Positions 1-64,000 of a DNA stretch of 64,000 nucleotides are shown here, one piece after another. A program made the translations under genes and the position numbers. The notes under the pieces were generated by a model. The model made no database searches, had not been told where the DNA came from, and saw only the letters and a program-made list of their open reading frames with translations. Positions within the stretch are counted from its first letter, which is position 1; every line of letters begins with the position of its first letter. The DNA is from Actinomycetota bacterium (lineage in GTDB: Bacteria; Actinomycetota; Acidimicrobiia; Acidimicrobiales; Ilumatobacteraceae): NCBI GenBank assembly GCA_963169665.1, contig CAUJET010000113.1:34920-98919 (forward strand), given 5' to 3'.

Positions 1-618
1 CGGCCACGCGCCGAGATCGACGAGCAGGAGCAGGCGAGCTGCCTGTTCCCACTCGTCCTGCGCCGCCGGCGAGGCGAACCGCAACCAGTTCTCGTAGATC
101 GCCGGCTCGAGGTCGCGTTCCTCCCACGCCGCCGATCCCATCCAACCCACCGGCCGTTGCTCGAAGTTGTCCCAGAAGCCGTAGCGGCTGGGCATGGCGC
201 CGGGATCGGCGGCGATGCGTTCGGCCATCGTGGGCAGGTCGCGCCAGCTCGCCACGTCGGGCATCGGCGCGTCGTCGTGGTCGAGCCCCTCGATGCCGGC
301 GTCGACGGCCCACACCATCGCGGCGAGCACCGCCTTGCCCTGCTGATCGATGCGGACGTGGATGCTGGTGGCCTGGCGGGTCGCTCGCTGCACCGTCGCG
401 GTCACCTCGATCGGCGCGTCGAACGATGCGGCGCCGAGGAAGTGGACGGTGGCGTTGGCGGGCCGTGCCCGACCGGACACGGCGCGAGCGGCCGCGAGGG
501 CGAACGCCGCCATGTAGCCGCCGTTCGGCCCCCAGATCTCCCAGTCGCGCGACATCGTCGCGGTGAACGTGCCCTCACCGGCGGGTGTGAGCTGTGCGTC
601 GGCGGCGAGGTCCCCCAT
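1..618 (-). CDS. TesB-like acyl-CoA thioesterase family protein (3' end runs off window)
   Basis: Reverse-strand reading from ATG at 618 gives MGDLAADAQLTPAGEGTFTATMSRDWEIWGPNGGYMAAFALAAARAV..., open to the window edge; the 'WxxxGPNGGYMAA' pattern is typical of acyl-CoA thioesterase-like hotdog proteins. Not in the supplied ORF list because it is truncated. Confidence 0.75.
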   Translation of the reverse strand, partial: MGDLAADAQLTPAGEGTFTATMSRDWEIWGPNGGYMAAFALAAARAVSGRARPANATVHFLGAASFDAPIEVTATVQRATRQATSIHVRIDQQGKAVLAAMVWAVDAGIEGLDHDDAPMPDVASWRDLPTMAERIAADPGAMPSRYGFWDNFEQRPVGWMGSAAWEERDLEPAIYENWLRFASPAAQDEWEQAARLLLLVDLGAWP

Positions 619-648
619 GCGGCCCGAGCGTAGGTGGCCCGCTGCCGC

Positions 649-1032
649 TCAGGAACCGCGTTTCCGTGGTCGCTTCGCCGCCCGTTCCTCGGCGTCGCGG
701 AGCTTCGCCTCGACCACGAGTCGGACGACGTCCAGCGGCAGGGGTTCGCGATGGCGGAACTTCACGGTGCCCTTCGCGACCGCATAGGGCGCGAGCGCAG
801 CGTCGATCTCGGGATCGCCCTGGGGGAGCGGGTACAGCGACACGTGCTCCTTCCAGGCGGCCATGAACACGAAGACCTTGCCGTCGATCGTGAACGCAGG
901 GATGGCGTAACTGATCCGCTCGCCGGCATCGGGAGCGACCTCGCGCACGACGGCGCGGATCGCCTCCAGGCGCTCGCGGCCGGTCTCGTCGCAGTCGTCG
1001 AGGTACGCCTCGACACTCGTGTGCTTGCTCAT
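649..1032 (-). CDS. DUF1801 / YdhG-like family protein
   Basis: C-terminal part of ORF 649..2928(-): MSKHTSVEAYLDDCDETGRERLEAIRAVVREVAPDAGERISYAIPAFTIDGKVFVFMAAWKEHVSLYPLP..., a typical DUF1801 pattern; the rest of the long ORF is antisense artefact. Confidence 0.85.
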   Translation of the reverse strand: MSKHTSVEAYLDDCDETGRERLEAIRAVVREVAPDAGERISYAIPAFTIDGKVFVFMAAWKEHVSLYPLPQGDPEIDAALAPYAVAKGTVKFRHREPLPLDVVRLVVEAKLRDAEERAAKRPRKRGS

Positions 1033-1155
1033 CCGGGTGACCTCCGTGCGATCCGACGGTGCGGGGCTCCCCGACTCATCGGTGGCGGGGTGCCGGTGAC
1101 ATGATGCCCTCGATCCGACGGCGCCGGAGCCGTCGGCCGCATGGGGGTGCGTCGC

Positions 1156-2091
1156 ATGACCGAGATCGAGTTCACGGAAGTCACGACGGGGCTGCGGTTC
1201 CCGGAAGGTCCGATCGCGATGCCCGACGGCACCGTGATCCTGGTCGAGATGTTCGGGCCGCGCATCACGCGGGTGCACCCCGACGGCACCAAGGAGACCG
1301 TGGCGGAGATCGTCGGCGGCCCGAACGGCGCAGCGATCGGGCCTGACGGCGCGCTCTACCTGTGCAACAACGGCGGGTGTTTCACCCCGGTCGACCTGGG
1401 CGAACTGCTGTTGCCCGGCCCGTTCGACCCGAGCCGCTACATCGGCGGGCGGATCCAGAAGGTCGACCTCGCCACGGGTGCGGTCACCGACCTCTACACC
1501 GAGTGCGACGGCCGCCCGCTCCGGGCCCCGAACGACCTCGTGTTCGACGCCCATGGCGGCTTCTGGTTCACCGATCACGGCATCCGCGACGCCGGCAACC
1601 GCACCAGCGATCTCACGAGCATCTACTACGCCACGGCCGACGGCAGTTCGATCACCGAGGTCGTGCACCCGGTGGAGGGGCCGAACGGCATCGGCCTGTC
1701 GCCCGACGGCACCAAGGTCTACTGGGCCGAGACCCACTCGGGTCGCGTGTTCCAGCGCACGATCTCCGCTCCTGGCGTGCTCGAGCCGCTGCCGCCGCTC
1801 GACCCGGGCTTGCTCGTCGGCCTGCCCGGCTACCAGCTGTTCGACTCGCTCGCAGTCGACGGTGACGGCAACGTGTGCGTCGCCACGCTCATCAACGGTG
1901 GCATCACGGTGATCACCCCGAGCGGCGAGACGAGCCACATCCCCACCGGCGACCTGCTCACGACCAACATCTGCTTCGGCGACAACGACGGCAGCGGCGA
2001 GTACCGCGACGCCTACGTCACGGTCAGCGGCACCGGCAAGCTGCTGCACTGCCGCTGGCCGAACACGGGCCTCCGCCTCCATCACCTCTAG
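1156..2091 (+). CDS. SMP-30/gluconolactonase/LRE family protein
   Basis: MTEIEFTEVTTGLRFPEGPIAMPDGTVILVEMFGPRITRVHPDG... with GLRAPNDLVFD-like and EGPNGIGLSPDG motifs; upstream in-frame ATG at 1141 also possible. Confidence 0.85.
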   Translation: MTEIEFTEVTTGLRFPEGPIAMPDGTVILVEMFGPRITRVHPDGTKETVAEIVGGPNGAAIGPDGALYLCNNGGCFTPVDLGELLLPGPFDPSRYIGGRIQKVDLATGAVTDLYTECDGRPLRAPNDLVFDAHGGFWFTDHGIRDAGNRTSDLTSIYYATADGSSITEVVHPVEGPNGIGLSPDGTKVYWAETHSGRVFQRTISAPGVLEPLPPLDPGLLVGLPGYQLFDSLAVDGDGNVCVATLINGGITVITPSGETSHIPTGDLLTTNICFGDNDGSGEYRDAYVTVSGTGKLLHCRWPNTGLRLHHL

Positions 2092-2181
2092 GTCGCGCTG
2101 GCGCGGTTCGAGCGAGGCTCGCGGCAGCGACCCGGGAGGCGGGAGCGGGAACCGCGGGCGCACTCGGGGCGTCTGACTGGC

Positions 2182-5025
2182 ATGCTCGTGCGCGTGGGGA
2201 ACCGTCAACGACGACGTCGGGTCATCGCGCTCACGCTGACGTTGTGCGTGGCGCTCGGTGCCTGCAGCGACGAACGCGGTGCCGCGCCACCGTCCACGAC
2301 CGACGGCGGTGCGACGTCGTCGACGGCCGCGCCCGGGACCACCACGTCGTCCACGGCGACGACGTTCCCGGGCACCACGGTGCCGCCGAGCACGATTCCG
2401 GTCGCCGTGCCGGTGCCCCACTTCGTCGACGAGACGGGCTTCGACGACCACTCCGTCCCGTCGGTCGCCTCGGTCGACGAACTCGTCGCGATGTCGCGCA
2501 CGGGCGTCGGCGGGCAGTCGGTCATGAAGTTCGTGCTCCCGGGTTTCGACCTGTCGGCCGATGCGCCGGATCTGCCCCGTGCGCATCTCATGGACAGCGC
2601 GTTCTACGCACTGCACGACGAGTGGTGGTGGTTCCGTCTGTTGAACGGGCGGACGGTGCCGGGCGACGACACCGTTCCCGAGACCGATCGGCGCTTCGGT
2701 TCGGTCACCGAGATCGTGCAGTGGGCGCGGTCGAGGCCTGCGGGGCGGATCCCGCTCGGCCTCCGCTTCATCGAGGACCGGCTGTACAGCGATCGCTTCT
2801 ACGACGTCGCGTTGCACAGCGAACCGCGCTCGCTCGGCGTCGGCTCGATCGTGCGATTTCCCGATGCGACCGGGCGGGTGCGCTGGTTGCTCGAACTCGA
2901 GTACACCGACGAGGTCACGCCCGAGCACATCGCACGGTTCTTCGAGCGTCTGCAGCCCGTGCTCCCCACCGAGGTGGCGGACGCGCTCACGTGGGTCGTG
3001 CGATCACCGCAGCACGACGAGGTCGCCCGTCGGATGACCGAGGAAGGACTGCCCTTCGGCGATCGTGTGGTGCGATACGCCGAGCTCGTCGCCGCCGGTG
3101 CGGTGTCGGTCTACAGCGAGGGCATCACCGCCGGTCGCCTGCTCTACGTCGGCCCCGACGGGGCCGACCTCGCCGACGCGACCCCGACCGACATCGTGAT
3201 CACCGAGCACGTGCCCGACTGGCTGCCGCAGGCCGCTGCGCTCGTGACCTCCGACCCCCAGACACCGCTCGCCCACGTGGCGCTGCTGGCGCGCAACCGT
3301 CGCATCCCCGACGCGTCGAGCGCGGGCATCACCGCGGATGCCGGGGTGCGCCAGGCCGCCCGTGTGCGGGCCCATGCCGTGGTGATGGCGAGCGGTGGAG
3401 AGCTGACCATCGGGCTCATCACCCCCGAGCAGTACACGGCCTGGCAGCGCCGCGACGAGATCACGCCGCTCGCGCTGCCGACGGTCGACACCTCGACGAT
3501 GCCGCTGGTGGTGGACCTCACCGATCTGGTCGCCGAACTCTCGGCCGGTGGGCTCGCCGCGGCGGAGGTCGACCGTTGGGTTCCGGCCATCGGTGGCAAG
3601 GCGGCCGGGTTCCTCACCCTGCTGTCGACACCGGGCCTCACACCGCCACCGGATCCGATGGCGATCACCGTCCGTCCGTATCTGGAGCATCTCGCCCCGC
3701 TGCGACCGACGATCGTCGCCGCGCTCGACGACCCCTCGCTCGACGGCGACCCGCGGGCGCGGTGGCTGGTGCTCGAGGGCGACGACGACTACGCCGACGT
3801 GTTCTCGAGCGACGCAGACGCTGCGTTCGCCGAGCGGTACCTCGCCGCGCACCCCGCCGGCACGGCGCTCGGGGACGTGCTCGACGCGGGCGGCATCCGT
3901 GAGTACGTGGAGGACACGCCGATCGCGCCGGCGACCCTGCGGGCGATCACCGCCGAGCTGCAGCGCACCTACGGCACCTACGCCGACACGACGGGCCTGC
4001 GGTTCCGATCGTCGAGCACGGTGGAGGACGTGGAGGGGTTCAACGGCGCCGGGCTGTACACGTCGTACACCGGCTTCCTGCGGCCGTCGGCACAGGCCGA
4101 TCCCGACGACCGCGACAACACGATCGAGTCGGCGATCCAGAAGGCTTGGGCGTCGTACTGGAGCTTCGAAGCGTTCGAGGAGCGGCGTGCCGAGCGGATC
4201 GACCACCTCAGCGGTGCGATGGGGCTGGTGGTGCACGCCCGGTTCGACGACGATCTCGAACGGAACAACGGTGTCGCCACGTTCACCTACCTCCCCCGTG
4301 CACAGGGTGACCCGATCGACGACGACGCGGAACTCGAGATCAACGTGCAGGTCGGTGCCACCGACGTCACCAACCCCGACGGTCGCTCGTTCCCGGAGGT
4401 GATCGTGGTCCGACGGGTCGACGGCGAGCTGACGATCGAGCGCACCTCGCGGTCGAGCGTCGTCGAACCCCTGACGGACGTGCTCGACGACGCGGCAGTG
4501 CGAGAACTGTTCGAGCAGACCGCAGCGGTCGCCGAGGTGTGGCGCGCCCGACTCAACGCCTCGCTGTCGAGCGAACAGCAGGCGCAGACGGTGGTACTCG
4601 ATGTCGAGTTCAAGAACGTCGAGCCCGGGTGGCCGGCGCTGCGGGCCGGCGAGCAGCCCTACCCGGCACGGTTGGTGATCCGCCAGGTGCGCAGCCTCGA
4701 CCCGGGCATGCGCCGGCTACCGGACGCGGCGCGCGACCTGCCCGTGCCGCTCGACGTGTTGATGCGTGCATCGGAGATCGACGCCGGCTCGTGCACGGGA
4801 GCATCGGGTCGTCGCTTCGAGGGGATCGTGGTGCGCACCGACCCGTTGCTCGCGCCCGACATGGGCTTCACCGATGTCGCCTGGCAGCAGGGGGACGCGC
4901 TGCCCAACGGCACGGCGTGCAACGACACCCGGGTGGACGTGGCGACCTACACCTCGCCCGATCGAGCGCTCGTGTCGCTCGTGACGGGCGGCGAGGCGTT
5001 CGTGGTCCTCGACGGCGGCACCTGA
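2182..5025 (+). CDS. Lipoprotein with PEP-utilising phosphohistidine-like and PEP/pyruvate-binding (PPDK N-terminal-like) domains
   Basis: Signal peptide with lipobox-like LCVALGACSD; TSDPQTPLAHVALLARNRRIPD (swivelling His-domain-like) and LRFRSSSTVEDVEGFNGAGLYTSYTGF (PPDK/PEP synthase ATP-grasp-like). Confidence 0.75.
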   Translation: MLVRVGNRQRRRRVIALTLTLCVALGACSDERGAAPPSTTDGGATSSTAAPGTTTSSTATTFPGTTVPPSTIPVAVPVPHFVDETGFDDHSVPSVASVDELVAMSRTGVGGQSVMKFVLPGFDLSADAPDLPRAHLMDSAFYALHDEWWWFRLLNGRTVPGDDTVPETDRRFGSVTEIVQWARSRPAGRIPLGLRFIEDRLYSDRFYDVALHSEPRSLGVGSIVRFPDATGRVRWLLELEYTDEVTPEHIARFFERLQPVLPTEVADALTWVVRSPQHDEVARRMTEEGLPFGDRVVRYAELVAAGAVSVYSEGITAGRLLYVGPDGADLADATPTDIVITEHVPDWLPQAAALVTSDPQTPLAHVALLARNRRIPDASSAGITADAGVRQAARVRAHAVVMASGGELTIGLITPEQYTAWQRRDEITPLALPTVDTSTMPLVVDLTDLVAELSAGGLAAAEVDRWVPAIGGKAAGFLTLLSTPGLTPPPDPMAITVRPYLEHLAPLRPTIVAALDDPSLDGDPRARWLVLEGDDDYADVFSSDADAAFAERYLAAHPAGTALGDVLDAGGIREYVEDTPIAPATLRAITAELQRTYGTYADTTGLRFRSSSTVEDVEGFNGAGLYTSYTGFLRPSAQADPDDRDNTIESAIQKAWASYWSFEAFEERRAERIDHLSGAMGLVVHARFDDDLERNNGVATFTYLPRAQGDPIDDDAELEINVQVGATDVTNPDGRSFPEVIVVRRVDGELTIERTSRSSVVEPLTDVLDDAAVRELFEQTAAVAEVWRARLNASLSSEQQAQTVVLDVEFKNVEPGWPALRAGEQPYPARLVIRQVRSLDPGMRRLPDAARDLPVPLDVLMRASEIDAGSCTGASGRRFEGIVVRTDPLLAPDMGFTDVAWQQGDALPNGTACNDTRVDVATYTSPDRALVSLVTGGEAFVVLDGGT

Positions 5026-5137
5026 CCGGCCGGCGCCATCGGTGGGCCCGATCGGTGCGAGTCGTCGGTGCGAGCGGGCGGGTGGCACTCGGCCGGCTCG
5101 GCTGACCGGGACGACGGCGCCGGTAGCCTGGCGGGCC

Positions 5138-6442
5138 ATGGGCCAGCGCTTCTACGTCGAGACCTTGGGCTGTCCCAAGAACCAGGTCGACAGCGACAAG
5201 ATCATCGGCACGCTGCTGGCCGACGGCATGACGGCCACCGACGACGCGGGGTCGGCCGACCTCGTGGTCATCAACACCTGTGCGTTCATCGACGAGGCCC
5301 GCAAGGAGTCGATCGATACGATCCTCGCCCTCGAGGACCAGCGCAAGGACGGCGCCCGCCTCGTCGTCACCGGCTGCATGGCCGAGCGATACGGCGACGA
5401 GCTCGCCGAGGCCCTGCCCGAGGTCGATCGGGTCGCCGGGTTCGGCGTGCCCGTCAACGTCCTGGCCGACCAGGCGCCGGCCGGCGGCAAGCGGCTCATC
5501 CCGGTCAGCAGCGCACCGATCCCGAGCTTCGACCTGCTCAACCTGCCCCGGCCGAAGAGCTCGAGTCCGTGGGCGTACGTCAAGATCGCCGAGGGCTGCG
5601 ACCGGTCGTGTGGGTTCTGCGCCATCCCGTCGTTCCGTGGGCCGCAGCGCAGTCGCGACATCGAGCAGATCCTGCGCGAGGTCGACGAGCTCGAAGCGCA
5701 CGAGATCGTGCTCGTCGCCCAGGACCTCGCCAGCTACGGCAAGGACCGGCCCGAGGAGCTGGGCGCCGGCTCGATCGTCCCGCTCGTGCGCGCCGTCAGC
5801 GAGCGCGCCCGGTGGACCCGCCTGCTGTACCTGTATCCGAGCGACCTGACCGACGAGCTGATCGACGCCATCTGTGACACGGGCGTGCCGTACTTCGACC
5901 TCTCGCTGCAGCACGTCAGCAAGCCGCTGTTGCGCCGCATGCGCCGATGGGGCGACGGCGACCGCTTCCTGCGCCGCATCGCCGACATCCGCGACCGCGA
6001 GCCGGGGGCGGCGTTCCGCAGCAACTTCATCGTCGGGTACCCGGGCGAGACCGAGGAGGACCACGACGAGCTGCTCCGCTTCGTCGAGGAGGCCGAGCTC
6101 GACTGGTGCGGCTTCTTCTCGTACAGCCCCGAGGAGGGCACCCACGCCTACACCCTCGACGGCGCGGTCGATCGGGGGCTGATGAACGACCGGCTCGCCG
6201 AGCTGCGAGAGCTGCAGGACGAGATCACCGCCCGCCGGCGCGACGACCTCATCGGCACGACCACCACGGTGCTGGTCGACGAGCCGGGCACCGCTCGCAG
6301 CCATCGCGAGGCGCCCGAGATCGACGGCATCGTCGAGGTGCCGCACGATCTCGTGCCGGGAACCTTCGTCGAGGTGCGTATTGTCGACGCCATGGGCCCC
6401 GATCTGATCGCCGAACCGGTCGACGCGCTCGCGAGGAGCTGA
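5138..6442 (+). CDS. rimO: Ribosomal protein uS12 methylthiotransferase RimO
   Basis: MGQRFYVETLGCPKNQVDSDKIIG..., radical SAM CDRSCGFCAIPSFRGPQRSR, C-terminal TRAM-like region. Confidence 0.95.
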   Translation: MGQRFYVETLGCPKNQVDSDKIIGTLLADGMTATDDAGSADLVVINTCAFIDEARKESIDTILALEDQRKDGARLVVTGCMAERYGDELAEALPEVDRVAGFGVPVNVLADQAPAGGKRLIPVSSAPIPSFDLLNLPRPKSSSPWAYVKIAEGCDRSCGFCAIPSFRGPQRSRDIEQILREVDELEAHEIVLVAQDLASYGKDRPEELGAGSIVPLVRAVSERARWTRLLYLYPSDLTDELIDAICDTGVPYFDLSLQHVSKPLLRRMRRWGDGDRFLRRIADIRDREPGAAFRSNFIVGYPGETEEDHDELLRFVEEAELDWCGFFSYSPEEGTHAYTLDGAVDRGLMNDRLAELRELQDEITARRRDDLIGTTTTVLVDEPGTARSHREAPEIDGIVEVPHDLVPGTFVEVRIVDAMGPDLIAEPVDALARS

Positions 6443-6445
6443 TCC

Positions 6446-7024
6446 GTGCCCGTCGACCCGAGCAAGATCGCCACCTGGGCCAACCTGGTCACCGTCGGCC
6501 GGGTGCTGATCGCCCCGCTGATGTTCCTCCTCATCCCCGAGGAGCCGGGTGGCGCGTGGGTGGCGTTCCTGCTGTGGTTCTTCCTCTGCTCGAGCGACGG
6601 CATCGACGGCTATCTCGCCCGTCGTCACGGCGTCACCAACTTCGGCACGTTCCTCGACCCACTCGCCGACAAGGTGTTGGTGCTCGGTGCGATGTTCACG
6701 CTCGTGAGTCGTGACGTGTTCTGGGTGGTGCCGGTCGTGATCATCGCCGCTCGCGAGATCGCGATCAGCCTGTACCGCACGTTCGTCGGGGCCAAGGGCG
6801 TCAGCGTGCCGGCGAGCAAGATCGCCAAGTGGAAGACCGTCACCCAGCAGCTGGCCGTCGGCTTCGCGATCCTGCCGATCACCGCGCTCGACGCGACCTG
6901 GTTGTGGAAGGGGCTGCTGTGGATCTCGGTGGCGCTCGCGCTGATCAGCGGCGGTCAGTACCTGTGGCGGGCGCAGGCGGGCAAGCGTGCCGTCACCACG
7001 CCCAGCATCACCCAGGTCGGCTGA
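6446..7024 (+). CDS. pgsA: CDP-diacylglycerol--glycerol-3-phosphate 3-phosphatidyltransferase family
   Basis: CDP-alcohol phosphatidyltransferase pattern DGIDGYLARRHGVTNFGTFLDPLADKV. Confidence 0.92.
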   Translation: MPVDPSKIATWANLVTVGRVLIAPLMFLLIPEEPGGAWVAFLLWFFLCSSDGIDGYLARRHGVTNFGTFLDPLADKVLVLGAMFTLVSRDVFWVVPVVIIAAREIAISLYRTFVGAKGVSVPASKIAKWKTVTQQLAVGFAILPITALDATWLWKGLLWISVALALISGGQYLWRAQAGKRAVTTPSITQVG

Positions 7025-7043
7025 CCTCGATGGAGGCGGCGGC

Positions 7044-8297
7044 ATGAGGTGCGACGTCGTCGCGATCGGGACCGAGCTGCTGCTCGGGCAGATCGTCGAC
7101 ACCAACTCGTCCTGGATCGGTGAGCACCTGGCGGCGAGCGGGATCGACTCGCTGCTGCAGGTGAAGGTCGGCGACAACCTGGGGCGCATGGAGCAGGTGT
7201 TGCGCGACGTGCTCGCCGCCGCCGATGCCGTCATCGTGTGCGGCGGGCTCGGACCCACCCACGACGACCTCACCCGCGAGGCGATCGCCGCGGTGATGGG
7301 CGTCGAGTTGGTGCACGACGAGTCGGTGGCGCAGGTGATCCGCGACCTGTTCGCGTCGCGCAACCGGCCGATGGCCGACAACAACCTGCGCCAGGCGCTG
7401 GTGCCGGTCGGCGCCGAGCTGATCCGCCAGACCCGCGGGACCGCGCCCGGGCTGATCTGCCCGGTCGTGGTCGACGGTGTCGAGAAGGTGATCTACGCCG
7501 TGCCCGGCGTGCCGCACGAGATGAAGGACATGCTCGAGCGCGCGGTGCTGCCCGACCTCCGTCGGCGCAACGGCGACCCGTCGGTGATCGTCAGCCGCAC
7601 ACTGCGCACCTGGGGCGAGAGCGAGAGCGGCCTCAACGAACGGCTCGACCCGGTGATCGACGACCTCGAGGCGGCGGGCACCCCGACGCTCGCGTTCCTC
7701 GCGAGCGGGTGGGAGGGCATCAAGGTGCGCCTCACGGCGAAGGCACCCACCGCGTCCGGGGCGGCTGCCCTGCTCGAACCGGTGGAGGCCCGCATCCGCG
7801 GCATCCTCGGCGACCAGGTGTTCGGTGTCGACGACGACACGATGGAGTCGGTGGTGCTCGACCTGCTCCGCACTCGAGGATGGAGCCTGGGACTGGCCGA
7901 GTCGGTCACCGGCGGCCTCGTCGCCGGACGGATCACGAACGTGCCGGGCGCGAGTCAGGTGTTCGTGGGTTCGGTCGTCAGCTACGCGAGCGAGGTGAAG
8001 TTCGACGTGCTCGGCGTCGACCGCGGCCCGGTGGTCAGCGAGCAGGCGGCCGAGCAGATGGCCGTCGGCGCCCGCCGGGTCCTGCACGCGGACGTCGCGC
8101 TGTCGCTCACCGGGGTCGCCGGCCCGACCGAGCAGGACGGCATGCCGGTCGGCACCCTGTGCGTCGGGATCGCCCTGCCGGACGGCCGCACCGTCACCCG
8201 GACGCTGCGCATGCCCGGTTTGCGCGACCAGATGCGTCAGATGAGCGTGATCTCGTCGCTCGACCTGCTCCGTCGCGAGCTGCTCGCCCTCGGCTGA
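7044..8297 (+). CDS. cinA: CinA family protein (competence/damage-inducible protein A, NMN amidohydrolase domain)
   Basis: MRCDVVAIGTELLLGQIVDTNSSWIGEHLAASGID..., GGLGPTHDDLTREA, C-terminal LAESVTGGLVAGRITNVPGAS. Confidence 0.93.
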   Translation: MRCDVVAIGTELLLGQIVDTNSSWIGEHLAASGIDSLLQVKVGDNLGRMEQVLRDVLAAADAVIVCGGLGPTHDDLTREAIAAVMGVELVHDESVAQVIRDLFASRNRPMADNNLRQALVPVGAELIRQTRGTAPGLICPVVVDGVEKVIYAVPGVPHEMKDMLERAVLPDLRRRNGDPSVIVSRTLRTWGESESGLNERLDPVIDDLEAAGTPTLAFLASGWEGIKVRLTAKAPTASGAAALLEPVEARIRGILGDQVFGVDDDTMESVVLDLLRTRGWSLGLAESVTGGLVAGRITNVPGASQVFVGSVVSYASEVKFDVLGVDRGPVVSEQAAEQMAVGARRVLHADVALSLTGVAGPTEQDGMPVGTLCVGIALPDGRTVTRTLRMPGLRDQMRQMSVISSLDLLRRELLALG

Positions 8298-8387
8298 GCC
8301 CACCGGTCCCGAACCAGGTCTGCGGCAGCGGCTGCTGCCCTAGGCTGTCGGCCGCACGCGCTCTCACCGGTTCGTGACACGTATAAC

Positions 8388-8460
8388 GCCTCCGTAGCTC
8401 AATGGATAGAGCAGCGGGTTTCTACCCCGTGGGTTGGGAGTTCGAGTCTCTCCGGGGGCG
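8388..8460 (+). tRNA. tRNA-Arg (anticodon UCU)
   Basis: Cloverleaf by eye: acceptor GCCTCCG/CGGGGGC, anticodon stem GCGGG-TTTCTAC-CCCGT with TCT at 34-36, T-arm GGGAG-TTCGAGT-CTCTC; CCA not encoded. Confidence 0.93.
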
Positions 8461-8534
8461 CCCACAGGAGTTGCCAGCGACTTCACACCCGCTTCTCACC
8501 ATCCGCACAGGGCTGGCTCTCCATACTCAAGGGC

Positions 8535-9731
8535 ATGGACACCATGGAGCTCCCCCCGCTGCAGTCCGCCCCCGGTTCGTTCCCGCCGCCGGCCCCGCCC
8601 CCGCCGCCCGCGGCCGGAGGTCCGGGTGGCACTCCCGCCCGTCGTCGACGGTGGCCGCTGGCCGCCGGCGTCGTCGCACTCGCGCTCGGTGCAGGTGGCG
8701 TCGGCGGTGTGATCGGTGCACAGCTCACCGATGACGGTGGCGTGTCCGGACCGTCCTCGCAGGCCCCGATCGTGGCCGACGGCGGCAGTGGCCTCGATGA
8801 CACGGGCACCGGTGTGATGTCGCTGGCCGACGTCGACGTCGCCGCCGTGGCGGAGAAGGTGGGTCCGAGCACGGTCACGATCAGCAATCTGGTCGACGAC
8901 CAGCTGCTCGGCACCGGCACCGGCGTGATCATCACGAGCGACGGCGAGATCGTCACCAACGCCCACGTCGTGAACGGTGCCGACCAGGTACGGGTGCGCC
9001 TCGACGGCGAGACCGAGCCGCGCGACGCCGAGGTGCTGGCGGTCGATGCGCCGAACGACCTCGCCCTGTTGCGCATCGATGCCACCGGTCTGCCGGCGGC
9101 CACGATCGCCGCACCCGACGACGTGCGTGTCGGTGAGCCCGTCGTCGCGATCGGCTTCGCGCTCGCGCTCGACGGTGGGGCCAGCGTCACCACGGGCGTC
9201 GTGTCGGCACTCGATCGTACGCTCGTCACCGAGATCGGTGCGCTCGGCGGTCTGGTGCAGACCGACGCCGCCATCTCCTCGGGCAACTCCGGCGGTCCGC
9301 TGGTGAACGCCCGCGGCGAGGTGATCGGTATCAACACCGCCGTTGCGACCGGCAACGCCACCCGCTCGGCCAGCAACGTCGGCTTCGCCATCTCCGCCCG
9401 CACGTTGCTCGCCGAGATCGACACCCTGCGCGCCGCCTCCGGCGGTGAGACGCCGGCCGAGGGCTTCCTCGGCGTGTCGATCGAGGATCGCAACGACGGC
9501 GGAGCCGGCGCGGTGATCGCCGAGGTCACCGAGGACAGTCCTGCGGCCGAGGCCGGTATCGAGGTGGGCGACGTGGTGATCGCCGCCGACGGACGACCGG
9601 TGAGCGGCCAGGGCGGTCTGATCGCTGCGATCCGCGACGGTCAGGAGGGCACCGAGTTGACGCTGACCGTGCTGCGCGACGGCGAACGGCTCGACCTCAC
9701 CGCCACGCTGGTGGCACGCGAGGCCGAGTGA
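8535..9731 (+). CDS. Membrane-anchored trypsin-like serine protease with PDZ domain (HtrA/DegP-like)
   Basis: Pro-rich N-terminus, single TM, GTGTGVIITSDGEIVTNAHVV, NDLALLRID, SSGNSGGPLVNARGEVIGIN, C-terminal PDZ. Confidence 0.92.
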   Translation: MDTMELPPLQSAPGSFPPPAPPPPPAAGGPGGTPARRRRWPLAAGVVALALGAGGVGGVIGAQLTDDGGVSGPSSQAPIVADGGSGLDDTGTGVMSLADVDVAAVAEKVGPSTVTISNLVDDQLLGTGTGVIITSDGEIVTNAHVVNGADQVRVRLDGETEPRDAEVLAVDAPNDLALLRIDATGLPAATIAAPDDVRVGEPVVAIGFALALDGGASVTTGVVSALDRTLVTEIGALGGLVQTDAAISSGNSGGPLVNARGEVIGINTAVATGNATRSASNVGFAISARTLLAEIDTLRAASGGETPAEGFLGVSIEDRNDGGAGAVIAEVTEDSPAAEAGIEVGDVVIAADGRPVSGQGGLIAAIRDGQEGTELTLTVLRDGERLDLTATLVAREAE

Positions 9732-10676
9732 TCAGGCCAGTCCGACGAGCCGCTCGCTGAGGGTCCACAACCGGTCGGCCGTGTCGGGATCGATGGCGTA
9801 GGCGCGGACGCCGGTGTTGGCGCTCTCGTCGTCGGAGACGGCGGCCACGCCGCAGTCCTCGAGATAGGCGCCGCCCTGGCCGTCGAGCTCGGCGGCCGTT
9901 GCCGCCCACACCGAGGTCGCCGCACCCTGCGGGATCGTCTTCCAGGCGAACTCGCGGCCGCTGTCGGCGACCCGCGACATGAGGGTCTGGATGACCTCAG
10001 GGGTCATGTGCCGTCCCAGTTCGGTGTGGATCCCGCCGGGATGCACCGAGAACGCCTGTACCCCGGCGTCGCCGAAGCGCTGTTGGAAGCCGACCGCGAA
10101 CAGCGCGTTGGCCGTCTTGGCCCGGCCGTACGCCACGAACGGTTCGTACGTGGTGTGCTCGAAGTTCCAGTCGTCGAGGTCGACGGTCGCGAAGGCGTGA
10201 CCTCGCGAGCTGAGCGACACGAGCCGGCTCGCCGATCCGGCGACGAGGACGGGGGCGAGGAGCACGCCGAGCAGGAAGTGGCCCAGGTGATTGGTGCCGA
10301 ACTGCAGCTCGAACCCGTCGACGGTGGTGCCCTGTGGGCAGGCCATGATGCCGGCGTTGTTGATCAGCACGTCGAGCGTGCCGTGGTCGGCGAGGAAGCC
10401 GTCGGCGAAGGCTCGCACGCTGGCGAGCGACGCCAGGTCGACCTGGCGCAGGGTCAGCGCGGCGTCGGGATGCGCGACACGGATCCGGTCGGCGGCGGCC
10501 TCCCCGCGGGCCAGGTCGCGTACGGCCATCGTGACGGTCGCGCCGTGGGCGGCGAGGGCGCGCGAGGTCTCCTCGCCGAGCCCGGTGGACCCGCCGGTGA
10601 CGAGCACGTGGCGGCCGGTGAGGTCGTGGCCGGCGAGCACGTCGTCGGTGGTGGAGCTGAATCCGAAGGTGGTCAT
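9732..10676 (-). CDS. Short-chain dehydrogenase/reductase (retinol dehydrogenase-like)
   Basis: MTTFGFSSTTDDVLAGHDLTGRHVLVTGGSTGLGEETSRALAAHGATV..., NNAGIM motif. Confidence 0.9.
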   Translation of the reverse strand: MTTFGFSSTTDDVLAGHDLTGRHVLVTGGSTGLGEETSRALAAHGATVTMAVRDLARGEAAADRIRVAHPDAALTLRQVDLASLASVRAFADGFLADHGTLDVLINNAGIMACPQGTTVDGFELQFGTNHLGHFLLGVLLAPVLVAGSASRLVSLSSRGHAFATVDLDDWNFEHTTYEPFVAYGRAKTANALFAVGFQQRFGDAGVQAFSVHPGGIHTELGRHMTPEVIQTLMSRVADSGREFAWKTIPQGAATSVWAATAAELDGQGGAYLEDCGVAAVSDDESANTGVRAYAIDPDTADRLWTLSERLVGLA

Positions 10677-10894
10677 CGGGTCGAAGCCTGCCACAGCCCG
10701 CCGTCGGCGCCGACCGGATGCCGAGCTGGCCGCCGACCGGCCCGCTGACCGGCGACGGGATCGGCGTCGGCAGGAGTGATTTGGCGCATCACGGCCTACC
10801 CTTTGATGACCGGAATCAACGGCCGGGCGCCCAGCATTCGAGCAGCAGACCAGCGGCTCGCAGCTGAAGCCAGCAGAACCCAGCGAGGTCAACC

Positions 10895-11419
10895 TTGAAG
10901 TTCAAGAAGGGCGAAACCGTCATCTATCCCCAGCACGGTGCATGCATCGTGATGGGCACCAAGAAGATGGAGGCATTCGGTTCCACCCAGGAGTACCTCA
11001 TCCTGCGCACGGTCATCAACGAGATGACCCTGTCGGTTCCCACGCTGAAGGCGGCCGAGGTGGGCGTGCGCCCGCCGGTGTCGAGCGACGAACTCGAAGA
11101 CCTCGTGTCGGTGCTCTCGAAGGCCGACCCGCGCGTGCCCTCCAACTGGAGCCGTCGGTTCAAGAACCACCAGGAGAAGCTGAAGAGCGGCGACGTGTAC
11201 CAGGTGGCCGAAGTGGTCCGGAACCTGGCTGCCCGCAACCGTGACGCGTCGCTGTCGGCCGCCGAGCGCACGATGTACGACCGGGCCCGCATCAACCTGA
11301 TCAGCGAGATCGCCCCGGCGCTCAAGGTCAGCGCCGAGGAAGCCGAGCGCTACCTCGACGAGGCACTCGCGAAGGGCGTGCTGAAGCCCGCCAAGGAAGC
11401 CGCCAAGAAGAAGGCCTGA
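10895..11419 (+). CDS. carD: CarD family transcriptional regulator (TTG start)
   Basis: MKFKKGETVIYPQHGACIVMGTKKMEAFGSTQEYLILRTVINEMTLSVP...NWSRRFKNHQEKLKSGD; strong CarD pattern. Confidence 0.93.
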   Translation: MKFKKGETVIYPQHGACIVMGTKKMEAFGSTQEYLILRTVINEMTLSVPTLKAAEVGVRPPVSSDELEDLVSVLSKADPRVPSNWSRRFKNHQEKLKSGDVYQVAEVVRNLAARNRDASLSAAERTMYDRARINLISEIAPALKVSAEEAERYLDEALAKGVLKPAKEAAKKKA

Positions 11420-11451
11420 CGGCGCGCCGGCCTCAGCCGGACCCGTCCTGT

Positions 11452-11484
11452 GGATCGACCTCGGATCGACCTCGGATCGACGGC
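11452..11484. repeat. 11-bp direct repeat (GGATCGACCTC), about 3 units, between convergent genes
   Basis: ggatcgacctc ggatcgacctc ggatcgacggc read directly. Confidence 0.8.
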
Positions 11485-11485
11485 C

Positions 11486-11815
11486 TCAGTGGCCGTCGGG
11501 TCCCACCTCCTGCAGCCACACCGTCCGCCCGTCGGGGTCGGTGCTCGCCTGCACGAACGTCCCCCAGTGGGTCGCCTCCCACTCGCCCGACATCGCCGTG
11601 TGGTCGGCCACGTCGAGGTACACCTCCACGGTCGGTGCGACGTCTTCGTCGACGCTGTCGACGAAGACGTACGGGCCGGGTGACGGCGGATCGAGCTTGG
11701 CGCTGCCGTGGCCGGTCTCGAAGTCGAGGGTGAAGCCGAGCCGTTGCCAGTACTCGATGGTGGCCGCGTAGTCGGCGGTGGTGACGAGGAGGTGGTGGAT
11801 CCCGGTGACGCCCAT
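11486..11815 (-). CDS. VOC/glyoxalase family protein
   Basis: MGVTGIHHLLVTTADYAATIEYWQRLGFTLDFETGHG... Confidence 0.85.
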   Translation of the reverse strand: MGVTGIHHLLVTTADYAATIEYWQRLGFTLDFETGHGSAKLDPPSPGPYVFVDSVDEDVAPTVEVYLDVADHTAMSGEWEATHWGTFVQASTDPDGRTVWLQEVGPDGH

Positions 11816-11857
11816 GGCGTGCAACGTAGCGGCCGGCACGATCTACAGTCACCGGCC

Positions 11858-13234
11858 ATGTCGTCACGCGTGCAAGTGTCCCGGGAAGCCCTCGAGGGGA
11901 AGATCCGCAACGGTGAGATCGACACCGTGCTCATGGTGTTCCCTGATCTGCAAGGTCGTCTCGTGGGCAAGCGGACGACGGGCCGGTTCTTCCTGGAGCA
12001 CGTGGCCGACGACGGCACCGAGAACTGCGACTACCTGATCGCCTGCGACATGGACAACAACCCGGTCGCCGGGTACACGTTCACCAGCTACGAGCAGGGC
12101 TACGGCGACATGCTCGCTCGTGCAGACTGGGAGACCGTGCGGATCATCCCGTGGGTCGACCGCACCGCGATGATCATGTGCGACCTGCTCGACGTGACCA
12201 CCGGCGAGCTGATCGAGGTGGCACCGCGAACGATCCTGCAGCGTCAGGTGGAGGCGGCCGCCGCGCAGGGCTTCCTGCCGATGGTGGCCAGCGAGATCGA
12301 GTTCTACCTGTTCAAGGACACCTACGACGAGGCTCATCAGAAGGGCTACCGCGACCTGCAGCCGCACTCGCCGTGGCTCGAGGACTACCACATCCTCCAG
12401 ACCACCAAGGACGAGTACATCCTCGGCGCGATCCGCCGTGGGCTCGAGGCGGCCGGTGTGCCGGTGGAGTTCAGCAAGGGCGAGGCCGGCAAGGGCCAGC
12501 ACGAGATCAACCTCGACTACACCACGGCCGTCGAGATGGCCGACCGCAACAGCGTCTACAAGACGGCCGCGAAGGAGATCGCCCACCTCAACGGACGGTC
12601 GGTGAGCTTCATGGCCAAGTACGACTTCAACGACACCGGCTCGTCGTGTCACATCCACTCCAGCCTGTGGAGCCTCGACGGCTCGCAGGCGCTGTTCGAC
12701 GACCATCACGGGCCGCACGGCATGAGCAAGCTGTTCCAGCACTACCTCGCCGGCCTCATCGCGACCGCCCGCGAGTTCAGCCTGCTGTGGGCCCCGACGA
12801 TCAACAGCTACAAGCGGTTCCAGCTCGGGTCGTGGGCCCCGACGGGCATCGGCTGGGGCATCGACAACCGCACGCTCGGTTACCGCAAGGTGGGCCACGG
12901 TAAGGGCACCCGTGTCGAGTGCCGCATCCCGGGCAGCGACGCCAACTCGTACTTCGCGTTCGCCGGCACGCTCGCCGGCGGCTTGTACGGCATCCGTCAC
13001 GAGCTGCCGCTCGGCGAGCCGTTCAACGGCAACGGCTACGAGGCGCCCGAGATCGACCGCATCCCGTGGAACCTGCCCGACGCGATCGCCCTGTGGGAGC
13101 AGAGCTCGATCGCCAAGGAGTGCTTCGGCGAGGCCGTGCACCACCACATCCTCACGATGGCCAAGGCCGAGTGGGAGGCGTTCAACCACACCGTGACCGA
13201 CTGGGAACTCCGCCGCTACTGGGAGCGCATCTAG
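11858..13234 (+). CDS. Glutamine synthetase family protein
   Basis: MSSRVQVSREALEGKIRNGEIDTVLMVFPDLQGRLVGKRTTG..., EIEFYLFKDTYDEA, GQHEINLDYTTAVEMADRN, catalytic-domain features. Confidence 0.92.
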   Translation: MSSRVQVSREALEGKIRNGEIDTVLMVFPDLQGRLVGKRTTGRFFLEHVADDGTENCDYLIACDMDNNPVAGYTFTSYEQGYGDMLARADWETVRIIPWVDRTAMIMCDLLDVTTGELIEVAPRTILQRQVEAAAAQGFLPMVASEIEFYLFKDTYDEAHQKGYRDLQPHSPWLEDYHILQTTKDEYILGAIRRGLEAAGVPVEFSKGEAGKGQHEINLDYTTAVEMADRNSVYKTAAKEIAHLNGRSVSFMAKYDFNDTGSSCHIHSSLWSLDGSQALFDDHHGPHGMSKLFQHYLAGLIATAREFSLLWAPTINSYKRFQLGSWAPTGIGWGIDNRTLGYRKVGHGKGTRVECRIPGSDANSYFAFAGTLAGGLYGIRHELPLGEPFNGNGYEAPEIDRIPWNLPDAIALWEQSSIAKECFGEAVHHHILTMAKAEWEAFNHTVTDWELRRYWERI

Positions 13235-13279
13235 TTCCGTGAGCCAGATGCCGCGTGTCGCGGTGTTTCGCTCACGGAA
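13235..13279. repeat. Intergenic palindrome (copy a): 10-bp perfect outer arms with nested inner arms
   Basis: TTCCGTGAGC (13235-13244) / GCTCACGGAA (13270-13279); inner CCGCG-tgt-CGCGG (13251-13263). Confidence 0.85.
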
Positions 13280-13287
13280 GGCGATCG

Positions 13288-13330
13288 TCCGTGAGCGAAC
13301 GGCCGCGTGCGACGGCGTTTCGCTCACGGA
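13288..13330. repeat. Intergenic palindrome (copy b): 12-bp perfect outer arms with nested inner arms
   Basis: TCCGTGAGCGAA (13288-13299) / TTCGCTCACGGA (13319-13330); inner GCCG/CGGC around cgtgcga. Confidence 0.85.
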
Positions 13331-13363
13331 ACGCTGTTCGCTGGTCGACAAGAGCTCGGGGCG

Positions 13364-14476
13364 GTGACGGACGTGCAGCAGCTCTCGCCGCAGGATGCAC
13401 GCAGGATCGCGGTCCGGGCCCAACTCCTCGACGCCGATCGACCGACCGACCTCACGCAGGTGCTGCACCACCTCGCGGCCGTGCAGGTCGACGGCACGAA
13501 GGCCGTGGCCCCGAGCGCCGATCTCGTGCTGTGGAGCCGTCTGGGCACGTCGTACTCGATGGCACATCTCGCCGCGGCGCTGGCCGAACACCGAGTGGTC
13601 GACCTGCGGGGCATCCTCCGCCCGGCCGACGACGTGGCCCTGTACCGAGCCGAGATGGCTCGCTGGCCGGGCGTGGGTGAGGTGCCCGCCTACCGGCAGC
13701 GCCAGAGCGACTGGCTCGACGCGAACGACGGATGCCGTCGCGACGTCCTGCGGCGGTTGCGCAGCGAGGGTCCGCTGTCGTCGAAGGAGATCCCCGATTC
13801 ATGCGTGACGCCGTGGGCGTCGTCGGGGTGGAACAACAACAAGAACGTCGGGATGCTGCTCGAATTCATGGGCCAGCGAGGCGAGGTCGCAATCGCCGGT
13901 CACCGTGGTCGCGACCGCGTGTGGGACCTCGCTGAGCGGGTCTATCCCGACGTGCCGGCAGTGCCCGCCGGCGAGGCCGCACGCATCCGGGCCGAGCGGC
14001 GGTTGCGTTCACTCGGCATCGCACGCGCCCGCACCACCGAGACGCCGAACGAACCCAATGACGTCGGCGACATCGGGGTCACCGTCAGCGTCGAAGGTGT
14101 CCGAGGGGAGTGGCGGGCCGACCCGGACGCGCTCGACGCGCTCGGCCGCCCGTTCGAGGGACGTGCCGCGCTGCTGTCACCGCTCGACCGGCTCGTGTAC
14201 GACCGCGCCCGCATGGCGGAGCTGTTCGGGTTCGACTACGCGCTGGAGATGTACAAGCCCGCCACCGAACGGAAGTGGGGCTACTTCGCGTTGCCGATCC
14301 TGTGGGGTGACCGGTTGGCGGGAAAGCTCGATGCCACCACCGACAAGAGGCGTCGCACCCTGCGCGTCGACGCGGTCCACGAGGACGAACGGTTCACGAA
14401 GTCGATGGCCGCCGCCGTGGACCGCGAGATCGAAGACCTGACCCGCTGGATCGAACGCGAGGTGTTCGCCCGCTGA
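13364..14476 (+). CDS. Winged-helix DNA-binding protein, YcaQ/AlkZ-like DNA glycosylase family
   Basis: VTDVQQLSPQDARRIAVRAQLLDADRPTDLTQVLHHLAAVQVDGTKAVAPSADLVLWSRLG... typical of the HTH_42 family; GTG start chosen downstream of the palindromes. Confidence 0.8.
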   Translation: MTDVQQLSPQDARRIAVRAQLLDADRPTDLTQVLHHLAAVQVDGTKAVAPSADLVLWSRLGTSYSMAHLAAALAEHRVVDLRGILRPADDVALYRAEMARWPGVGEVPAYRQRQSDWLDANDGCRRDVLRRLRSEGPLSSKEIPDSCVTPWASSGWNNNKNVGMLLEFMGQRGEVAIAGHRGRDRVWDLAERVYPDVPAVPAGEAARIRAERRLRSLGIARARTTETPNEPNDVGDIGVTVSVEGVRGEWRADPDALDALGRPFEGRAALLSPLDRLVYDRARMAELFGFDYALEMYKPATERKWGYFALPILWGDRLAGKLDATTDKRRRTLRVDAVHEDERFTKSMAAAVDREIEDLTRWIEREVFAR

Positions 14477-15213
14477 ACGCTGGTGCAGCCGGGCGTGACC
14501 TCGAACTCGACGACGACCGGGACGTGGTCGCTGATGGCCCACCACCACTCGCCGCCGGGCGACTCCCATTGCTCGGTCACCCTCGAGCGTTCGGGCACGA
14601 GTACATAGTCGAGGCGTGAGCGCGGCGCGATGGAGGGGTTGGTGGGGCCGCCGCCGGGATCGCGCAGGGCGACGGGACGGAACTCGCGGATCACCTCCAC
14701 CTCGCCCGGTGCGTTGAGGTCGCCGGCCACCACGGCGAGCGGCGCCGACTCCTCCGCCACCAGCGCGGCGACGCGCCCTGCCTGGGCGATGCGCTCGTCG
14801 GGCTGTCGATGGGCAGCGAGGTGGGTGTCGTAGAGGCGCAGCCGGTCGTCGCCGCGCGAGACGGTGGCGGCGACCACGATGCGATGCCGGAACGTCCAGG
14901 TCGAGACGCCGGGCGAGATGGTGCGACGGGCGATCGACGACAGCGGGCCGGGGGACATGATCACCAGTCCCTCGGACAGCCACCAGGCGAGCGGCGTGTA
15001 CGGATGATGCTTGCGGGCCCACGTGTGGTGCCAGCCGAGCAGCCCGGTGAGCGTGGCCGCCTGCCCACGACGGATCTCCTGCAACGCGACGGCATCGGGC
15101 CGGTGTTCGCGGATCACCTCGGCCACGAGTTCGAGGTCGGGGCGGCCGGCGCCGCGCAGGTTCCACGTGAGGATCCGCCAGGGCCGTGCGGGGGTGGGAA
15201 CGGCTTCCGTCAT
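14281..15213 (-). CDS. Endonuclease/exonuclease/phosphatase family protein
   Basis: WRILTWNLRGAGRPDLELVAEVIREHRPDAVALQEIRRGQAATL...VVAGDLNAPGEVEV...ISDHVPVVVEFEV; last ~65 codons overlap the convergent gene. Confidence 0.88.
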   Translation of the reverse strand: MTEAVPTPARPWRILTWNLRGAGRPDLELVAEVIREHRPDAVALQEIRRGQAATLTGLLGWHHTWARKHHPYTPLAWWLSEGLVIMSPGPLSSIARRTISPGVSTWTFRHRIVVAATVSRGDDRLRLYDTHLAAHRQPDERIAQAGRVAALVAEESAPLAVVAGDLNAPGEVEVIREFRPVALRDPGGGPTNPSIAPRSRLDYVLVPERSRVTEQWESPGGEWWWAISDHVPVVVEFEVTPGCTSVQRANTSRSIQRVRSSISRSTAAAIDFVNRSSSWTASTRRVRRLLSVVASSFPANRSPHRIGNAK

Positions 15214-15251
15214 GCGGTGGTCAGTCTGGCCGGTCGGCTACCTTCCTCGCC

Positions 15252-16037
15252 ATGACTCGACTCGCGGGCAGGGTTGCCCTCATCACTGGTGCATCATCCG
15301 GACTCGGGCGCGTGGGCGCCGAGCGCTTCGCCCAGGAGGGCGCGAAGGTCGTCATCGCTGACATGGCCGACGGCAACGACGTGGTGGAGGCGATCGCCGC
15401 CGCCGGTGGCGAGGCCACCTACGTCGCCTGCGACGTCACCGACGAGGCCTCGGTGCAGAACGCCGTGCAGCACGCAGTCGAGACCTTCGGTGGCCTGCAC
15501 GTGCTGTACAACAACGCCGGCGTGATGCTCGGTGACGACGACAACCCGGTCACCACGAGCACCGAGACGTACCAGAAGACGATGGACATCAACGTGCTCG
15601 GCGTGCTGCTCGGCTGCAAGCACGCGATCCCCGAGATGCTGAAGAGCGCCGAGGAGAGCGGCCAGGCCTCGTCGATCGTGAACGTCGCCTCGTTCGTCGC
15701 CCACATGGGTGCGGCCACGCCGCAGATCGCGTACACCGCTTCGAAGGGTGCCGTGCTCGCGATGACCCGCGAGATCGCCACGATCTACGCCCGCCAGGGT
15801 CTGCGTGCCAACGCGCTGTGCCCCGGGCCGATCATGACCCCGCTGCTCGCGAAGTTCCTGAGCGACGACGCGAAGCGCAACCGCCGTCTCGTGCACATCC
15901 CGATGGGCCGCTTCGGCGAGCCGATCGAGATCGCCAACGGTGCGTTGTTCCTCGCCAGCAACGAGTCGAGCTGGATGACCGGCCAGTCGCTGATCATCGA
16001 CGGCGGCATCACCTCGGCATACGTCACCCCCGAGTGA
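15252..16037 (+). CDS. Short-chain dehydrogenase/reductase
   Basis: MTRLAGRVALITGASSGLGRVGAERFAQEGAKVVIADM..., YNNAGVM, YTASKGAV. Confidence 0.93.
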   Translation: MTRLAGRVALITGASSGLGRVGAERFAQEGAKVVIADMADGNDVVEAIAAAGGEATYVACDVTDEASVQNAVQHAVETFGGLHVLYNNAGVMLGDDDNPVTTSTETYQKTMDINVLGVLLGCKHAIPEMLKSAEESGQASSIVNVASFVAHMGAATPQIAYTASKGAVLAMTREIATIYARQGLRANALCPGPIMTPLLAKFLSDDAKRNRRLVHIPMGRFGEPIEIANGALFLASNESSWMTGQSLIIDGGITSAYVTPE

Positions 16038-16113
16038 CCGGGCAGCGGCCGACCAGCGGCACGCACGCCTCGACCGCTTCGATCGCTTCGATCTTCTGCG
16101 GGCGGGTGTCGTC

Positions 16114-17457
16114 GTGACACTGCACGGCGAGGGCGCGATCCCTGCCGACCTCGCACGCCGGTTCGCCGCCTTCATCGACGACCGCATCGCGCAGGCGCCC
16201 CTCGGTCGCACCCTGCCGCCGTCGGCGATGATGCCGTTGCTCGACGGTGCCATCACCGCCGACGGCCTCGGCGCCGACGCGGCCTGGAACCGGTTCGTCG
16301 ACCACGTCTCGCCGAACACGGTGGGCCTCGACAGCGAGCGCTACCTCGCCTTCATCCCGGTGTCACCGTCGGCCGCCGGCGTCTGGATGGATGCAGCGGT
16401 GAGCGCCGCCACGTACAGCGCCGAGTCGTGGCTGGAGGCGGCCGGTGTGGTCGCTGCGGAGAACCAGACCCTGCGCTGGCTGGCAGACGTGTTCGGCATG
16501 CCCGCATCGGCGGGCGGCTGCTTCATGAGCGGCGGGTCGATCGGCAACCTCAGCGCGCTCGCCGTGGCCCGTGAGCAGATGGGGGAGCGGCGCTCGGTCG
16601 CCGTCGCCGACACCGCGCACGCCTCGGTGTTCAACTCGCTTCGGATGCTTGGTCTGACCCGTGAGCCCGGGTACGAGATGATCGTCGTGCCGACCGGTGA
16701 CGACGGCAGGTTCACCGGCGCGGCCCTCGCCGCGGCCGTCGAGGGTCGCACCGACGTCGGGCTCGTCGTCGCCGCCGCCGGCTCCACCAACGCAGGTGTC
16801 GTCGACGATCTCGCGGGCCTCGCCGACGTGGCCGAACGGTTGGGCGCGTGGTTCCACGTCGACGGCGCGTACGGCGCGGCGGGCGCACTGCTGCCCGAGC
16901 TGCGCCACCTGTACGACGGGCTCGGTCGGGCCGACTCGCTCATCGTCGACCCGCACAAGTGGCTGTTCGCTCCCGAGGGGTCGTGCGCGCTGCTGTACAA
17001 GAACCCGGACCTCGCGGCGGCGGTGCACACCCAGCACGGGCCGTACATCGACATCCTGCACGGCGACGAGCCGTTGTGGAACCCGAGCGACTACGGCTAT
17101 CAGCTCACCCGGCGGGCGAGCGGCCTGCCGCTGTGGTTCGCGCTCGCGGTGCACGGCACCGATGCGCACGCTGAGGCGATCCGCCGCGGCATCGGACTCA
17201 CCCGGCTCGCGGCAGAGCGGCTGTCGGCGATCGACGAGGTCTCGCTCGTGATGCAGCCGCAGCTGGGCGTGTTGCTGTTCCGACGGGAGGGATGGGGGCG
17301 TGCCGAATGGGGTGCGTGGGCGCACCGTGTGCTCAGCGAGGGGATCGCGTTCGTCGCGCCCTCCACGTGGAAGGGTGAGCCGGTGGGCCGGCTGGTGTTC
17401 CTGCACCCGCGCACGCCCGAGACGGTGATCGACGAGATCGCCGCCACCCTGGCCTGA
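16114..17457 (+). CDS. PLP-dependent group II decarboxylase (aromatic-L-amino-acid/glutamate decarboxylase-like)
   Basis: FMSGGSIGNLSALAVAREQ, WFHVDGAYGAAGALLPE, SLIVDPHKWLFAPEGSCALL. Confidence 0.92.
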   Translation: MTLHGEGAIPADLARRFAAFIDDRIAQAPLGRTLPPSAMMPLLDGAITADGLGADAAWNRFVDHVSPNTVGLDSERYLAFIPVSPSAAGVWMDAAVSAATYSAESWLEAAGVVAAENQTLRWLADVFGMPASAGGCFMSGGSIGNLSALAVAREQMGERRSVAVADTAHASVFNSLRMLGLTREPGYEMIVVPTGDDGRFTGAALAAAVEGRTDVGLVVAAAGSTNAGVVDDLAGLADVAERLGAWFHVDGAYGAAGALLPELRHLYDGLGRADSLIVDPHKWLFAPEGSCALLYKNPDLAAAVHTQHGPYIDILHGDEPLWNPSDYGYQLTRRASGLPLWFALAVHGTDAHAEAIRRGIGLTRLAAERLSAIDEVSLVMQPQLGVLLFRREGWGRAEWGAWAHRVLSEGIAFVAPSTWKGEPVGRLVFLHPRTPETVIDEIAATLA

Positions 17458-17466
17458 CCGACCGCG

Positions 17467-18102
17467 TCAGCCGCGGAGCACGACCTCGCCCCGAGGTGTG
17501 TCGAGCACGGCAGCCAACGCCGGCTCGCCCTGCTCGATCGAGATCCGCGCGTCCTCACCGACGATGGCAACGCTGCGGCTCAGGTGGTTGGCCTCGTGTG
17601 AGTGCAACTGCAACGACCGGAGCACGACGGGCTGGTCGAGCGACACGGTGGGATGTTCGCTGTCGAGCCAGTCGATCAGGAACGGCATCGGTCCGATCCA
17701 GTGATCGAGTCGGGGGAAGGTGAGCCGCCACGACAGCAGTACCCCGTCGGGGCGGGCTCGCCACATGTCGCTGATCGGGCCCGGATCCGCGTCGGACGCG
17801 GCGAGCACCCGCACCACGTGGTCGAGCGGTGAGTCCGGGTGCGCGCACCACGCGACGAGGCGCTCACCCTCGAGCAGATGGATGTCGAACGGCATCGGGC
17901 CCTCGTGATGACGCTGGTCGCGGTCGGGCCCGACGATCTCGAGGTAGGCGCCGTCACCGAGAGCCACCAGTTCGTTGCGGGTGCCCCGGCCGAGGTGCTG
18001 ACCGCCTGGCGTCGGCGCGACGCCGAGCTGGGCACCGAGCGAGGCGACGGTGCGTTCGAGGTCGTCGGTGGCGTAGACGAGGTGGTCGATGATCCCGCTC
18101 AT
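17467..18102 (-). CDS. VOC/glyoxalase-like domain protein
   Basis: MSGIIDHLVYATDDLERTVASLGAQLGVAPTPGGQHLGRGTRNELVALGDGAYLEIVGPD... Confidence 0.85.
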   Translation of the reverse strand: MSGIIDHLVYATDDLERTVASLGAQLGVAPTPGGQHLGRGTRNELVALGDGAYLEIVGPDRDQRHHEGPMPFDIHLLEGERLVAWCAHPDSPLDHVVRVLAASDADPGPISDMWRARPDGVLLSWRLTFPRLDHWIGPMPFLIDWLDSEHPTVSLDQPVVLRSLQLHSHEANHLSRSVAIVGEDARISIEQGEPALAAVLDTPRGEVVLRG

Positions 18103-18123
18103 GCCCACATCATGATCCCGGGC

Positions 18124-18657
18124 TCAGCTCAGCGTGCGCACCGGATCGGAACCGTCCCAGCCGACCGCTGCGTCGCGCACCATGTCGTAGAACGCGAGCA
18201 GGCGCGGGGTCGGCTCGTACAGCTCCCAGTAGTGACCGCTCTGGGCGACGTCGTCGACGAACACGAACCGGGTGGTGCCCGCCATCGCACTCTGCGCCAG
18301 CGACAGTCCTGCGGCCTCGGCTCGCTCGATCGAGTCGGACACCGAGTCGGCGAGGCAGGCGAGGTGGTGCAGGCCGGTCTCGCCCTCGGCGAACCGTTCG
18401 GTCACGGCGCTGGGCGAGCGGTCGTGCTGGACGAACAGTTCGACCATGAACCCGCCCGACGGGCCGAGCATCCAGCCGTACGCGCTGGTGTGGTCGAACG
18501 TGCTCGGCCGACCGCGGTGCACCACGTCGGTGACCGGGATGTGGTCGCGCACGAAGAACGGGCCCGCGCCGTGGCGGTCGACCCAGCGCAGGGTGGCCAG
18601 CCGCGGATCGTCGACCACGTAGGCCACCTGCACCACCGGACCGAACATCGTGCTCAC
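18124..18657 (-). CDS. VOC/glyoxalase family protein (GTG start)
   Basis: VSTMFGPVVQVAYVVDDPRLATLRWVDRHGAGPFFVRDHIPVTDVVHRG... Confidence 0.8.
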   Translation of the reverse strand: MSTMFGPVVQVAYVVDDPRLATLRWVDRHGAGPFFVRDHIPVTDVVHRGRPSTFDHTSAYGWMLGPSGGFMVELFVQHDRSPSAVTERFAEGETGLHHLACLADSVSDSIERAEAAGLSLAQSAMAGTTRFVFVDDVAQSGHYWELYEPTPRLLAFYDMVRDAAVGWDGSDPVRTLS

Positions 18658-18745
18658 GCCGGGCACTGTAGGAGCCGCTCGATCTCCGGCCGCCAGCCAG
18701 GCGCGGGCCGGGAGGGCGCCCGAGCCCGTCGGTAGCCTGGCGGCG

Positions 18746-19996
18746 ATGACGGGGCGGCGGACACGGTGGGCGCTCGACGTCGTGCTCACGGCCGCGGTGG
18801 CGTTCCTGGCGGCACTGTCGACCGGCCGGATCGTGGTGTGGCTGCGCTGGGTGCTCGGCCAGGCGAAGAACGATCACCCATGGTGGGCAGCGATGCCGGC
18901 CCTCGGCGGTGTGCTCGCGGTGCTGATCGTGGTGCGCGCCCGCACCACGCCGGCCACGGCCGACGCGTACGTGCGTGGTATCGACGACGGCGCACTGGCG
19001 ATCGGCCCTGCGCCGGCGCGGTTCCTGGCACTCGTGAGCGGCGTGGGCGTCGGTGTGCCGCTCGGCTACGAGGGCCCGATGGTGTACTTCGGCGGCTCGC
19101 TCGGTGCCTGGGTCGCGCGACGTCTTGGACGTCCCGACCGCTGGTGCATCCTGGCCGCCGCCACCTCGGCGGTCGCGATGGTGATCGGCGCGCCCATCGC
19201 CGCCGCGCTGTTCGCGAGCGAGGTGGCGCGACGAGGGCTCCCTCGCCGTCGTGACGTGGTGCCGTTGACGATCGGCGCGGCGACGTCCTGGGCGGCGCGA
19301 CGCCTCACCGGCGAGTCGGGCGGCGTGCTCGGGAGCGATCTCGGTCTGACGGCCGGACAGGTGGCGGTGGGGGCGCTGGCGATCGGCGGTGCTGCCGGGG
19401 TGTCAGCGCGTCTGTTCGTCGCCGCGGTGCGTCGGGCGAAGGAGCTGCACCTGTCGGTGGGCGCCCGCGTGGTCGGCGTCGCCGTGACGCTCGGCCTGGC
19501 CGTGCCGCTCGGCTGGTGGGCCGCCGACGAGCCGATCTTCGTCGGCAGCGGCGATCGCCTCCGCGAGTGGGCGGCACACACGTCGCAGGGCCCGCTGCTG
19601 CTCGCCACGCTGGTGTTCGCCGGGCTCGTGATCACGATGGTCGCATGCGGTGTGGTGGGCGGCCTGTTCCTGCCGTTGCTGTCGCTCGGGGCCCTGCTCG
19701 GCGTGCTCGTGGGCCGGGCGTGGCTACCCGACGTGCCGTACGCGGCATGTGTTGGCATCGGCGCATGCTGCCTACTGGCCGCGGCCTACGGCACGCCGCT
19801 CACCGCGGTCGCGTTGGCGTTCACGTCGTTCGGCTGGTCGTCGTCGGCCTGGCTCACCGTGGTGGGCGTGGCGATCGCGACGGCGATCGCCGGCGAGCGG
19901 TCGGTGAGCATGTACCAACGCTCCGCTCGAGCCGGCCGCGGTCGCCGAACGAGAATCCTGCCCACCTGGTGGAGTGGCCGGTACGTGCGTTCGTGA
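18746..19996 (+). CDS. ClC-family chloride channel/antiporter
   Basis: GVPLGYEGPMVYFGGSLGAWVARR (GxEGP), multiple TMs, CGVVGGLFLPLLSLGALLGVLVGRA. Confidence 0.88.
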   Translation: MTGRRTRWALDVVLTAAVAFLAALSTGRIVVWLRWVLGQAKNDHPWWAAMPALGGVLAVLIVVRARTTPATADAYVRGIDDGALAIGPAPARFLALVSGVGVGVPLGYEGPMVYFGGSLGAWVARRLGRPDRWCILAAATSAVAMVIGAPIAAALFASEVARRGLPRRRDVVPLTIGAATSWAARRLTGESGGVLGSDLGLTAGQVAVGALAIGGAAGVSARLFVAAVRRAKELHLSVGARVVGVAVTLGLAVPLGWWAADEPIFVGSGDRLREWAAHTSQGPLLLATLVFAGLVITMVACGVVGGLFLPLLSLGALLGVLVGRAWLPDVPYAACVGIGACCLLAAAYGTPLTAVALAFTSFGWSSSAWLTVVGVAIATAIAGERSVSMYQRSARAGRGRRTRILPTWWSGRYVRS

Positions 19997-20013
19997 CCGG
20001 CAAGACTGACGCC

Positions 20014-20886
20014 GTGAGCTCAGTCGCCTTCATCGGTCTCGGGGTCATGGGGACCCCCATGGCCCGCCATCTCGCCAGCCAGGGACACCGCGTCACGGTG
20101 TACAACCGCACGCCGGAGAAGGCGCTCGCCTGGGTGGCCCTGTACGGCCACCGGGCTGCGCCGACGCCGCGTGAGGCGGCCGACGGCGCCGAGTTCGTGT
20201 TCCTCTGCGTCGGCAACGACAACGACGTCCGCGACGTGGTGTACGGACCCGACGGCGTGCTCGCCGGTGCCGGCCCGGGTGCGGTGCTCGTCGACCACAC
20301 GACCGCCTCGGCCGAGGTGGCCAAGGAACTGGCCGAAGCAGCCGCCGAGTTCGGCGTCGGTTTCGTCGACGCACCGGTGTCGGGCGGTCAGGCGGGCGCC
20401 GAGAACGGGCAGCTCACGATCATGTGCGGGGCCGACGACGAGGCGTTCTACACGCTCGCCCTCCCGGTGATGGGTTCGTACGCGAAGGCCGTGTCGCTGA
20501 TGGGTCCCGCAGGCTCGGGCCAGCTCACCAAGATGGTGAACCAGATCTGCATCGCCGGCATCGTGCAGGGGCTGTCGGAGGGCATCAACTTCGCGATGAA
20601 GGCGGGTCTCGATCCCGACGCCGTGATCGACGTGATCAAGTACGGCGCTGCGCAGAGCTGGCAGATGGAGAACCGCGGCCACACGATGTCGAAGGGCGAG
20701 TTCGACTTCGGCTTCGCGGTGGAGTGGATGCGCAAGGACCTCGGCATCGTCCTCGACGAGGCGAACCGCAACGGAGCTCGTCTGCCGGTGACCGCGCTGA
20801 TCGACCAGTTCTACGCGCAGGTGATCGCCCGCGGCGGCCGCCGCTGGGACACGAGCAGCCTCATCCAACTCCTCGCCCACGACTGA
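20014..20886 (+). CDS. NAD(P)-dependent beta-hydroxyacid dehydrogenase (3-hydroxyisobutyrate dehydrogenase-like)
   Basis: VSSVAFIGLGVMGTPMARHLASQGHRVTVYNRT..., FVDAPVSGGQAGAENGQLTIMCGG-like, GPAGSGQLTKMVNQI. Confidence 0.92.
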   Translation: MSSVAFIGLGVMGTPMARHLASQGHRVTVYNRTPEKALAWVALYGHRAAPTPREAADGAEFVFLCVGNDNDVRDVVYGPDGVLAGAGPGAVLVDHTTASAEVAKELAEAAAEFGVGFVDAPVSGGQAGAENGQLTIMCGADDEAFYTLALPVMGSYAKAVSLMGPAGSGQLTKMVNQICIAGIVQGLSEGINFAMKAGLDPDAVIDVIKYGAAQSWQMENRGHTMSKGEFDFGFAVEWMRKDLGIVLDEANRNGARLPVTALIDQFYAQVIARGGRRWDTSSLIQLLAHD

Positions 20887-20895
20887 TCCGTCAGC

Positions 20896-20944
20896 GCGTT
20901 TGTTCGCTCACGCGTCAATACGACGCGTTCGTGAACAATCGCGA
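20896..20944. repeat. Intergenic imperfect palindrome (copy c)
   Basis: gcgtttgttcgctcacgcgtc-aatac-gacgcgttcgtgaacaatcgc; TGTTC...ACGCGTC / GACGCGT...GAACA pairing. Confidence 0.75.
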
Positions 20945-20957
20945 GATGACCGGTTCG

Positions 20958-21004
20958 GCGTTTGTTCGCTCACGCGTCGATATGACGCGGAAGTGACCAA
21001 ACGC
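20958..21004. repeat. Intergenic imperfect palindrome (copy d)
   Basis: GCGTTTGTTCGCTCACGCGTC-gatat-GACGCGGAAGTGACCAAACGC; near-identical left arm to copy c. Confidence 0.8.
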
Positions 21005-21011
21005 GCAGTGG

Positions 21012-22232
21012 TCAGGGGGTGGTGAGGGGGAGGCGGTCGACGCCGCGGATCGTGAGCCGGTCGCGCCAACTGGGGTCGCCGGCGAGCTCGACGTCGGGGA
21101 ACCGGCGGATGAGCGAACCGATCGCCACCGTCGCTTCGAGCTTCGCGAGCGAGGCGCCGAGGCAGTAGTGCACCCCGGCCGCGAACGCCAGGTGGTTGCG
21201 CGAGTTCGGGCGATCGAGACGCAGCGTGTGCGGATCGTCGAACACCGACGGGTCGTGGTTCGCGGCGCCGAGCACGGTCATCACCATCGTGTTCGCCGGC
21301 ACCTCGACGTCGCCGAACACCACCGGCTGCAACGGCACGCGGACGGTCTGTTGCACCGGCCCGTCGTAGCGCAGCAGTTCGTCGATCGCCTGTGCGTCGA
21401 TGCTCGGGTCGGCCGCCCACCGGCGCAGCTCGTCGGGGTGCCGGAGCAGCGCCAGCGTGCCGTTGCCGATGAGGTTCACCGTGGTCTCGTGGCCGGCGAC
21501 GTACAGCAGCAGCACGAACGACATCAGTTCGGCGGTGCTCAACCGGTCGCCCGCCTCCTCCACCTGCAGCAGGGCGGAGAGCAGATCGTCGCCCAGGTGC
21601 TGGCGCCGGTGGGCGATCACCTCACGGAGGTACTCGCTCATCTGCTCGGCAGCAGCCTCGGAAGCATCGATCGTCGCGTCGTCGGCGGTCGGTTCGAGCG
21701 ATGCAGTGAGCGCCTGCGACCAGTCGCGCACCTCGTCGGAACGGTCGGTCGGCAAGTCGAGCAGATCACTGATCACCTGGAACGGCACTGGGAACGCGAG
21801 CTCGTCGACGAGTTCGATCGACCCGCGCTCGGCGGCCACGTCGAGGACGTCGTCGACCAGCTGCTGGATGCGCGGCCGGAGCCGTTCGATGGCCGACGGC
21901 GTGAAGGCCTGGGTGACCAGGCGACGCAGACGCGTGTGGTCGGGGGGATCGAGGTTGAGGATCGACTTCGAAGTGCGGCCCTCCTCGATTCGCTTCTGGA
22001 ACGCCTCCCGCCGGCGCAGCCGAACCGGGTCGGTCGGCGCCGCGACGTGGGCCTCGATGTCGCGGGCGAACTCAGCGCCCCGCAGCGCCCGGGCCACGTC
22101 CTCGTAGCGGGTGAGGACCGTGAATCCCATCACCGACACGTGCACCGGATCCTCGGTGCGGAGCCGGTCGTAGAACGGGTACGGGTCGGCGCGGAAGGCC
22201 GGATCGAACGGGTTGAACAGCGGTGCGTCCAT
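21012..22232 (-). CDS. Cytochrome P450
   Basis: MDAPLFNPFDPAFRADPYPFYDRLRTEDPVH..., LLYVAGHETTVNLIGNG (I helix), HLAFAAGVHYCLGASLAKLEA (haem-binding loop). Confidence 0.95.
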   Translation of the reverse strand: MDAPLFNPFDPAFRADPYPFYDRLRTEDPVHVSVMGFTVLTRYEDVARALRGAEFARDIEAHVAAPTDPVRLRRREAFQKRIEEGRTSKSILNLDPPDHTRLRRLVTQAFTPSAIERLRPRIQQLVDDVLDVAAERGSIELVDELAFPVPFQVISDLLDLPTDRSDEVRDWSQALTASLEPTADDATIDASEAAAEQMSEYLREVIAHRRQHLGDDLLSALLQVEEAGDRLSTAELMSFVLLLYVAGHETTVNLIGNGTLALLRHPDELRRWAADPSIDAQAIDELLRYDGPVQQTVRVPLQPVVFGDVEVPANTMVMTVLGAANHDPSVFDDPHTLRLDRPNSRNHLAFAAGVHYCLGASLAKLEATVAIGSLIRRFPDVELAGDPSWRDRLTIRGVDRLPLTTP

Positions 22233-22303
22233 CAGCTCATCGTGACACTGCGGCGCACACATGAGGGGGTCGCATGTGTCACAAGTCGTGCCACATCGTC
22301 TGC

Positions 22304-22642
22304 TCACATCTCTGTGCTGGTCGTCCCTGCCCGGATGTCGAGCTCGTGGGCGATCGCATCGATCTCGCCGGCCAGCCGGACGTCGCGTGCGGTGATCGCG
22401 TCGACGTCGTGGCTCCACGTCACCACCACCACGTGGCCGTAGCGGAGGTCGATGTCGGGGTGGTGGTCGGCCGCCTCGGCCGCCGCGCCGATCCCGTTCA
22501 CGAGCGCGAGGCCGGCGGCGAAGGTCCCCGTGTCGTAGCGGGCGCGCAAGCGGCCGTCGACGACCTGCCATCCGGTGAGGGACCGCACGGCGTCGTGGGT
22601 GGCGGGCAGCGGGACGAGGTCCTCGGGTGGAAACGGGTTCAT
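22304..22642 (-). CDS. 4a-hydroxytetrahydrobiopterin dehydratase-like (PCD/DCoH)
   Basis: TGWQVVDGRLRARYDTGTFAAGLALVNGIGAAAEAADHHPDIDLRYGHVVVVTWSHDVDAITARD. Confidence 0.9.
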   Translation of the reverse strand: MNPFPPEDLVPLPATHDAVRSLTGWQVVDGRLRARYDTGTFAAGLALVNGIGAAAEAADHHPDIDLRYGHVVVVTWSHDVDAITARDVRLAGEIDAIAHELDIRAGTTSTEM

Positions 22643-22658
22643 CGGTCGTTCGTCCGAC

Positions 22659-23387
22659 TCAGGTCAGCCCGAAGTCCGGCTGCTGGTGCTGCGCGATCGT
22701 GTCGCCCCACACGATCCATTGGGAGCCGTTCGCCCGGGCGTCGAGCGCCTGCATCGCGGCTTCGGCCACCCGCTCGGGCTCGATCACAGGCATGCCCATC
22801 TCGCGGATGAACCCGCGGAACTCCTCGGGCACGAGCGGCGTCGCCACGAAGCCTGGGCAGATCGCACTGATGCACACCCCGTACGGGTCGAGGCTCGGGC
22901 CGAGCGAACGCACCAGTCCGACGACCGCGTGCTTCGTCGCGCCGTACACCGGGTCGCCCGGGATCGGGCCGAGCCCGGCCATCGACGCGGTGACGAGGAT
23001 CTGTCCACCACCGTGCTCGACCATCTTCGGCAGCACCGCACGCACGCCGAAGAACACGCCGTCGACGTTGGCTCCGAAGATCGTGCGGTACGCGTCGTCG
23101 GTGACGTCGGACAGGGGGAGCGCCCCCTCGGCCATCAGCGCCCGGCCGGGGGTGGCGATGCCCGCGTTGAGGTGCACGACGTCGAGGGCCGGCAGTCGCT
23201 CGGCGAGTTCGGCCCATGCCGCGGGATCGGCCACGTCGAGTTGGATCTCGTCGCTCGACGTCGGGTGCAGGTCGGCGACGAAGACCGTCGCGCCCTCGGA
23301 CCGATACCGATCGGCGCAGGCCTTGCCGATCCCGGAGGAACCTCCGGTGACGAGGACGTGTCGGCCTGCGAGTGCGCTCGTGGTCAT
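22659..23387 (-). CDS. Short-chain dehydrogenase/reductase
   Basis: MTTSALAGRHVLVTGGSSGIGKACADRYRSEGATVFVADLHP..., LNAGIA, YGATKHAVVGL. Confidence 0.92.
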   Translation of the reverse strand: MTTSALAGRHVLVTGGSSGIGKACADRYRSEGATVFVADLHPTSSDEIQLDVADPAAWAELAERLPALDVVHLNAGIATPGRALMAEGALPLSDVTDDAYRTIFGANVDGVFFGVRAVLPKMVEHGGGQILVTASMAGLGPIPGDPVYGATKHAVVGLVRSLGPSLDPYGVCISAICPGFVATPLVPEEFRGFIREMGMPVIEPERVAEAAMQALDARANGSQWIVWGDTIAQHQQPDFGLT

Positions 23388-23526
23388 CGACTCATTCGAG
23401 CACCTGGAACTCACGTCGCACGACTTGACCGGGGCAAGCGCCCCCCTCCCACATCTGGGGGGTTCGTCAGCAATCTCCTCGCGCCACGTCAAGTGTTCGT
23501 CCAGTTCGGCCGAACACCCTTGCGTT

Positions 23527-24699
23527 ATGCAGGCGGAGACCCCACACAACCGGCGGCGGATGGACATGGCCGACGTCAGTCGACGACTCCTCGGGCGGGA
23601 GGAACGCTCGGAGCTCAGCGACGCAGCTCGTTCGCTCGTCGAGGGTCGGAACGTGCTCGTCACGGGAGCGGCTGGCTCGATCGGCAGCGAGATCGTGCGT
23701 CAGCTCACACCCCTCGGCGCACACGTCTATCTGCTCGACCACGACGAGTCGAGGTTGCACTCCCTGCACCTCGAGCTCAGTGGCAGCGGTCTGCTCGACA
23801 GCGACACCGTCGTACTGGCCGACATTCGCGATCGACGCCGGCTCCATCGGGTCTTCGCCGACCTCGCACCCGATGTGGTGTTCCACGCCGCTGCGCACAA
23901 GCATCTGCAGCTCCTCGAGCGAGCGCCGGCCGAGGCTGTCAAGACCAACGTGTACGGCACCCAGAACGTCGTCGACGCCTCGCTCGCAGCAGGCGTGGAG
24001 CGCTTCGTCCTGATCTCCACCGACAAGGCGGCCGAACCGAGCTCGGTGCTCGGCGCGTCGAAGCTCCTGTCGGAGTACGTGCTCCAGGGCGTCGCCCATC
24101 ACGGGATGCGCGTCGCATCGGTCCGATTCGGCAACGTGCTGGGGAGCCGGGGGTCGTTGCTCGACACGCTCCGTTGGCAGCTGGCCAACGGGCTGCCGGT
24201 CACCATCACCCATCCCGAGGTGACCCGCTACTTCATGTCGATCCCCGAGGCCGTGGGCCTCGTGCTCGAAGCCGGGTTGTTGGCCGACTGCGGCGAGACC
24301 TACGTCCTCGACATGGGCGACCCGATCCGGATCGTCGACATCGTCGAACGGTTCAGCGACCTCACGGGCTGGCCGGTGGCGTCGTACCGGTTCAGCGGTC
24401 TGCGGCCCGGAGAGAAGCTGCACGAGGTGCTGGCGGGTTCGCACGAGTCGCAGTTCCCCACCGGTCACCCCCGCATCAGCGTGATCCCGCCGAACTTGTC
24501 GGGGCGACGTCTCGAGGTGTTCTTCGACCTCCTGATGCCCCTGTTCCGGGCCGCGTTGCACGACCGCGACGAGTTCATCCGAGACCTGCTGGTCGACGGT
24601 GTCGCGGCGATGCGGACGGCGGCTGACGCCGTCGCGCACGTCGCACCGGATGCGCACGTCGCACCGGTCGGGCCGGTCGAGGTGCTGTTGCCCGCCTGA
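23527..24699 (+). CDS. CapD/FlaA1-like polysaccharide biosynthesis NDP-sugar dehydratase/epimerase
   Basis: GRNVLVTGAAGSIGSEIVRQLTPLG..., FHAAAHKHLQLLE, ISTDKAAEPSSVLGASKLLSE, SGLRPGEKLHEVL. Confidence 0.9.
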   Translation: MQAETPHNRRRMDMADVSRRLLGREERSELSDAARSLVEGRNVLVTGAAGSIGSEIVRQLTPLGAHVYLLDHDESRLHSLHLELSGSGLLDSDTVVLADIRDRRRLHRVFADLAPDVVFHAAAHKHLQLLERAPAEAVKTNVYGTQNVVDASLAAGVERFVLISTDKAAEPSSVLGASKLLSEYVLQGVAHHGMRVASVRFGNVLGSRGSLLDTLRWQLANGLPVTITHPEVTRYFMSIPEAVGLVLEAGLLADCGETYVLDMGDPIRIVDIVERFSDLTGWPVASYRFSGLRPGEKLHEVLAGSHESQFPTGHPRISVIPPNLSGRRLEVFFDLLMPLFRAALHDRDEFIRDLLVDGVAAMRTAADAVAHVAPDAHVAPVGPVEVLLPA

Positions 24700-24709
24700 T
24701 GGTGACCTG

Positions 24710-25957
24710 ATGTCCGCACTCGAGTGGCTCACGATGCTGGTGTTGTTCGCACCGGCGGTGCTGCTCGCACTCTCGGAGATGTCGCCGAACCTGCGCGCGT
24801 CGCGGCACGCCCGGCTCACGGTCGATCGCAACAGCCGGCGCATCGAGAACTTCACCGTGATCGTGCCGATCTACGGCCACATCAAGTACCTGACGAACGT
24901 CGACTACCTGCGTCAGTACGGCGAGCGGGTGCTGATCACCACGACCACCGCCGAGACCGACGAGTTCAACGCTGCGATCGAGGAGGTCTGCGCCCGGGAA
25001 GGCTTCCGGATCTTCAGGGGCCACGTGCCAGGACGCTCGGTCGGTGGTACGGGTGGGAAGAAGTCGACCGGTGGTGTGGTGCGCGAGATCATCGTTCGTG
25101 ACGCGCTCGCGGCGGTGGAGCACCCGTACGTGGTGTGCATCGACGCCGACACCGAGACCGAGTTGCCGCTGTCGCTCCTCGTCGGCGGGTTGGAGGCCGG
25201 TTCGTTCGATGTCGCCTCGGTGCGCCTGCAGGCGCAGAACCAGACCAACATGATCGAACGGCTCCAGGGGCACGAGTACCGGACGGCGATGCGCCTGCGG
25301 GTGCTGATGCCGTGGCTGGTGTCGGGAGCGTGCCACGTGCTGCGCACCCGCGTGCATCGCGAGATCATGCACGCCCACTCGACCTTCTTCCAGGGCAACG
25401 ACGTCGAGGTGGGAGTGCTGGGTGACGCGCTGAAGTACCGCGTCGGCCACGTGCCGTTCGTAGTGCCCACGATCGTGCCCAGCACGTTCGGCGCCTGGTT
25501 CCGGCAGCGGTTGGCGTGGTCGGGTGGCGAGGCGCGGCTGTTCGTCGTGAACCTCTACCTGGTGCGGTGGCATCCGACGCTGTTCCTGTACGGATTCCTG
25601 TCTCTCGTGACCACCCCGCTGCGGTGGTACTACCTCATCAATCCGACGTGGCCCGTGGCTGCGGCGGTCGCCACCTACCTGCTGACGATGGCGTGGGTGA
25701 ACCGACGTGACTTCGATGTGGCGCTGCTGCTGATGCCGCTGTACCTGCTGTTCATCAGCCTCGTCGTCGTGCCCCTCGGGGTGTACACGTACGTGAAGAT
25801 GGCCTGGGCCGATCGGAAGGTCGGGTTGATCCGCCGCATGCGCGGCCATGGTCCGCTCCCCGGCGAGCCGCCGTCAGCGCGCGATGAGACGCTCGGCTAC
25901 GTTCCACGGACGCTCGTGACGGAGTCGATCGCCGGGGGCTGGAACCGCCCGATCTGA
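24710..25957 (+). CDS. Membrane glycosyltransferase family 2 (hyaluronan/chitin synthase-like)
   Basis: Predicted TM segments at both ends, FTVIVPIYGHIKYL, VVCIDADTETE, FFQGNDVEVG, WFRQRLAWSGGEARLF. Confidence 0.85.
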   Translation: MSALEWLTMLVLFAPAVLLALSEMSPNLRASRHARLTVDRNSRRIENFTVIVPIYGHIKYLTNVDYLRQYGERVLITTTTAETDEFNAAIEEVCAREGFRIFRGHVPGRSVGGTGGKKSTGGVVREIIVRDALAAVEHPYVVCIDADTETELPLSLLVGGLEAGSFDVASVRLQAQNQTNMIERLQGHEYRTAMRLRVLMPWLVSGACHVLRTRVHREIMHAHSTFFQGNDVEVGVLGDALKYRVGHVPFVVPTIVPSTFGAWFRQRLAWSGGEARLFVVNLYLVRWHPTLFLYGFLSLVTTPLRWYYLINPTWPVAAAVATYLLTMAWVNRRDFDVALLLMPLYLLFISLVVVPLGVYTYVKMAWADRKVGLIRRMRGHGPLPGEPPSARDETLGYVPRTLVTESIAGGWNRPI

Positions 25958-25996
25958 GGCTGACCGAACCAGTCTGACCGCGCGGCCGGGACCGGC

Positions 25997-27211
25997 TCAG
26001 GCGCCGGCGACCGCTGCCAGCGTGTCGACGATGCGGCCGACCTGGTCGTCGGTGATCACGAGCGGCGGGCAGAACGTGAGCGTGTCGGTGTTGATCGCCC
26101 GGCAGATCACGCCGCGGCGGAGCATCTCGTCGCGGATCGTCATCGCGTTCTGGTCGGGGCGGAGGCCGGCCGCCCACATGGCGCCCTCGCCGCGGGTGTG
26201 GTCGATCACGCCGTCGGCCGCGAGCGACCGGAGGCCACCGCTCAGCTGGGCGCCCACGTGCGTGGCGCGCTCGACCAGGCCCTCGCGACGCATGATCGCC
26301 AGGTTGGTGAGTGCGGCAACACAGGCGACCGGGTGACCGGAGTAGGTGAAGCCGTGGCGCAGGAAGAAGTCGGGGTCGCGCTCGAGCGCTGCTCGCGGGC
26401 CGGGGCCGACGAACACGCCGCCGAGCGGCTGGTACCCGGAGGTGACGCCTTTCGCGAACGTGACCAGGTCGGGGCGAACGCCGAAGTGGTGGGCGGCGAA
26501 CCAGCTGCCGAGGCGGCCGTAACCGGTGATGACCTCGTCGAAGATGAGGTAGGCGCCGTGCTGGTCGCACAGCTTGCGCAGCGACTGGAGGTAGCCCTCC
26601 TGAGGCGGGTAGATGCCGGCCGCGCCCTGCACGGGCTCGGTGAGGACGGCCGCGATCGTGTCGCTGTGCTGAGCCATCAACGACGCCAGACCTTCGACGT
26701 CGTCGGCCGGCACCTGCACCACGTCGGCCACGAACGGACCGAAGTTCTCGCGATTCGGGGCGATGCCCTGGGCGCTGGTGCCGCCGTAGTTCACGCCGTG
26801 GTAGCCGCGGGTGCGGGAGATGATGAGCTTGCGCTGGGGCTGGCCCGCCTGCACGTGGGCGATGCGGGCGAGCTTCATGGCGGTGTCGACCGCCTCGGAG
26901 CCCGAGCAGCACAGGAACACGCGGCTGTCGTCCATCGGGGCGATGCCGTGCAACTCGGTCGCCAACTGCTCGGCCGGATCGTTGGTGAACGGGTCGAAAC
27001 AGCTGTACGCGGCGATGACGCGCGCCTGGGCGGAGATCGCGTCGGCGATCTCGTCGCGCCCGTGTCCCACGGCGCAGTACCAGAGGCTCGCCATGCCGTC
27101 GACGAGCTCGTTGCCGTCGCTGTCCCAGACGAGTGCCCCCTCACCCCGCACGATACGGACGAACGACTCCCGGGTGGGCTTGGCGAAGGGATGCAAGAAG
27201 GCTGACGGCAC
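25997..27211 (-). CDS. Class III aminotransferase (omega-aminotransferase-like)
   Basis: VPSAFLHPFAKPTRESFVRIVRGEGALVWDSDGNELVDGMASLWYCAVGHG..., FDEVITGYGRLGSWFAAHHFGVRPDLVTFAKGVTSGYQPLGGV. Confidence 0.93.
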   Translation of the reverse strand: MPSAFLHPFAKPTRESFVRIVRGEGALVWDSDGNELVDGMASLWYCAVGHGRDEIADAISAQARVIAAYSCFDPFTNDPAEQLATELHGIAPMDDSRVFLCCSGSEAVDTAMKLARIAHVQAGQPQRKLIISRTRGYHGVNYGGTSAQGIAPNRENFGPFVADVVQVPADDVEGLASLMAQHSDTIAAVLTEPVQGAAGIYPPQEGYLQSLRKLCDQHGAYLIFDEVITGYGRLGSWFAAHHFGVRPDLVTFAKGVTSGYQPLGGVFVGPGPRAALERDPDFFLRHGFTYSGHPVACVAALTNLAIMRREGLVERATHVGAQLSGGLRSLAADGVIDHTRGEGAMWAAGLRPDQNAMTIRDEMLRRGVICRAINTDTLTFCPPLVITDDQVGRIVDTLAAVAGA

Positions 27212-27250
27212 GGCCCGCGACCGTAGCAAGCGGCGCCTACACTTCTGCTG

Positions 27251-28567
27251 GTGGCGACCCTCACGCGTTCGACGGGCAGGTTCGCGGGCTCGGCGGCCAC
27301 CTGGATCCGGCAGACCGTCGCACTCCGTTCCGCCGACTCGCCCACCAAGCTCCGCCTGGCCATGGTCGTCACCGTGCTCGCTGCGTTGCTGCTGTCGATC
27401 GCCGGCTGGTACTCGATCGACCGGCGCGACACCGCGATCGGCGACGCCGCCCGCGCCGCGGAGCAGTTGATCCAGGTGCAGGACGTGCGGGTGCAGGTCG
27501 TGCAGGCCGACTCGATCGCCTCCAACGCCTACCTCGTGGGTGGTCAGGAAGCGGCCGATCAGCGGGCCGAGTACGACTCGCGCATCGCCGCCGCTGCCGC
27601 CGGTCTGCTGGTGGCCGTCCAGGGCGCGACGAGCGTCGACGCCACGGAGCTCGAATCCGTGAACCAGCGGTTGGCGGTGTACGTCGGCCTCGTCGAGCAG
27701 GCCAGGGCCAACAACCGGCAGGGCTTCCCGGTCGGCGCCGCCTACCAGCGCCAGGCCCGGGCGATCGCCTCGGTGCTGGTCGACTCCCTGCGGACCGTCG
27801 AGCAGAGCACCCGACAGCGCGTCGACGACAGCATGGCCAGGGCACATCGGGCCAGCTGGACGCTGATCGTCGCCGGTCTCCTCGTGCTGGTCGCCCTCGT
27901 CGTCGGGTCGTGGTGGCTGGCGGTGCGCTGGCGCCGGCTCGTGAACGTGCCGCTCGCGATCGCCGGCGTCATCGTCGTGCTCGTCCTCACCGTCGGGCTC
28001 GGCGTGAACGGCCGTGCCGTGTCGAAGGCGGGCGATGCCGTGCGTGGCCCGTTGTCCGCTGCCGATCTGGTGGCGCAGGCGCGCGCTGCAGGTTTCGACG
28101 CGCGGTCGAGCGAGGCACTCACCCTCATCAACCGTGGCAACGGTGCCGCCTACGAGACCGGATGGCAGCTGTCGTCGAGCATCGTCGCCGAAGCGCTCCT
28201 CCGGTCGTGCGACAGCTACGGGGTCGGCTGTGGTGCGGTGCTGTCGTACGAGGCCTACGCCGACAGCCACGCCATGGTTCGCTCGCTCGACGACGCCGGC
28301 GACTGGGATCGAGCCGTCGAACTCGCCACGGCGGGCAGCCTCGATGCCCTCGTGCAGCAGTCGGGCTCGAATCCGCCCGCCGACTTCGACGCGTTCGCCG
28401 TGGCGTCCAGCGACGAACTCGTCGAGCAGTCGACGACCGCGTCGCAGGCCTTCGACGACGCCGACGCCCAACTCCTCGTCCTCCGGTGGATCGTGGTGGC
28501 GGCAGGGCTGGCGATCGCTGCGCTCGCCTTCACCGGCTACGAGCGACGACTTCGGGAGTACCGATGA
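27251..28567 (+). CDS. GlnX-like transmembrane sensor protein
   Basis: Several TM segments flanking helical extracytoplasmic regions (IRQTVALRSADSPTKLRLAMVVTVLAALLLSIAGWYSIDRRDTAI...VQADSIASNAYLVGG); identity supported by the adjacent GlnH-like and PknG-like genes. Confidence 0.75.
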   Translation: MATLTRSTGRFAGSAATWIRQTVALRSADSPTKLRLAMVVTVLAALLLSIAGWYSIDRRDTAIGDAARAAEQLIQVQDVRVQVVQADSIASNAYLVGGQEAADQRAEYDSRIAAAAAGLLVAVQGATSVDATELESVNQRLAVYVGLVEQARANNRQGFPVGAAYQRQARAIASVLVDSLRTVEQSTRQRVDDSMARAHRASWTLIVAGLLVLVALVVGSWWLAVRWRRLVNVPLAIAGVIVVLVLTVGLGVNGRAVSKAGDAVRGPLSAADLVAQARAAGFDARSSEALTLINRGNGAAYETGWQLSSSIVAEALLRSCDSYGVGCGAVLSYEAYADSHAMVRSLDDAGDWDRAVELATAGSLDALVQQSGSNPPADFDAFAVASSDELVEQSTTASQAFDDADAQLLVLRWIVVAAGLAIAALAFTGYERRLREYR

Positions 28568-29580
28568 ACGCACGCACACGAGGTCGGAGGTGGCCCGCCG
28601 CTGTCTGCGCGTTGGGCATGGTCGTCGGCGCCGCCTGTTCCGGCGACGCCACGCTGCCCGACGAGGTTGCCGGCTCGATCGCCGAGGCGACCACCACGCC
28701 GACCACCGCCGCGCCGGCCTGCCCCGACCCGTCTGCGTACGCGTCGATGACCTACGAGCCGCTCGAGGTCCTTCCCGAACCGGGTGACATGCCCGACGGC
28801 ACCACGATGGCGGAGATCCAGGACCGTGGCCAGCTCGTGGTGGGCGTCTCGGCCGACACGTTGCTGTTCGGCTCGCGCAACCCGCTCAACGGCGACATCG
28901 AGGGCTTCGACATCGACGTCCTGAAGACCGTCGCCCGCGCGATCTTCGGCGACGGCGGCGAGGAACGCATCGTCTACAAGGTGATCACCTACGCCCAGCG
29001 GCTCCCGTCGCTCGAGGCGGGCGACGTCGACATCGTGGCGCACACGATGACGATCAACTGCAACCGCTGGCTGCGCATCGCGTTCTCGTCCGTCTACTAC
29101 CAAGCCGGCCAGAAGGTGCTGGTGAAGGACAAGGAGCGGTTCCCCGACGTGTTCGCCCTGCGCGACGCCGGCGCCCGAGTGTGTGCGCCCGAGGGCAGCA
29201 CCAACATCGACGAGATCAGCAAGGCCGAGTACGCCGGGGTGATCGTGGTGCCGAAGCCCGACATCAGCGACTGCCTGGTCGCGATGCAGCAGGGCCAGGC
29301 CGACGCCACCACCGGGGACGACACGGTGCTCGCCGGCTTCGCCGCGCAGGACCCGAGCACCGAGCTCGTCGGTGACGCGTTCACCCAGGAGCCCTACGGC
29401 CTCGGCATGAACCTCGACGATTCCGATCTCGTGCAGTTCGTCAACGCCGTGCTCGACCAGGCCCGCGCCGACGGCACGCTCGAGCAGATCGCCCGCACCT
29501 GGCTGGTCGACACCGGGGCTCTCGACGCGGAGGACGTGCCGCCCGTGCCCGAACCCGACTACACGAGGGCGTTGCCGTGA
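28564..29580 (+). CDS. GlnH-like amino-acid-binding lipoprotein (family 3 solute-binding protein)
   Basis: Lipobox-like GMVVGAACSG; IQDRGQLVVGVSADTLLFGSRNPLNGDIEGFDIDVLKTVARAIFG...; no ABC permease/ATPase nearby. ATGA overlap with the preceding gene. Confidence 0.88.
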   Translation: MNARTRGRRWPAAVCALGMVVGAACSGDATLPDEVAGSIAEATTTPTTAAPACPDPSAYASMTYEPLEVLPEPGDMPDGTTMAEIQDRGQLVVGVSADTLLFGSRNPLNGDIEGFDIDVLKTVARAIFGDGGEERIVYKVITYAQRLPSLEAGDVDIVAHTMTINCNRWLRIAFSSVYYQAGQKVLVKDKERFPDVFALRDAGARVCAPEGSTNIDEISKAEYAGVIVVPKPDISDCLVAMQQGQADATTGDDTVLAGFAAQDPSTELVGDAFTQEPYGLGMNLDDSDLVQFVNAVLDQARADGTLEQIARTWLVDTGALDAEDVPPVPEPDYTRALP

Positions 29581-30710
29581 GTGCACGCCGCGGCGCACGG
29601 GCCGATCTCCCCGCCGTGCTGGCGCAGTGGGACGAGTGGCTGTCGACGGCCACCGACCGCCTGATGAGCCTGGACGAGCGCGTCACCGCAGTGGGCGACG
29701 ATCTCCCCGACCACGCTCGGGCCTCGCTGGACGTCGCTGCGGCGTTCCTGTGCCGCAAGGCGATCGGCACCCGCGTCGACGCGATCCGTGCAGACCCCGG
29801 ACAGGCCGTGGCGCTCAGCGCCCAGCCGGTCACCGACGACCACGGCGCCGCAGTCGCCGCCGACCTCAGCACCGCTGCCGCGCTGCTGGGCGGGATCCTC
29901 GACCGCGTGGAGACGGCCGTCGTCGGGGCCGAATCGGCGCATGCCACCCTCGCCACCGACCGCACCGCGGCCGGCGCCGATCTCGCGGTCGCGGAACGAC
30001 TCGCCGGCGAGCTCGGTCACTACGTACAGCGCTGCGCCGCCGCCCGGGCCCGCGCCGACGCCGCCGGACGTGCACCCGGGGAATGGCGTGCGCTCGCCGT
30101 CGAGGCGGCGGCGCTGCGGATCGAGCTCGAACGCATCGACGGGGTGCGGCGTACGTCTTTCGAGCGCTGGCGAGCGCTCCCGACGACGCTCGAGGCGCTG
30201 CGCACGCGGGAAGCCGAGGTGCGCGACACGGTCGAGAGCGTCCGGTCGAAGGTCGAACCCGTGCCGGTGCTCGCGGTGCCGTCGGTCGACGCTCTCGGCG
30301 CGGTCCGGCCCGTCGAGGAACTCGAGGCGATGCCGTGGCCAGCGGCGCGGGTCGCGATGGAGCCGTTCCTGCTGCGGGTCGACCGGCTGGGTGCCGCGTT
30401 CGACGAGGTCGCCACACGGTTCAGCGCGGTCCTGGAACGCCGCAACGAACTGCGCGGCCTGCTGCACGCCTTCCGCGACAAGGCCGGTGGGTCGGGTCTC
30501 GCTGAAGACGCGACGCTCGAGCCGCTGCTGCGCGCCGCCGAGCAAGAGCTCTGGTCGGCGCCGTGCAACGTCGACGCTGCTGCCGAGCTCGTGCAGTCGT
30601 ACACCGATGCGGTGAACGCGGCGATCGTCGCACGCACGCCGGCGGCGGGATCGGTCGGCGGCTTCGGCCGGAGCCGCGATGGCCGCGACGGCAGAGGGGG
30701 AGGACGCTGA
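29577..30710 (+). CDS. Uncharacterised Ala/Arg-rich, predominantly helical protein
   Basis: GTGA overlap with GlnH-like gene; MSARRGARADLPAVLAQWDEWLSTATDRLMSLDERVTAVGDDLPDHARASLDVAAAFLCRKAIGTRV...; no family recognised. Confidence 0.8.
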   Translation: MSARRGARADLPAVLAQWDEWLSTATDRLMSLDERVTAVGDDLPDHARASLDVAAAFLCRKAIGTRVDAIRADPGQAVALSAQPVTDDHGAAVAADLSTAAALLGGILDRVETAVVGAESAHATLATDRTAAGADLAVAERLAGELGHYVQRCAAARARADAAGRAPGEWRALAVEAAALRIELERIDGVRRTSFERWRALPTTLEALRTREAEVRDTVESVRSKVEPVPVLAVPSVDALGAVRPVEELEAMPWPAARVAMEPFLLRVDRLGAAFDEVATRFSAVLERRNELRGLLHAFRDKAGGSGLAEDATLEPLLRAAEQELWSAPCNVDAAAELVQSYTDAVNAAIVARTPAAGSVGGFGRSRDGRDGRGGGR

Positions 30711-32983
30711 TGCGCTGTGCCCAGCCCGGATGCACCGGCACGGTCGTCGACGGCTACTGCGACGTCTGCGGCATGGCAGCGGCGAGTTCGCCGAGTCCGT
30801 CTGCTGCTGGTGGCGGGAGTGGTGGTGCCGCGGCATCGACCCCACCCGCCGCCTCCGGCTCACCCGCAGGCCCGGCGTCCACGCGGTCGAGTGCCGTGTC
30901 GTCGCGGGTCAGTACCGTCACCAACCGGCTCGGCCAGGTGCCGCTCGGCTCGGCGCGCAGCGTCAGCGGGAGTCGGCCCACGCGCCGTCTCGGCAGCAGG
31001 GCCGGTGCGTCACGTCTCGGCGCCGGGCTGATCGAGATCCCGTCGGTGCCGATCCTCGATCCGCGCCAGGCGCTCATGGATCCGCCCGCCGTCGCCGAGG
31101 ACAAGCGGTTCTGCTCGGTGTGCCAGGCGCCGGTCGGCCGCGCTCGCGACGGGTCGCCCGGGCGCACGAAGGGGTTCTGTCCGAAGTGCCGGACCCCATT
31201 CGACTTCGACCCCAAGCTGTCGCCCGGCACGTTGCTCGGCGGCCAGTACGAGATCGTCGGCTGCCTCGCCCACGGTGGCATGGGCTGGATCTACCTCGCC
31301 CGCGACCGCAACGTGAACGACCGCTGGGTCGTGGTGAAGGGCCTGTTGAACGCGGGCGACCCCGATGCGTTCCGGGCGGCCGTGGCGGAGAAGCAGTTCC
31401 TCGCCGAGGTCGAGCATCCGATCATCGTCGAGATCTACAACTTCGTCGCCGCGCCCGACGGCGCCTCGTACATCATCATGGAGTACGTCGGCGGCCAGTC
31501 GCTCAACAACCTGTTGAAGAGCAGGATGAAGGAGCAGGGCGGTCGCTTCTCGCCGATCCCGGTCGACCAGGCGCTGGCCTACGCGATCGAGGTGCTGCCG
31601 GCCTTTTCATACCTACACGGCCTGGGGCTGCTGTACTGCGACTTCAAGCCCGCCAACGTGATCCAGGTGGGCGACGGCATCAAGCTGATCGACCTCGGCG
31701 GCGTGCGGCGCATCGACGACGACGTGTCACCGATCTACGGCACCGTGGGGTTCCAGGCGCCCGAGGTGCCCTCGGCGGGCACGTCGATCCCGAGCGACAT
31801 CTACACGATCGCGCGCACCATCGCGGTCCTGGTGTTCGAGTTCCGCGGCTACCAGAACCAGTTCGCCGACGCGCTGCCGTCGCCCGACGACGTGCCGTTG
31901 TTCGCCGAGCACGATTCGCTGTACCGGCTGCTGCTGCGTGCGACGGCGCCGCGACCGGAGGACCGCTTCCAGAGCGCCGAGGAGATGCGACTGCAGCTGC
32001 TGGGCGTGCTCCGCGAGGTGACCGCAGCGTCGGCCGGTGCGGTCACCCGGAGCATCCCGTCGACGGTGTTCGAGACGCCGACGGTGGCGGGCGACCGGCT
32101 CGACTGGAACGACCTGCCGCGCCTGCTGCCCGATCCCGATGATGCCAACGCGACCTGGCTGCAGGCGATCACCACCGACGACCCGCTGCAGCGTCGCGAC
32201 CTGCTGGCGAGTGCGCCGACGTCGTCGCCGATGGTCTCGTTGGAGCGGGCGTACGCGTCGCTGGCGCTCGGTGACGCAGCCGCCGCGTGGGCTGCAGCCG
32301 ACGAGGTGCTGGCAGCCGATCCGTGGGACTGGCGTGGTGTGTGGATGCAGGGTCTGGTCGCGCTGTTCAACGGCCATCCGGGCGATGCGGTCGGCGCGTT
32401 CAACACGGTCTACGGCACACTGCCGGGCGAGCTCGCGCCGAAGCTGGCACTGGCGCGGGCATGCGAGTTGTCGGGCGACCTCGACGTGGCCGACCGCCTC
32501 TACGGCGTGTGCGCTCGTACCGACGCGGCCTACGTGGCGCCGGCGCTGTTCGGCCGGGCGCGTGTCGCGTCGGCGGCAGAACGGACGACGGATGCACTCG
32601 CCGCGCTCGACCAGATCCCGGCCACCAGCCGAGCCTTCGGCGAGTCGCGGCGCAAGCGGGCGATGCTGTTGGCGACGGTGCCCGACGAACGTCGGACGCT
32701 GCAGACCCTCGACGCCGCTGCCGGCGAGCTCGCCCAGGCGACGATCGAGCCACGCGAGCGTGCATCGCTGCGTATCGACATCCTCGCCGCAGCGCTCGCC
32801 GAGGTGCTCGAGGGTGGACCGGTGTCCGGCGCGCTGGTGGGAGGCATCCCGGCCACGGAGGCCGACCTGCGGACCGGGCTCGAGACCGCGTATCGGGAGG
32901 CGGCCTCGCTCGAACCCGATCGGCAGCGACGCGTCGAACTCGTCGACCAGGCCAACCGCGTCCGCATGCGGACGCTCACGTGA
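30710..32983 (+). CDS. PknG-like serine/threonine protein kinase (N-terminal zinc ribbon, rubredoxin-like CxxC pair, kinase, TPR-like)
   Basis: MRCAQPGCTGTVVDGYCDVCGMA; FCSVCQAPVG...KGFCPKCRTPFDF; CLAHGGMGWIYLARDRNVNDRWVVVKGLL; LLYCDFKPANVIQVGDGIKLIDLGGVRRIDD...YGTVGFQAPEV; C-terminal TPR-like repeats. Confidence 0.93.
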   Translation: MRCAQPGCTGTVVDGYCDVCGMAAASSPSPSAAGGGSGGAAASTPPAASGSPAGPASTRSSAVSSRVSTVTNRLGQVPLGSARSVSGSRPTRRLGSRAGASRLGAGLIEIPSVPILDPRQALMDPPAVAEDKRFCSVCQAPVGRARDGSPGRTKGFCPKCRTPFDFDPKLSPGTLLGGQYEIVGCLAHGGMGWIYLARDRNVNDRWVVVKGLLNAGDPDAFRAAVAEKQFLAEVEHPIIVEIYNFVAAPDGASYIIMEYVGGQSLNNLLKSRMKEQGGRFSPIPVDQALAYAIEVLPAFSYLHGLGLLYCDFKPANVIQVGDGIKLIDLGGVRRIDDDVSPIYGTVGFQAPEVPSAGTSIPSDIYTIARTIAVLVFEFRGYQNQFADALPSPDDVPLFAEHDSLYRLLLRATAPRPEDRFQSAEEMRLQLLGVLREVTAASAGAVTRSIPSTVFETPTVAGDRLDWNDLPRLLPDPDDANATWLQAITTDDPLQRRDLLASAPTSSPMVSLERAYASLALGDAAAAWAAADEVLAADPWDWRGVWMQGLVALFNGHPGDAVGAFNTVYGTLPGELAPKLALARACELSGDLDVADRLYGVCARTDAAYVAPALFGRARVASAAERTTDALAALDQIPATSRAFGESRRKRAMLLATVPDERRTLQTLDAAAGELAQATIEPRERASLRIDILAAALAEVLEGGPVSGALVGGIPATEADLRTGLETAYREAASLEPDRQRRVELVDQANRVRMRTLT

Positions 32984-34185
32984 CCTGTCCACACTGCGGC
33001 GAAACGATCGCCGCGGGCGACGTGTTCTGCGAGGCGTGCGGCACCGATCTCGGCGCGCTCGCCGGCACCGCCGCCGCGCCGGTACCGGTCGGCGTCGATG
33101 ACGCCCACGACGACGCGATCACCGCGCCGTCGCCGGCGCCGTCACCCGTGACGCCGGAGCAGCCGCGCACCCACCTCCTGCAGCCCGGCGGCGGTTCGGG
33201 CGTCGACACCTCGCTGCCGTGCGCTGCGTGTGGCGCTGAGGTCGCCGACGACGGCTTCTGCACGGTCTGCGGTCATCGGGCTCGCACCCGGCGCGAGCAC
33301 TGGACCGAGACGCACGGTCGTGCCGGCGCGCCGGCGATCGGCGCGGTGTGCGACAAGGGCATCTCACACGCTCGCAACGAGGACGCGATGGCCACGGCAC
33401 TGACGCCTTCGGGGCTCGCGGTCGTCGTCGTGTGCGACGGCGTGACCACGGCACCCGACAGCGACCGGGCGAGTCTCGCCGCTTCTGCGTCGGCGCGCGA
33501 CGTGCTGGCCGCCGCACCCGTGACGACGGGCGCGTTCGCCGCGCGGCTCAGCGCCTGGGAACCGGTGCTCGCCGCGTCGTGCCGAGCGGCGAACGCCGAG
33601 GCGGTCGCGATCGCCCGCACGCTCGGCGACCCACCGGAGCCGCCGTCGTGCACGTTCGTCGCCGCAGTCGTCGAGGCCGACCTGATCGCGATCGCCTGGT
33701 GCGGCGATTCCCGCGCCTATTGGCTGCCCGACGATGCAGGCAGTGCAGGCAGTGCAGGCAGTGACGGCGGTGACGGCAGCGCCGGCGGTGACGGCGAGCA
33801 GCTGACGCTCGACCACTCGCTCGGCACCGAGATGATCCGCAGCGGCATGAGCCGCGAGCAGGCCGAGGCCGATCCCACCTGTCACACGATCACCCGATGG
33901 CTCGGCGCCGACTCCGTCGATCCGACTCCCGAGTTCCGTGCGTTGCGGGTGGAGCGGGCGGGATGGTTGCTCGTGTGCAGCGACGGGATGTGGAACTACG
34001 CGTCGGGCGCGTCCGATCTCGCGGCCCTCGTCGCTCGGGCCGTCGGCGACGGTGCCGACACACCGACCGCGATCGCCGAATCGCTGGCGGCGTTCGCCAA
34101 CGCGCAGGGCGGACACGACAACATCACGGTGGCCCTCGTCCGCTGCGAACCGCCCAGGCCGGGCACCCCACTCACGACGACCTGA
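32980..34185 (+). CDS. PP2C-type serine/threonine phosphatase with two N-terminal zinc ribbons
   Basis: VTCPHCGETIAAGDVFCEACGTDLG and LPCAACGAEVADDGFCTVCGHRA; SHARNEDAMATA, VVVVCDGVTT, IAWCGDSRAYWLP, LLVCSDGMWNY, GGHDNITVALV. Confidence 0.92.
   Translation: MTCPHCGETIAAGDVFCEACGTDLGALAGTAAAPVPVGVDDAHDDAITAPSPAPSPVTPEQPRTHLLQPGGGSGVDTSLPCAACGAEVADDGFCTVCGHRARTRREHWTETHGRAGAPAIGAVCDKGISHARNEDAMATALTPSGLAVVVVCDGVTTAPDSDRASLAASASARDVLAAAPVTTGAFAARLSAWEPVLAASCRAANAEAVAIARTLGDPPEPPSCTFVAAVVEADLIAIAWCGDSRAYWLPDDAGSAGSAGSDGGDGSAGGDGEQLTLDHSLGTEMIRSGMSREQAEADPTCHTITRWLGADSVDPTPEFRALRVERAGWLLVCSDGMWNYASGASDLAALVARAVGDGADTPTAIAESLAAFANAQGGHDNITVALVRCEPPRPGTPLTTT
33736..33795 (+). repeat. 9-bp minisatellite-like repeat inside the PP2C gene
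   Basis: gcaggcagt x3, then gacggcggt, gacggcagc, gccggcggt, gacggc; encodes the (A/D/G)G(S/G) linker between DSRAYWLPDD and EQLTLDHSLG. Confidence 0.85.
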
Positions 34186-34232
34186 CCGATTACCCTGAGC
34201 GTCCAGCACGCCGTCCCCGAAGGGAGCAGCAC

Positions 34233-35513
34233 GTGGCCGAATTCCGCGCCGAGGTCTTCCAGAACGAGTACCTGAGCGACGGTGCCACCGACGTGCACGG
34301 CGTCGTGTCGGTGACATGCACGGGTGCTGGCGTCGCCGGACAGGCGAGCGGGACCGAGGCGGCGGAGGTCATCATCGTCGACACGTCCGGGTCGATGGAC
34401 ATGCCGCCGGCGAAGATCGCCGCGGCGCGTCGAGCGGCGAAGGTCGCCATCGAGGAGATCGTCGACGGCACCTGGTTCGCCGTGATGTCCGGTCACACCG
34501 TCGCCCAGATGGTGTACCCCCCGCATCCCGGTCTCGCGAAGATGACCGACGTCACCCGACGCGACGCGGTCGAGGCCGTCGGCCGCCTCCGCAGCGGCGG
34601 TGCGACCGCGATCGGTGCCTGGATCGCGGCTGCCACCGAGCTGTTCCAACAGGCGCCCGCCGGCCAGCGGCATGCGATCCTGCTCACCGACGGCAAGATC
34701 GAGGGCGAGCCCGACGGTGCGCTCGAGGCCGCGCTGGTGAATGCACGCGGGAAGTTCCAGTGCGACTGCCGTGGCATCGGCAGCGACTGGGTGGTGGAGG
34801 AACTGCGCACGATCGCCACCGCACTGCTGGGCACCGTCGACATCGTCGCCGAGCCGGCCGACCTCGAGGCCGACTTCGAGGAGATGATGCGCAACGCGAT
34901 GAGCCGCGGTGTCGCCGACGCCCGGTTGCGGGTGTGGGCGCCGCAGGGGAGTGAGGTGCTCTTCGTCCGCCAGGTGGCGCCGCAGGTCGACGACCTCACC
35001 TCGCGCGCCACCCGCATCAGCCCGCTCGTGGTGGAGTTCCCGACCGGGGCGTGGAGCGACGAGTCGCGCGACTACCACGTGGCGGTACGAGTGCCGCCGG
35101 CGCCGGTGGGCAACGAACGGCTCGCTGCCCGGGTCGAGGTGGTGATCGATGACCAGGTGGTGGCCAAGGGACTCGTGAAGGCCATCTGGAGCGTCGACAC
35201 GAACCTCACCACTCGCATCGATCCCGCCGTCGCGCACTACACCGGACAGGCACAACTGGCCGACGTCATCCAGCGCGGCCTGGCCGCGAAGGCATCGGGC
35301 GACGAGCGCACCGCCACCGTCCTGCTCGGGGAGGCGGCCAAGCTCGCCCACGACAGCGGCAACGAGGACACGACCAGGTTGCTGAACAAGGTCGTCGACG
35401 TGGTCGACGTGGAGGCCGGCACGGTCAGGCTCAAACAGCAGGTGGCCAAGAGCGACGAGATGGCGCTCGACACCCGCAGCACGAAGACCACACGCATCAG
35501 GCGAGAGCCGTGA
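34233..35513 (+). CDS. von Willebrand factor A (VWA) domain protein
   Basis: VAEFRAEVFQNEYLSDGATDVHGVVSVT..., MIDAS-type VIIVDTSGSMDMPPAKIAAARRA, GGATAIGAWIAAA, LLTDGKIEG. Confidence 0.9.
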   Translation: MAEFRAEVFQNEYLSDGATDVHGVVSVTCTGAGVAGQASGTEAAEVIIVDTSGSMDMPPAKIAAARRAAKVAIEEIVDGTWFAVMSGHTVAQMVYPPHPGLAKMTDVTRRDAVEAVGRLRSGGATAIGAWIAAATELFQQAPAGQRHAILLTDGKIEGEPDGALEAALVNARGKFQCDCRGIGSDWVVEELRTIATALLGTVDIVAEPADLEADFEEMMRNAMSRGVADARLRVWAPQGSEVLFVRQVAPQVDDLTSRATRISPLVVEFPTGAWSDESRDYHVAVRVPPAPVGNERLAARVEVVIDDQVVAKGLVKAIWSVDTNLTTRIDPAVAHYTGQAQLADVIQRGLAAKASGDERTATVLLGEAAKLAHDSGNEDTTRLLNKVVDVVDVEAGTVRLKQQVAKSDEMALDTRSTKTTRIRREP

Positions 35514-36280
35514 GCGCCACCGCCGGCACCTGTCCCAACGGCCACGCCTCGGGCGACGCCGAGTGGTGCGACACCTGCGGCGCGCCGATGGGCGGGCCGA
35601 GCGCCGCAGCATCGGCCGCGGCCACCCCGCCGACGCCGCCCGCACCGTTCACGTCGACCGACACGTCGGGTCCGGCGATCGCGCCGGTGTCGTGCCCGCA
35701 CTGCGGTTCCATGAACGCGGCCGACAACCTGTTCTGCGAGTCGTGCGGCTACGACTTCACGACCGGCCAGGTGCCCGAGCCGATCGTCGGGGCGACGGTC
35801 GCGGCAGCCGACCCGTCGGGTGCATCCGGCACCGCCGACCCAGCCGTCGAACCGGCGGGCGGCCCGACGCCCGCGACCACCGCACCCGGCTGGGTGGTGA
35901 TCGTCGAGGTCGATCCGGTGTGGCACGCGATCAAGGGTGAGCTCGCCGATCGCCCCTTGCCCGATCCGAGCACCAGCACCGTGCCGCTGTTCCAGCACGC
36001 GTCGTTGATCGGTCGCACCAGCCAGTCGCGAGGGTTGCGCCCCGAGGTCGCGCTCGACACCGACACGGCCGTGTCACGACGTCACGCGCAACTGCTCGTG
36101 GAGGGTGACAAGCTCAGCGTCGTCGACCTGTCGTCGACCAACGGTACCTATGTCATCGACCAGGGGCAGACGCCGACCGAGGATGTGATCCCACTCGCGT
36201 CCGGTGTGCCCGCGGTGCTCGACGACGGGGATCAGATCTTCGTCGGCGCCTGGTCGCGGCTCACCGTCCGCCGCACCTGA
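35510..36280 (+). CDS. FHA domain protein with two N-terminal zinc ribbons
   Basis: CPNGHASGDAEWCDTCG and CPHCGSMNAADNLFCESCG; FHA core SLIGRTSQSRGLRPEVALDTDTAVSRRHAQLLVEGDKLSVVDLSSTNGTYV. GTGA overlap with VWA gene. Confidence 0.92.
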   Translation: MSATAGTCPNGHASGDAEWCDTCGAPMGGPSAAASAAATPPTPPAPFTSTDTSGPAIAPVSCPHCGSMNAADNLFCESCGYDFTTGQVPEPIVGATVAAADPSGASGTADPAVEPAGGPTPATTAPGWVVIVEVDPVWHAIKGELADRPLPDPSTSTVPLFQHASLIGRTSQSRGLRPEVALDTDTAVSRRHAQLLVEGDKLSVVDLSSTNGTYVIDQGQTPTEDVIPLASGVPAVLDDGDQIFVGAWSRLTVRRT

Positions 36281-36310
36281 CCCGAGCGCCCGCCAGGCGC
36301 GGGAGGTGCG

Positions 36311-37696
36311 TCAGACACCGTCGAAGTTGAGCAGCGCGTTCTCCACCACTTCACCGAGGGCCGGGTGGATGTAGTACTGCCCGCGGGCCATCTCGTCGAT
36401 CGTCGCGTCGTAGCGCATGCCCTGGATGAGCTGCTGGATGAGGCTCGACGCGTGGGGGCCGATGATGTGTGCGCCGATGAGGCGGCGCGTGGCTCGATCG
36501 GCGAGCAGCTTGCAGAAGCTCGTGGTGTCCTCGAGCGCCCAGCCGTAGGCGACGTCGCTGTAGCGCTGGACGGCCACCATCACGTCGATGCCGGCGATGC
36601 GCGCTTCGTGCTCGGTGAGGCCGACGCTCGCGATCTGCGGGTTGGTGAACACGGCGTGGGGCACCGCCCGGTAATCGTTGGTGCGCAGCACGTCGGGGCC
36701 GACGATGTTGTGGGCGACGGTCTTGGCCTCGTGGTTGGCGACGTGCTTCAACTGGTAGGGCGAGCTGATGTCGCCCAGCGCCCACACGCCCGGCACCGAC
36801 GTGGCGCCGGTCTCGTCGACCACGATGCGGCCGTCGGGATGCAGCGCAAGGCCCCCCGCGGTGGCGTCGATGCTGTCGCTGTTGGGCACGCGGCCAGTGG
36901 CCACCAGGATGTGCGTGCCCTCGAGCACGCTGCCGTCGCGCAGGGTGAGGTGCACCTTGTCGCCGTGGCGCTCGACCCGGTCGACCGCGGTGCCGAGACG
37001 GAGGTCGAAGCGCTTGGCGAACGCGGCGGTGATCGCCTCGCTGATGTCGTGGTCCTCGGCCCGCAGCAGGTGTTGGCCGCGCTGCACGATCGTGACGCGA
37101 GCGCCGTACGAACCGAACACGTGCGCCAGTTCGCAGGCGATGAACCCGCCGCCGAGCACGATGAGGTGTTCGGGCACCTCGTCGACGCGCATGATGTCGT
37201 CGCTCGTGAGGTAGCCGACCTCGGCGAGGCCGGGGATGTCGGGGATCATCGGACGGGCGCCGGCGGCGATCACGATCTGGTTCGCCTCGATGCGGCGGAC
37301 GCCGGTGGGCGTGGTGACCTCCATGCGGCGTTCGCCGACGAAGCGGCCGCGGCCTGCGTGCACGGTGATGTTGGGGCACTCGTGGGTGCGGTACTTCTCA
37401 CCGCCGGCGGCGATCGGGTCGATGCGGCCGAACACCCGGTCGCGGATGTCGAGCCAGCGCACACCGTCGACGTGGGCGTCGACGCCGAGGTGGGCGGCGT
37501 GCTGCACGGTCTGCACGATGTCGGCGGCGTGGACGAACATCTTCGTGGGGATGCAGCCACGGTTGAGGCAGGTGCCGCCGAAGACCCATTCCTCCACCAT
37601 CGCGATCTTCCAGTCGTCGAGCGCCGGGGAGACGATCGAGTTGCCGCTGCCGGCGCCGAGGATGATCAGGTCGTAGTGCTCGAAATCGTCGCTCAT
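36311..37696 (-). CDS. mtr: Mycothione reductase
   Basis: FEHYDLIILGAGSGNSIVSPALDDWKIAMVEEWVFGGTCLNRGCIPTKMFVHAAD (redox GGTCLNRGCIPTKM), TGRVPNSD, ALGDISSPYQLKHVANHE. Confidence 0.92.
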   Translation of the reverse strand: MSDDFEHYDLIILGAGSGNSIVSPALDDWKIAMVEEWVFGGTCLNRGCIPTKMFVHAADIVQTVQHAAHLGVDAHVDGVRWLDIRDRVFGRIDPIAAGGEKYRTHECPNITVHAGRGRFVGERRMEVTTPTGVRRIEANQIVIAAGARPMIPDIPGLAEVGYLTSDDIMRVDEVPEHLIVLGGGFIACELAHVFGSYGARVTIVQRGQHLLRAEDHDISEAITAAFAKRFDLRLGTAVDRVERHGDKVHLTLRDGSVLEGTHILVATGRVPNSDSIDATAGGLALHPDGRIVVDETGATSVPGVWALGDISSPYQLKHVANHEAKTVAHNIVGPDVLRTNDYRAVPHAVFTNPQIASVGLTEHEARIAGIDVMVAVQRYSDVAYGWALEDTTSFCKLLADRATRRLIGAHIIGPHASSLIQQLIQGMRYDATIDEMARGQYYIHPALGEVVENALLNFDGV

Positions 37697-37704
37697 ACGA
37701 GCGG

Positions 37705-38385
37705 TCACGGTACCCGGACGGGTGGCTCCGAGGTCACGGCGGCCCACATCGCCTCGTCCGGTGCGGCGAGCATCGCCCGATACACGGGCTCGGGGTAGCC
37801 GAGGTGTGGGCCGGGGGCGTCGATGCCGGGCTGGGCGACCGGGGAGTCGGGGCGTTGATAGGCGGCTGGCCGCAGGTATCGCTGCAGCTCGTCGTCGGAG
37901 ATACCGGCGAGCGCCTGCACCTCGGGGTCGATCCAGGCGCGTTCGTCGATGCCGCCTCCGGTGGCGACCTCGAGCGCGAGCCCCTCGGGGCCGGCGAAGT
38001 ACATGCTCTGGCACATGCCGTGGTTCATCGGCCCCATCACCGGCACACCCCGGTCGCGGAGGCGGTCGCGCAGGGCGAGCAGATCCTCGAGGGTGTCGAC
38101 GTTGAAGGCGAGGTGTTGCATCGTGCCGGCGGTGACCTGGCCGCCCGCCGTGCCGGCGTGGGTGATGCCGATGGTGCCGTCGGCGGGGTTGTCGGGGTGC
38201 TGCTGGAACGCCACGTAGCAGTCGTCGCTCAGCTCGACGAAGCCGTGAAAGGTGTTCGCCACGCCGTGCATCCAGTACAGCGCCTTCAGTTCGCCGCCGA
38301 GGCAGTCGGTGAAGAACTCGATCTGGCGCTTGATGTCGCGCGTCGCGATCGCGATGTGGTGGATGCCGTTGGGGTGCAGTGCCAT
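37705..38385 (-). CDS. VOC family protein (extradiol dioxygenase/glyoxalase-like)
   Basis: MALHPNGIHHIAIATRDIKRQIEFFTDCLGGELKALYWMHGVANTFHGFVELSDDCYVAFQ... Confidence 0.85.
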   Translation of the reverse strand: MALHPNGIHHIAIATRDIKRQIEFFTDCLGGELKALYWMHGVANTFHGFVELSDDCYVAFQQHPDNPADGTIGITHAGTAGGQVTAGTMQHLAFNVDTLEDLLALRDRLRDRGVPVMGPMNHGMCQSMYFAGPEGLALEVATGGGIDERAWIDPEVQALAGISDDELQRYLRPAAYQRPDSPVAQPGIDAPGPHLGYPEPVYRAMLAAPDEAMWAAVTSEPPVRVP

Positions 38386-38448
38386 GTGCGGAGCGTAAAC
38401 GCCGCGCCCATCCGCCTCGATCAGCGAACCGGACACGATCGCGGAACG

Positions 38449-39405
38449 TCACATGTCGGTGGCGCGACGGAACTTGCTCATCAGGTGCGGGCCGGCGATC
38501 ACGGGCTCGTGGCGCGGTGCCTCACCGTCGGCCACGCACGTGTGGATCACCTCGATGCGGGCGTCGACGTTGGCGTTGTGGAAGAACGCCATGCTCTGCC
38601 GGCGCGCAGGGCCGGCGTCGGCCGGCGGCACCACCACACGGTGCAGCGTGGAGCGCCACCGGTCGTTGGTCCAGCGCTGCAGCAGGTCGCCGAGGTTCAC
38701 GACGAACGCGTCGGGGTCGGCGGGCACCGGCGTCCACCGGTCGGTCGTCGGGTCGAGCACCTCGAGGCCGCCCGGCGCGTCGTCCTGGCGCAGCACCGTG
38801 AGCGTTCCGTAGTCGGTGTGCGGGCCGGCCCGCAGCTGACCGGGTTCGGGCACCCGGCCGGCGAGGTCGGGGTAGTCGAGCGCGCGCAGGGCGCCGGGGG
38901 CACGGTCGATGAACGGCTCGAAGAAGTCCGACGGCAGCGACAGCGACGTGGCGATCAGCGCGAGCAGACGTCCGGCCAGCGCGTCCATCTGGTCGAAGTA
39001 GGCGCGCATCGCCGGCTCCAGCTCGGGCAGCGCCGTTGGCCACGGCGTGTCGCCGAACGCCCAGGCGGCGACGGGCAGCGCGAGGTCGACGGCGGCGTTC
39101 GCCCGAGGGCCGACGTTGAAGGTCTGCTTCAGGTCGGCGAGCCCCGAGTCGGCACCGAGCGAACGCTCCAGCGCCTCCTGCTCCATCGGCAAGTAGCCGT
39201 AGGCGTCGTCGGGATGCCGTTGCGCCGCTGTCATGCGCTCGTCGAGCGGCAGGTCGAAGAACGCCCGTGCCCCTCGCCAGGCCCGCTCGATCACATCCTG
39301 GTCGACCCCGTGGCCGACGACCTGGAAGAAGCCGACGGTCTCGCCGGCGCGAGCGATCTCCGATGCCGCGGTGCGGGAGCGGAGATCGATGGTGGGGACC
39401 GGCAT
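38449..39405 (-). CDS. Isopenicillin N synthase-like 2-oxoglutarate/Fe(II) oxygenase
   Basis: VGFFQVVGHGVDQDVIERAWRGARAFFDLP..., PHTDYGTLTVLRQDDAPGGLEVL (HxD), NLGDLLQRWTNDRWRSTLHRVV. Confidence 0.92.
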   Translation of the reverse strand: MPVPTIDLRSRTAASEIARAGETVGFFQVVGHGVDQDVIERAWRGARAFFDLPLDERMTAAQRHPDDAYGYLPMEQEALERSLGADSGLADLKQTFNVGPRANAAVDLALPVAAWAFGDTPWPTALPELEPAMRAYFDQMDALAGRLLALIATSLSLPSDFFEPFIDRAPGALRALDYPDLAGRVPEPGQLRAGPHTDYGTLTVLRQDDAPGGLEVLDPTTDRWTPVPADPDAFVVNLGDLLQRWTNDRWRSTLHRVVVPPADAGPARRQSMAFFHNANVDARIEVIHTCVADGEAPRHEPVIAGPHLMSKFRRATDM

Positions 39406-40838
39406 CAGCGCGGGCGGCCGGTGGGGCGTGGCTTGTTCGTGCGCGGCGGCCGGGGCGGCCGGGGTCGGTCGGCGCTCGGCACACGCGGGGCGTCGGCCGG
39501 TGCAGGGCGCGGTGCGCGTGGCGCAGGCGGTGCCGCAGCCGTGGCCGCTGCTGCGATCGGCACCGACAGCGCTCGCGACCGACGGGGATGTGAATACAAC
39601 GCCTTGAGGTAACCGCCCTCCGCGAATCCGATCGGATGGTCGAGTGCGTGCTCGGTGCGGCGCTCCTCCTCGAGCTCGTAGCCCGCGTGGGCGGCGCCGG
39701 CGTGCACGGCGCGCAGGAAGTCGGGCATCGCGACCCGGGCCGAGCACGACGCCGACACGAGCAGGCCGCCGATCTCCACGAGTGGGGCCGACAGTTCGGC
39801 CAGCCGCTCGTACGCCTTCATCGCCTTCGGCACCGACAGGGCGTTGCGGGCGAACGACGGGGGATCGACGATCACGATGTCGAAGCGCCGCTTCTCGGCG
39901 ACCAGCTTCTCGAGGGTGGCGAAGGCCTCGCCGACGATCGTCTCGTGGCGGCACGCGGCCACCTCGGGCCGGTCGGCGTTGAGCTCCATGTTGCGCTGTG
40001 CGGCCGCGATGGCCTGCGGGCTCGAGTCGACGCTCAGCACCGACCGTGCCCCGCCGGCCGCGGCGTGGACCGAGAAGCCGCCGTTGCACGAGAAGAGGTC
40101 GAGCACGCGGGCGCCGGCAGCGCGGGCGCCGATCGCGACCCGGTTGTCGCGCTGGTCGAGGAAATGCCCGGTCTTCTGGCCGCGCACCACGTCGGCCTCG
40201 AAACGGAGGCCGTGTTCGAGGAACGGCACCGGCGCCACCACGTCGGGGCCCACGAGCGACATGCCCTCGACGAGCCCGTGGAGGTCGGTCTCGGGGATCG
40301 AGCGGGCGAGCCGCAGCACGATCGACGCCGTCGGCACCAGCTCGCGGATGATCGGCACGAGCACCGCGAGGTGGGGGATCCAGGCGGCCGTGTAGAGCTT
40401 CAGTACGGCGACGTGGCCGTAGCGGTCGAGCACCAGGCCGGGCAGGCCGTCGTTCTCGCCGTGGATGACCCGGTAGCCGGTCGTCGCCGGCTCTGCCGGG
40501 TCGGCCGGTGCGCTGATCGGCAGCCGGCGTTCGACCGCGGTGGCGATCGTGGCGCGGAACCAGTCGGCATCGATCGTGACCGGCCGGCCGCGATGCAGCA
40601 CCTTCACGCGGATCGGCGACGACGGATCGAACAGGCCGACGGCGACGAAGGCCCGGTCGTCGTCGAAGACCACGGCCAGGTCGCCGGCGGCGCCTTCGTG
40701 GCTGACGGAGGTGATCGAGCCCTCGAACAGCCACGGGTGGCCGGCGCGCAGGCGCCGGACCGCGTCGGCTGTGGTGCGCAGGGCCAGCCGGCGTTCACCC
40801 GGCGTGGGCAGGGACGACAACGCGGTGCGAGGGGCCAT
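39405..40838 (-). CDS. Class I SAM-dependent rRNA methyltransferase (RlmI-like, PUA + MTase)
   Basis: AGHPWLFEGSI, TGYRVIHGENDGLPGLVLDRYG, VLDLFSCNGGFSVHAAAGGA, FDIVIVDPPSFAR. Confidence 0.92.
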   Translation of the reverse strand: MAPRTALSSLPTPGERRLALRTTADAVRRLRAGHPWLFEGSITSVSHEGAAGDLAVVFDDDRAFVAVGLFDPSSPIRVKVLHRGRPVTIDADWFRATIATAVERRLPISAPADPAEPATTGYRVIHGENDGLPGLVLDRYGHVAVLKLYTAAWIPHLAVLVPIIRELVPTASIVLRLARSIPETDLHGLVEGMSLVGPDVVAPVPFLEHGLRFEADVVRGQKTGHFLDQRDNRVAIGARAAGARVLDLFSCNGGFSVHAAAGGARSVLSVDSSPQAIAAAQRNMELNADRPEVAACRHETIVGEAFATLEKLVAEKRRFDIVIVDPPSFARNALSVPKAMKAYERLAELSAPLVEIGGLLVSASCSARVAMPDFLRAVHAGAAHAGYELEEERRTEHALDHPIGFAEGGYLKALYSHPRRSRALSVPIAAAATAAAPPAPRAPRPAPADAPRVPSADRPRPPRPPRTNKPRPTGRPR

Positions 40839-41175
40839 CCACCCATCGTGCCACGGCGGGTGGCGAACCAGGCATGACCCACTTCTTCGGCGACGGCCGT
40901 GCAGTCGACAGCGGGTGGCCGACGCCGCGTGCCGTCCGGAGGAACGCCATCTCCACCCGGCATCGGTCTCGGTCGCCACGGGGGCGATGGACACTGCGTG
41001 GAGCACCCAGGGCCGTGCAGTTCCCACGCCACGAGGCCGCCTCGGTGTCCGGCGCCGCTGGCCGGTCGTTCGCCGCCACGGTGCTCGACGATCGCCGATC
41101 GTTCACCGGGAGTTCAACCGTGGTTGGTGGCAGGGTCGTGGCTCTGGTGGTCGACATCGGGCACGATGAGGGGTG

Positions 41176-42009
41176 ATGAGGATCCTCCTGACCAACGACG
41201 ACGGCATCGACTCGATCGGCCTCCACGTGCTCGCCCGGGCGATGCGTCCACACGGCGAGGTGGTGATCATCGCCCCTGACCGTGAGTTCTCCGGTGCAGG
41301 GGCGGCGCTCGGCGCGCTCCACCTGATGGTGCCCGAGGTGTGCAAGCGCCACGTCGACGGCATCGACGAAGCCTGGTCGGTGTCAGGGCCGCCGGCGCTG
41401 TGCGTCATGTTCGCCCGCCTCGGTGCGTTCGGCGAGCCGTTCGACCTGATCGTGTCGGGCATCAACCCCGGGGCGAACGTCGGTCGCTCGGTGTACCACT
41501 CGGGCACGGTGGGAGCCTGCCTCAGCGGCCGCAACGGCGGCATCCCCGGCGTCGCCGTCAGCCAGGCCGTCACCGGCTTCGGCATCGAGGGCCAGGGCTG
41601 GGACGAGATGCTGATCGGTCAGAAGTGGGAGACCGCAGCGACGGTGGCGAGCGCGTATGTGGGCGGCATGGTGCAGGAGATCGCGGCCGGCCGGCTCGCC
41701 GATGCGGCCGTCGTGAACATCAACGTGCCCAACTGCGAGGTCGACGAGCTGAAGGGCTGGTCGCATGCGCGGGTCGGCATGGAGCCGCCGCGGAAGATGG
41801 CGAACGCCGTCCTCGTGCCCAAGGAGGGTCACGAGGACGCGTTCATCGTGAAGATGGCGTGGGGCGATGCGGTCGAGTTGCCCGGTGACACTGACGGTGG
41901 ACTCGTCGAAGCAGGCACCGTCGCGGTGAGCTACCTCACTCGGCTCGAGGAGTACGCCCGCACCGACCTCGGCGCGGCCGAGGCCGGTCTCAGCGCCCTG
42001 TTCGGCTGA
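41176..42009 (+). CDS. surE: 5'/3'-nucleotidase SurE
   Basis: MRILLTNDDGIDSIGLHVLARAMRPHGEVVIIAPDREFSGAGAAL..., LIVSGINPGANVGRSVYHSGTVGA. Confidence 0.93.
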   Translation: MRILLTNDDGIDSIGLHVLARAMRPHGEVVIIAPDREFSGAGAALGALHLMVPEVCKRHVDGIDEAWSVSGPPALCVMFARLGAFGEPFDLIVSGINPGANVGRSVYHSGTVGACLSGRNGGIPGVAVSQAVTGFGIEGQGWDEMLIGQKWETAATVASAYVGGMVQEIAAGRLADAAVVNINVPNCEVDELKGWSHARVGMEPPRKMANAVLVPKEGHEDAFIVKMAWGDAVELPGDTDGGLVEAGTVAVSYLTRLEEYARTDLGAAEAGLSALFG

Positions 42010-42039
42010 GTCGGCCGCTGCGTCGGCGCCCATGCGTTC

Positions 42040-43074
42040 TCAGGCCCGCTTGCCGGGTCGCCGACCCAGGACCACGGCGGCGGCGCCGACGGACAACGCC
42101 ATCGCGGCGATGAGGGAGGGGCCCCGTCCGCCGGATCCGGTCCGCGGCAGCGTGCCGCCGGCTCCTCGGGCGGGCGTCGCCGCCGTGACCGTCGACGCGC
42201 CACCCGGTGGTGCCGTGTTCGGGGCGCTCGGCGCGGTCGCGCTCGGCGCGGTCGCCGTCGGTTCGGTCGCAGCCGGTGTGGTGACGGGAGCGCTGGTGGC
42301 GGCGGGCGCGGTGGTCGGCGACGGTGCCGTCGACGGCACGCAGCTCGGTCCGCCGATGGTGACGTCGTCGAGCGTGACCGCACCGTTGCGGGCCAGTACC
42401 CGACCGTCGATCGACGCGCCGGTCGCCACGGTGATCGACGTGAGGGCCATCACGGTGCCGACGAACACCGAACCGCTGCCGAGCACGGCAGAACTGCCGA
42501 CCTGCCAGAAGACGTTGCATGCGCTGGCACCGTTCACGAACGACACCGAACTGCCCGACATGGTGGTGAGCGAGGAGTCGGTCTGGAAGACGAACACCGC
42601 CGCCGGGTCGCCCTGGCCGTCGAGGACGAGTGATCCCGACAGCTGCAACGGCGACTTCGACGGTCCCGAGTACACGCCGGGGACGAGCACGAGACCGGTG
42701 AGCTCGGGACCGACGAGCGTCACGTCGACCGGCCGGTTGGCTGCATCGGTGTAGGCAGCCGTCAGATCGATCTTGGCCTGGAGCGCTGCCCCGGTGGTCA
42801 CCTCGATGGTGGCCGGTGGAAGCACGTTCGTTGCATCGAGGCCGACGACGGCGGAGCCCGCGTGGACGCCGACGCTGCGCGAGATCGTCGACGGGCCGGT
42901 GTTGGTGATCGTCGAGTCGGCGAGTACCGAGAAGCCGGCCGCGGTGGCGAGGCCGACGGTCGGGACGATCGCGGCCGAGGTGTGTCCCGGCAGACCGACG
43001 GTGAGGGCGAACAGCGCGATCGCTGCGGCCGGGTGGAGGTTGCCCCGAGTGCGGCGGATGAAGGATGGGAACAC
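42040..43074 (-). CDS. DUF3494 (ice-binding-like) secreted protein with C-terminal LPxTG-type sorting signal (GTG start)
   Basis: VGLATAAGFSVLADSTITNTGPSTISRSVGVHAGSAVVG...LVPGVYSGPSKSPLQLSGSLVLDGQGDPAAVFVFQTDSSLTTMSGSSV...; C-terminus LPRTG-hydrophobic-RRPGKRA. Confidence 0.88.
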   Translation of the reverse strand: MFPSFIRRTRGNLHPAAAIALFALTVGLPGHTSAAIVPTVGLATAAGFSVLADSTITNTGPSTISRSVGVHAGSAVVGLDATNVLPPATIEVTTGAALQAKIDLTAAYTDAANRPVDVTLVGPELTGLVLVPGVYSGPSKSPLQLSGSLVLDGQGDPAAVFVFQTDSSLTTMSGSSVSFVNGASACNVFWQVGSSAVLGSGSVFVGTVMALTSITVATGASIDGRVLARNGAVTLDDVTIGGPSCVPSTAPSPTTAPAATSAPVTTPAATEPTATAPSATAPSAPNTAPPGGASTVTAATPARGAGGTLPRTGSGGRGPSLIAAMALSVGAAAVVLGRRPGKRA

Positions 43075-43091
43075 GGTCGTCTCCTGGACGT

Positions 43092-43172
43092 CGAAGGCCC
43101 GGCGGCCGTGTCACCCCGAGGGGTGGTGTAGGCCCGTGACCGTGCGCCTGCTCGCGCAGGGTTGACCGTGTC
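43092..43172 (-). promoter_or_regulatory. Candidate structured leader resembling a c-di-GMP-I (GEMM-I) riboswitch upstream of the DUF3494 gene
   Basis: Minus-strand RNA ACACGGUCAACC-CUGC-GCGA-GCAG-GCGCACGGUCACGGGCCUACAC-CACCCC-UC-GGGGUG-ACACGGCCGCCGGGCC, followed by AGGAG RBS (43081-43085) and GTG at 43074. GNRA hairpin, second hairpin and GCAnnGnCACGGG similarity to GEMM-I recalled by eye. Confidence 0.35.
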
Positions 43173-43371
43173 GGATCGACGGGTCGGTTTCCCGTTCCAT
43201 CGTGGGCCACACGAGGTGAGGCCCATTCCTGCATCGGGTGTTCGGGTCGCCGCCTTGAACCGATCGGCGCATGTTCACCCGTTCGGGGTGGCGTCGACGC
43301 CCGACGCCTGACGAGGCGGGCGGGTCCTTCGGCCCTGGTCGGGCGGGACGTCCGTGGGTACGGTCGCCCGC

Positions 43372-44625
43372 ATGGCCATGAACTGCAAGCCCGTGCCCAC
43401 GCTCGACGAGCGGATCAACGACATCCGCATGCGCACGGCCGAGATCGTCAACGACGACATCATCCCGAACGAGGGTCGGCTGTGGGCAGAGCGGCGCGAG
43501 GGCGAGTCGTTCCACGAGCGCACGGCCGTGCTGGAACTGCGCGCAGACATCAAGGAGAAGGTCAAGAAGGCCGGGCTGTGGGCGCCGCACCTGCCGAAGG
43601 AGTACGGCGGGATGGGCCTCGACTTCCTCGCGCACGCGTACATGAACGAGGTGCTCGCGTACGCGATCGGTGCGGCGTCGCTGTTCGGTGTGGTGGCACC
43701 GAACTCGGGCAACCAGTCGATCCTGGTGAAGTACGGCACCGAGGAGCAGAAGCAGCAGTGGCTCATGCCGCTGATCGACGGGACGATGGAGTCGGGCTTC
43801 TCGATGACCGAGCCGCACAACCCGGGCTCCGATCCGCGTTCGCTCGACACGAGTGCCGTCATCGACGGCGACCACTTCGTGATCAATGGTCACAAGTGGT
43901 TCACCTCGAACGGCATCGACGCCGACTTCTTCATCGTCATGTGCCGGGTGACGGAGAAGGACGCCGTCGACAAGAAGTCGGGTCCGATGGTGCAGATCAT
44001 CGTGCCGGCGGCGACCAAGGGCGTGAACATCGTCCGCGGCATCGGTGTGTGGGGTCGCAAGGAGAGCGACCACTGCGAGGTCAAGTACGAGGACGTGCGC
44101 GTGCCGGTCGCGAACGCGCTCGGCCGCGTGGGTGAGGGGCACCAGGCGGCGCAGGACCGCCTGGGCGCCGGCCGCATCTTCCACTGCATGAACTCGATCG
44201 GCCAGATGTGGCGGGCGTTCGACCTGATGGTGGAGCGAGCGGCGAGCCGCGAGGTGCACGGCGGGGTGCTGGCCGACAAGCAGTTCACCCAGGGCGCGAT
44301 CGCCGACAGCTACATCGACATCCAGACGGCGCGACTGTTCACCATCCACGCGGCGGAGAAGATCGACCAGGGGCTGCAGGCCGCCCGTACCGACATCAGC
44401 GCGATCAAGGTCTACGTGCCCGCGGCCTACACGCGAGTGGTCGACCGGGCGATCCAGATCTGGGGTGCAGCCGGCGTCTCGAACGACCTGCCGTTGTGGG
44501 GCATGTACCAGGGGGCTCGCACGCTGCGTATCGCCGACGGCCCCGACGAGGTGCACAAGATCCTCATCGCCAAGAACGTGCTCGGACAGTACGCGAAGGG
44601 CGAGGGCTGGGACTTCGGCAACTGA
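43372..44625 (+). CDS. Acyl-CoA dehydrogenase
   Basis: LPKEYGGMGLDFLAHAYMNEVLA, SGFSMTEPHNPGSDPRSLDTSAV, GAAGVSNDLPLWGMYQGARTLRIADGPDEVHKILIAK. Confidence 0.93.
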   Translation: MAMNCKPVPTLDERINDIRMRTAEIVNDDIIPNEGRLWAERREGESFHERTAVLELRADIKEKVKKAGLWAPHLPKEYGGMGLDFLAHAYMNEVLAYAIGAASLFGVVAPNSGNQSILVKYGTEEQKQQWLMPLIDGTMESGFSMTEPHNPGSDPRSLDTSAVIDGDHFVINGHKWFTSNGIDADFFIVMCRVTEKDAVDKKSGPMVQIIVPAATKGVNIVRGIGVWGRKESDHCEVKYEDVRVPVANALGRVGEGHQAAQDRLGAGRIFHCMNSIGQMWRAFDLMVERAASREVHGGVLADKQFTQGAIADSYIDIQTARLFTIHAAEKIDQGLQAARTDISAIKVYVPAAYTRVVDRAIQIWGAAGVSNDLPLWGMYQGARTLRIADGPDEVHKILIAKNVLGQYAKGEGWDFGN

Positions 44626-44655
44626 GCCGGTCGATCGGCGATGCGGCGTCGCCGC

Positions 44656-45522
44656 TCAGCCGATCACCACGAGCGACGCCTGATCGAAGACCAGATCGAA
44701 CACGCTCGTCGCGTACACCTCGGGCGCCTGGATGTAGACCGCGAGATATCCGGTTCCGGCTGGCACGACGTAGTCGATCGCGTGTCGCGTCGGTGTGGCA
44801 TTCACGCTCGTGATGTATGTCGCGACGTCGGAGAGATAGGTGCCATCGGGAGCGAAGGCCTCCACGCCGACTGCCGAGTACGAGCGCACGAGTGATGCCG
44901 GTCCTGTTCCCGCCGCGGTGACACAGATGGAGAACCGCACGCGCTGGCCCGCAGCCACGTTCCGGATCGGGGCTTGGTAGAACTGCGCCTTCCCGGTGCC
45001 GTCGTCGTCGGGCTGGCCGACGTAGGTGAACGCCTGGGCGCGCACGCCGTCAACGACGCCGTCGGTGGTGGAGATGGTGTAGATCGGCCGGCCGACCGTG
45101 GTCGACTCGTCGATCCACCCGGCTGCGAGCGGGGAGCCGTCCTCGAACGACGGATCGACGAGGAGGTTGGTGCCCGGCGTCGCTGGCACACCGGCGCATG
45201 CCCGCGGTGGCGGTGGCGCCGTGCTCGTGGTCGACGTCGTGCTCGTGGTCGAGGTCGTGCTCGTGGTCGACGTCGTGCTCGTGGTCGAGGTCGAGGTCGT
45301 GGTCGTGCTCGGAGAAGCGGTCGTGCTCGTGGTGGCGGGCGATCCGCTCTGCGAGGCCACGACGCTCGTGGGTGGGCTCGCTGCGGCCGGCGACGACGCC
45401 GCCGGTTGGCACTGCGTCGGCACGAGCACCATGGTCAGTGCGAGGAAGCCGCTGCCGCCCACGCGTCGACGTCGGCGCCACCAGGGTGTCCTCACTTGGA
45501 GATGAGCGTTGTTCCCAATCAT
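44656..45522 (-). CDS. Secreted protein with Ser/Thr-rich linker and carbohydrate-binding-module-like domain
   Basis: N-terminal hydrophobic segment and Cys (VPTQCQPA), (STT)n linker, NLLVDPSFEDGSPLAAGWIDESTTVGRPI...FSICVTAAGT jelly-roll CBM-like pattern. Confidence 0.75.
   Translation of the reverse strand: MIGNNAHLQVRTPWWRRRRRVGGSGFLALTMVLVPTQCQPAASSPAAASPPTSVVASQSGSPATTSTTASPSTTTTSTSTTSTTSTTSTTSTTSTTSTTSTAPPPPRACAGVPATPGTNLLVDPSFEDGSPLAAGWIDESTTVGRPIYTISTTDGVVDGVRAQAFTYVGQPDDDGTGKAQFYQAPIRNVAAGQRVRFSICVTAAGTGPASLVRSYSAVGVEAFAPDGTYLSDVATYITSVNATPTRHAIDYVVPAGTGYLAVYIQAPEVYATSVFDLVFDQASLVVIG
45226..45314 (-). repeat. 18-bp imperfect tandem repeat coding the (STT)n linker
   Basis: gtggtcgacgtcgtgctc / gtggtcgaggtcgtgctc repeated about five times on the + strand. 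Confidence 0.85.
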
Positions 45523-45678
45523 GCGCGGAACCTAAATCGCGTGATTCGCGGGGTGGCGGATGGCAGACCGGACCCCGCGTTTGTGGGGGCCGAGTCCGTC
45601 GCCTTCCGGCGAAGATCAGGACCGGCACCGTGACCATCGGCCCTGTTCGGCACACCGACCACGGCGCACGCTGGGTGC

Positions 45679-45912
45679 ATGTCGGAAGTCGAACTGGTCA
45701 TCCACACCGTCCCGCACGAGGGTGAACCCCCCGCCGTCGATGGCACCGAACTCCCACCGCGCCGCTTCGCGACGGTCGCCGAGGCCAAGGCGGCAGCCGA
45801 CGAGCTGCCGGTGCCCGACGGGTGGCAGCGCAAGGAGTCGATCCGGGACGTGCTCACCGGCGACGTCATGTGCTGGCGCAGCGATCGAGTTCCGGGATGG
45901 CAGCAGCCATGA
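45679..45912 (+). CDS. Small hypothetical protein (77 aa)
   Basis: MSEVELVIHTVPHEGEPPAVDGTELPPRRFATVAEAKAAADELPVPDGWQRKESIRDVLTGDVMCWRSDRVPGWQQP; overlaps the nifJ start. Confidence 0.6.
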   Translation: MSEVELVIHTVPHEGEPPAVDGTELPPRRFATVAEAKAAADELPVPDGWQRKESIRDVLTGDVMCWRSDRVPGWQQP

Positions 45913-48900
45913 CCACGCACGGATCGGAGGACACCAGCACCCCGGTGGCCAGTCCGGGGGCCGGCTCGCACGAGCCGGCCTCGGGCACCACGGCCGACCA
46001 CCACATCCTCGACGGCAACGAGGCCGCCGCACGCATCGCCCACCTGATGAGCGAGGTGATCGCGATCTACCCGATCACGCCCGCCTCGCCGATGGGCGAG
46101 TTCGCCGACGACTGGAGCGCTCGCGGGCACCAGAACCTGTGGGGTGTGGTGCCCGAGGTGATCGAGATGCAGAGCGAGGCGGGTGCCGCCGGCGCGCTGC
46201 ACGGCGCCGTCACCCGCGGGGCGCTCGCCACCACATTCACGGCGAGCCAGGGCCTGCTGCTCATGCTGCCGAACATGTTCAAGATCGCCGGTGAGCTCAC
46301 CCCGGCAGTGATCCACGTCGCGGCACGCACGATCGCCACGCACGCGCTCAGCATCTTCGGCGACCACAGCGACGTGATGGCCGCCCGCACCACGGGATGG
46401 GCGATGCTCTGCGCCAGCTCCGTGCAGGAGACCGGCGACTTCGCCGCGGTTGCGCACGCCGCGACGCTCGCGACAAGGGTGCCGTACCTGCACTTCTTCG
46501 ACGGCTTCCGCACGAGCCACGAGCTGAACACCGTCGAGCTCGTCAGCGCCGAGCAGCTCCGCGAGATGGTGGACGAGCGGCTCGTGAGTGAGTTCCGCGA
46601 CCGGGGTCTCGACAGCGATCACCCGGTGATCCGGGGTACCGCGCAGAACCCCGACGTGTTCTTCCAGGCGCGCGAGGCGTGCAACCCGTTCCACGATGCA
46701 GTGCCCGCGGCGACGCAGGCCGCGTTCGACCAGCTCGCCGCGCTCACGGGTCGGCAGTACCACCTCGTCGACTACCACGGCGCGCCCGACGCCGATCGTG
46801 TGATCGTGCTGATGGGCAGCGGTGCCGGGGCCGTGCAGGAGGCGGTCGATGCCATGAACGCCGCCGGCGAGCGCGTCGGCCTCGCGGTCGTGCGCCTGTA
46901 CCGGCCGTTCCCCACCGCACAGCTCCTCGCTGCGCTGCCGCCCAGCGTGCGCACCATCGCGGTGCTCGACCGGACGAAGGAGCCGGGCGCGCCGTTCGAG
47001 CCGCTGCACCTCGACGTGCTGTCGGCGCTGTGGCACTCGGCCGACGAGCACTGGGCGGGTGGCGTCACGCCTCGCGTGATCGGTGGCCGCTACGGCCTGA
47101 GCTCGAAGGAGTTCACGCCGGCGATGGCCAAGGCCGTGTTCGACGAGGCGTCGGCCGACATGCCGCGCAACGGATTCACGGTCGGCATCGTCGACGACGT
47201 CACGCGGCTCAGCCTGGCCGTCGACCCGAGCTTCACGACCGATCACGCGAAGGTGCGCGCCGTGTTCTACGGGCTCGGCAGCGACGGCACCGTCGGTGCG
47301 AACAAGAACACCGCCAAGATCGTCGGCGACCAGACCGCCCTGCACGTGCAGGGCTACTTCGTCTACGACTCGAAGAAGTCGGGCTCCACCACGATCAGCC
47401 ACCTGCGGTTCGACCCGAACCCGATCGCCAGCACGTATCTGGTCGATCAGGCCACCTTCGTCGGGGTCCACCAGTGGAACTTCCTCCAGCGGCTCGACGT
47501 GCTGAAGGTCGCCGCTCCCGGTGCCGTGGTGCTGCTCAACAGCCCGCACCGTCCCGAGGACGTGTGGGGTGCACTCCCCGAGAGCGCACAGCAGCAGGTG
47601 CTCGATCGAGGCCTCCAGCTGTACACGATCGACGCCGCGGCGGTCGCCAAGGCCGCCGGCCTCGCCGGGCGCGTGAACACCGTGATGCAGACGTGCTTCT
47701 TCGCCCTGTCGGGGGTGCTCCCCACCGAGCAGGCGATCGCGGCCCTGAAAGAGGCGATCGAGCACAGCTACGGCAAGCGGGGTGTGGTGATCGTCGAACG
47801 CAACGTCGCTGCGGTCGACACCACGCTCGCCAACCTCCATCAGGTCCCGATCGGGACCGCCGCCGACAGCGGCGTCCACGTCCGGGCGACCGTGCCGGCG
47901 GGCAGCAGCGACTTCGTGCAGCGGGTGACCGCCAGGATGCTGGCGGGGGAGGGCGACCTGCTGCCCGTGAGCGCGCTGCCGCCCGACGGCACGTTCCCCA
48001 CCGGCACGGCGAAGGTGGAGCGACGCACGATCGCGACCGAGATCCCGATCTGGGAACCCGACCTGTGCATCGACTGCGGCAAGTGTGCGATCGTCTGCCC
48101 GCACGCCGCGATCCGGTTGAAGGTGTACGAGCCGGCTGCGCTCGCCGAGGGCAGCGTGTTGAAGACGAAGTCGTTCCGCAGCCGCGAGGTGCCCGGTTTG
48201 TCGTTGACGGTGCAGGTGGCGCCCGACGACTGCACCGGTTGCGGGCTGTGTGTCACGGCCTGTCCGGCGCACGACAAGAGCGAGGTGAAGCGCAAGAGCA
48301 TCAACCTCCGCCCGATCGGTGACCACCTCGAGGTGGAGCGGATCGCGTGGGACGCGTTCCTCGCGACCGAGAGCGCGGACGCCACGGCGTTCGACCCGGC
48401 GTCGGTGAAGACGAGCCAGCTGCGCCAGCCGCTGTTCGAGTTCAGCGGTGCGTGCTCGGGCTGTGGCGAGACGCCGTACCTGAAGCTGCTCACCCAGCTC
48501 TTCGGCGACCGGCTGCTCATCGCCAACGCCACCGGATGTTCGAGCATCTACGGCGGCAACCTGCCCACCACCCCGTACAGCACCGATGCCGACGGCCGTG
48601 GGCCGGCGTGGAGCAACAGCCTGTTCGAGGACAACGCGGAGTTCGGGCTCGGCATCAGGTTGGGGTACGAGGCTCAGCGCAGAGCGGCCCTCGAAGCCCT
48701 CGACCGTCTGGCCGGCCGGATCGATCCGACACTCGCCGCGGCCATCGTCGAACACGTCGACGACACCGACGATCACGGGGTCCGCGACCAGCGCAACCGG
48801 GTCGCGTCGCTGCAGTCGGCGCTCGCCGCGCTCGACGTCGACGACGCCGAAGCCGCTCGTCTGCACGAGCTGGCGGGCGCGCTCGTCGGCCGTGCGGTGT

Positions 48901-49589
48901 GGATCGTCGGTGGTGACGGATGGGCGTACGACATCGGTGCCGGTGGGCTCGACCACGTGATGGGCAGCGGCCGCAACGTGAACATCCTCGTGATGGACAC
49001 CGAGGTCTACTCCAACACCGGTGGCCAGGCGTCGAAGGCGACACCTCGTGGCGCGGTGGCGAAGTTCGCGGCGAGCGGCAAGGGCATCGCCAAGAAGGAC
49101 CTCGGCCTCGAGGCGATGAGCTTCGGCGACGTGTACGTGGCCAAGATCGCCCTCGGCGCAAGCGACGTGCAGACGGTGAAGGCGCTGCTCGAAGCGGCCG
49201 CCTGGCCGGGGGTGTCGCTCGTGATCGCCTACTCGAGCTGCATCGCCCACGGCTACGACATGTCGCGGTCGATGACCCAGCAGAAGGCCGCCGTGCAGAG
49301 CGGACACTGGCCGCTCTACCGCTACCGGCCGGGGGCGGGGGAGACCACCCACCCGTTCGAGCTCGACAGCGCCGAGCCGTCGGTGCCCTATGCCGAGTTC
49401 GCCCGGGCAGAGGCCCGTTTCGGCATCCTCAGTCGTACGGATCCGGAACGCTCGGCAGAGCTCTTGCGGCTCGCCCAGAACGACGTCACCGGCCGGTGGA
49501 ACTACTACCAGCAGCTGGCCGGCGTCGAGCGCCAGGCACCCGAACACGCGGCGAGCGCTGTGCTCGCCGAGACCGAGGAGGAGTCGTGA
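45909..49589 (+). CDS. nifJ: Pyruvate:ferredoxin (flavodoxin) oxidoreductase
   Basis: IYPITPASPMGEFADDW, two 4Fe-4S motifs CIDCGKCAIVCP and CTGCGLCVTACP, CSGCGETPYLKLLTQLFGDRLLIANATGCSSIYGGNLPTTPY, TEVYSNTGGQASKATP. Confidence 0.95.
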   Translation: MTTHGSEDTSTPVASPGAGSHEPASGTTADHHILDGNEAAARIAHLMSEVIAIYPITPASPMGEFADDWSARGHQNLWGVVPEVIEMQSEAGAAGALHGAVTRGALATTFTASQGLLLMLPNMFKIAGELTPAVIHVAARTIATHALSIFGDHSDVMAARTTGWAMLCASSVQETGDFAAVAHAATLATRVPYLHFFDGFRTSHELNTVELVSAEQLREMVDERLVSEFRDRGLDSDHPVIRGTAQNPDVFFQAREACNPFHDAVPAATQAAFDQLAALTGRQYHLVDYHGAPDADRVIVLMGSGAGAVQEAVDAMNAAGERVGLAVVRLYRPFPTAQLLAALPPSVRTIAVLDRTKEPGAPFEPLHLDVLSALWHSADEHWAGGVTPRVIGGRYGLSSKEFTPAMAKAVFDEASADMPRNGFTVGIVDDVTRLSLAVDPSFTTDHAKVRAVFYGLGSDGTVGANKNTAKIVGDQTALHVQGYFVYDSKKSGSTTISHLRFDPNPIASTYLVDQATFVGVHQWNFLQRLDVLKVAAPGAVVLLNSPHRPEDVWGALPESAQQQVLDRGLQLYTIDAAAVAKAAGLAGRVNTVMQTCFFALSGVLPTEQAIAALKEAIEHSYGKRGVVIVERNVAAVDTTLANLHQVPIGTAADSGVHVRATVPAGSSDFVQRVTARMLAGEGDLLPVSALPPDGTFPTGTAKVERRTIATEIPIWEPDLCIDCGKCAIVCPHAAIRLKVYEPAALAEGSVLKTKSFRSREVPGLSLTVQVAPDDCTGCGLCVTACPAHDKSEVKRKSINLRPIGDHLEVERIAWDAFLATESADATAFDPASVKTSQLRQPLFEFSGACSGCGETPYLKLLTQLFGDRLLIANATGCSSIYGGNLPTTPYSTDADGRGPAWSNSLFEDNAEFGLGIRLGYEAQRRAALEALDRLAGRIDPTLAAAIVEHVDDTDDHGVRDQRNRVASLQSALAALDVDDAEAARLHELAGALVGRAVWIVGGDGWAYDIGAGGLDHVMGSGRNVNILVMDTEVYSNTGGQASKATPRGAVAKFAASGKGIAKKDLGLEAMSFGDVYVAKIALGASDVQTVKALLEAAAWPGVSLVIAYSSCIAHGYDMSRSMTQQKAAVQSGHWPLYRYRPGAGETTHPFELDSAEPSVPYAEFARAEARFGILSRTDPERSAELLRLAQNDVTGRWNYYQQLAGVERQAPEHAASAVLAETEEES

Positions 49590-50590
49590 CCGACCTCACC
49601 ACCATGTACCTCGGGCTCAAGCTCCACAGCCCATTCGTGGCGTCGCCCGGTCCTGTGACCGGCGACCCGGCGATGTGGGCGCGGCTGGAGGCAGCGGGCG
49701 CCGGGGCGATCGTGCTGCCGAGCCTGTTCGAGGAGCAGATCGAGCACGAGGCATTCGCCGTCGAGTACGCGCTGGGAAACGGCGCCGACAGCAACGGCGA
49801 AGCGCTCAGCTACCTGCCGCACCTCGACGGCGTGGAGGTCGGACCCGACCACCATCTCGATCTCGTCGAGAACGCGAAGGCGGCGCTGTCGATCCCGGTC
49901 ATCGCCAGCATCAACGGCGTGTCGCCCGGCGGGTGGGTGCGCTACGCCAAGTTGCTCGCCGAGGCTGGAGCCGACGCGATCGAGCTGAACCTGTACGACA
50001 CCGTCACCGATCCGATGACCTCGGCTGCCGAGGTGGAGCACCGCTACATGGAGCTCATCGAGGAGGTGAAGCAGGAGATCAGCATCCCGCTGGCCGTGAA
50101 GATCGGGCCATGGTTCACCGCGCTCGCGCACACCGCGAAGGCGTTCGAGCTGGCGGGTGCGGACGGTCTCGTGCTGTTCAACCGGCTGTACCAGCCCGAC
50201 ATCGACACCGACACGTTGGAGGTGCGCCCGAGGCTCCAGCTGTCGACCTCGGCCGATGCCCGTCTGCCATTGCACTGGATCGGCGTGCTGCGTGAGTTCA
50301 CTCGTGGATCGCTGGCCGCCAGCGGCGGCGTGCACACCGGGATGGACGCCCTGAAGTTGCTGCTCGCCGGCGCCGACGTGGTGATGACCACCAGTGCCTT
50401 GCTGCGCCACGGCCCGGAGCACCTGCTCGACCTCCGCCGCGAGCTCGTGACGTGGATGGACGAGCGGGACTACGACAGCGTGCGCCAGCTGCGGGGCAGC
50501 GTCAGTCGGGCCAATGTGCCCGACCCCGAGGTGTACGACCGGGCCAACTACTTCCAGACCATCCACAGCTGGGTCGAGCGCGCTCACTGA
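49586..50590 (+). CDS. Dihydroorotate dehydrogenase-like FMN protein
   Basis: VTDLTTMYLGLKLHSPFVASPGPVTGDPAMWARLEAAGAGAIVLPSLFEEQI..., IELNLYDT, GVHTGMDALKLLLAGADVVMTTSAL. GTGA overlap with nifJ stop. Confidence 0.88.
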   Translation: MTDLTTMYLGLKLHSPFVASPGPVTGDPAMWARLEAAGAGAIVLPSLFEEQIEHEAFAVEYALGNGADSNGEALSYLPHLDGVEVGPDHHLDLVENAKAALSIPVIASINGVSPGGWVRYAKLLAEAGADAIELNLYDTVTDPMTSAAEVEHRYMELIEEVKQEISIPLAVKIGPWFTALAHTAKAFELAGADGLVLFNRLYQPDIDTDTLEVRPRLQLSTSADARLPLHWIGVLREFTRGSLAASGGVHTGMDALKLLLAGADVVMTTSALLRHGPEHLLDLRRELVTWMDERDYDSVRQLRGSVSRANVPDPEVYDRANYFQTIHSWVERAH

Positions 50591-50601
50591 GCATCCCCGT
50601 C

Positions 50602-50643
50602 ATACCCCCTGGGGTTTGCTTCGGATACCCCATGGGGTATAGT
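50602..50643 (+). promoter_or_regulatory. Candidate CsoR/CstR-type operator pair overlapping a promoter
   Basis: Box 1 ATACCCCCTGGGGTTT (50602-50617); Box 2 ATACCCCATGGGGTAT (50625-50640, perfect palindrome) abutting a TATAGT -10-like hexamer (50638-50643) with a weak TTGCTT -35-like element (50616-50621). Confidence 0.65.
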
Positions 50644-50692
50644 TTCCTCGTCCGTCCGCCGGGGACGGAGACCGGAACGAGGAGCTGACCCC

Positions 50693-52867
50693 GTGAGCAC
50701 TGTCATCGAACCGACGCTGCCCGTCGAGCACGAGCCGTCGCACGACCCCGACGAACGAGCGCTGTTCTCGCGACTCGCCGCGTCGATGGCGAGACACCGC
50801 AAGGCGGTGATCCTCGTGTGGCTGGTGGTCACGCTCGCTGCGGCCCCGCTCGCGATCACGCTCACCAAGGCGCTGTCGGGCGCCGGCTGGGATGCCAAGG
50901 GCTCCACCGCCGAGGCGGTGCGCATGGAGCTGCGCGCCGACTTCCCGGCGATGGGCGCCGAGAACCCGATCGTCGTCTACCGGCAGTCGACCCCGATCGC
51001 CGACGACCCGGCCGGACTCCAGGCCGTCGTCGCGGCGCTGGGCGACGGTCCGAAGGTGCTGTCCGTGGCCGATCCGCTGTCGATGCCGCCCGAGGCGGGG
51101 ATGATCTCCCAGGACGGCCTGACGGCCCTCGTGCCGGTCGAGCAGGAGATCGGTGAGGACAAGGAGCGACCCGAGGCGGCCGGCGAGCTCGGTGACTTCG
51201 TCGGAGATCTCACGGTCGCCGACGGCGCCTCGGTCGAAGTGACGGGTGAATGGCCAGTCTGGTCCGACTTCAACCAGATGAACGAGGAGGCGCTCCACAA
51301 GGCCGAACTCCTGTCGGGCCTGCCGACGTTGATCATGCTGTTCATCGCCTTCGGCGCACTCATCGCTGCCGGCATTCCGCTCATCCTCGCGATCGCAGGC
51401 ATCGCCACGGGCTTCGCCTCGCTGCACCTGCTCAGCCTCGTCTCGCCGATCTCGGTGTGGTCGATGAACTTCTCGATGATGATCGGCCTGGCCGTCGGCA
51501 TCGACTACAGCCTGTTCATCGTCTCCCGCTACCGCGAGGAGCGCGTCGAGGGCAAGGACGCCATCAAGGCGATCGAGAATGCGATGTCGACGTCGGGCAA
51601 GGCCGTGTTCCTGTCGGCGCTCACCGTCGTGCTGTCCCTCGCCGCCGTGTTCCTCGTGCCGGTCATGGTCTTCCAGACGATGGCGCTCGGCATGATCATC
51701 TCGGTCATCGCCGTCGCCCTCGCCGCCCTCACGCTGCTCCCTGCCGTGCTCATCGCGATGGGTGACAAGGTTCTCGTCACCCGTGGCAAGAAGGACCCGG
51801 ACATCGTCGCCGAGGGTCGCTGGGCGAAGTGGACGGGCGCCGCGCTGCGTCGCCCCGGCCGCACGCTCGCCACCGGCCTCGTCCTGCTCGGTGCGCTCGC
51901 TGCACCAGCGTTCGGCATGACGCTCGGTATGCCCGGCGCCCGCGTCGTCGATCCCGGCCACACCAGCCGCGACGGCTACGACATGGTCGTCGAGTCGTTC
52001 GGCCCCGGTGCTGCCGGCCCGGCGTACGTCACGGTTGACGCCGCCGATGCGCAGCAGGTCATCGACGTCGCCACGGCCACGCCCAACGTGGTCGACGCAC
52101 GCATCGTCACCCCGCCCGCCGAGACCGGTCGCGTCGTCGTCCGCGTCACGCCCGGCACCCAGATCGACGAGGCTCCGACCGCCGACATGGTCGAGGCGCT
52201 GCGCAAGGGTCTCGACGACGCCGTGCCGAACGCACTCGTCGGCGGACCCGCAGGGCAGAACCACGACCTCACCCAGGTGCTGGTCGACCGGGCGCCCTAC
52301 GCCATCGGGCTCATCCTGATCGTCGCCTTCCTGCTGCTGCTCGTCGTGTTCCGCAGCGTCGTGATCGCCACGTTCTCGATCCTGATGAACCTGCTCACCG
52401 TCGGCGCAGCCTTCGGGTTCGCGACGCTGGTGTTCCAGCACGGCTACGGCGCCGGCCTCATCGGCATCGAGCACCAGGGATTCGTCGACGCCTGGGCGCC
52501 GTTGTTCTTCTTCGCCCTGCTGTTCGGCCTGTCGATGGACTACCAGTTGTTCCTGCTCGCAGCGATCAAGGAGCGCTACCAGGCCACGGGCGACACGCAC
52601 CGGGCGATCGGTGAGGGCATCGCCCGAACCGGCCGTCCGATCACGAACGCGGCGATCATCATGATCATCGTGTTCATCGCCTTCGGTGTGACGGGTCCGA
52701 TCCCGCCCACCGAACTCGGGCTCACCCTGGCGGTCGCGGTCCTGCTCGACGCGACCGTCGTCCGGGTGATGCTCGTCCCGGCGACGATGGCCCTGCTCGG
52801 CGACAAGAACTGGTACGCCCCGACGTGGCTCCAGAAGATCCTGCCGCACGTCAACTTCAGCCACTGA
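50693..52867 (+). CDS. MMPL/RND family transporter
   Basis: About 12 TMs, MMPL pattern MIGLAVGIDYSLFIVSRYREER and FGLSMDYQLFLLAAIKERYQATGDTHRAIGEGIARTGRPITNAAIIMI. Confidence 0.93.
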   Translation: MSTVIEPTLPVEHEPSHDPDERALFSRLAASMARHRKAVILVWLVVTLAAAPLAITLTKALSGAGWDAKGSTAEAVRMELRADFPAMGAENPIVVYRQSTPIADDPAGLQAVVAALGDGPKVLSVADPLSMPPEAGMISQDGLTALVPVEQEIGEDKERPEAAGELGDFVGDLTVADGASVEVTGEWPVWSDFNQMNEEALHKAELLSGLPTLIMLFIAFGALIAAGIPLILAIAGIATGFASLHLLSLVSPISVWSMNFSMMIGLAVGIDYSLFIVSRYREERVEGKDAIKAIENAMSTSGKAVFLSALTVVLSLAAVFLVPVMVFQTMALGMIISVIAVALAALTLLPAVLIAMGDKVLVTRGKKDPDIVAEGRWAKWTGAALRRPGRTLATGLVLLGALAAPAFGMTLGMPGARVVDPGHTSRDGYDMVVESFGPGAAGPAYVTVDAADAQQVIDVATATPNVVDARIVTPPAETGRVVVRVTPGTQIDEAPTADMVEALRKGLDDAVPNALVGGPAGQNHDLTQVLVDRAPYAIGLILIVAFLLLLVVFRSVVIATFSILMNLLTVGAAFGFATLVFQHGYGAGLIGIEHQGFVDAWAPLFFFALLFGLSMDYQLFLLAAIKERYQATGDTHRAIGEGIARTGRPITNAAIIMIIVFIAFGVTGPIPPTELGLTLAVAVLLDATVVRVMLVPATMALLGDKNWYAPTWLQKILPHVNFSH

Positions 52868-52882
52868 GTCACCAACGGCGAA

Positions 52883-52910
52883 CGGCCCGGCACCCTCGGG
52901 TGCCGGGCCG
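52883..52910 (+). terminator. Strong GC hairpin (terminator/attenuator) between MMPL and DUF2892 genes
   Basis: CGGCCCGGCACCC-TC-GGGTGCCGGGCCG, 13-bp perfect inverted repeat; no U tract. Confidence 0.75.
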
Positions 52911-52936
52911 TGCCGCCCCGTCCGGAGGAGCGCCAC

Positions 52937-53227
52937 ATGTCCACCACCCCCACCATCCCCACCGTCCCCAGCGTCCCAACTGGTCGCACCACTCCCACCG
53001 CAGAGATGCCGACCCGGCCGGTCCGCTGGCCTCTCGAGCGCATCCTGTTCGCTCTGGCCGGCACGATGACGCTGCTGAGCGCCGCGCTCGCCGCCTTCGT
53101 GAGCCCGTGGTTCCTGGTGCTCACCGTGTTCGTCGGCCTCAACCAGTGGATGTACGTCACGCTGCGGGGCTGCCCGGCGTCGCTGCTGCTCAAGCGGTTC
53201 GGCATCACCCCGCAGTGCCGCTGGTGA
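52937..53227 (+). CDS. DUF2892 (YgaP-type transmembrane) protein
   Basis: WPLERILFALAGTMTLLSAALAAFVSPWFLVLTVFVGLNQWMYVTLRGCPASLLLKRFGI. Confidence 0.82.
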   Translation: MSTTPTIPTVPSVPTGRTTPTAEMPTRPVRWPLERILFALAGTMTLLSAALAAFVSPWFLVLTVFVGLNQWMYVTLRGCPASLLLKRFGITPQCRW

Positions 53228-53282
53228 CATCAGCCGACCGAGGTTCCGACCCGTCGACGTGACGTGGGTAGCGTTCGCCGGC

Positions 53283-54746
53283 ATGTCACGCCTCATCCTG
53301 GGAGTCGACGACGTCACGACAGCAACGCTCTGGGCCGACGCAGGCCATCACCACCGGGTGGAGGTCGCGCCCCATGTCGAGGCCGGGCTCCGGGCCAGTG
53401 CCGATGATGCTGCCTCGGCGGCACACACCTCGCCGGCATACGGGCGCACCACGGGCGTGGGCGCGAACCGGAACGAGCACGCGGACGACCGTGACGGCCT
53501 CCACGGACTGCGACTCGTGCGGTCGCACGCCACCGGTGCCGGTCCTGACCTCGGACCGGACGTCGGCCGCGCCTCGATGCTGGTCCGCGCCCACCAGCTC
53601 TGCCAGCCGGGCTCGGGGATCCCGTACGAGGTGGTCGTCGCACTCGTTCGCGCCCTCGACGACGGGCGCACGGCGCCGGTGCGGTCCTACGGCGGCCTGG
53701 GCACCGGCGACATCACGGTGTTGGGCGAACTGGCGCTGTGTCTGCTCGGCGAGCTGCCGTGGCACGACGGCACCAGGTCGGCCTACCTCGACGCCGTCGA
53801 CGCCGGCGCAGCGCTCGCCTTCATGAGCTCGAGCGCCCCCACGATCGCCGCCGCAGCGCTCGCGACCGAACGCGCCAGACGTATCGGCCGCGCGTCGCTC
53901 GTGGTCGCCGCGTTGTCGGCACTCGCCGTGCGCGGCACCGCACAGCAATGGTCGGCTCCGGCCGTCGATGCCCGTCCGTCGGCCGGCGTCGCCCATGCGG
54001 CTGCGGTGATGCGCCACGTGCTCGGCGGGTGCACCTACCGCCCGGTCCGTACGCAGGACCCCATCTCGTTCCGGTCGATCCCGTTCGTCGCCGGCCCCTT
54101 CGTCGAGGTGGGGGATGCGCTCGTCGGCGAGATCGACCGTTCGATCGCCGCCCGTGCGGAGAACCCGCGCTTCGCCCTCGGCGAGGTGTGGCACCACGGC
54201 GCGTTCCACCTCACGAGTCTGGCGCTGCATCTCGACACGTTCCGGCTCGCGCTCACGCAGTGGTTGTCGACCTCGCTCGCCCGCACCGTGAAGGTCAACG
54301 ACCCCACGTACACCGATCAGCAGCGATTCCTGGCCGATGGGCCCGCCGGGAGCTCGGGGGTGATGGTCCTCGAGTACACCGCGGCGTCGGCATTGGAGAC
54401 GGTGAGGACGCTGGCCGATCCGGTGAGTCGGCACACCACGACCATCTCGATCGGCACCGAGGACCACGCGTCGTTCGCCACCCGCGCCGCGGTCGCAACG
54501 CACGACCTGTTGGGTGCTGCGTCGACGATCGTGGGCTGTGAGCTCGTCACAGCACTCCGTTCCGTCCGTCGGGCGCTGGCAGACGGCGAGGTCGTCGTCG
54601 GACGGGTGGTCGATGACGTGCTCGCACGATGCAGGCCGCTCCCGACGGACACCTCCGACCGGCCGCTGATCGACGACGTCGCCATCGCAATCGAGTTGCT
54701 GCCGGTGCTCGCCGAGCTCGAGCGTTCGCCTCGCTCCGACGACTGA
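53283..54746 (+). CDS. HAL/PAL-family aromatic amino acid lyase homologue with non-canonical MIO motif
   Basis: TSPAYGRTTGVGANR, HQLCQPGSGIPYEVVVALVRALDDG, VRSYGGLGTGDITVLGELAL (canonical GSVGASGDLxPL), QDPISFRSIPFVAG; overall HAL-like layout. Confidence 0.75.
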   Translation: MSRLILGVDDVTTATLWADAGHHHRVEVAPHVEAGLRASADDAASAAHTSPAYGRTTGVGANRNEHADDRDGLHGLRLVRSHATGAGPDLGPDVGRASMLVRAHQLCQPGSGIPYEVVVALVRALDDGRTAPVRSYGGLGTGDITVLGELALCLLGELPWHDGTRSAYLDAVDAGAALAFMSSSAPTIAAAALATERARRIGRASLVVAALSALAVRGTAQQWSAPAVDARPSAGVAHAAAVMRHVLGGCTYRPVRTQDPISFRSIPFVAGPFVEVGDALVGEIDRSIAARAENPRFALGEVWHHGAFHLTSLALHLDTFRLALTQWLSTSLARTVKVNDPTYTDQQRFLADGPAGSSGVMVLEYTAASALETVRTLADPVSRHTTTISIGTEDHASFATRAAVATHDLLGAASTIVGCELVTALRSVRRALADGEVVVGRVVDDVLARCRPLPTDTSDRPLIDDVAIAIELLPVLAELERSPRSDD

Positions 54747-54792
54747 CGTCCGGCCCCGGCCCGGTGGACGACGCCGGACTACCGTCGGGTGC

Positions 54793-55596
54793 ATGACCGA
54801 GGCTGCAGCACGCGAGCTCATCCGCTACCACCGTGACGGCAAGGTGGGCGTCGTCACCATCGACCGGCCGGAGAAGCGCAACGCGATGACCTACGCGATG
54901 CTCGGCCAGTTCATCGAGACGGTCGGTCGTGCCGACGACGATCCCGACACCGTCGTGATCGTGGTCACCGGCGTGCCCGGTGCGTTCTGCGCCGGCACCG
55001 ACCTCGCCGATCTCGCCACCATCCCGGGGGAGACCCGAGGACTCCGCGGGTCGGCCAACGAGGAGGAGCGGCACAAGTGGTGGCCGATCGCCCAGGCGAA
55101 GAAGCCGACGATCTGCGCGATCGACGGTCCGGCCGTGGGCATGGGCGCGGAGTTCACGTCGCAGTGCGACATCCGTCTCGCCAGCCCCAACGCCCGCTTC
55201 GCGTGGAACTTCGTGCACCGCGGTCTGGTGCCCGACACCGGTGCCGGCACCTGGCTGCTGCCGCGCATCATCGGCGTGCAACCCGCGCTGCGCCTGCTGT
55301 ACACCGGGGCGATGATCGACGCCGACGAGGCGCTGCGCCTCGGATACGTCACCGAGGTGGTGCTGAGCGACCACCTCATGCGCAAGACGATGGAGCTCGC
55401 CCACACCATCGCCGCCGGCTCGCCGCACAGCCTCGGCCTGATCAAGAGCCTCGTACACCAGGGCCTCACCGCACCGGTGGGCGAGCACATGGAACGCCAC
55501 ACCGCGGCGATGGCGGCGTGCTTCAAGAGCGACGACCATCGCGAAGGTGTGGCGTCGTTCCTCGAGAAGCGCCCGGCCAACTTCACCGGTCGCTGA
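54793..55596 (+). CDS. Enoyl-CoA hydratase/isomerase family protein
   Basis: VGVVTIDRPEKRNAMTYAM, GAFCAGTDLADLA, KPTICAIDGPAVGMGAEFTSQCDIRLAS. Confidence 0.93.
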   Translation: MTEAAARELIRYHRDGKVGVVTIDRPEKRNAMTYAMLGQFIETVGRADDDPDTVVIVVTGVPGAFCAGTDLADLATIPGETRGLRGSANEEERHKWWPIAQAKKPTICAIDGPAVGMGAEFTSQCDIRLASPNARFAWNFVHRGLVPDTGAGTWLLPRIIGVQPALRLLYTGAMIDADEALRLGYVTEVVLSDHLMRKTMELAHTIAAGSPHSLGLIKSLVHQGLTAPVGEHMERHTAAMAACFKSDDHREGVASFLEKRPANFTGR

Positions 55597-55617
55597 CGTC
55601 CCGGTAGGTTCGCCGGG

Positions 55618-58600
55618 GTGACCCACACCGAGCACGACGTCTTCCGCCTGCCGGCCCCCACCTTCACCGTCGACGACCTCGCGTCGATCGCTCGCGAGCA
55701 CTTCGGTGTCGAGGGCCGAGTGACGATGCTCGAGTCCGAGCGCGATCAGAACGCACGCATCGACACAGAGGACCGCACGTACGTGCTGAAGGTCGCCAAT
55801 GCCGGTGAGGACCGGGCGATCGTCGACCTGCAGTCGGCGATGCTCCGCCACCTCGAGTTGGTGGCCCCCGACCTGCCGGTACCTCGGGTCGTCGACACCC
55901 TCACCGGGGACGGGTTCGCCGATGTCGTGGGCCCGGGTGGCAGCCATCGGGTCCGCCTCGTCACGCATCTCGCCGGCAAGGTGCTCGCCCGCGTCGAGCG
56001 CACGCCTGATCTGGAGCGCGAGCTCGGCCGCGCCATCGGGCGCATGTCGGCGGCGCTCGCGAGCTTCGGGCATCCGGCGGCGCACCGACCGGACTTCCTG
56101 TGGAACCTCGACGCAGCAGCAGTCGTGACCACATGGCTCGACGACGTCACCGACCCGGACGACCGGGCCGTCGTGCGGCTCGCGTTCGACCGCTACGAGC
56201 AGCGGGTCGCACCCGTGCTCCACCGGTTGCCCGTGTCGGTGCTGCACCAGGACGCCAACGACTTCAACGTCCTCGTCGACGCGGATGAGTCGGGGGCGCC
56301 GAGCATCAGCGGCATCATCGACTTCGGCGATGCCACCTCCGGTCGCCGGGTGAACGAGCTCGCCGTCGCGCTCGCCTATGCGCTGCTCGACGTGCCCGAC
56401 GTTGCGGCCACGGCCCGCCGGATGATCGGTGGTCACACCGAGTTCGCGGTCCTGTCGGCCGACGAACTGCGGGTGCTGTTCGACCTCGTCGTCGCCCGGC
56501 TCGCGATGAGCGTCGTGATCTCGTCGCACCGCTCGGCGGCGTTCCCCGACAACGAGTACCTCACCGTCAGCCGAGCCCCGGCGCTGCGACTGCTCCGACG
56601 CCTCACTGCCATGCGACCCGAGTTCCTCCACTTCGTCGCCCGTGAGGCGGCCGGCCTCTCGGCGGTGCCGCAGCACGATGCGATCGTCGACTGGCTGCGC
56701 AGCGACGAGTGCCGACCGGTGTCGCCGCTGCCGTTCGATCTCCACCGTGCCGGTCGGATCGTGATCAGCCTCGCCGACGGCGCGCCCGGCATGGACGTGG
56801 CGGCCGACCCCGTCGCGTACTGGGACTGGGTGCGTCAGGAGATGGTCGCCGCCGACGCCGTGGTCGCGATCGGACGCTACGACGAGGACCGCAGCTGCTA
56901 CGCCGGCGACCAGTTCACCACCGACGCACCGGAGACCCGCTCGGTGCACCTCGGCATCGACCTCTTCGTCGAGGCCGAGACGCCGCTGCACGCGATGCTG
57001 CCCGGCACCGTCGTCACCGTCGTCGACAACGACCTCCCGTTCGACTACGGCCCCACCGTGATCGTGCGCCACGAGGCCGGCGAGGCCGGACCGTTCCACG
57101 TGCTCTACGGCCACCTGTCCCGGCGCACGTTGTCGACGGTCAGCCCCGGCCAGGAGGTCGCCGCCGGCGAGGTGATCGCCTACGTGGGTGACCACACGGT
57201 GAACGGCGGCTGGGCGCCGCACGTGCACCTGCAGATCATCACCGACCTCATGGCCGACCCGGCGCTCGGCCCCGACGGCAACTTCGAGGGCGCCGGAGAG
57301 CCGAGTCGGATGGCGGTGTGGCGCCAGATCGCCCCCGACGCCGACCTCCTCCTTCGCCTCGGGCCCGAGACCTGGGAGACCGGCGACGCACCGGGCGATC
57401 TCATGGAGCGTCGACGCGCCGACCTCGGCCCGTCGCTCAGCACGAGCTACCGCAGCAAGCTGTCCATCGTGCGCGGAACCGGGCCATGGCTCGTCGACCA
57501 CACCGGCCGCCGTCACCTCGACTGCGTGAACAACGTGTGCCACGTCGGCCACGCCCATCCGCACGTGGTGGCGGCGCTCACGCGCCAGGCCGCCGTGCTC
57601 AACACGAACACGCGTTACCTGCACCCGACCATCCTCGACTACGCCGAACGTCTCGCCGCCACCTTCCCTGATCCGCTCCGCGTCGTCTACTTCGTGAACT
57701 CCGGCTCGGAGGCCAACGAGCTCGCGCTGCGCATGGCGCGCACCGTCACCGGCCGCCACGACGTGGTGGCCGTCGACTGGGGCTACCACGGCAACACCAA
57801 CGACCTCGTCGAGATCAGCGCCTACAAGTTCAACCGCCGCGGCGGTGCCGGCCGCGCCGCGCACGTGCAACTGGCGGAGCTGCCCGACCCGTACCGCGGG
57901 CGCATCCGGTCGGCCGACGACGTCGCCGGTGCCGAGTACGCCACCTCGGTCGCCGATGCGATCGAGCGCGCCGTCGAGCACGACCCTCGCGGTCCGGCCG
58001 CGTTCATCGCCGAGTCGATCTCCGGCTGCGGCGGCCAGGTGGTCTTCCCCTCCGGCTACCTGCGCGAGGCCTACCGCCATGCCCGAGCCGCCGGCGCGCT
58101 GTGCATCGCCGACGAGGTGCAGGTCGGCTTCGGCCGTGTCGGCTCCTCGATGTGGGCATTCGAGCTCCAGGGCGTCGTGCCGGACATCGTCACGCTCGGC
58201 AAGCCGATGGGCAACGGTCACCCGCTGGCCGCGGTGGTCACCACGTCCGAGATCGCCGCGGCGTTCGCGAACGGCATGGAGTTCTTCAGCACCTTCGGCG
58301 GCAACCCGGTGAGCTGTGCGGTCGGCATGGCCGTGCTCGACGTGATCGAACGCGAGCAGCTGATGGCACGGGCCGGTGCCACCGGTTCGATGCTGCTCGA
58401 CGGGTTCCGTGAGCTGCAGCAGCGGCACGAGCTCATCGGTGACGTGCGGGGCGTCGGCATGTATCTCGGCATCGACCTCGTCACGGACCGCGAGACCCGT
58501 GGACCGGCGACCGCTTCGGCCGCCGAGGTGTCCGAGCGGTTGCGGGCGCGGGGCGTGCTGATCTCCACCGACGGTCCCGCCGACAACGTCCTCAAGATCA

Positions 58601-58692
58601 AGCCGCCGATCGTGTTCGGCGCGGCCGACGCGCGGATCCTGCTCGACGAGCTCGATGCCGTCCTGTCACGGCCGGGCGTCTCCCGCGACTGA
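55618..58692 (+). CDS. Three-domain fusion: APH-type kinase + M23 peptidase-like + class III aminotransferase/phospholyase-like
   Basis: APH part VSVLHQDANDFNVLVDADESGAPSISGIIDFGDATSGRRVNELA; M23-like HLGIDLFVEAETPLHAMLPGTVV...VLYGHLSRRTLSTVSPGQEVAAGEVIAYVGDHTVNGGWAPHVHLQI; AT part YFVNSGSEANELALRMARTVTG, CIADEVQVGFGRVGSSMWAFELQGVVPDIVTLGKPMGNGHPLAAV. Confidence 0.93.
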   Translation: MTHTEHDVFRLPAPTFTVDDLASIAREHFGVEGRVTMLESERDQNARIDTEDRTYVLKVANAGEDRAIVDLQSAMLRHLELVAPDLPVPRVVDTLTGDGFADVVGPGGSHRVRLVTHLAGKVLARVERTPDLERELGRAIGRMSAALASFGHPAAHRPDFLWNLDAAAVVTTWLDDVTDPDDRAVVRLAFDRYEQRVAPVLHRLPVSVLHQDANDFNVLVDADESGAPSISGIIDFGDATSGRRVNELAVALAYALLDVPDVAATARRMIGGHTEFAVLSADELRVLFDLVVARLAMSVVISSHRSAAFPDNEYLTVSRAPALRLLRRLTAMRPEFLHFVAREAAGLSAVPQHDAIVDWLRSDECRPVSPLPFDLHRAGRIVISLADGAPGMDVAADPVAYWDWVRQEMVAADAVVAIGRYDEDRSCYAGDQFTTDAPETRSVHLGIDLFVEAETPLHAMLPGTVVTVVDNDLPFDYGPTVIVRHEAGEAGPFHVLYGHLSRRTLSTVSPGQEVAAGEVIAYVGDHTVNGGWAPHVHLQIITDLMADPALGPDGNFEGAGEPSRMAVWRQIAPDADLLLRLGPETWETGDAPGDLMERRRADLGPSLSTSYRSKLSIVRGTGPWLVDHTGRRHLDCVNNVCHVGHAHPHVVAALTRQAAVLNTNTRYLHPTILDYAERLAATFPDPLRVVYFVNSGSEANELALRMARTVTGRHDVVAVDWGYHGNTNDLVEISAYKFNRRGGAGRAAHVQLAELPDPYRGRIRSADDVAGAEYATSVADAIERAVEHDPRGPAAFIAESISGCGGQVVFPSGYLREAYRHARAAGALCIADEVQVGFGRVGSSMWAFELQGVVPDIVTLGKPMGNGHPLAAVVTTSEIAAAFANGMEFFSTFGGNPVSCAVGMAVLDVIEREQLMARAGATGSMLLDGFRELQQRHELIGDVRGVGMYLGIDLVTDRETRGPATASAAEVSERLRARGVLISTDGPADNVLKIKPPIVFGAADARILLDELDAVLSRPGVSRD

Positions 58693-58755
58693 TTCCGACC
58701 TGACACGGCTGGGGCAGCGGTGCGGCGACGGTCGCCGTCGCTACCATCGGTCCCG

Positions 58756-59295
58756 ATGGGCTACCGGCACTCCCGCGAGGAGATCCTCGACGCTGCCGTT
58801 GCCGTCGCGCTCGAACGGGGCATGGCGTCGCTCACCTTCGGCGCCGTGGGTGAGCGCCTCGGCATCAGCGATCGCACCGTCGTGTACTACTTCGCCACGA
58901 AACCGGCGCTCGTGATCGCCGTCGCCGAGACGCTCGGGGTGACGCTGATGACCCTGCTCGACGACGCGTTCGGCCCGGAGCCGCAGTCCGAGCAGGACCT
59001 GCTGCGACGGGCCTGGCCGGCGCTGTCGGCGCCCGAGGCCGACCGGATCTTCGCCCTGTTCTTCGAGATGTTGGGGCTGGCGAGCGCGGGGCAGGCCCCG
59101 TACGACACGCTCGCTCCGGCGATGGTCGATGGATGGGTCGACTGGCTCGTCACCCGGCTGCCCAGTGGCTCCGTCGCGGCCCGCCGCCGCCGAGCCCTGG
59201 CGCTCGTGGCACAGATCGACGGGTTGTTGCTGCTGCGCCGCGTGCTCGGTGCCGAGGCGGCCGACCTCGCCGCCCGCGAACTCGGCGCTCGCTGA
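58756..59295 (+). CDS. TetR family transcriptional regulator
   Basis: SREEILDAAVAVALERGMASLTFGAVGERLGISDRTVVYYFATKPALVIAVAE HTH. Confidence 0.9.
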   Translation: MGYRHSREEILDAAVAVALERGMASLTFGAVGERLGISDRTVVYYFATKPALVIAVAETLGVTLMTLLDDAFGPEPQSEQDLLRRAWPALSAPEADRIFALFFEMLGLASAGQAPYDTLAPAMVDGWVDWLVTRLPSGSVAARRRRALALVAQIDGLLLLRRVLGAEAADLAARELGAR

Positions 59296-59362
59296 GCCGT
59301 CCCGCTGTCCCGCCGTCCGGCCGTCCGTCAGACGACAGGTGCCGATCGGCCAGGGTCGAATG

Positions 59363-60520
59363 TCAGACGGTGACGAAGCGACGGACGGCCATCAGCCGGC
59401 TGTCGGCAGGGATGAAGCCCTGGCGCACGACATCACCGTTCTCCGGCGAGTGGATCCAGCGCTTGGCGTCGATCGCGATGCCCACATGCCCGATCACGCC
59501 GGGGGCGTTGCTCGAGGCCATGAAGATCAGGTCGCCGGCCTGGATGTCCTGGGTGAACCAGTCGACCGCGACGCCCTTGGTGGACTGCAGCACGCTCGAG
59601 TGCGGGAGGCTGATCCCGATCTGGCGGTAGGCCATCATCGTGAGGCCCGAGCAGTCGAACGAGTCGGGACCGGCGGCGGCGAACACCCACGGCTTGCCCA
59701 GCTGGGCCTTGGCGTAGGCGACGACGGTGTCGATCCGTGCCGCAGCCGCGGATGCAGCGTTCGTGGCGGCCGAGTTGGCCTGGCCGGTACCGGACGAGGG
59801 GGTGACGGTCAGCGTGCCGCCGGCCGGGATCGTGAGCGTCCGCCCGGGGGCGAGCACGCTCTCGAGGGTGAGACCGTTCGCCTTCAGCAGCGGGCCGTAC
59901 TTCAGGCCGTGCTTGGAAGCGATGCCGTAGATGCTGTCGCCGGCCTGCACCACGTAGGTGCCCGCACCGGCGGTCGCCGCGGGAGCGGCGGGCGGGGTTG
60001 CCTGGCCGGAGGAAGCGGGCGTGGGGGAGACGGCCACGCTTCCTCCGGCCGGGATGGTGAGCGTGCGCCCAGGGAGCACCACGCTGTCGATCTTGAGCTT
60101 GTTCGCCTGCAACAGGCCGTTCAGGCTGACGCCGTACTTCCTGGCGATGTTGAACAGGGCGTCGCCGGCCTGCACCACGTAGGTGGTGGCGGGTGCCCGG
60201 CCGGCCGAGCCGGTCGATGCTGCGCTGGTCGTCGGCAGCGGGGCGGTGGCGCCCGCCGGCACGACGAGCACCATGCCCGGGTGGATCACGCTGTTCACCG
60301 TCATCGCATTGGCCGCGAGCAGCGCGTTCATCGAGACGCCGAGCTTCTTGGCGATGCCGAAGAACGTGTCGTCCTGCTTCACCACGTAGGTGCCGGTGCT
60401 CGACGACGACGGTGCCGGGGCGGCAGCCGCCGGGCTCGCCGGCGCTCCCACCGCGGTCATCGAGACGGCAACGGTGAGGCTGGCGAGTGCGAGTCGGAAG
60501 GTCCTCGTCGTGCGGCGCAT
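59363..60520 (-). CDS. Secreted NlpC/P60 cell-wall hydrolase with three LysM repeats
   Basis: Signal peptide; GTYVVKQDDTFFGIAKKLGVSMNALLAANAM, TTYVVQAGDALFNIARKYGVSLNGLLQANKL, GTYVVQAGDSIYGIASKHGLKYGPLLKANGL; NlpC AAGPDSFDCSGLTMMAYRQIGISLPHSS...GHVGIAID. Confidence 0.94.
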   Translation of the reverse strand: MRRTTRTFRLALASLTVAVSMTAVGAPASPAAAAPAPSSSSTGTYVVKQDDTFFGIAKKLGVSMNALLAANAMTVNSVIHPGMVLVVPAGATAPLPTTSAASTGSAGRAPATTYVVQAGDALFNIARKYGVSLNGLLQANKLKIDSVVLPGRTLTIPAGGSVAVSPTPASSGQATPPAAPAATAGAGTYVVQAGDSIYGIASKHGLKYGPLLKANGLTLESVLAPGRTLTIPAGGTLTVTPSSGTGQANSAATNAASAAAARIDTVVAYAKAQLGKPWVFAAAGPDSFDCSGLTMMAYRQIGISLPHSSVLQSTKGVAVDWFTQDIQAGDLIFMASSNAPGVIGHVGIAIDAKRWIHSPENGDVVRQGFIPADSRLMAVRRFVTV

Positions 60521-60650
60521 GTCCAAGTGATCGGCGCCCCGAAGCCGGGACTTGAGAGTTTCTTGACAGAAATCCACGAGCCCGGAGTGGTTCGCCCTGG
60601 TCAGCCGGGTCGGAGGATCCGCGATTCGACGTCGATGCCGTGGTACTCGG

Positions 60651-62711
60651 TCAGATGCGTGGTCGTCCGCTGCCGGTGACGTGCAGGCGTCCCTCCACGA
60701 ACATGGGGGTGCCGCTCACCTCCACGGTCGACTCGTGCCAGTCGGTGGCGATCTCCACCTCGGCCGCACCGGCGGCCTCCATGTCGCGCCGCACCCGTGC
60801 GGTCAGCACGTCGGTCGCGTGTTCGACGGCCGCCTCGAGCGACACGAACACGACCGGCCCGTCGCCCGCGTGCACCACGAACTGACCGAGCTGCGGTGCC
60901 GAGATCGTGCAGTCGTGGGAGATGCGCACCCGACCCACCACGGCACCGATCGCGTTGGCGACGTCGGCGTCGTGGGGCACTTCCGCAGCCGTGCCCAGCA
61001 GGGCCGCCACCGCGGGGTAGTAGCTCGGCGCCGAGGCACCCAGACCGACCAGCGGCGTGCTCAGGCCCACCGAGATCCGGCTCACCCCGGTGTGACCGCC
61101 CAACGCGGCCTGCACGGCCCGGCTCTGCACCGTGTCGCCGGGCAGGCCGTCGTGTTCGAACGCCGCGGCGAGCACCGCCTCGGCCGACCGGCGCACGAGC
61201 GTGTCGACCGTGAGCTGGGAGATGGTGGGCGCGTCGTCGGCGATCGCCCGACCGAGGCGGTCGCGTCGGCGGGCGAAGAGCTGTGCTGCCTTGCGAGCCG
61301 CGTCGGCATCGCCCGTGTGCTGCCCCGCCAGCACATGGTTCGCGTCGGTGGGCGTGAACGAGGCGAGCTGCAGCACGCCGCGGCGCACCAGGCGCTCGGT
61401 CACCCGCTGGCGACTCGCCGAGGTCATCACCGTGGCGGCGGTGACGATGTGCCCGTCGGCCGCGTCGACCGTCTCGACGACGCGCCGCTCGGTGTCGTCG
61501 AGGTCGCCGGTGCGGTGGCGGTCGAGCAGCAGCACGAACACGCCGTCGAGATCGCTCGGCGGGTCGGCCGCCAACTGACGATCGAGCGCCGCGTGCACGA
61601 AGCCGCGGTGGGCCATCGCCGCGAGCGCCACCGGGATCACGCGGCGAGGGCCCAACTGCAGGACGGCGCCGGCGGCGCGCTCGTCGTGGCGCACCTGGCT
61701 GTCGCCGCCGAGGCCGTGGGTGTGCATCTCCACCGCGGCCACCATCGTTCGGTGTCCGCCGACGGTGGCGCCCAGTGTGCTGACCAGCGGGATGCCGTGG
61801 CGCAGCACCGCGATGTCGGTCGTGGTGCCGCCGATGTCGCTGATGATCGCGTCGTCGAGGCCGGTGAGGTGGGCGGCACCGACGAGGCTGGCCGCCGGAC
61901 CGGAGAGGATCGTCTCGATCGGGCGTTCACGCACGAATTCGGCCGACACCAGCGAGCCGTCGCCGCGCACCACCATCACGGGGGCGTGCACGCCGTGGGC
62001 GACGAGCGTCTGCTCGGTCGTGGCCACCAGCCGGTCGATGATCGGCACCAGGCGTGCGTTCAGGATCGCCGTGACTGCCCGCTTCGGACCGTTGAGCTGC
62101 GCGGACAGCACATGGCTCGCGGTGACGGTCTTGCCGGTGAGACGCCGGATGAGTTCGACCGTCGCCAGCTCGTGGGCCGGGTTGCGCACGCTGAACTGTG
62201 ACATCACGGCGAACCCGTCGACCCGATCGGCCACCTCGGTGACCCGTTCGGCCAGGAGCTCGAGGTCGAGCGGCGTGCGTTCCCCTCCGTGGGGGTCGTG
62301 GCCGCCGGCGAGCAGCACCGCCGGATCGCCGCCCAGTGCAGCGCGCAGGCCGCCTCGTTCGATCACGTCGTCGTCGAAGCCGATGATCACTGCGCACACC
62401 GGACGTCCCGACCCCTCGACGAGTGCATTGGTGGCCAAGGTGGTCGACAGCGACACGAGCTCGATCGCCGAGGGCTGCACACCGGCCGTGCGGAGCGCCG
62501 CGTCGATCGCGCCGCTGATGCCGATGCTGAGGTCGTGGTGCGTGGTCGGCGACTTCGCCTTCGCGACGACCGTGCGCGAACGCTCGTCGTACACGACGGC
62601 GTCGGTGTAGGTGCCACCGGTGTCGATGCCGAGGAGGAGATGGCCATTCGAAGCTGGCATCGAAGCTGGCATCGAAGCTGGCATCGAGGGGGGAGGAGTG
62701 GCGTCGGTCAT
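60651..62711 (-). CDS. Hydantoinase/oxoprolinase family protein (HyuA-like)
   Basis: LLLGIDTGGTYTDAVVYDE..., LVSLSTTLATNALVEGSGRPVCAVIIGFD, IISDIGGTTTDIAVLRHG. Confidence 0.92.
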   Translation of the reverse strand: MTDATPPPSMPASMPASMPASNGHLLLGIDTGGTYTDAVVYDERSRTVVAKAKSPTTHHDLSIGISGAIDAALRTAGVQPSAIELVSLSTTLATNALVEGSGRPVCAVIIGFDDDVIERGGLRAALGGDPAVLLAGGHDPHGGERTPLDLELLAERVTEVADRVDGFAVMSQFSVRNPAHELATVELIRRLTGKTVTASHVLSAQLNGPKRAVTAILNARLVPIIDRLVATTEQTLVAHGVHAPVMVVRGDGSLVSAEFVRERPIETILSGPAASLVGAAHLTGLDDAIISDIGGTTTDIAVLRHGIPLVSTLGATVGGHRTMVAAVEMHTHGLGGDSQVRHDERAAGAVLQLGPRRVIPVALAAMAHRGFVHAALDRQLAADPPSDLDGVFVLLLDRHRTGDLDDTERRVVETVDAADGHIVTAATVMTSASRQRVTERLVRRGVLQLASFTPTDANHVLAGQHTGDADAARKAAQLFARRRDRLGRAIADDAPTISQLTVDTLVRRSAEAVLAAAFEHDGLPGDTVQSRAVQAALGGHTGVSRISVGLSTPLVGLGASAPSYYPAVAALLGTAAEVPHDADVANAIGAVVGRVRISHDCTISAPQLGQFVVHAGDGPVVFVSLEAAVEHATDVLTARVRRDMEAAGAAEVEIATDWHESTVEVSGTPMFVEGRLHVTGSGRPRI
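62649..62684 (-). repeat. 12-bp tandem repeat x3 in the 5' end of the HyuA-like gene
   Basis: (cgaagctggcat)x3 on the + strand, encoding PASM-PASM-PAS repeats. Confidence 0.9.
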
Positions 62712-62755
62712 GCGTCTGGTGGGCGGGGAGACGGGCCAGGCTAGCGTCGGCCTCG

Positions 62756-63925
62756 ATGGCCGAACCTGTCGTGACCCCAGCCCATCGATCAGCCGATCAG
62801 CAGCCCGATCAGGCCGCCGAGCGCCCCGGTGTCGGCGTCCGCGATGCGCTGGTGGTCGTGCCGTGCCGGCCGCTCCAGCCGACCCTCGAGTTCTTCACCA
62901 AGCGCCTCGGCTTCCGCGTCGACGCGATCTTCCCGGCCGACTCGCCGTCGACGGCCGAGCTGTCGGGCCACGGCCTCGCGCTCCGCCTCGAGCCCGGTGC
63001 CGCCGACGTGGCACCCGGCGCCCATCTCTCGCTGCGCCTGCGCTGCGACGACCCGGCCGCGATCGCGGGCGGCGAGACCGAACTGATCGCGCCGAACGGC
63101 ACACGGGTGCTGCTGGTCGATGCGGATCCGGCGCTCGTGCTGCCGCCGGTGCAGCAGTCGCTCGTGGTCGCCCGCATGCGCGACGACGCGGCGTGGGGCG
63201 TCGGCCGTGCCGGCATGGAGTACCGCGACATCATTCCGGGACGCCAGGGCGGCCGGTTCATCGGCTCCCACATCCGCATCACCACCGACGGCCTCGTGCC
63301 CGACTACGTGCACTACCACAAGGTCCGTTTCCAGATGATCTACTGCCACCAGGGCTGGGTCCGTCTGGTGTACGAGGACCAGGGTGAGCCGTTCGTGCTC
63401 GAGGCGGGCGACTGCGTGCTGCAGCCGCCCGAGATCCGCCACCGCGTGCTCGAGAGCGGCGGTGGTCTCGAGGTGATCGAGCTCGGGTGCCCGGCCGAGC
63501 ACGAGACGCTCGCCGACCATTCGATGCCACTGCCCACCGGTGCGCTGGATCCGGACAAGGATTTCGGTGGCCAACGGTTCGTCCGCCACGACGCGAGCGA
63601 GGCCGCCTGGCAGCCGTGGCGCTTCGAGGGGTTCGAGTACCGCGACATCGGCATCGGCGCGGCCACCGACGGCCTGGCCGGCGTGCGCGTCGCCCGCCCC
63701 GCCGGCGCCGATCACACCCCGCCGTCGGCGCACGACGCCGAGTTCGTGTTCGCGTTCGTGCTGCACGGCTCGTGCACCCTGGTGTGCGAGGGGCACGACC
63801 CGGTCGAGCTCCGCGACGGCGACACCGTCGTCGTGCCGGCGGGGCTGGTGCACTCCTTCACCGAGTGCAGCGCCGACCTCGAGCTGCTCGACGTCACTCT
63901 CCCCGAGCTCGTCCCCACCCGCTGA
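62756..63925 (+). CDS. VOC-like domain fused to two cupin domains
   Basis: N-terminal PLQPTLEFFTKRLGFRVDAIFPADSPSTAEL (VOC-like); MIYCHQGWVRLVYEDQGEPFVLEAGDCVLQPPEIRHRVLES (cupin); FAFVLHGSCTLVCEGHDPVELRDGDTVVVPAGLVHSFTECS (cupin). Confidence 0.88.
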   Translation: MAEPVVTPAHRSADQQPDQAAERPGVGVRDALVVVPCRPLQPTLEFFTKRLGFRVDAIFPADSPSTAELSGHGLALRLEPGAADVAPGAHLSLRLRCDDPAAIAGGETELIAPNGTRVLLVDADPALVLPPVQQSLVVARMRDDAAWGVGRAGMEYRDIIPGRQGGRFIGSHIRITTDGLVPDYVHYHKVRFQMIYCHQGWVRLVYEDQGEPFVLEAGDCVLQPPEIRHRVLESGGGLEVIELGCPAEHETLADHSMPLPTGALDPDKDFGGQRFVRHDASEAAWQPWRFEGFEYRDIGIGAATDGLAGVRVARPAGADHTPPSAHDAEFVFAFVLHGSCTLVCEGHDPVELRDGDTVVVPAGLVHSFTECSADLELLDVTLPELVPTR

Positions 63926-63935
63926 CCCATCCAGC

Positions 63936-63982
63936 GCGTTTGGTCGCTCCCGCGTCATATCGACGCGTTCGCGACCAAACGC
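63936..63982. repeat. Intergenic palindrome (copy e)
   Basis: GCGTTTGGTCGCTCCCGCGTC (63936-63956) - atatc - GACGCGTTCGCGACCAAACGC (63962-63982): 18/21 arm pairs; left arm closely resembles copies c and d. Confidence 0.85.
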
Positions 63983-64000
63983 TGAGGGGCGGTGGTTCGC

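Follow-up and report, generated by a model that had tools for sequence, protein, structure and literature searches.

A conserved seven-gene operon of actinobacteria joins the PknG pathway to a VWA-FHA pair resembling the archaeal ArnB-ArnA switch

Introduction

The kinase PknG regulates metabolism and is well known as a drug target, but nearly all work on it comes from mycobacteria and corynebacteria. In these bacteria its gene lies in a glnX-glnH-pknG operon (PMC6069109, PMC8546545, PMC9769921), and the kinase recruits FHA substrates via its own phosphorylated N-terminus (PMC8546545). A second system that bears on the present work is the ArnA-ArnB switch of Sulfolobus, which is under nutrient control. 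ArnB combines a VWA domain with a beta-sandwich and, at the C-terminus, a helical domain. The kinase ArnC phosphorylates this end of ArnB, the Zn-finger/FHA protein ArnA binds to it, and PP2A resets the switch (PMC6509490, PMC7472852, PMC12852372). The Thr motifs of ArnB sit in a pair of helices whose arrangement changes upon phosphorylation (PMC12852372). The same 2026 paper names a VWA protein of Catenulispora acidiphila as a structural relative of ArnB, and its authors hold that this architecture is mostly not used for multi-phosphorylation (PMC12852372). Kinase, PP2C and stand-alone vWA genes are also found together in actinobacterial sets linked to GAP1-N2 GTPases (PMC7159879), but these, compared here by their description, are GTPase-centred conflict systems for which no TPR, GlnX, GlnH or FHA component is described. 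The open-access literature yielded no paper on PP2C, VWA or FHA genes in pknG operons or on a seven-gene arrangement, and none linking ArnAB-like proteins with PknG.

Here we analyse an operon in a 64,000-nucleotide stretch of actinobacterial DNA (the window). It has the same three components as the operon of Mycobacterium and Corynebacterium, in the same order and with the same kinase architecture, and adds to them a helical protein (here HEL), a PP2C phosphatase, a VWA protein and an FHA protein, as well as a Zn-ribbon-like motif at the PknG N-terminus. We propose, as the probable reading, that the operon forms a complete reversible amino-acid-sensing phosphosignalling unit, in which an ArnB-ArnA-like VWA-FHA switch would be a second output of PknG.

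Results

Layout of the operon

Seven consecutive genes occupy positions 27251-36280 of the window (Table 1), in the order and on the strand given by an earlier sequence-only reading of this DNA. Their boundaries were checked by translation, as the gene caller misses GlnX and sets some starts downstream; for the VWA gene, the start at 33897 of the mechanical open reading frame is too long and was set at 34233. The six junctions measure, in gene order, -4, -4, -1, -4, +47 and -4 bp, so that PP2C-VWA is the sole junction with a gap (47 bases) and the other five overlap by 1-4 bases. All five overlaps had been listed before and are real, but that of HEL and pknG is 1 base and not 3. Since the left neighbour is divergent and the right one, a mycothione reductase gene, is convergent, the seven-gene unit is self-contained.

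Table 1. Features of the operon, in window positions
Feature	Position	Strand	Description
GlnX	27251..28567	+	438 aa; GlnX-family transmembrane transducer, four hydrophobic segments
GlnH	28564..29580	+	338 aa; GlnH-like solute-binding lipoprotein
HEL	29577..30710	+	377 aa; conserved all-helical protein, fold without known match
PknG	30710..32983	+	757 aa; N-terminal Zn-ribbon-like motif, rubredoxin, Ser/Thr kinase, TPR
PP2C phosphatase	32980..34185	+	401 aa; two N-terminal zinc ribbons
VWA protein	34233..35513	+	426 aa; GTG start; 4FX5/ArnB architecture
VWA C-terminal tail DEMALDTRSTKTTR, residues 408-421	35454..35495	+	proposed phosphorylation/FHA-docking site
FHA protein	35510..36280	+	256 aa; Zn ribbon + FHA

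Distribution and origin

The arrangement is far beyond chance: dozens of distant genomes share it. By gene calls, at least 69 loci carry the complete set of seven. Neighbouring gene pairs, each measured at 72-94 loci, are nearly all adjacent and, bar one case, on the same strand. The seven-gene order is also found in Streptomyces-like genomes and in others from the order or class to which the window belongs. When named GTDB contigs were scanned with the VWA alignment, at least 584 relatives were obtained; 80 loci were kept, and the operon is present nearly throughout them. They include Nocardioides, Cellulomonas, Cellulosimicrobium, Kribbella, Kineosporia and Promicromonospora, together with Agreia, Rathayibacter, Janibacter and Propionibacteriaceae. 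Most apparent differences in order among the 80 loci arise because stop-to-stop frames, not gene starts, were sorted. A VWA match, weak in a few cases, was obtained in 286 of 294 genomes of the order of Streptomyces. The same order across actinobacterial families rules out that the operon is a local oddity of this genome.

Among the outcomes named beforehand as refuting the earlier reading were a neighbourhood not conserved in relatives and a failure to place the first two genes with GlnX and GlnH; neither occurred, as the same order was found in distant taxa and both genes were assigned. The conserved order, together with the overlapping, same-strand genes, bears out a single operon-like unit, and it supports the earlier suggestion that the VWA protein and a protein of no recognised family are extra parts of the pathway. 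The description of the operon as "expanded" proved misleading: in our sample, the seven-gene form is the common one outside Mycobacteriales and the three-gene form is restricted to them. In Mycobacteriales-type genomes we found glnX-glnH-pknG only, with no HEL between glnH and pknG; the three such genomes tested lack a VWA_3_C protein ("Mycobacteriales-type" and "Streptomyces-like" are labels inferred, for example, from PknG type and family scores). It is extremely improbable that the additional genes are mere neighbours with no functional connection to PknG, given their fixed order, overlaps and same-strand adjacency in many families; moreover, the VWA_3_C protein is single-copy in the genomes checked and lies only inside this operon.

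In the window's order, PknG was detected in 22 of 198 genomes, all 22 of which have GlnX (Fisher p = 2.6e-28); in the lone GlnX genome with no PknG match, the contig ends inside pknG. Among the genomes searched, PknG is absent from other members of the window's family. In the VWA tree, the window groups with Actinomycetes-type sequences (100/94), apart from the rest of its own order. The operon was likely acquired horizontally by this lineage, a conclusion that is not firm since the named rows of the tree were picked for similarity to the window.

Sensor genes

GlnX passes the subfamily model NF058618 narrowly (E = 1.4e-74; 251.7 bits against a cut-off of 250) and has hydrophobic segments at about residues 30-57, 198-228, 227-258 and 404-431, in agreement with its previous assignment. 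It differs from the mycobacterial and corynebacterial proteins in falling below the cut-off of the kinase-G-activating equivalog NF041460 (74.3 against 780 bits). GlnH, also correctly assigned before, is an SBP_bac_3 protein (Pfam) whose best PDB match, and nearest solved relative, is GlnH of M. tuberculosis (Mtb; 6h1u, E = 1e-52). Taking the amino-acid contacts of Mtb GlnH as reference residues (PMC6069109), R147, T162, R169 and D250 are kept, S164 is replaced by Thr (Thr in most relatives too) and K161 by His. Among the contacts to the Asp side chain, R147, T162 and W232, the Arg and Thr are kept, but W232 is lost: the position is Ile in the window and most often His in relatives. The pocket residues suggest that the ligand is likely an acidic amino acid, with the specificity made uncertain by the change of W232 to Ile.

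The sensor end of the operon is modular. At ten loci in the window's order (L098-L101, L103-L105 and L108-L110), a GlnX-type gene is followed by genes for a PotD-like solute-binding protein and a PLP-dependent decarboxylase, with no glnH, and locus L107 has a different binding protein again (NMT1/THI5-like, a weak match). At loci L091-L095, the glnX-glnH pair stands apart from pknG; PknG is encoded elsewhere in the same genomes, and the reading of such pairs as a separate system was rejected. Where the sensor genes vary, the HEL-PknG-PP2C-VWA-FHA block stays together.

Kinase, phosphatase and HEL

PknG carries PF16919 (PknG_rubred), PF00069 (Pkinase) and PF16918 (PknG_TPR) in one chain, all over cut-off, and its best PDB match is Mtb PknG (2pzi, E = 1.6e-134) over most of its length. 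The kinase was thus recognised correctly, and its rubredoxin domain is common to the mycobacterial PknG. The catalytic K, D, K, N and DxG positions are conserved in 92/92 sequences. Its N-terminal motif reads CxxPGC...GYCDxCG. The phosphatase gene noted earlier is likewise well founded: its product has PP2C_2, Zn_Ribbon_1 and DZR domains (Pfam), and the catalytic and metal-binding Asp residues are conserved in 96/96. We observe that zinc ribbons open both the PP2C and the FHA proteins, and that the start of PknG has a Zn-ribbon-like motif.

HEL has no match in Pfam or NCBIfam. An HMM built with one iteration finds it at at least 88 loci, as a single copy in each, and in extended operons it always lies directly upstream of pknG. 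Its AlphaFold model is all helical (mean pLDDT 93.2), with no PDB match by sequence or by fold, and the protein has no hydrophobic segment of membrane-spanning strength. Since HEL sits between sensor and kinase and is absent from the short operon, the simplest guess from its position is that it may link GlnX to PknG as an adaptor.

The VWA protein and its tail

The VWA protein contains VWA_3 and VWA_3_C domains (Pfam), and the MIDAS residues D/S/S/T/D are intact in 101/101 sequences. Against the PDB, the family profile matches 4fx5 over the full length (E = 9e-173) and ArnB (8s05_A) weakly, in the VWA domain only (E = 1.3e-5). A fold search with the AlphaFold model (mean pLDDT 84.5) returned 4fx5 as the best match (TM 0.91), followed by both ArnB chains of 8s05 (TM 0.65-0.73), and also matched the ArnB paralogue vWA2. 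The predicted fold is tripartite, with a VWA domain, a beta-sandwich and a C-terminal helical domain as in ArnB, at about 15% identity to ArnB in the fold alignment. 4FX5, from C. acidiphila, is a full-length homologue with 47% identity in the fold alignment and a similar tail. It is an orphan structure to which no function is assigned in the papers found; we located its gene by 100% identity, and it lies inside a seven-gene operon of the same order.

The C-terminal tail has the consensus DEMxL[DE]TxSTKTxR, and ends DEMALDT[A/R/S]STKT[T/V]R[V/I]. Of the 412 segments of 14 residues in the protein it ranks first in conservation, at 93% where the mean is 70%. L412, S416, T417 and T419 are invariant in 101 sequences, Thr 414 is Val in some lineages, and the motif is duplicated in one relative (locus L107). 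Thr motifs are also found at the C-terminus of ArnB, as [LS]IETT, where the window VWA has L[DE]TxST. The pattern [DE]TxSTx[ST] matched 97 times among 102 VWA gene calls, against just 2 matches in 617,480 residues of other proteins, both in PknG N-terminal regions; it also occurs at the phosphosite segment of GarA in 5/5 Streptomyces-type GarA proteins. Since the pattern was defined after viewing the VWA and GarA sequences, this apparent resemblance of the tail to the GarA phosphosite supports the idea of a phosphorylated tail without proving it. In the AlphaFold model, residues 406-415 form a short helix (pLDDT about 76-80), so the tail may have a structural role.

The FHA protein and GarA

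The FHA protein has FHA and DZR domains (Pfam), an N-terminal zinc motif followed by FHA as in ArnA, and its family matches GarA (6i2q) and ArnA (5a8i and 8s05_C) in the PDB. The pThr-binding residues G168, R169, S189 and N211 are kept in 83/83 sequences. The pair would share with ArnA-ArnB (PDB 8S05) a nutrient input and control by a kinase and a phosphatase; the phosphatase differs in type, being PP2A in the archaeon and PP2C in the window, and the window pair forms part of a PknG sensor operon. From sequence, structure prediction and neighbourhood, the VWA protein is shown to have an ArnB-like fold and an invariant tail, and the FHA protein to have the ArnA-like domain pair. The VWA-FHA pair is best read, by analogy, as a bacterial counterpart of ArnB-ArnA.

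The FHA protein could instead be the effector itself, phosphorylated or recruited directly by PknG through autophosphorylated N-terminal residues, as GarA is, with the VWA protein as a scaffold or chaperone. The invariant pThr-binding residues fit this, as do the known recruitment of FHA substrates through the phosphorylated PknG N-terminus (PMC8546545) and the VWA-tail-like motif in the N-terminal regions of two extended-type PknGs. We nevertheless regard it as unlikely: the alignment of operon FHA proteins revealed no conserved Thr motif like that of GarA, whereas the VWA tail is nearly invariant, and in the ArnAB precedent the substrate is the VWA partner.

The sequence-only reading had put forward the operon FHA protein as a candidate GarA-type effector. 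This identification has to be given up: the protein scores 29.5 bits against the OdhI/GarA equivalog NF041660 (cut-off 200), it has no ETTS-type N-terminal site, and the genome has a separate GarA, encoded on a different contig, which at 142 bits also falls short of the curated cut-off. The latter lies between gcvH and a MerR-type regulator gene, which we take to be the usual garA neighbourhood. A separate GarA gene is present in 20/20 genomes tested, and this genome encodes an OdhA-type 2-oxoglutarate dehydrogenase; a GarA target of the classical kind could thus exist, though encoded outside the operon. These genes, and GlnX, GlnH and PknG as the known upstream parts, are what would be expected if the operon mainly served the GarA/OdhI pathway, with PP2C, VWA, FHA and HEL in accessory regulatory roles, such as control of the turnover or localisation of PknG. 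However, the GarA site is ETTSVFR in Mycobacteriales-type and ETTSTIS in Streptomyces-type genomes but degenerate in the window's relatives (TTVTF, TTSTI, TITLA or none): GarA of the window's closest genomes lacks ETTSVFR, and several have no clear TT motif. The extra genes, moreover, are a co-inherited block with an ArnAB-like pair. We therefore consider a mainly GarA-directed operon quite improbable, and retain the VWA-FHA switch as the preferred reading.

Discussion

Based on our findings, we propose a mechanism for the operon as a reversible phosphosignalling unit. The identities of the components, their intact active and binding residues and their conserved order are established by sequence, structure prediction and neighbourhood, and from these we infer the phosphotransfer and binding steps, the role of HEL as adaptor and the nature of the ligand. 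The GlnH lipoprotein and the four-TM GlnX would report an extracellular amino acid, probably acidic, to PknG. PknG, with HEL as the probable adaptor, would then phosphorylate the VWA protein in its Thr-rich C-terminal tail; once phosphorylated, the tail would be bound by the Zn-ribbon FHA protein, and PP2C would dephosphorylate it, resetting the switch. The VWA-FHA pair would thus be a second PknG output beside GarA/OdhI, which is encoded elsewhere. The earlier pathway reading was right in outline, and its GarA-type effector is replaced here by an ArnA/ArnB-like module.

We tentatively raise a broader reading, which is possible but which we would not yet favor: in most non-Mycobacteriales actinobacteria, PknG may chiefly drive the ArnAB-like switch, with interchangeable sensors (GlnH, PotD-like or other binding proteins) and HEL as a new class of adaptor, and the mycobacterial pathway would be a reduced form.

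The PknG pathway itself is known; what appears to be new, judging from the open literature, is its pairing with a reversible VWA-FHA module in an operon widespread in actinobacteria. The orphan crystal structure 4FX5 gains a genomic context, and PknG gains a candidate dedicated phosphatase, substrate, reader and adaptor in a conserved larger operon. This operon makes the step from GlnX to PknG, and possible outputs of the kinase, testable in antibiotic producers such as Streptomyces, and it connects a phospho-switch of archaea with a nutrient-sensing kinase of bacteria.

Additional PknG-like kinases and GarA

Distant second PknG-like kinases occur at two loci, L053 and L054, of genomes that we take to be Streptomyces-like, and both adjoin another lipoprotein similar to a solute-binding protein; L054 also encodes a VWA protein that lacks the conserved Thr-rich STKT tail and has a zinc ribbon at its end. 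A zinc ribbon likewise found in Streptomyces-type GarA lies at the N-terminus of the GarA-like protein of the window's genome, the phosphosite of which is degenerate (DQTITLAKV). In two Nocardia-like genomes (L048 in G390; L051 in G242), second pknG copies stand without glnX/glnH, and their neighbor looks like an amino-acid permease gene.

Features in the window and at the compared loci
Feature	Location	Strand	Family
Glutamine-synthetase-like protein	window 11708-13234	+	
Mycothione reductase	window 36311-37747	-	
Single-chain pyruvate:ferredoxin oxidoreductase	window 45909-49589	+	
Large aminotransferase fusion protein	window 55618-58692	+	NF004799
GarA-like protein, window's genome	L057:1477-1968 (G000:C69)		
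Distant second PknG-like kinase, Streptomyces-like genome	L053:8165-12962 (with the adjoining lipoprotein)		
Distant second PknG-like kinase, Streptomyces-like genome	L054:4781-10662 (with the adjoining lipoprotein and the VWA protein)		
GlnX-type transducer, PotD-like binding protein and PLP-dependent decarboxylase	L098:7526-11381		
PknG operon with third binding-protein type	L107:5649-15455		
VWA with tail motif present twice	L107 12907-14565		

Operon decay and sensor replacement

The copy at L045 (G457) is an operon in decay: GlnX and GlnH are fragmentary, PknG is almost lost and VWA is split in two, while the reading frames of HEL (the helical protein upstream of PknG), PP2C and FHA are still open. 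The binding protein at L107 weakly matches the NMT1/THI5-like type and differs from both GlnH and PotD-like proteins. At ten loci (L098, L099, L100, L101, L103, L104, L105, L108, L109 and L110), GlnH gives way to a binding protein resembling PotD (polyamine-type), accompanied by a PLP-dependent decarboxylase, and in most of them this set, with its GlnX-type transducer, adjoins the PknG block (HEL to FHA). Here, the sensed ligand could possibly be the amine produced by the neighboring decarboxylase.
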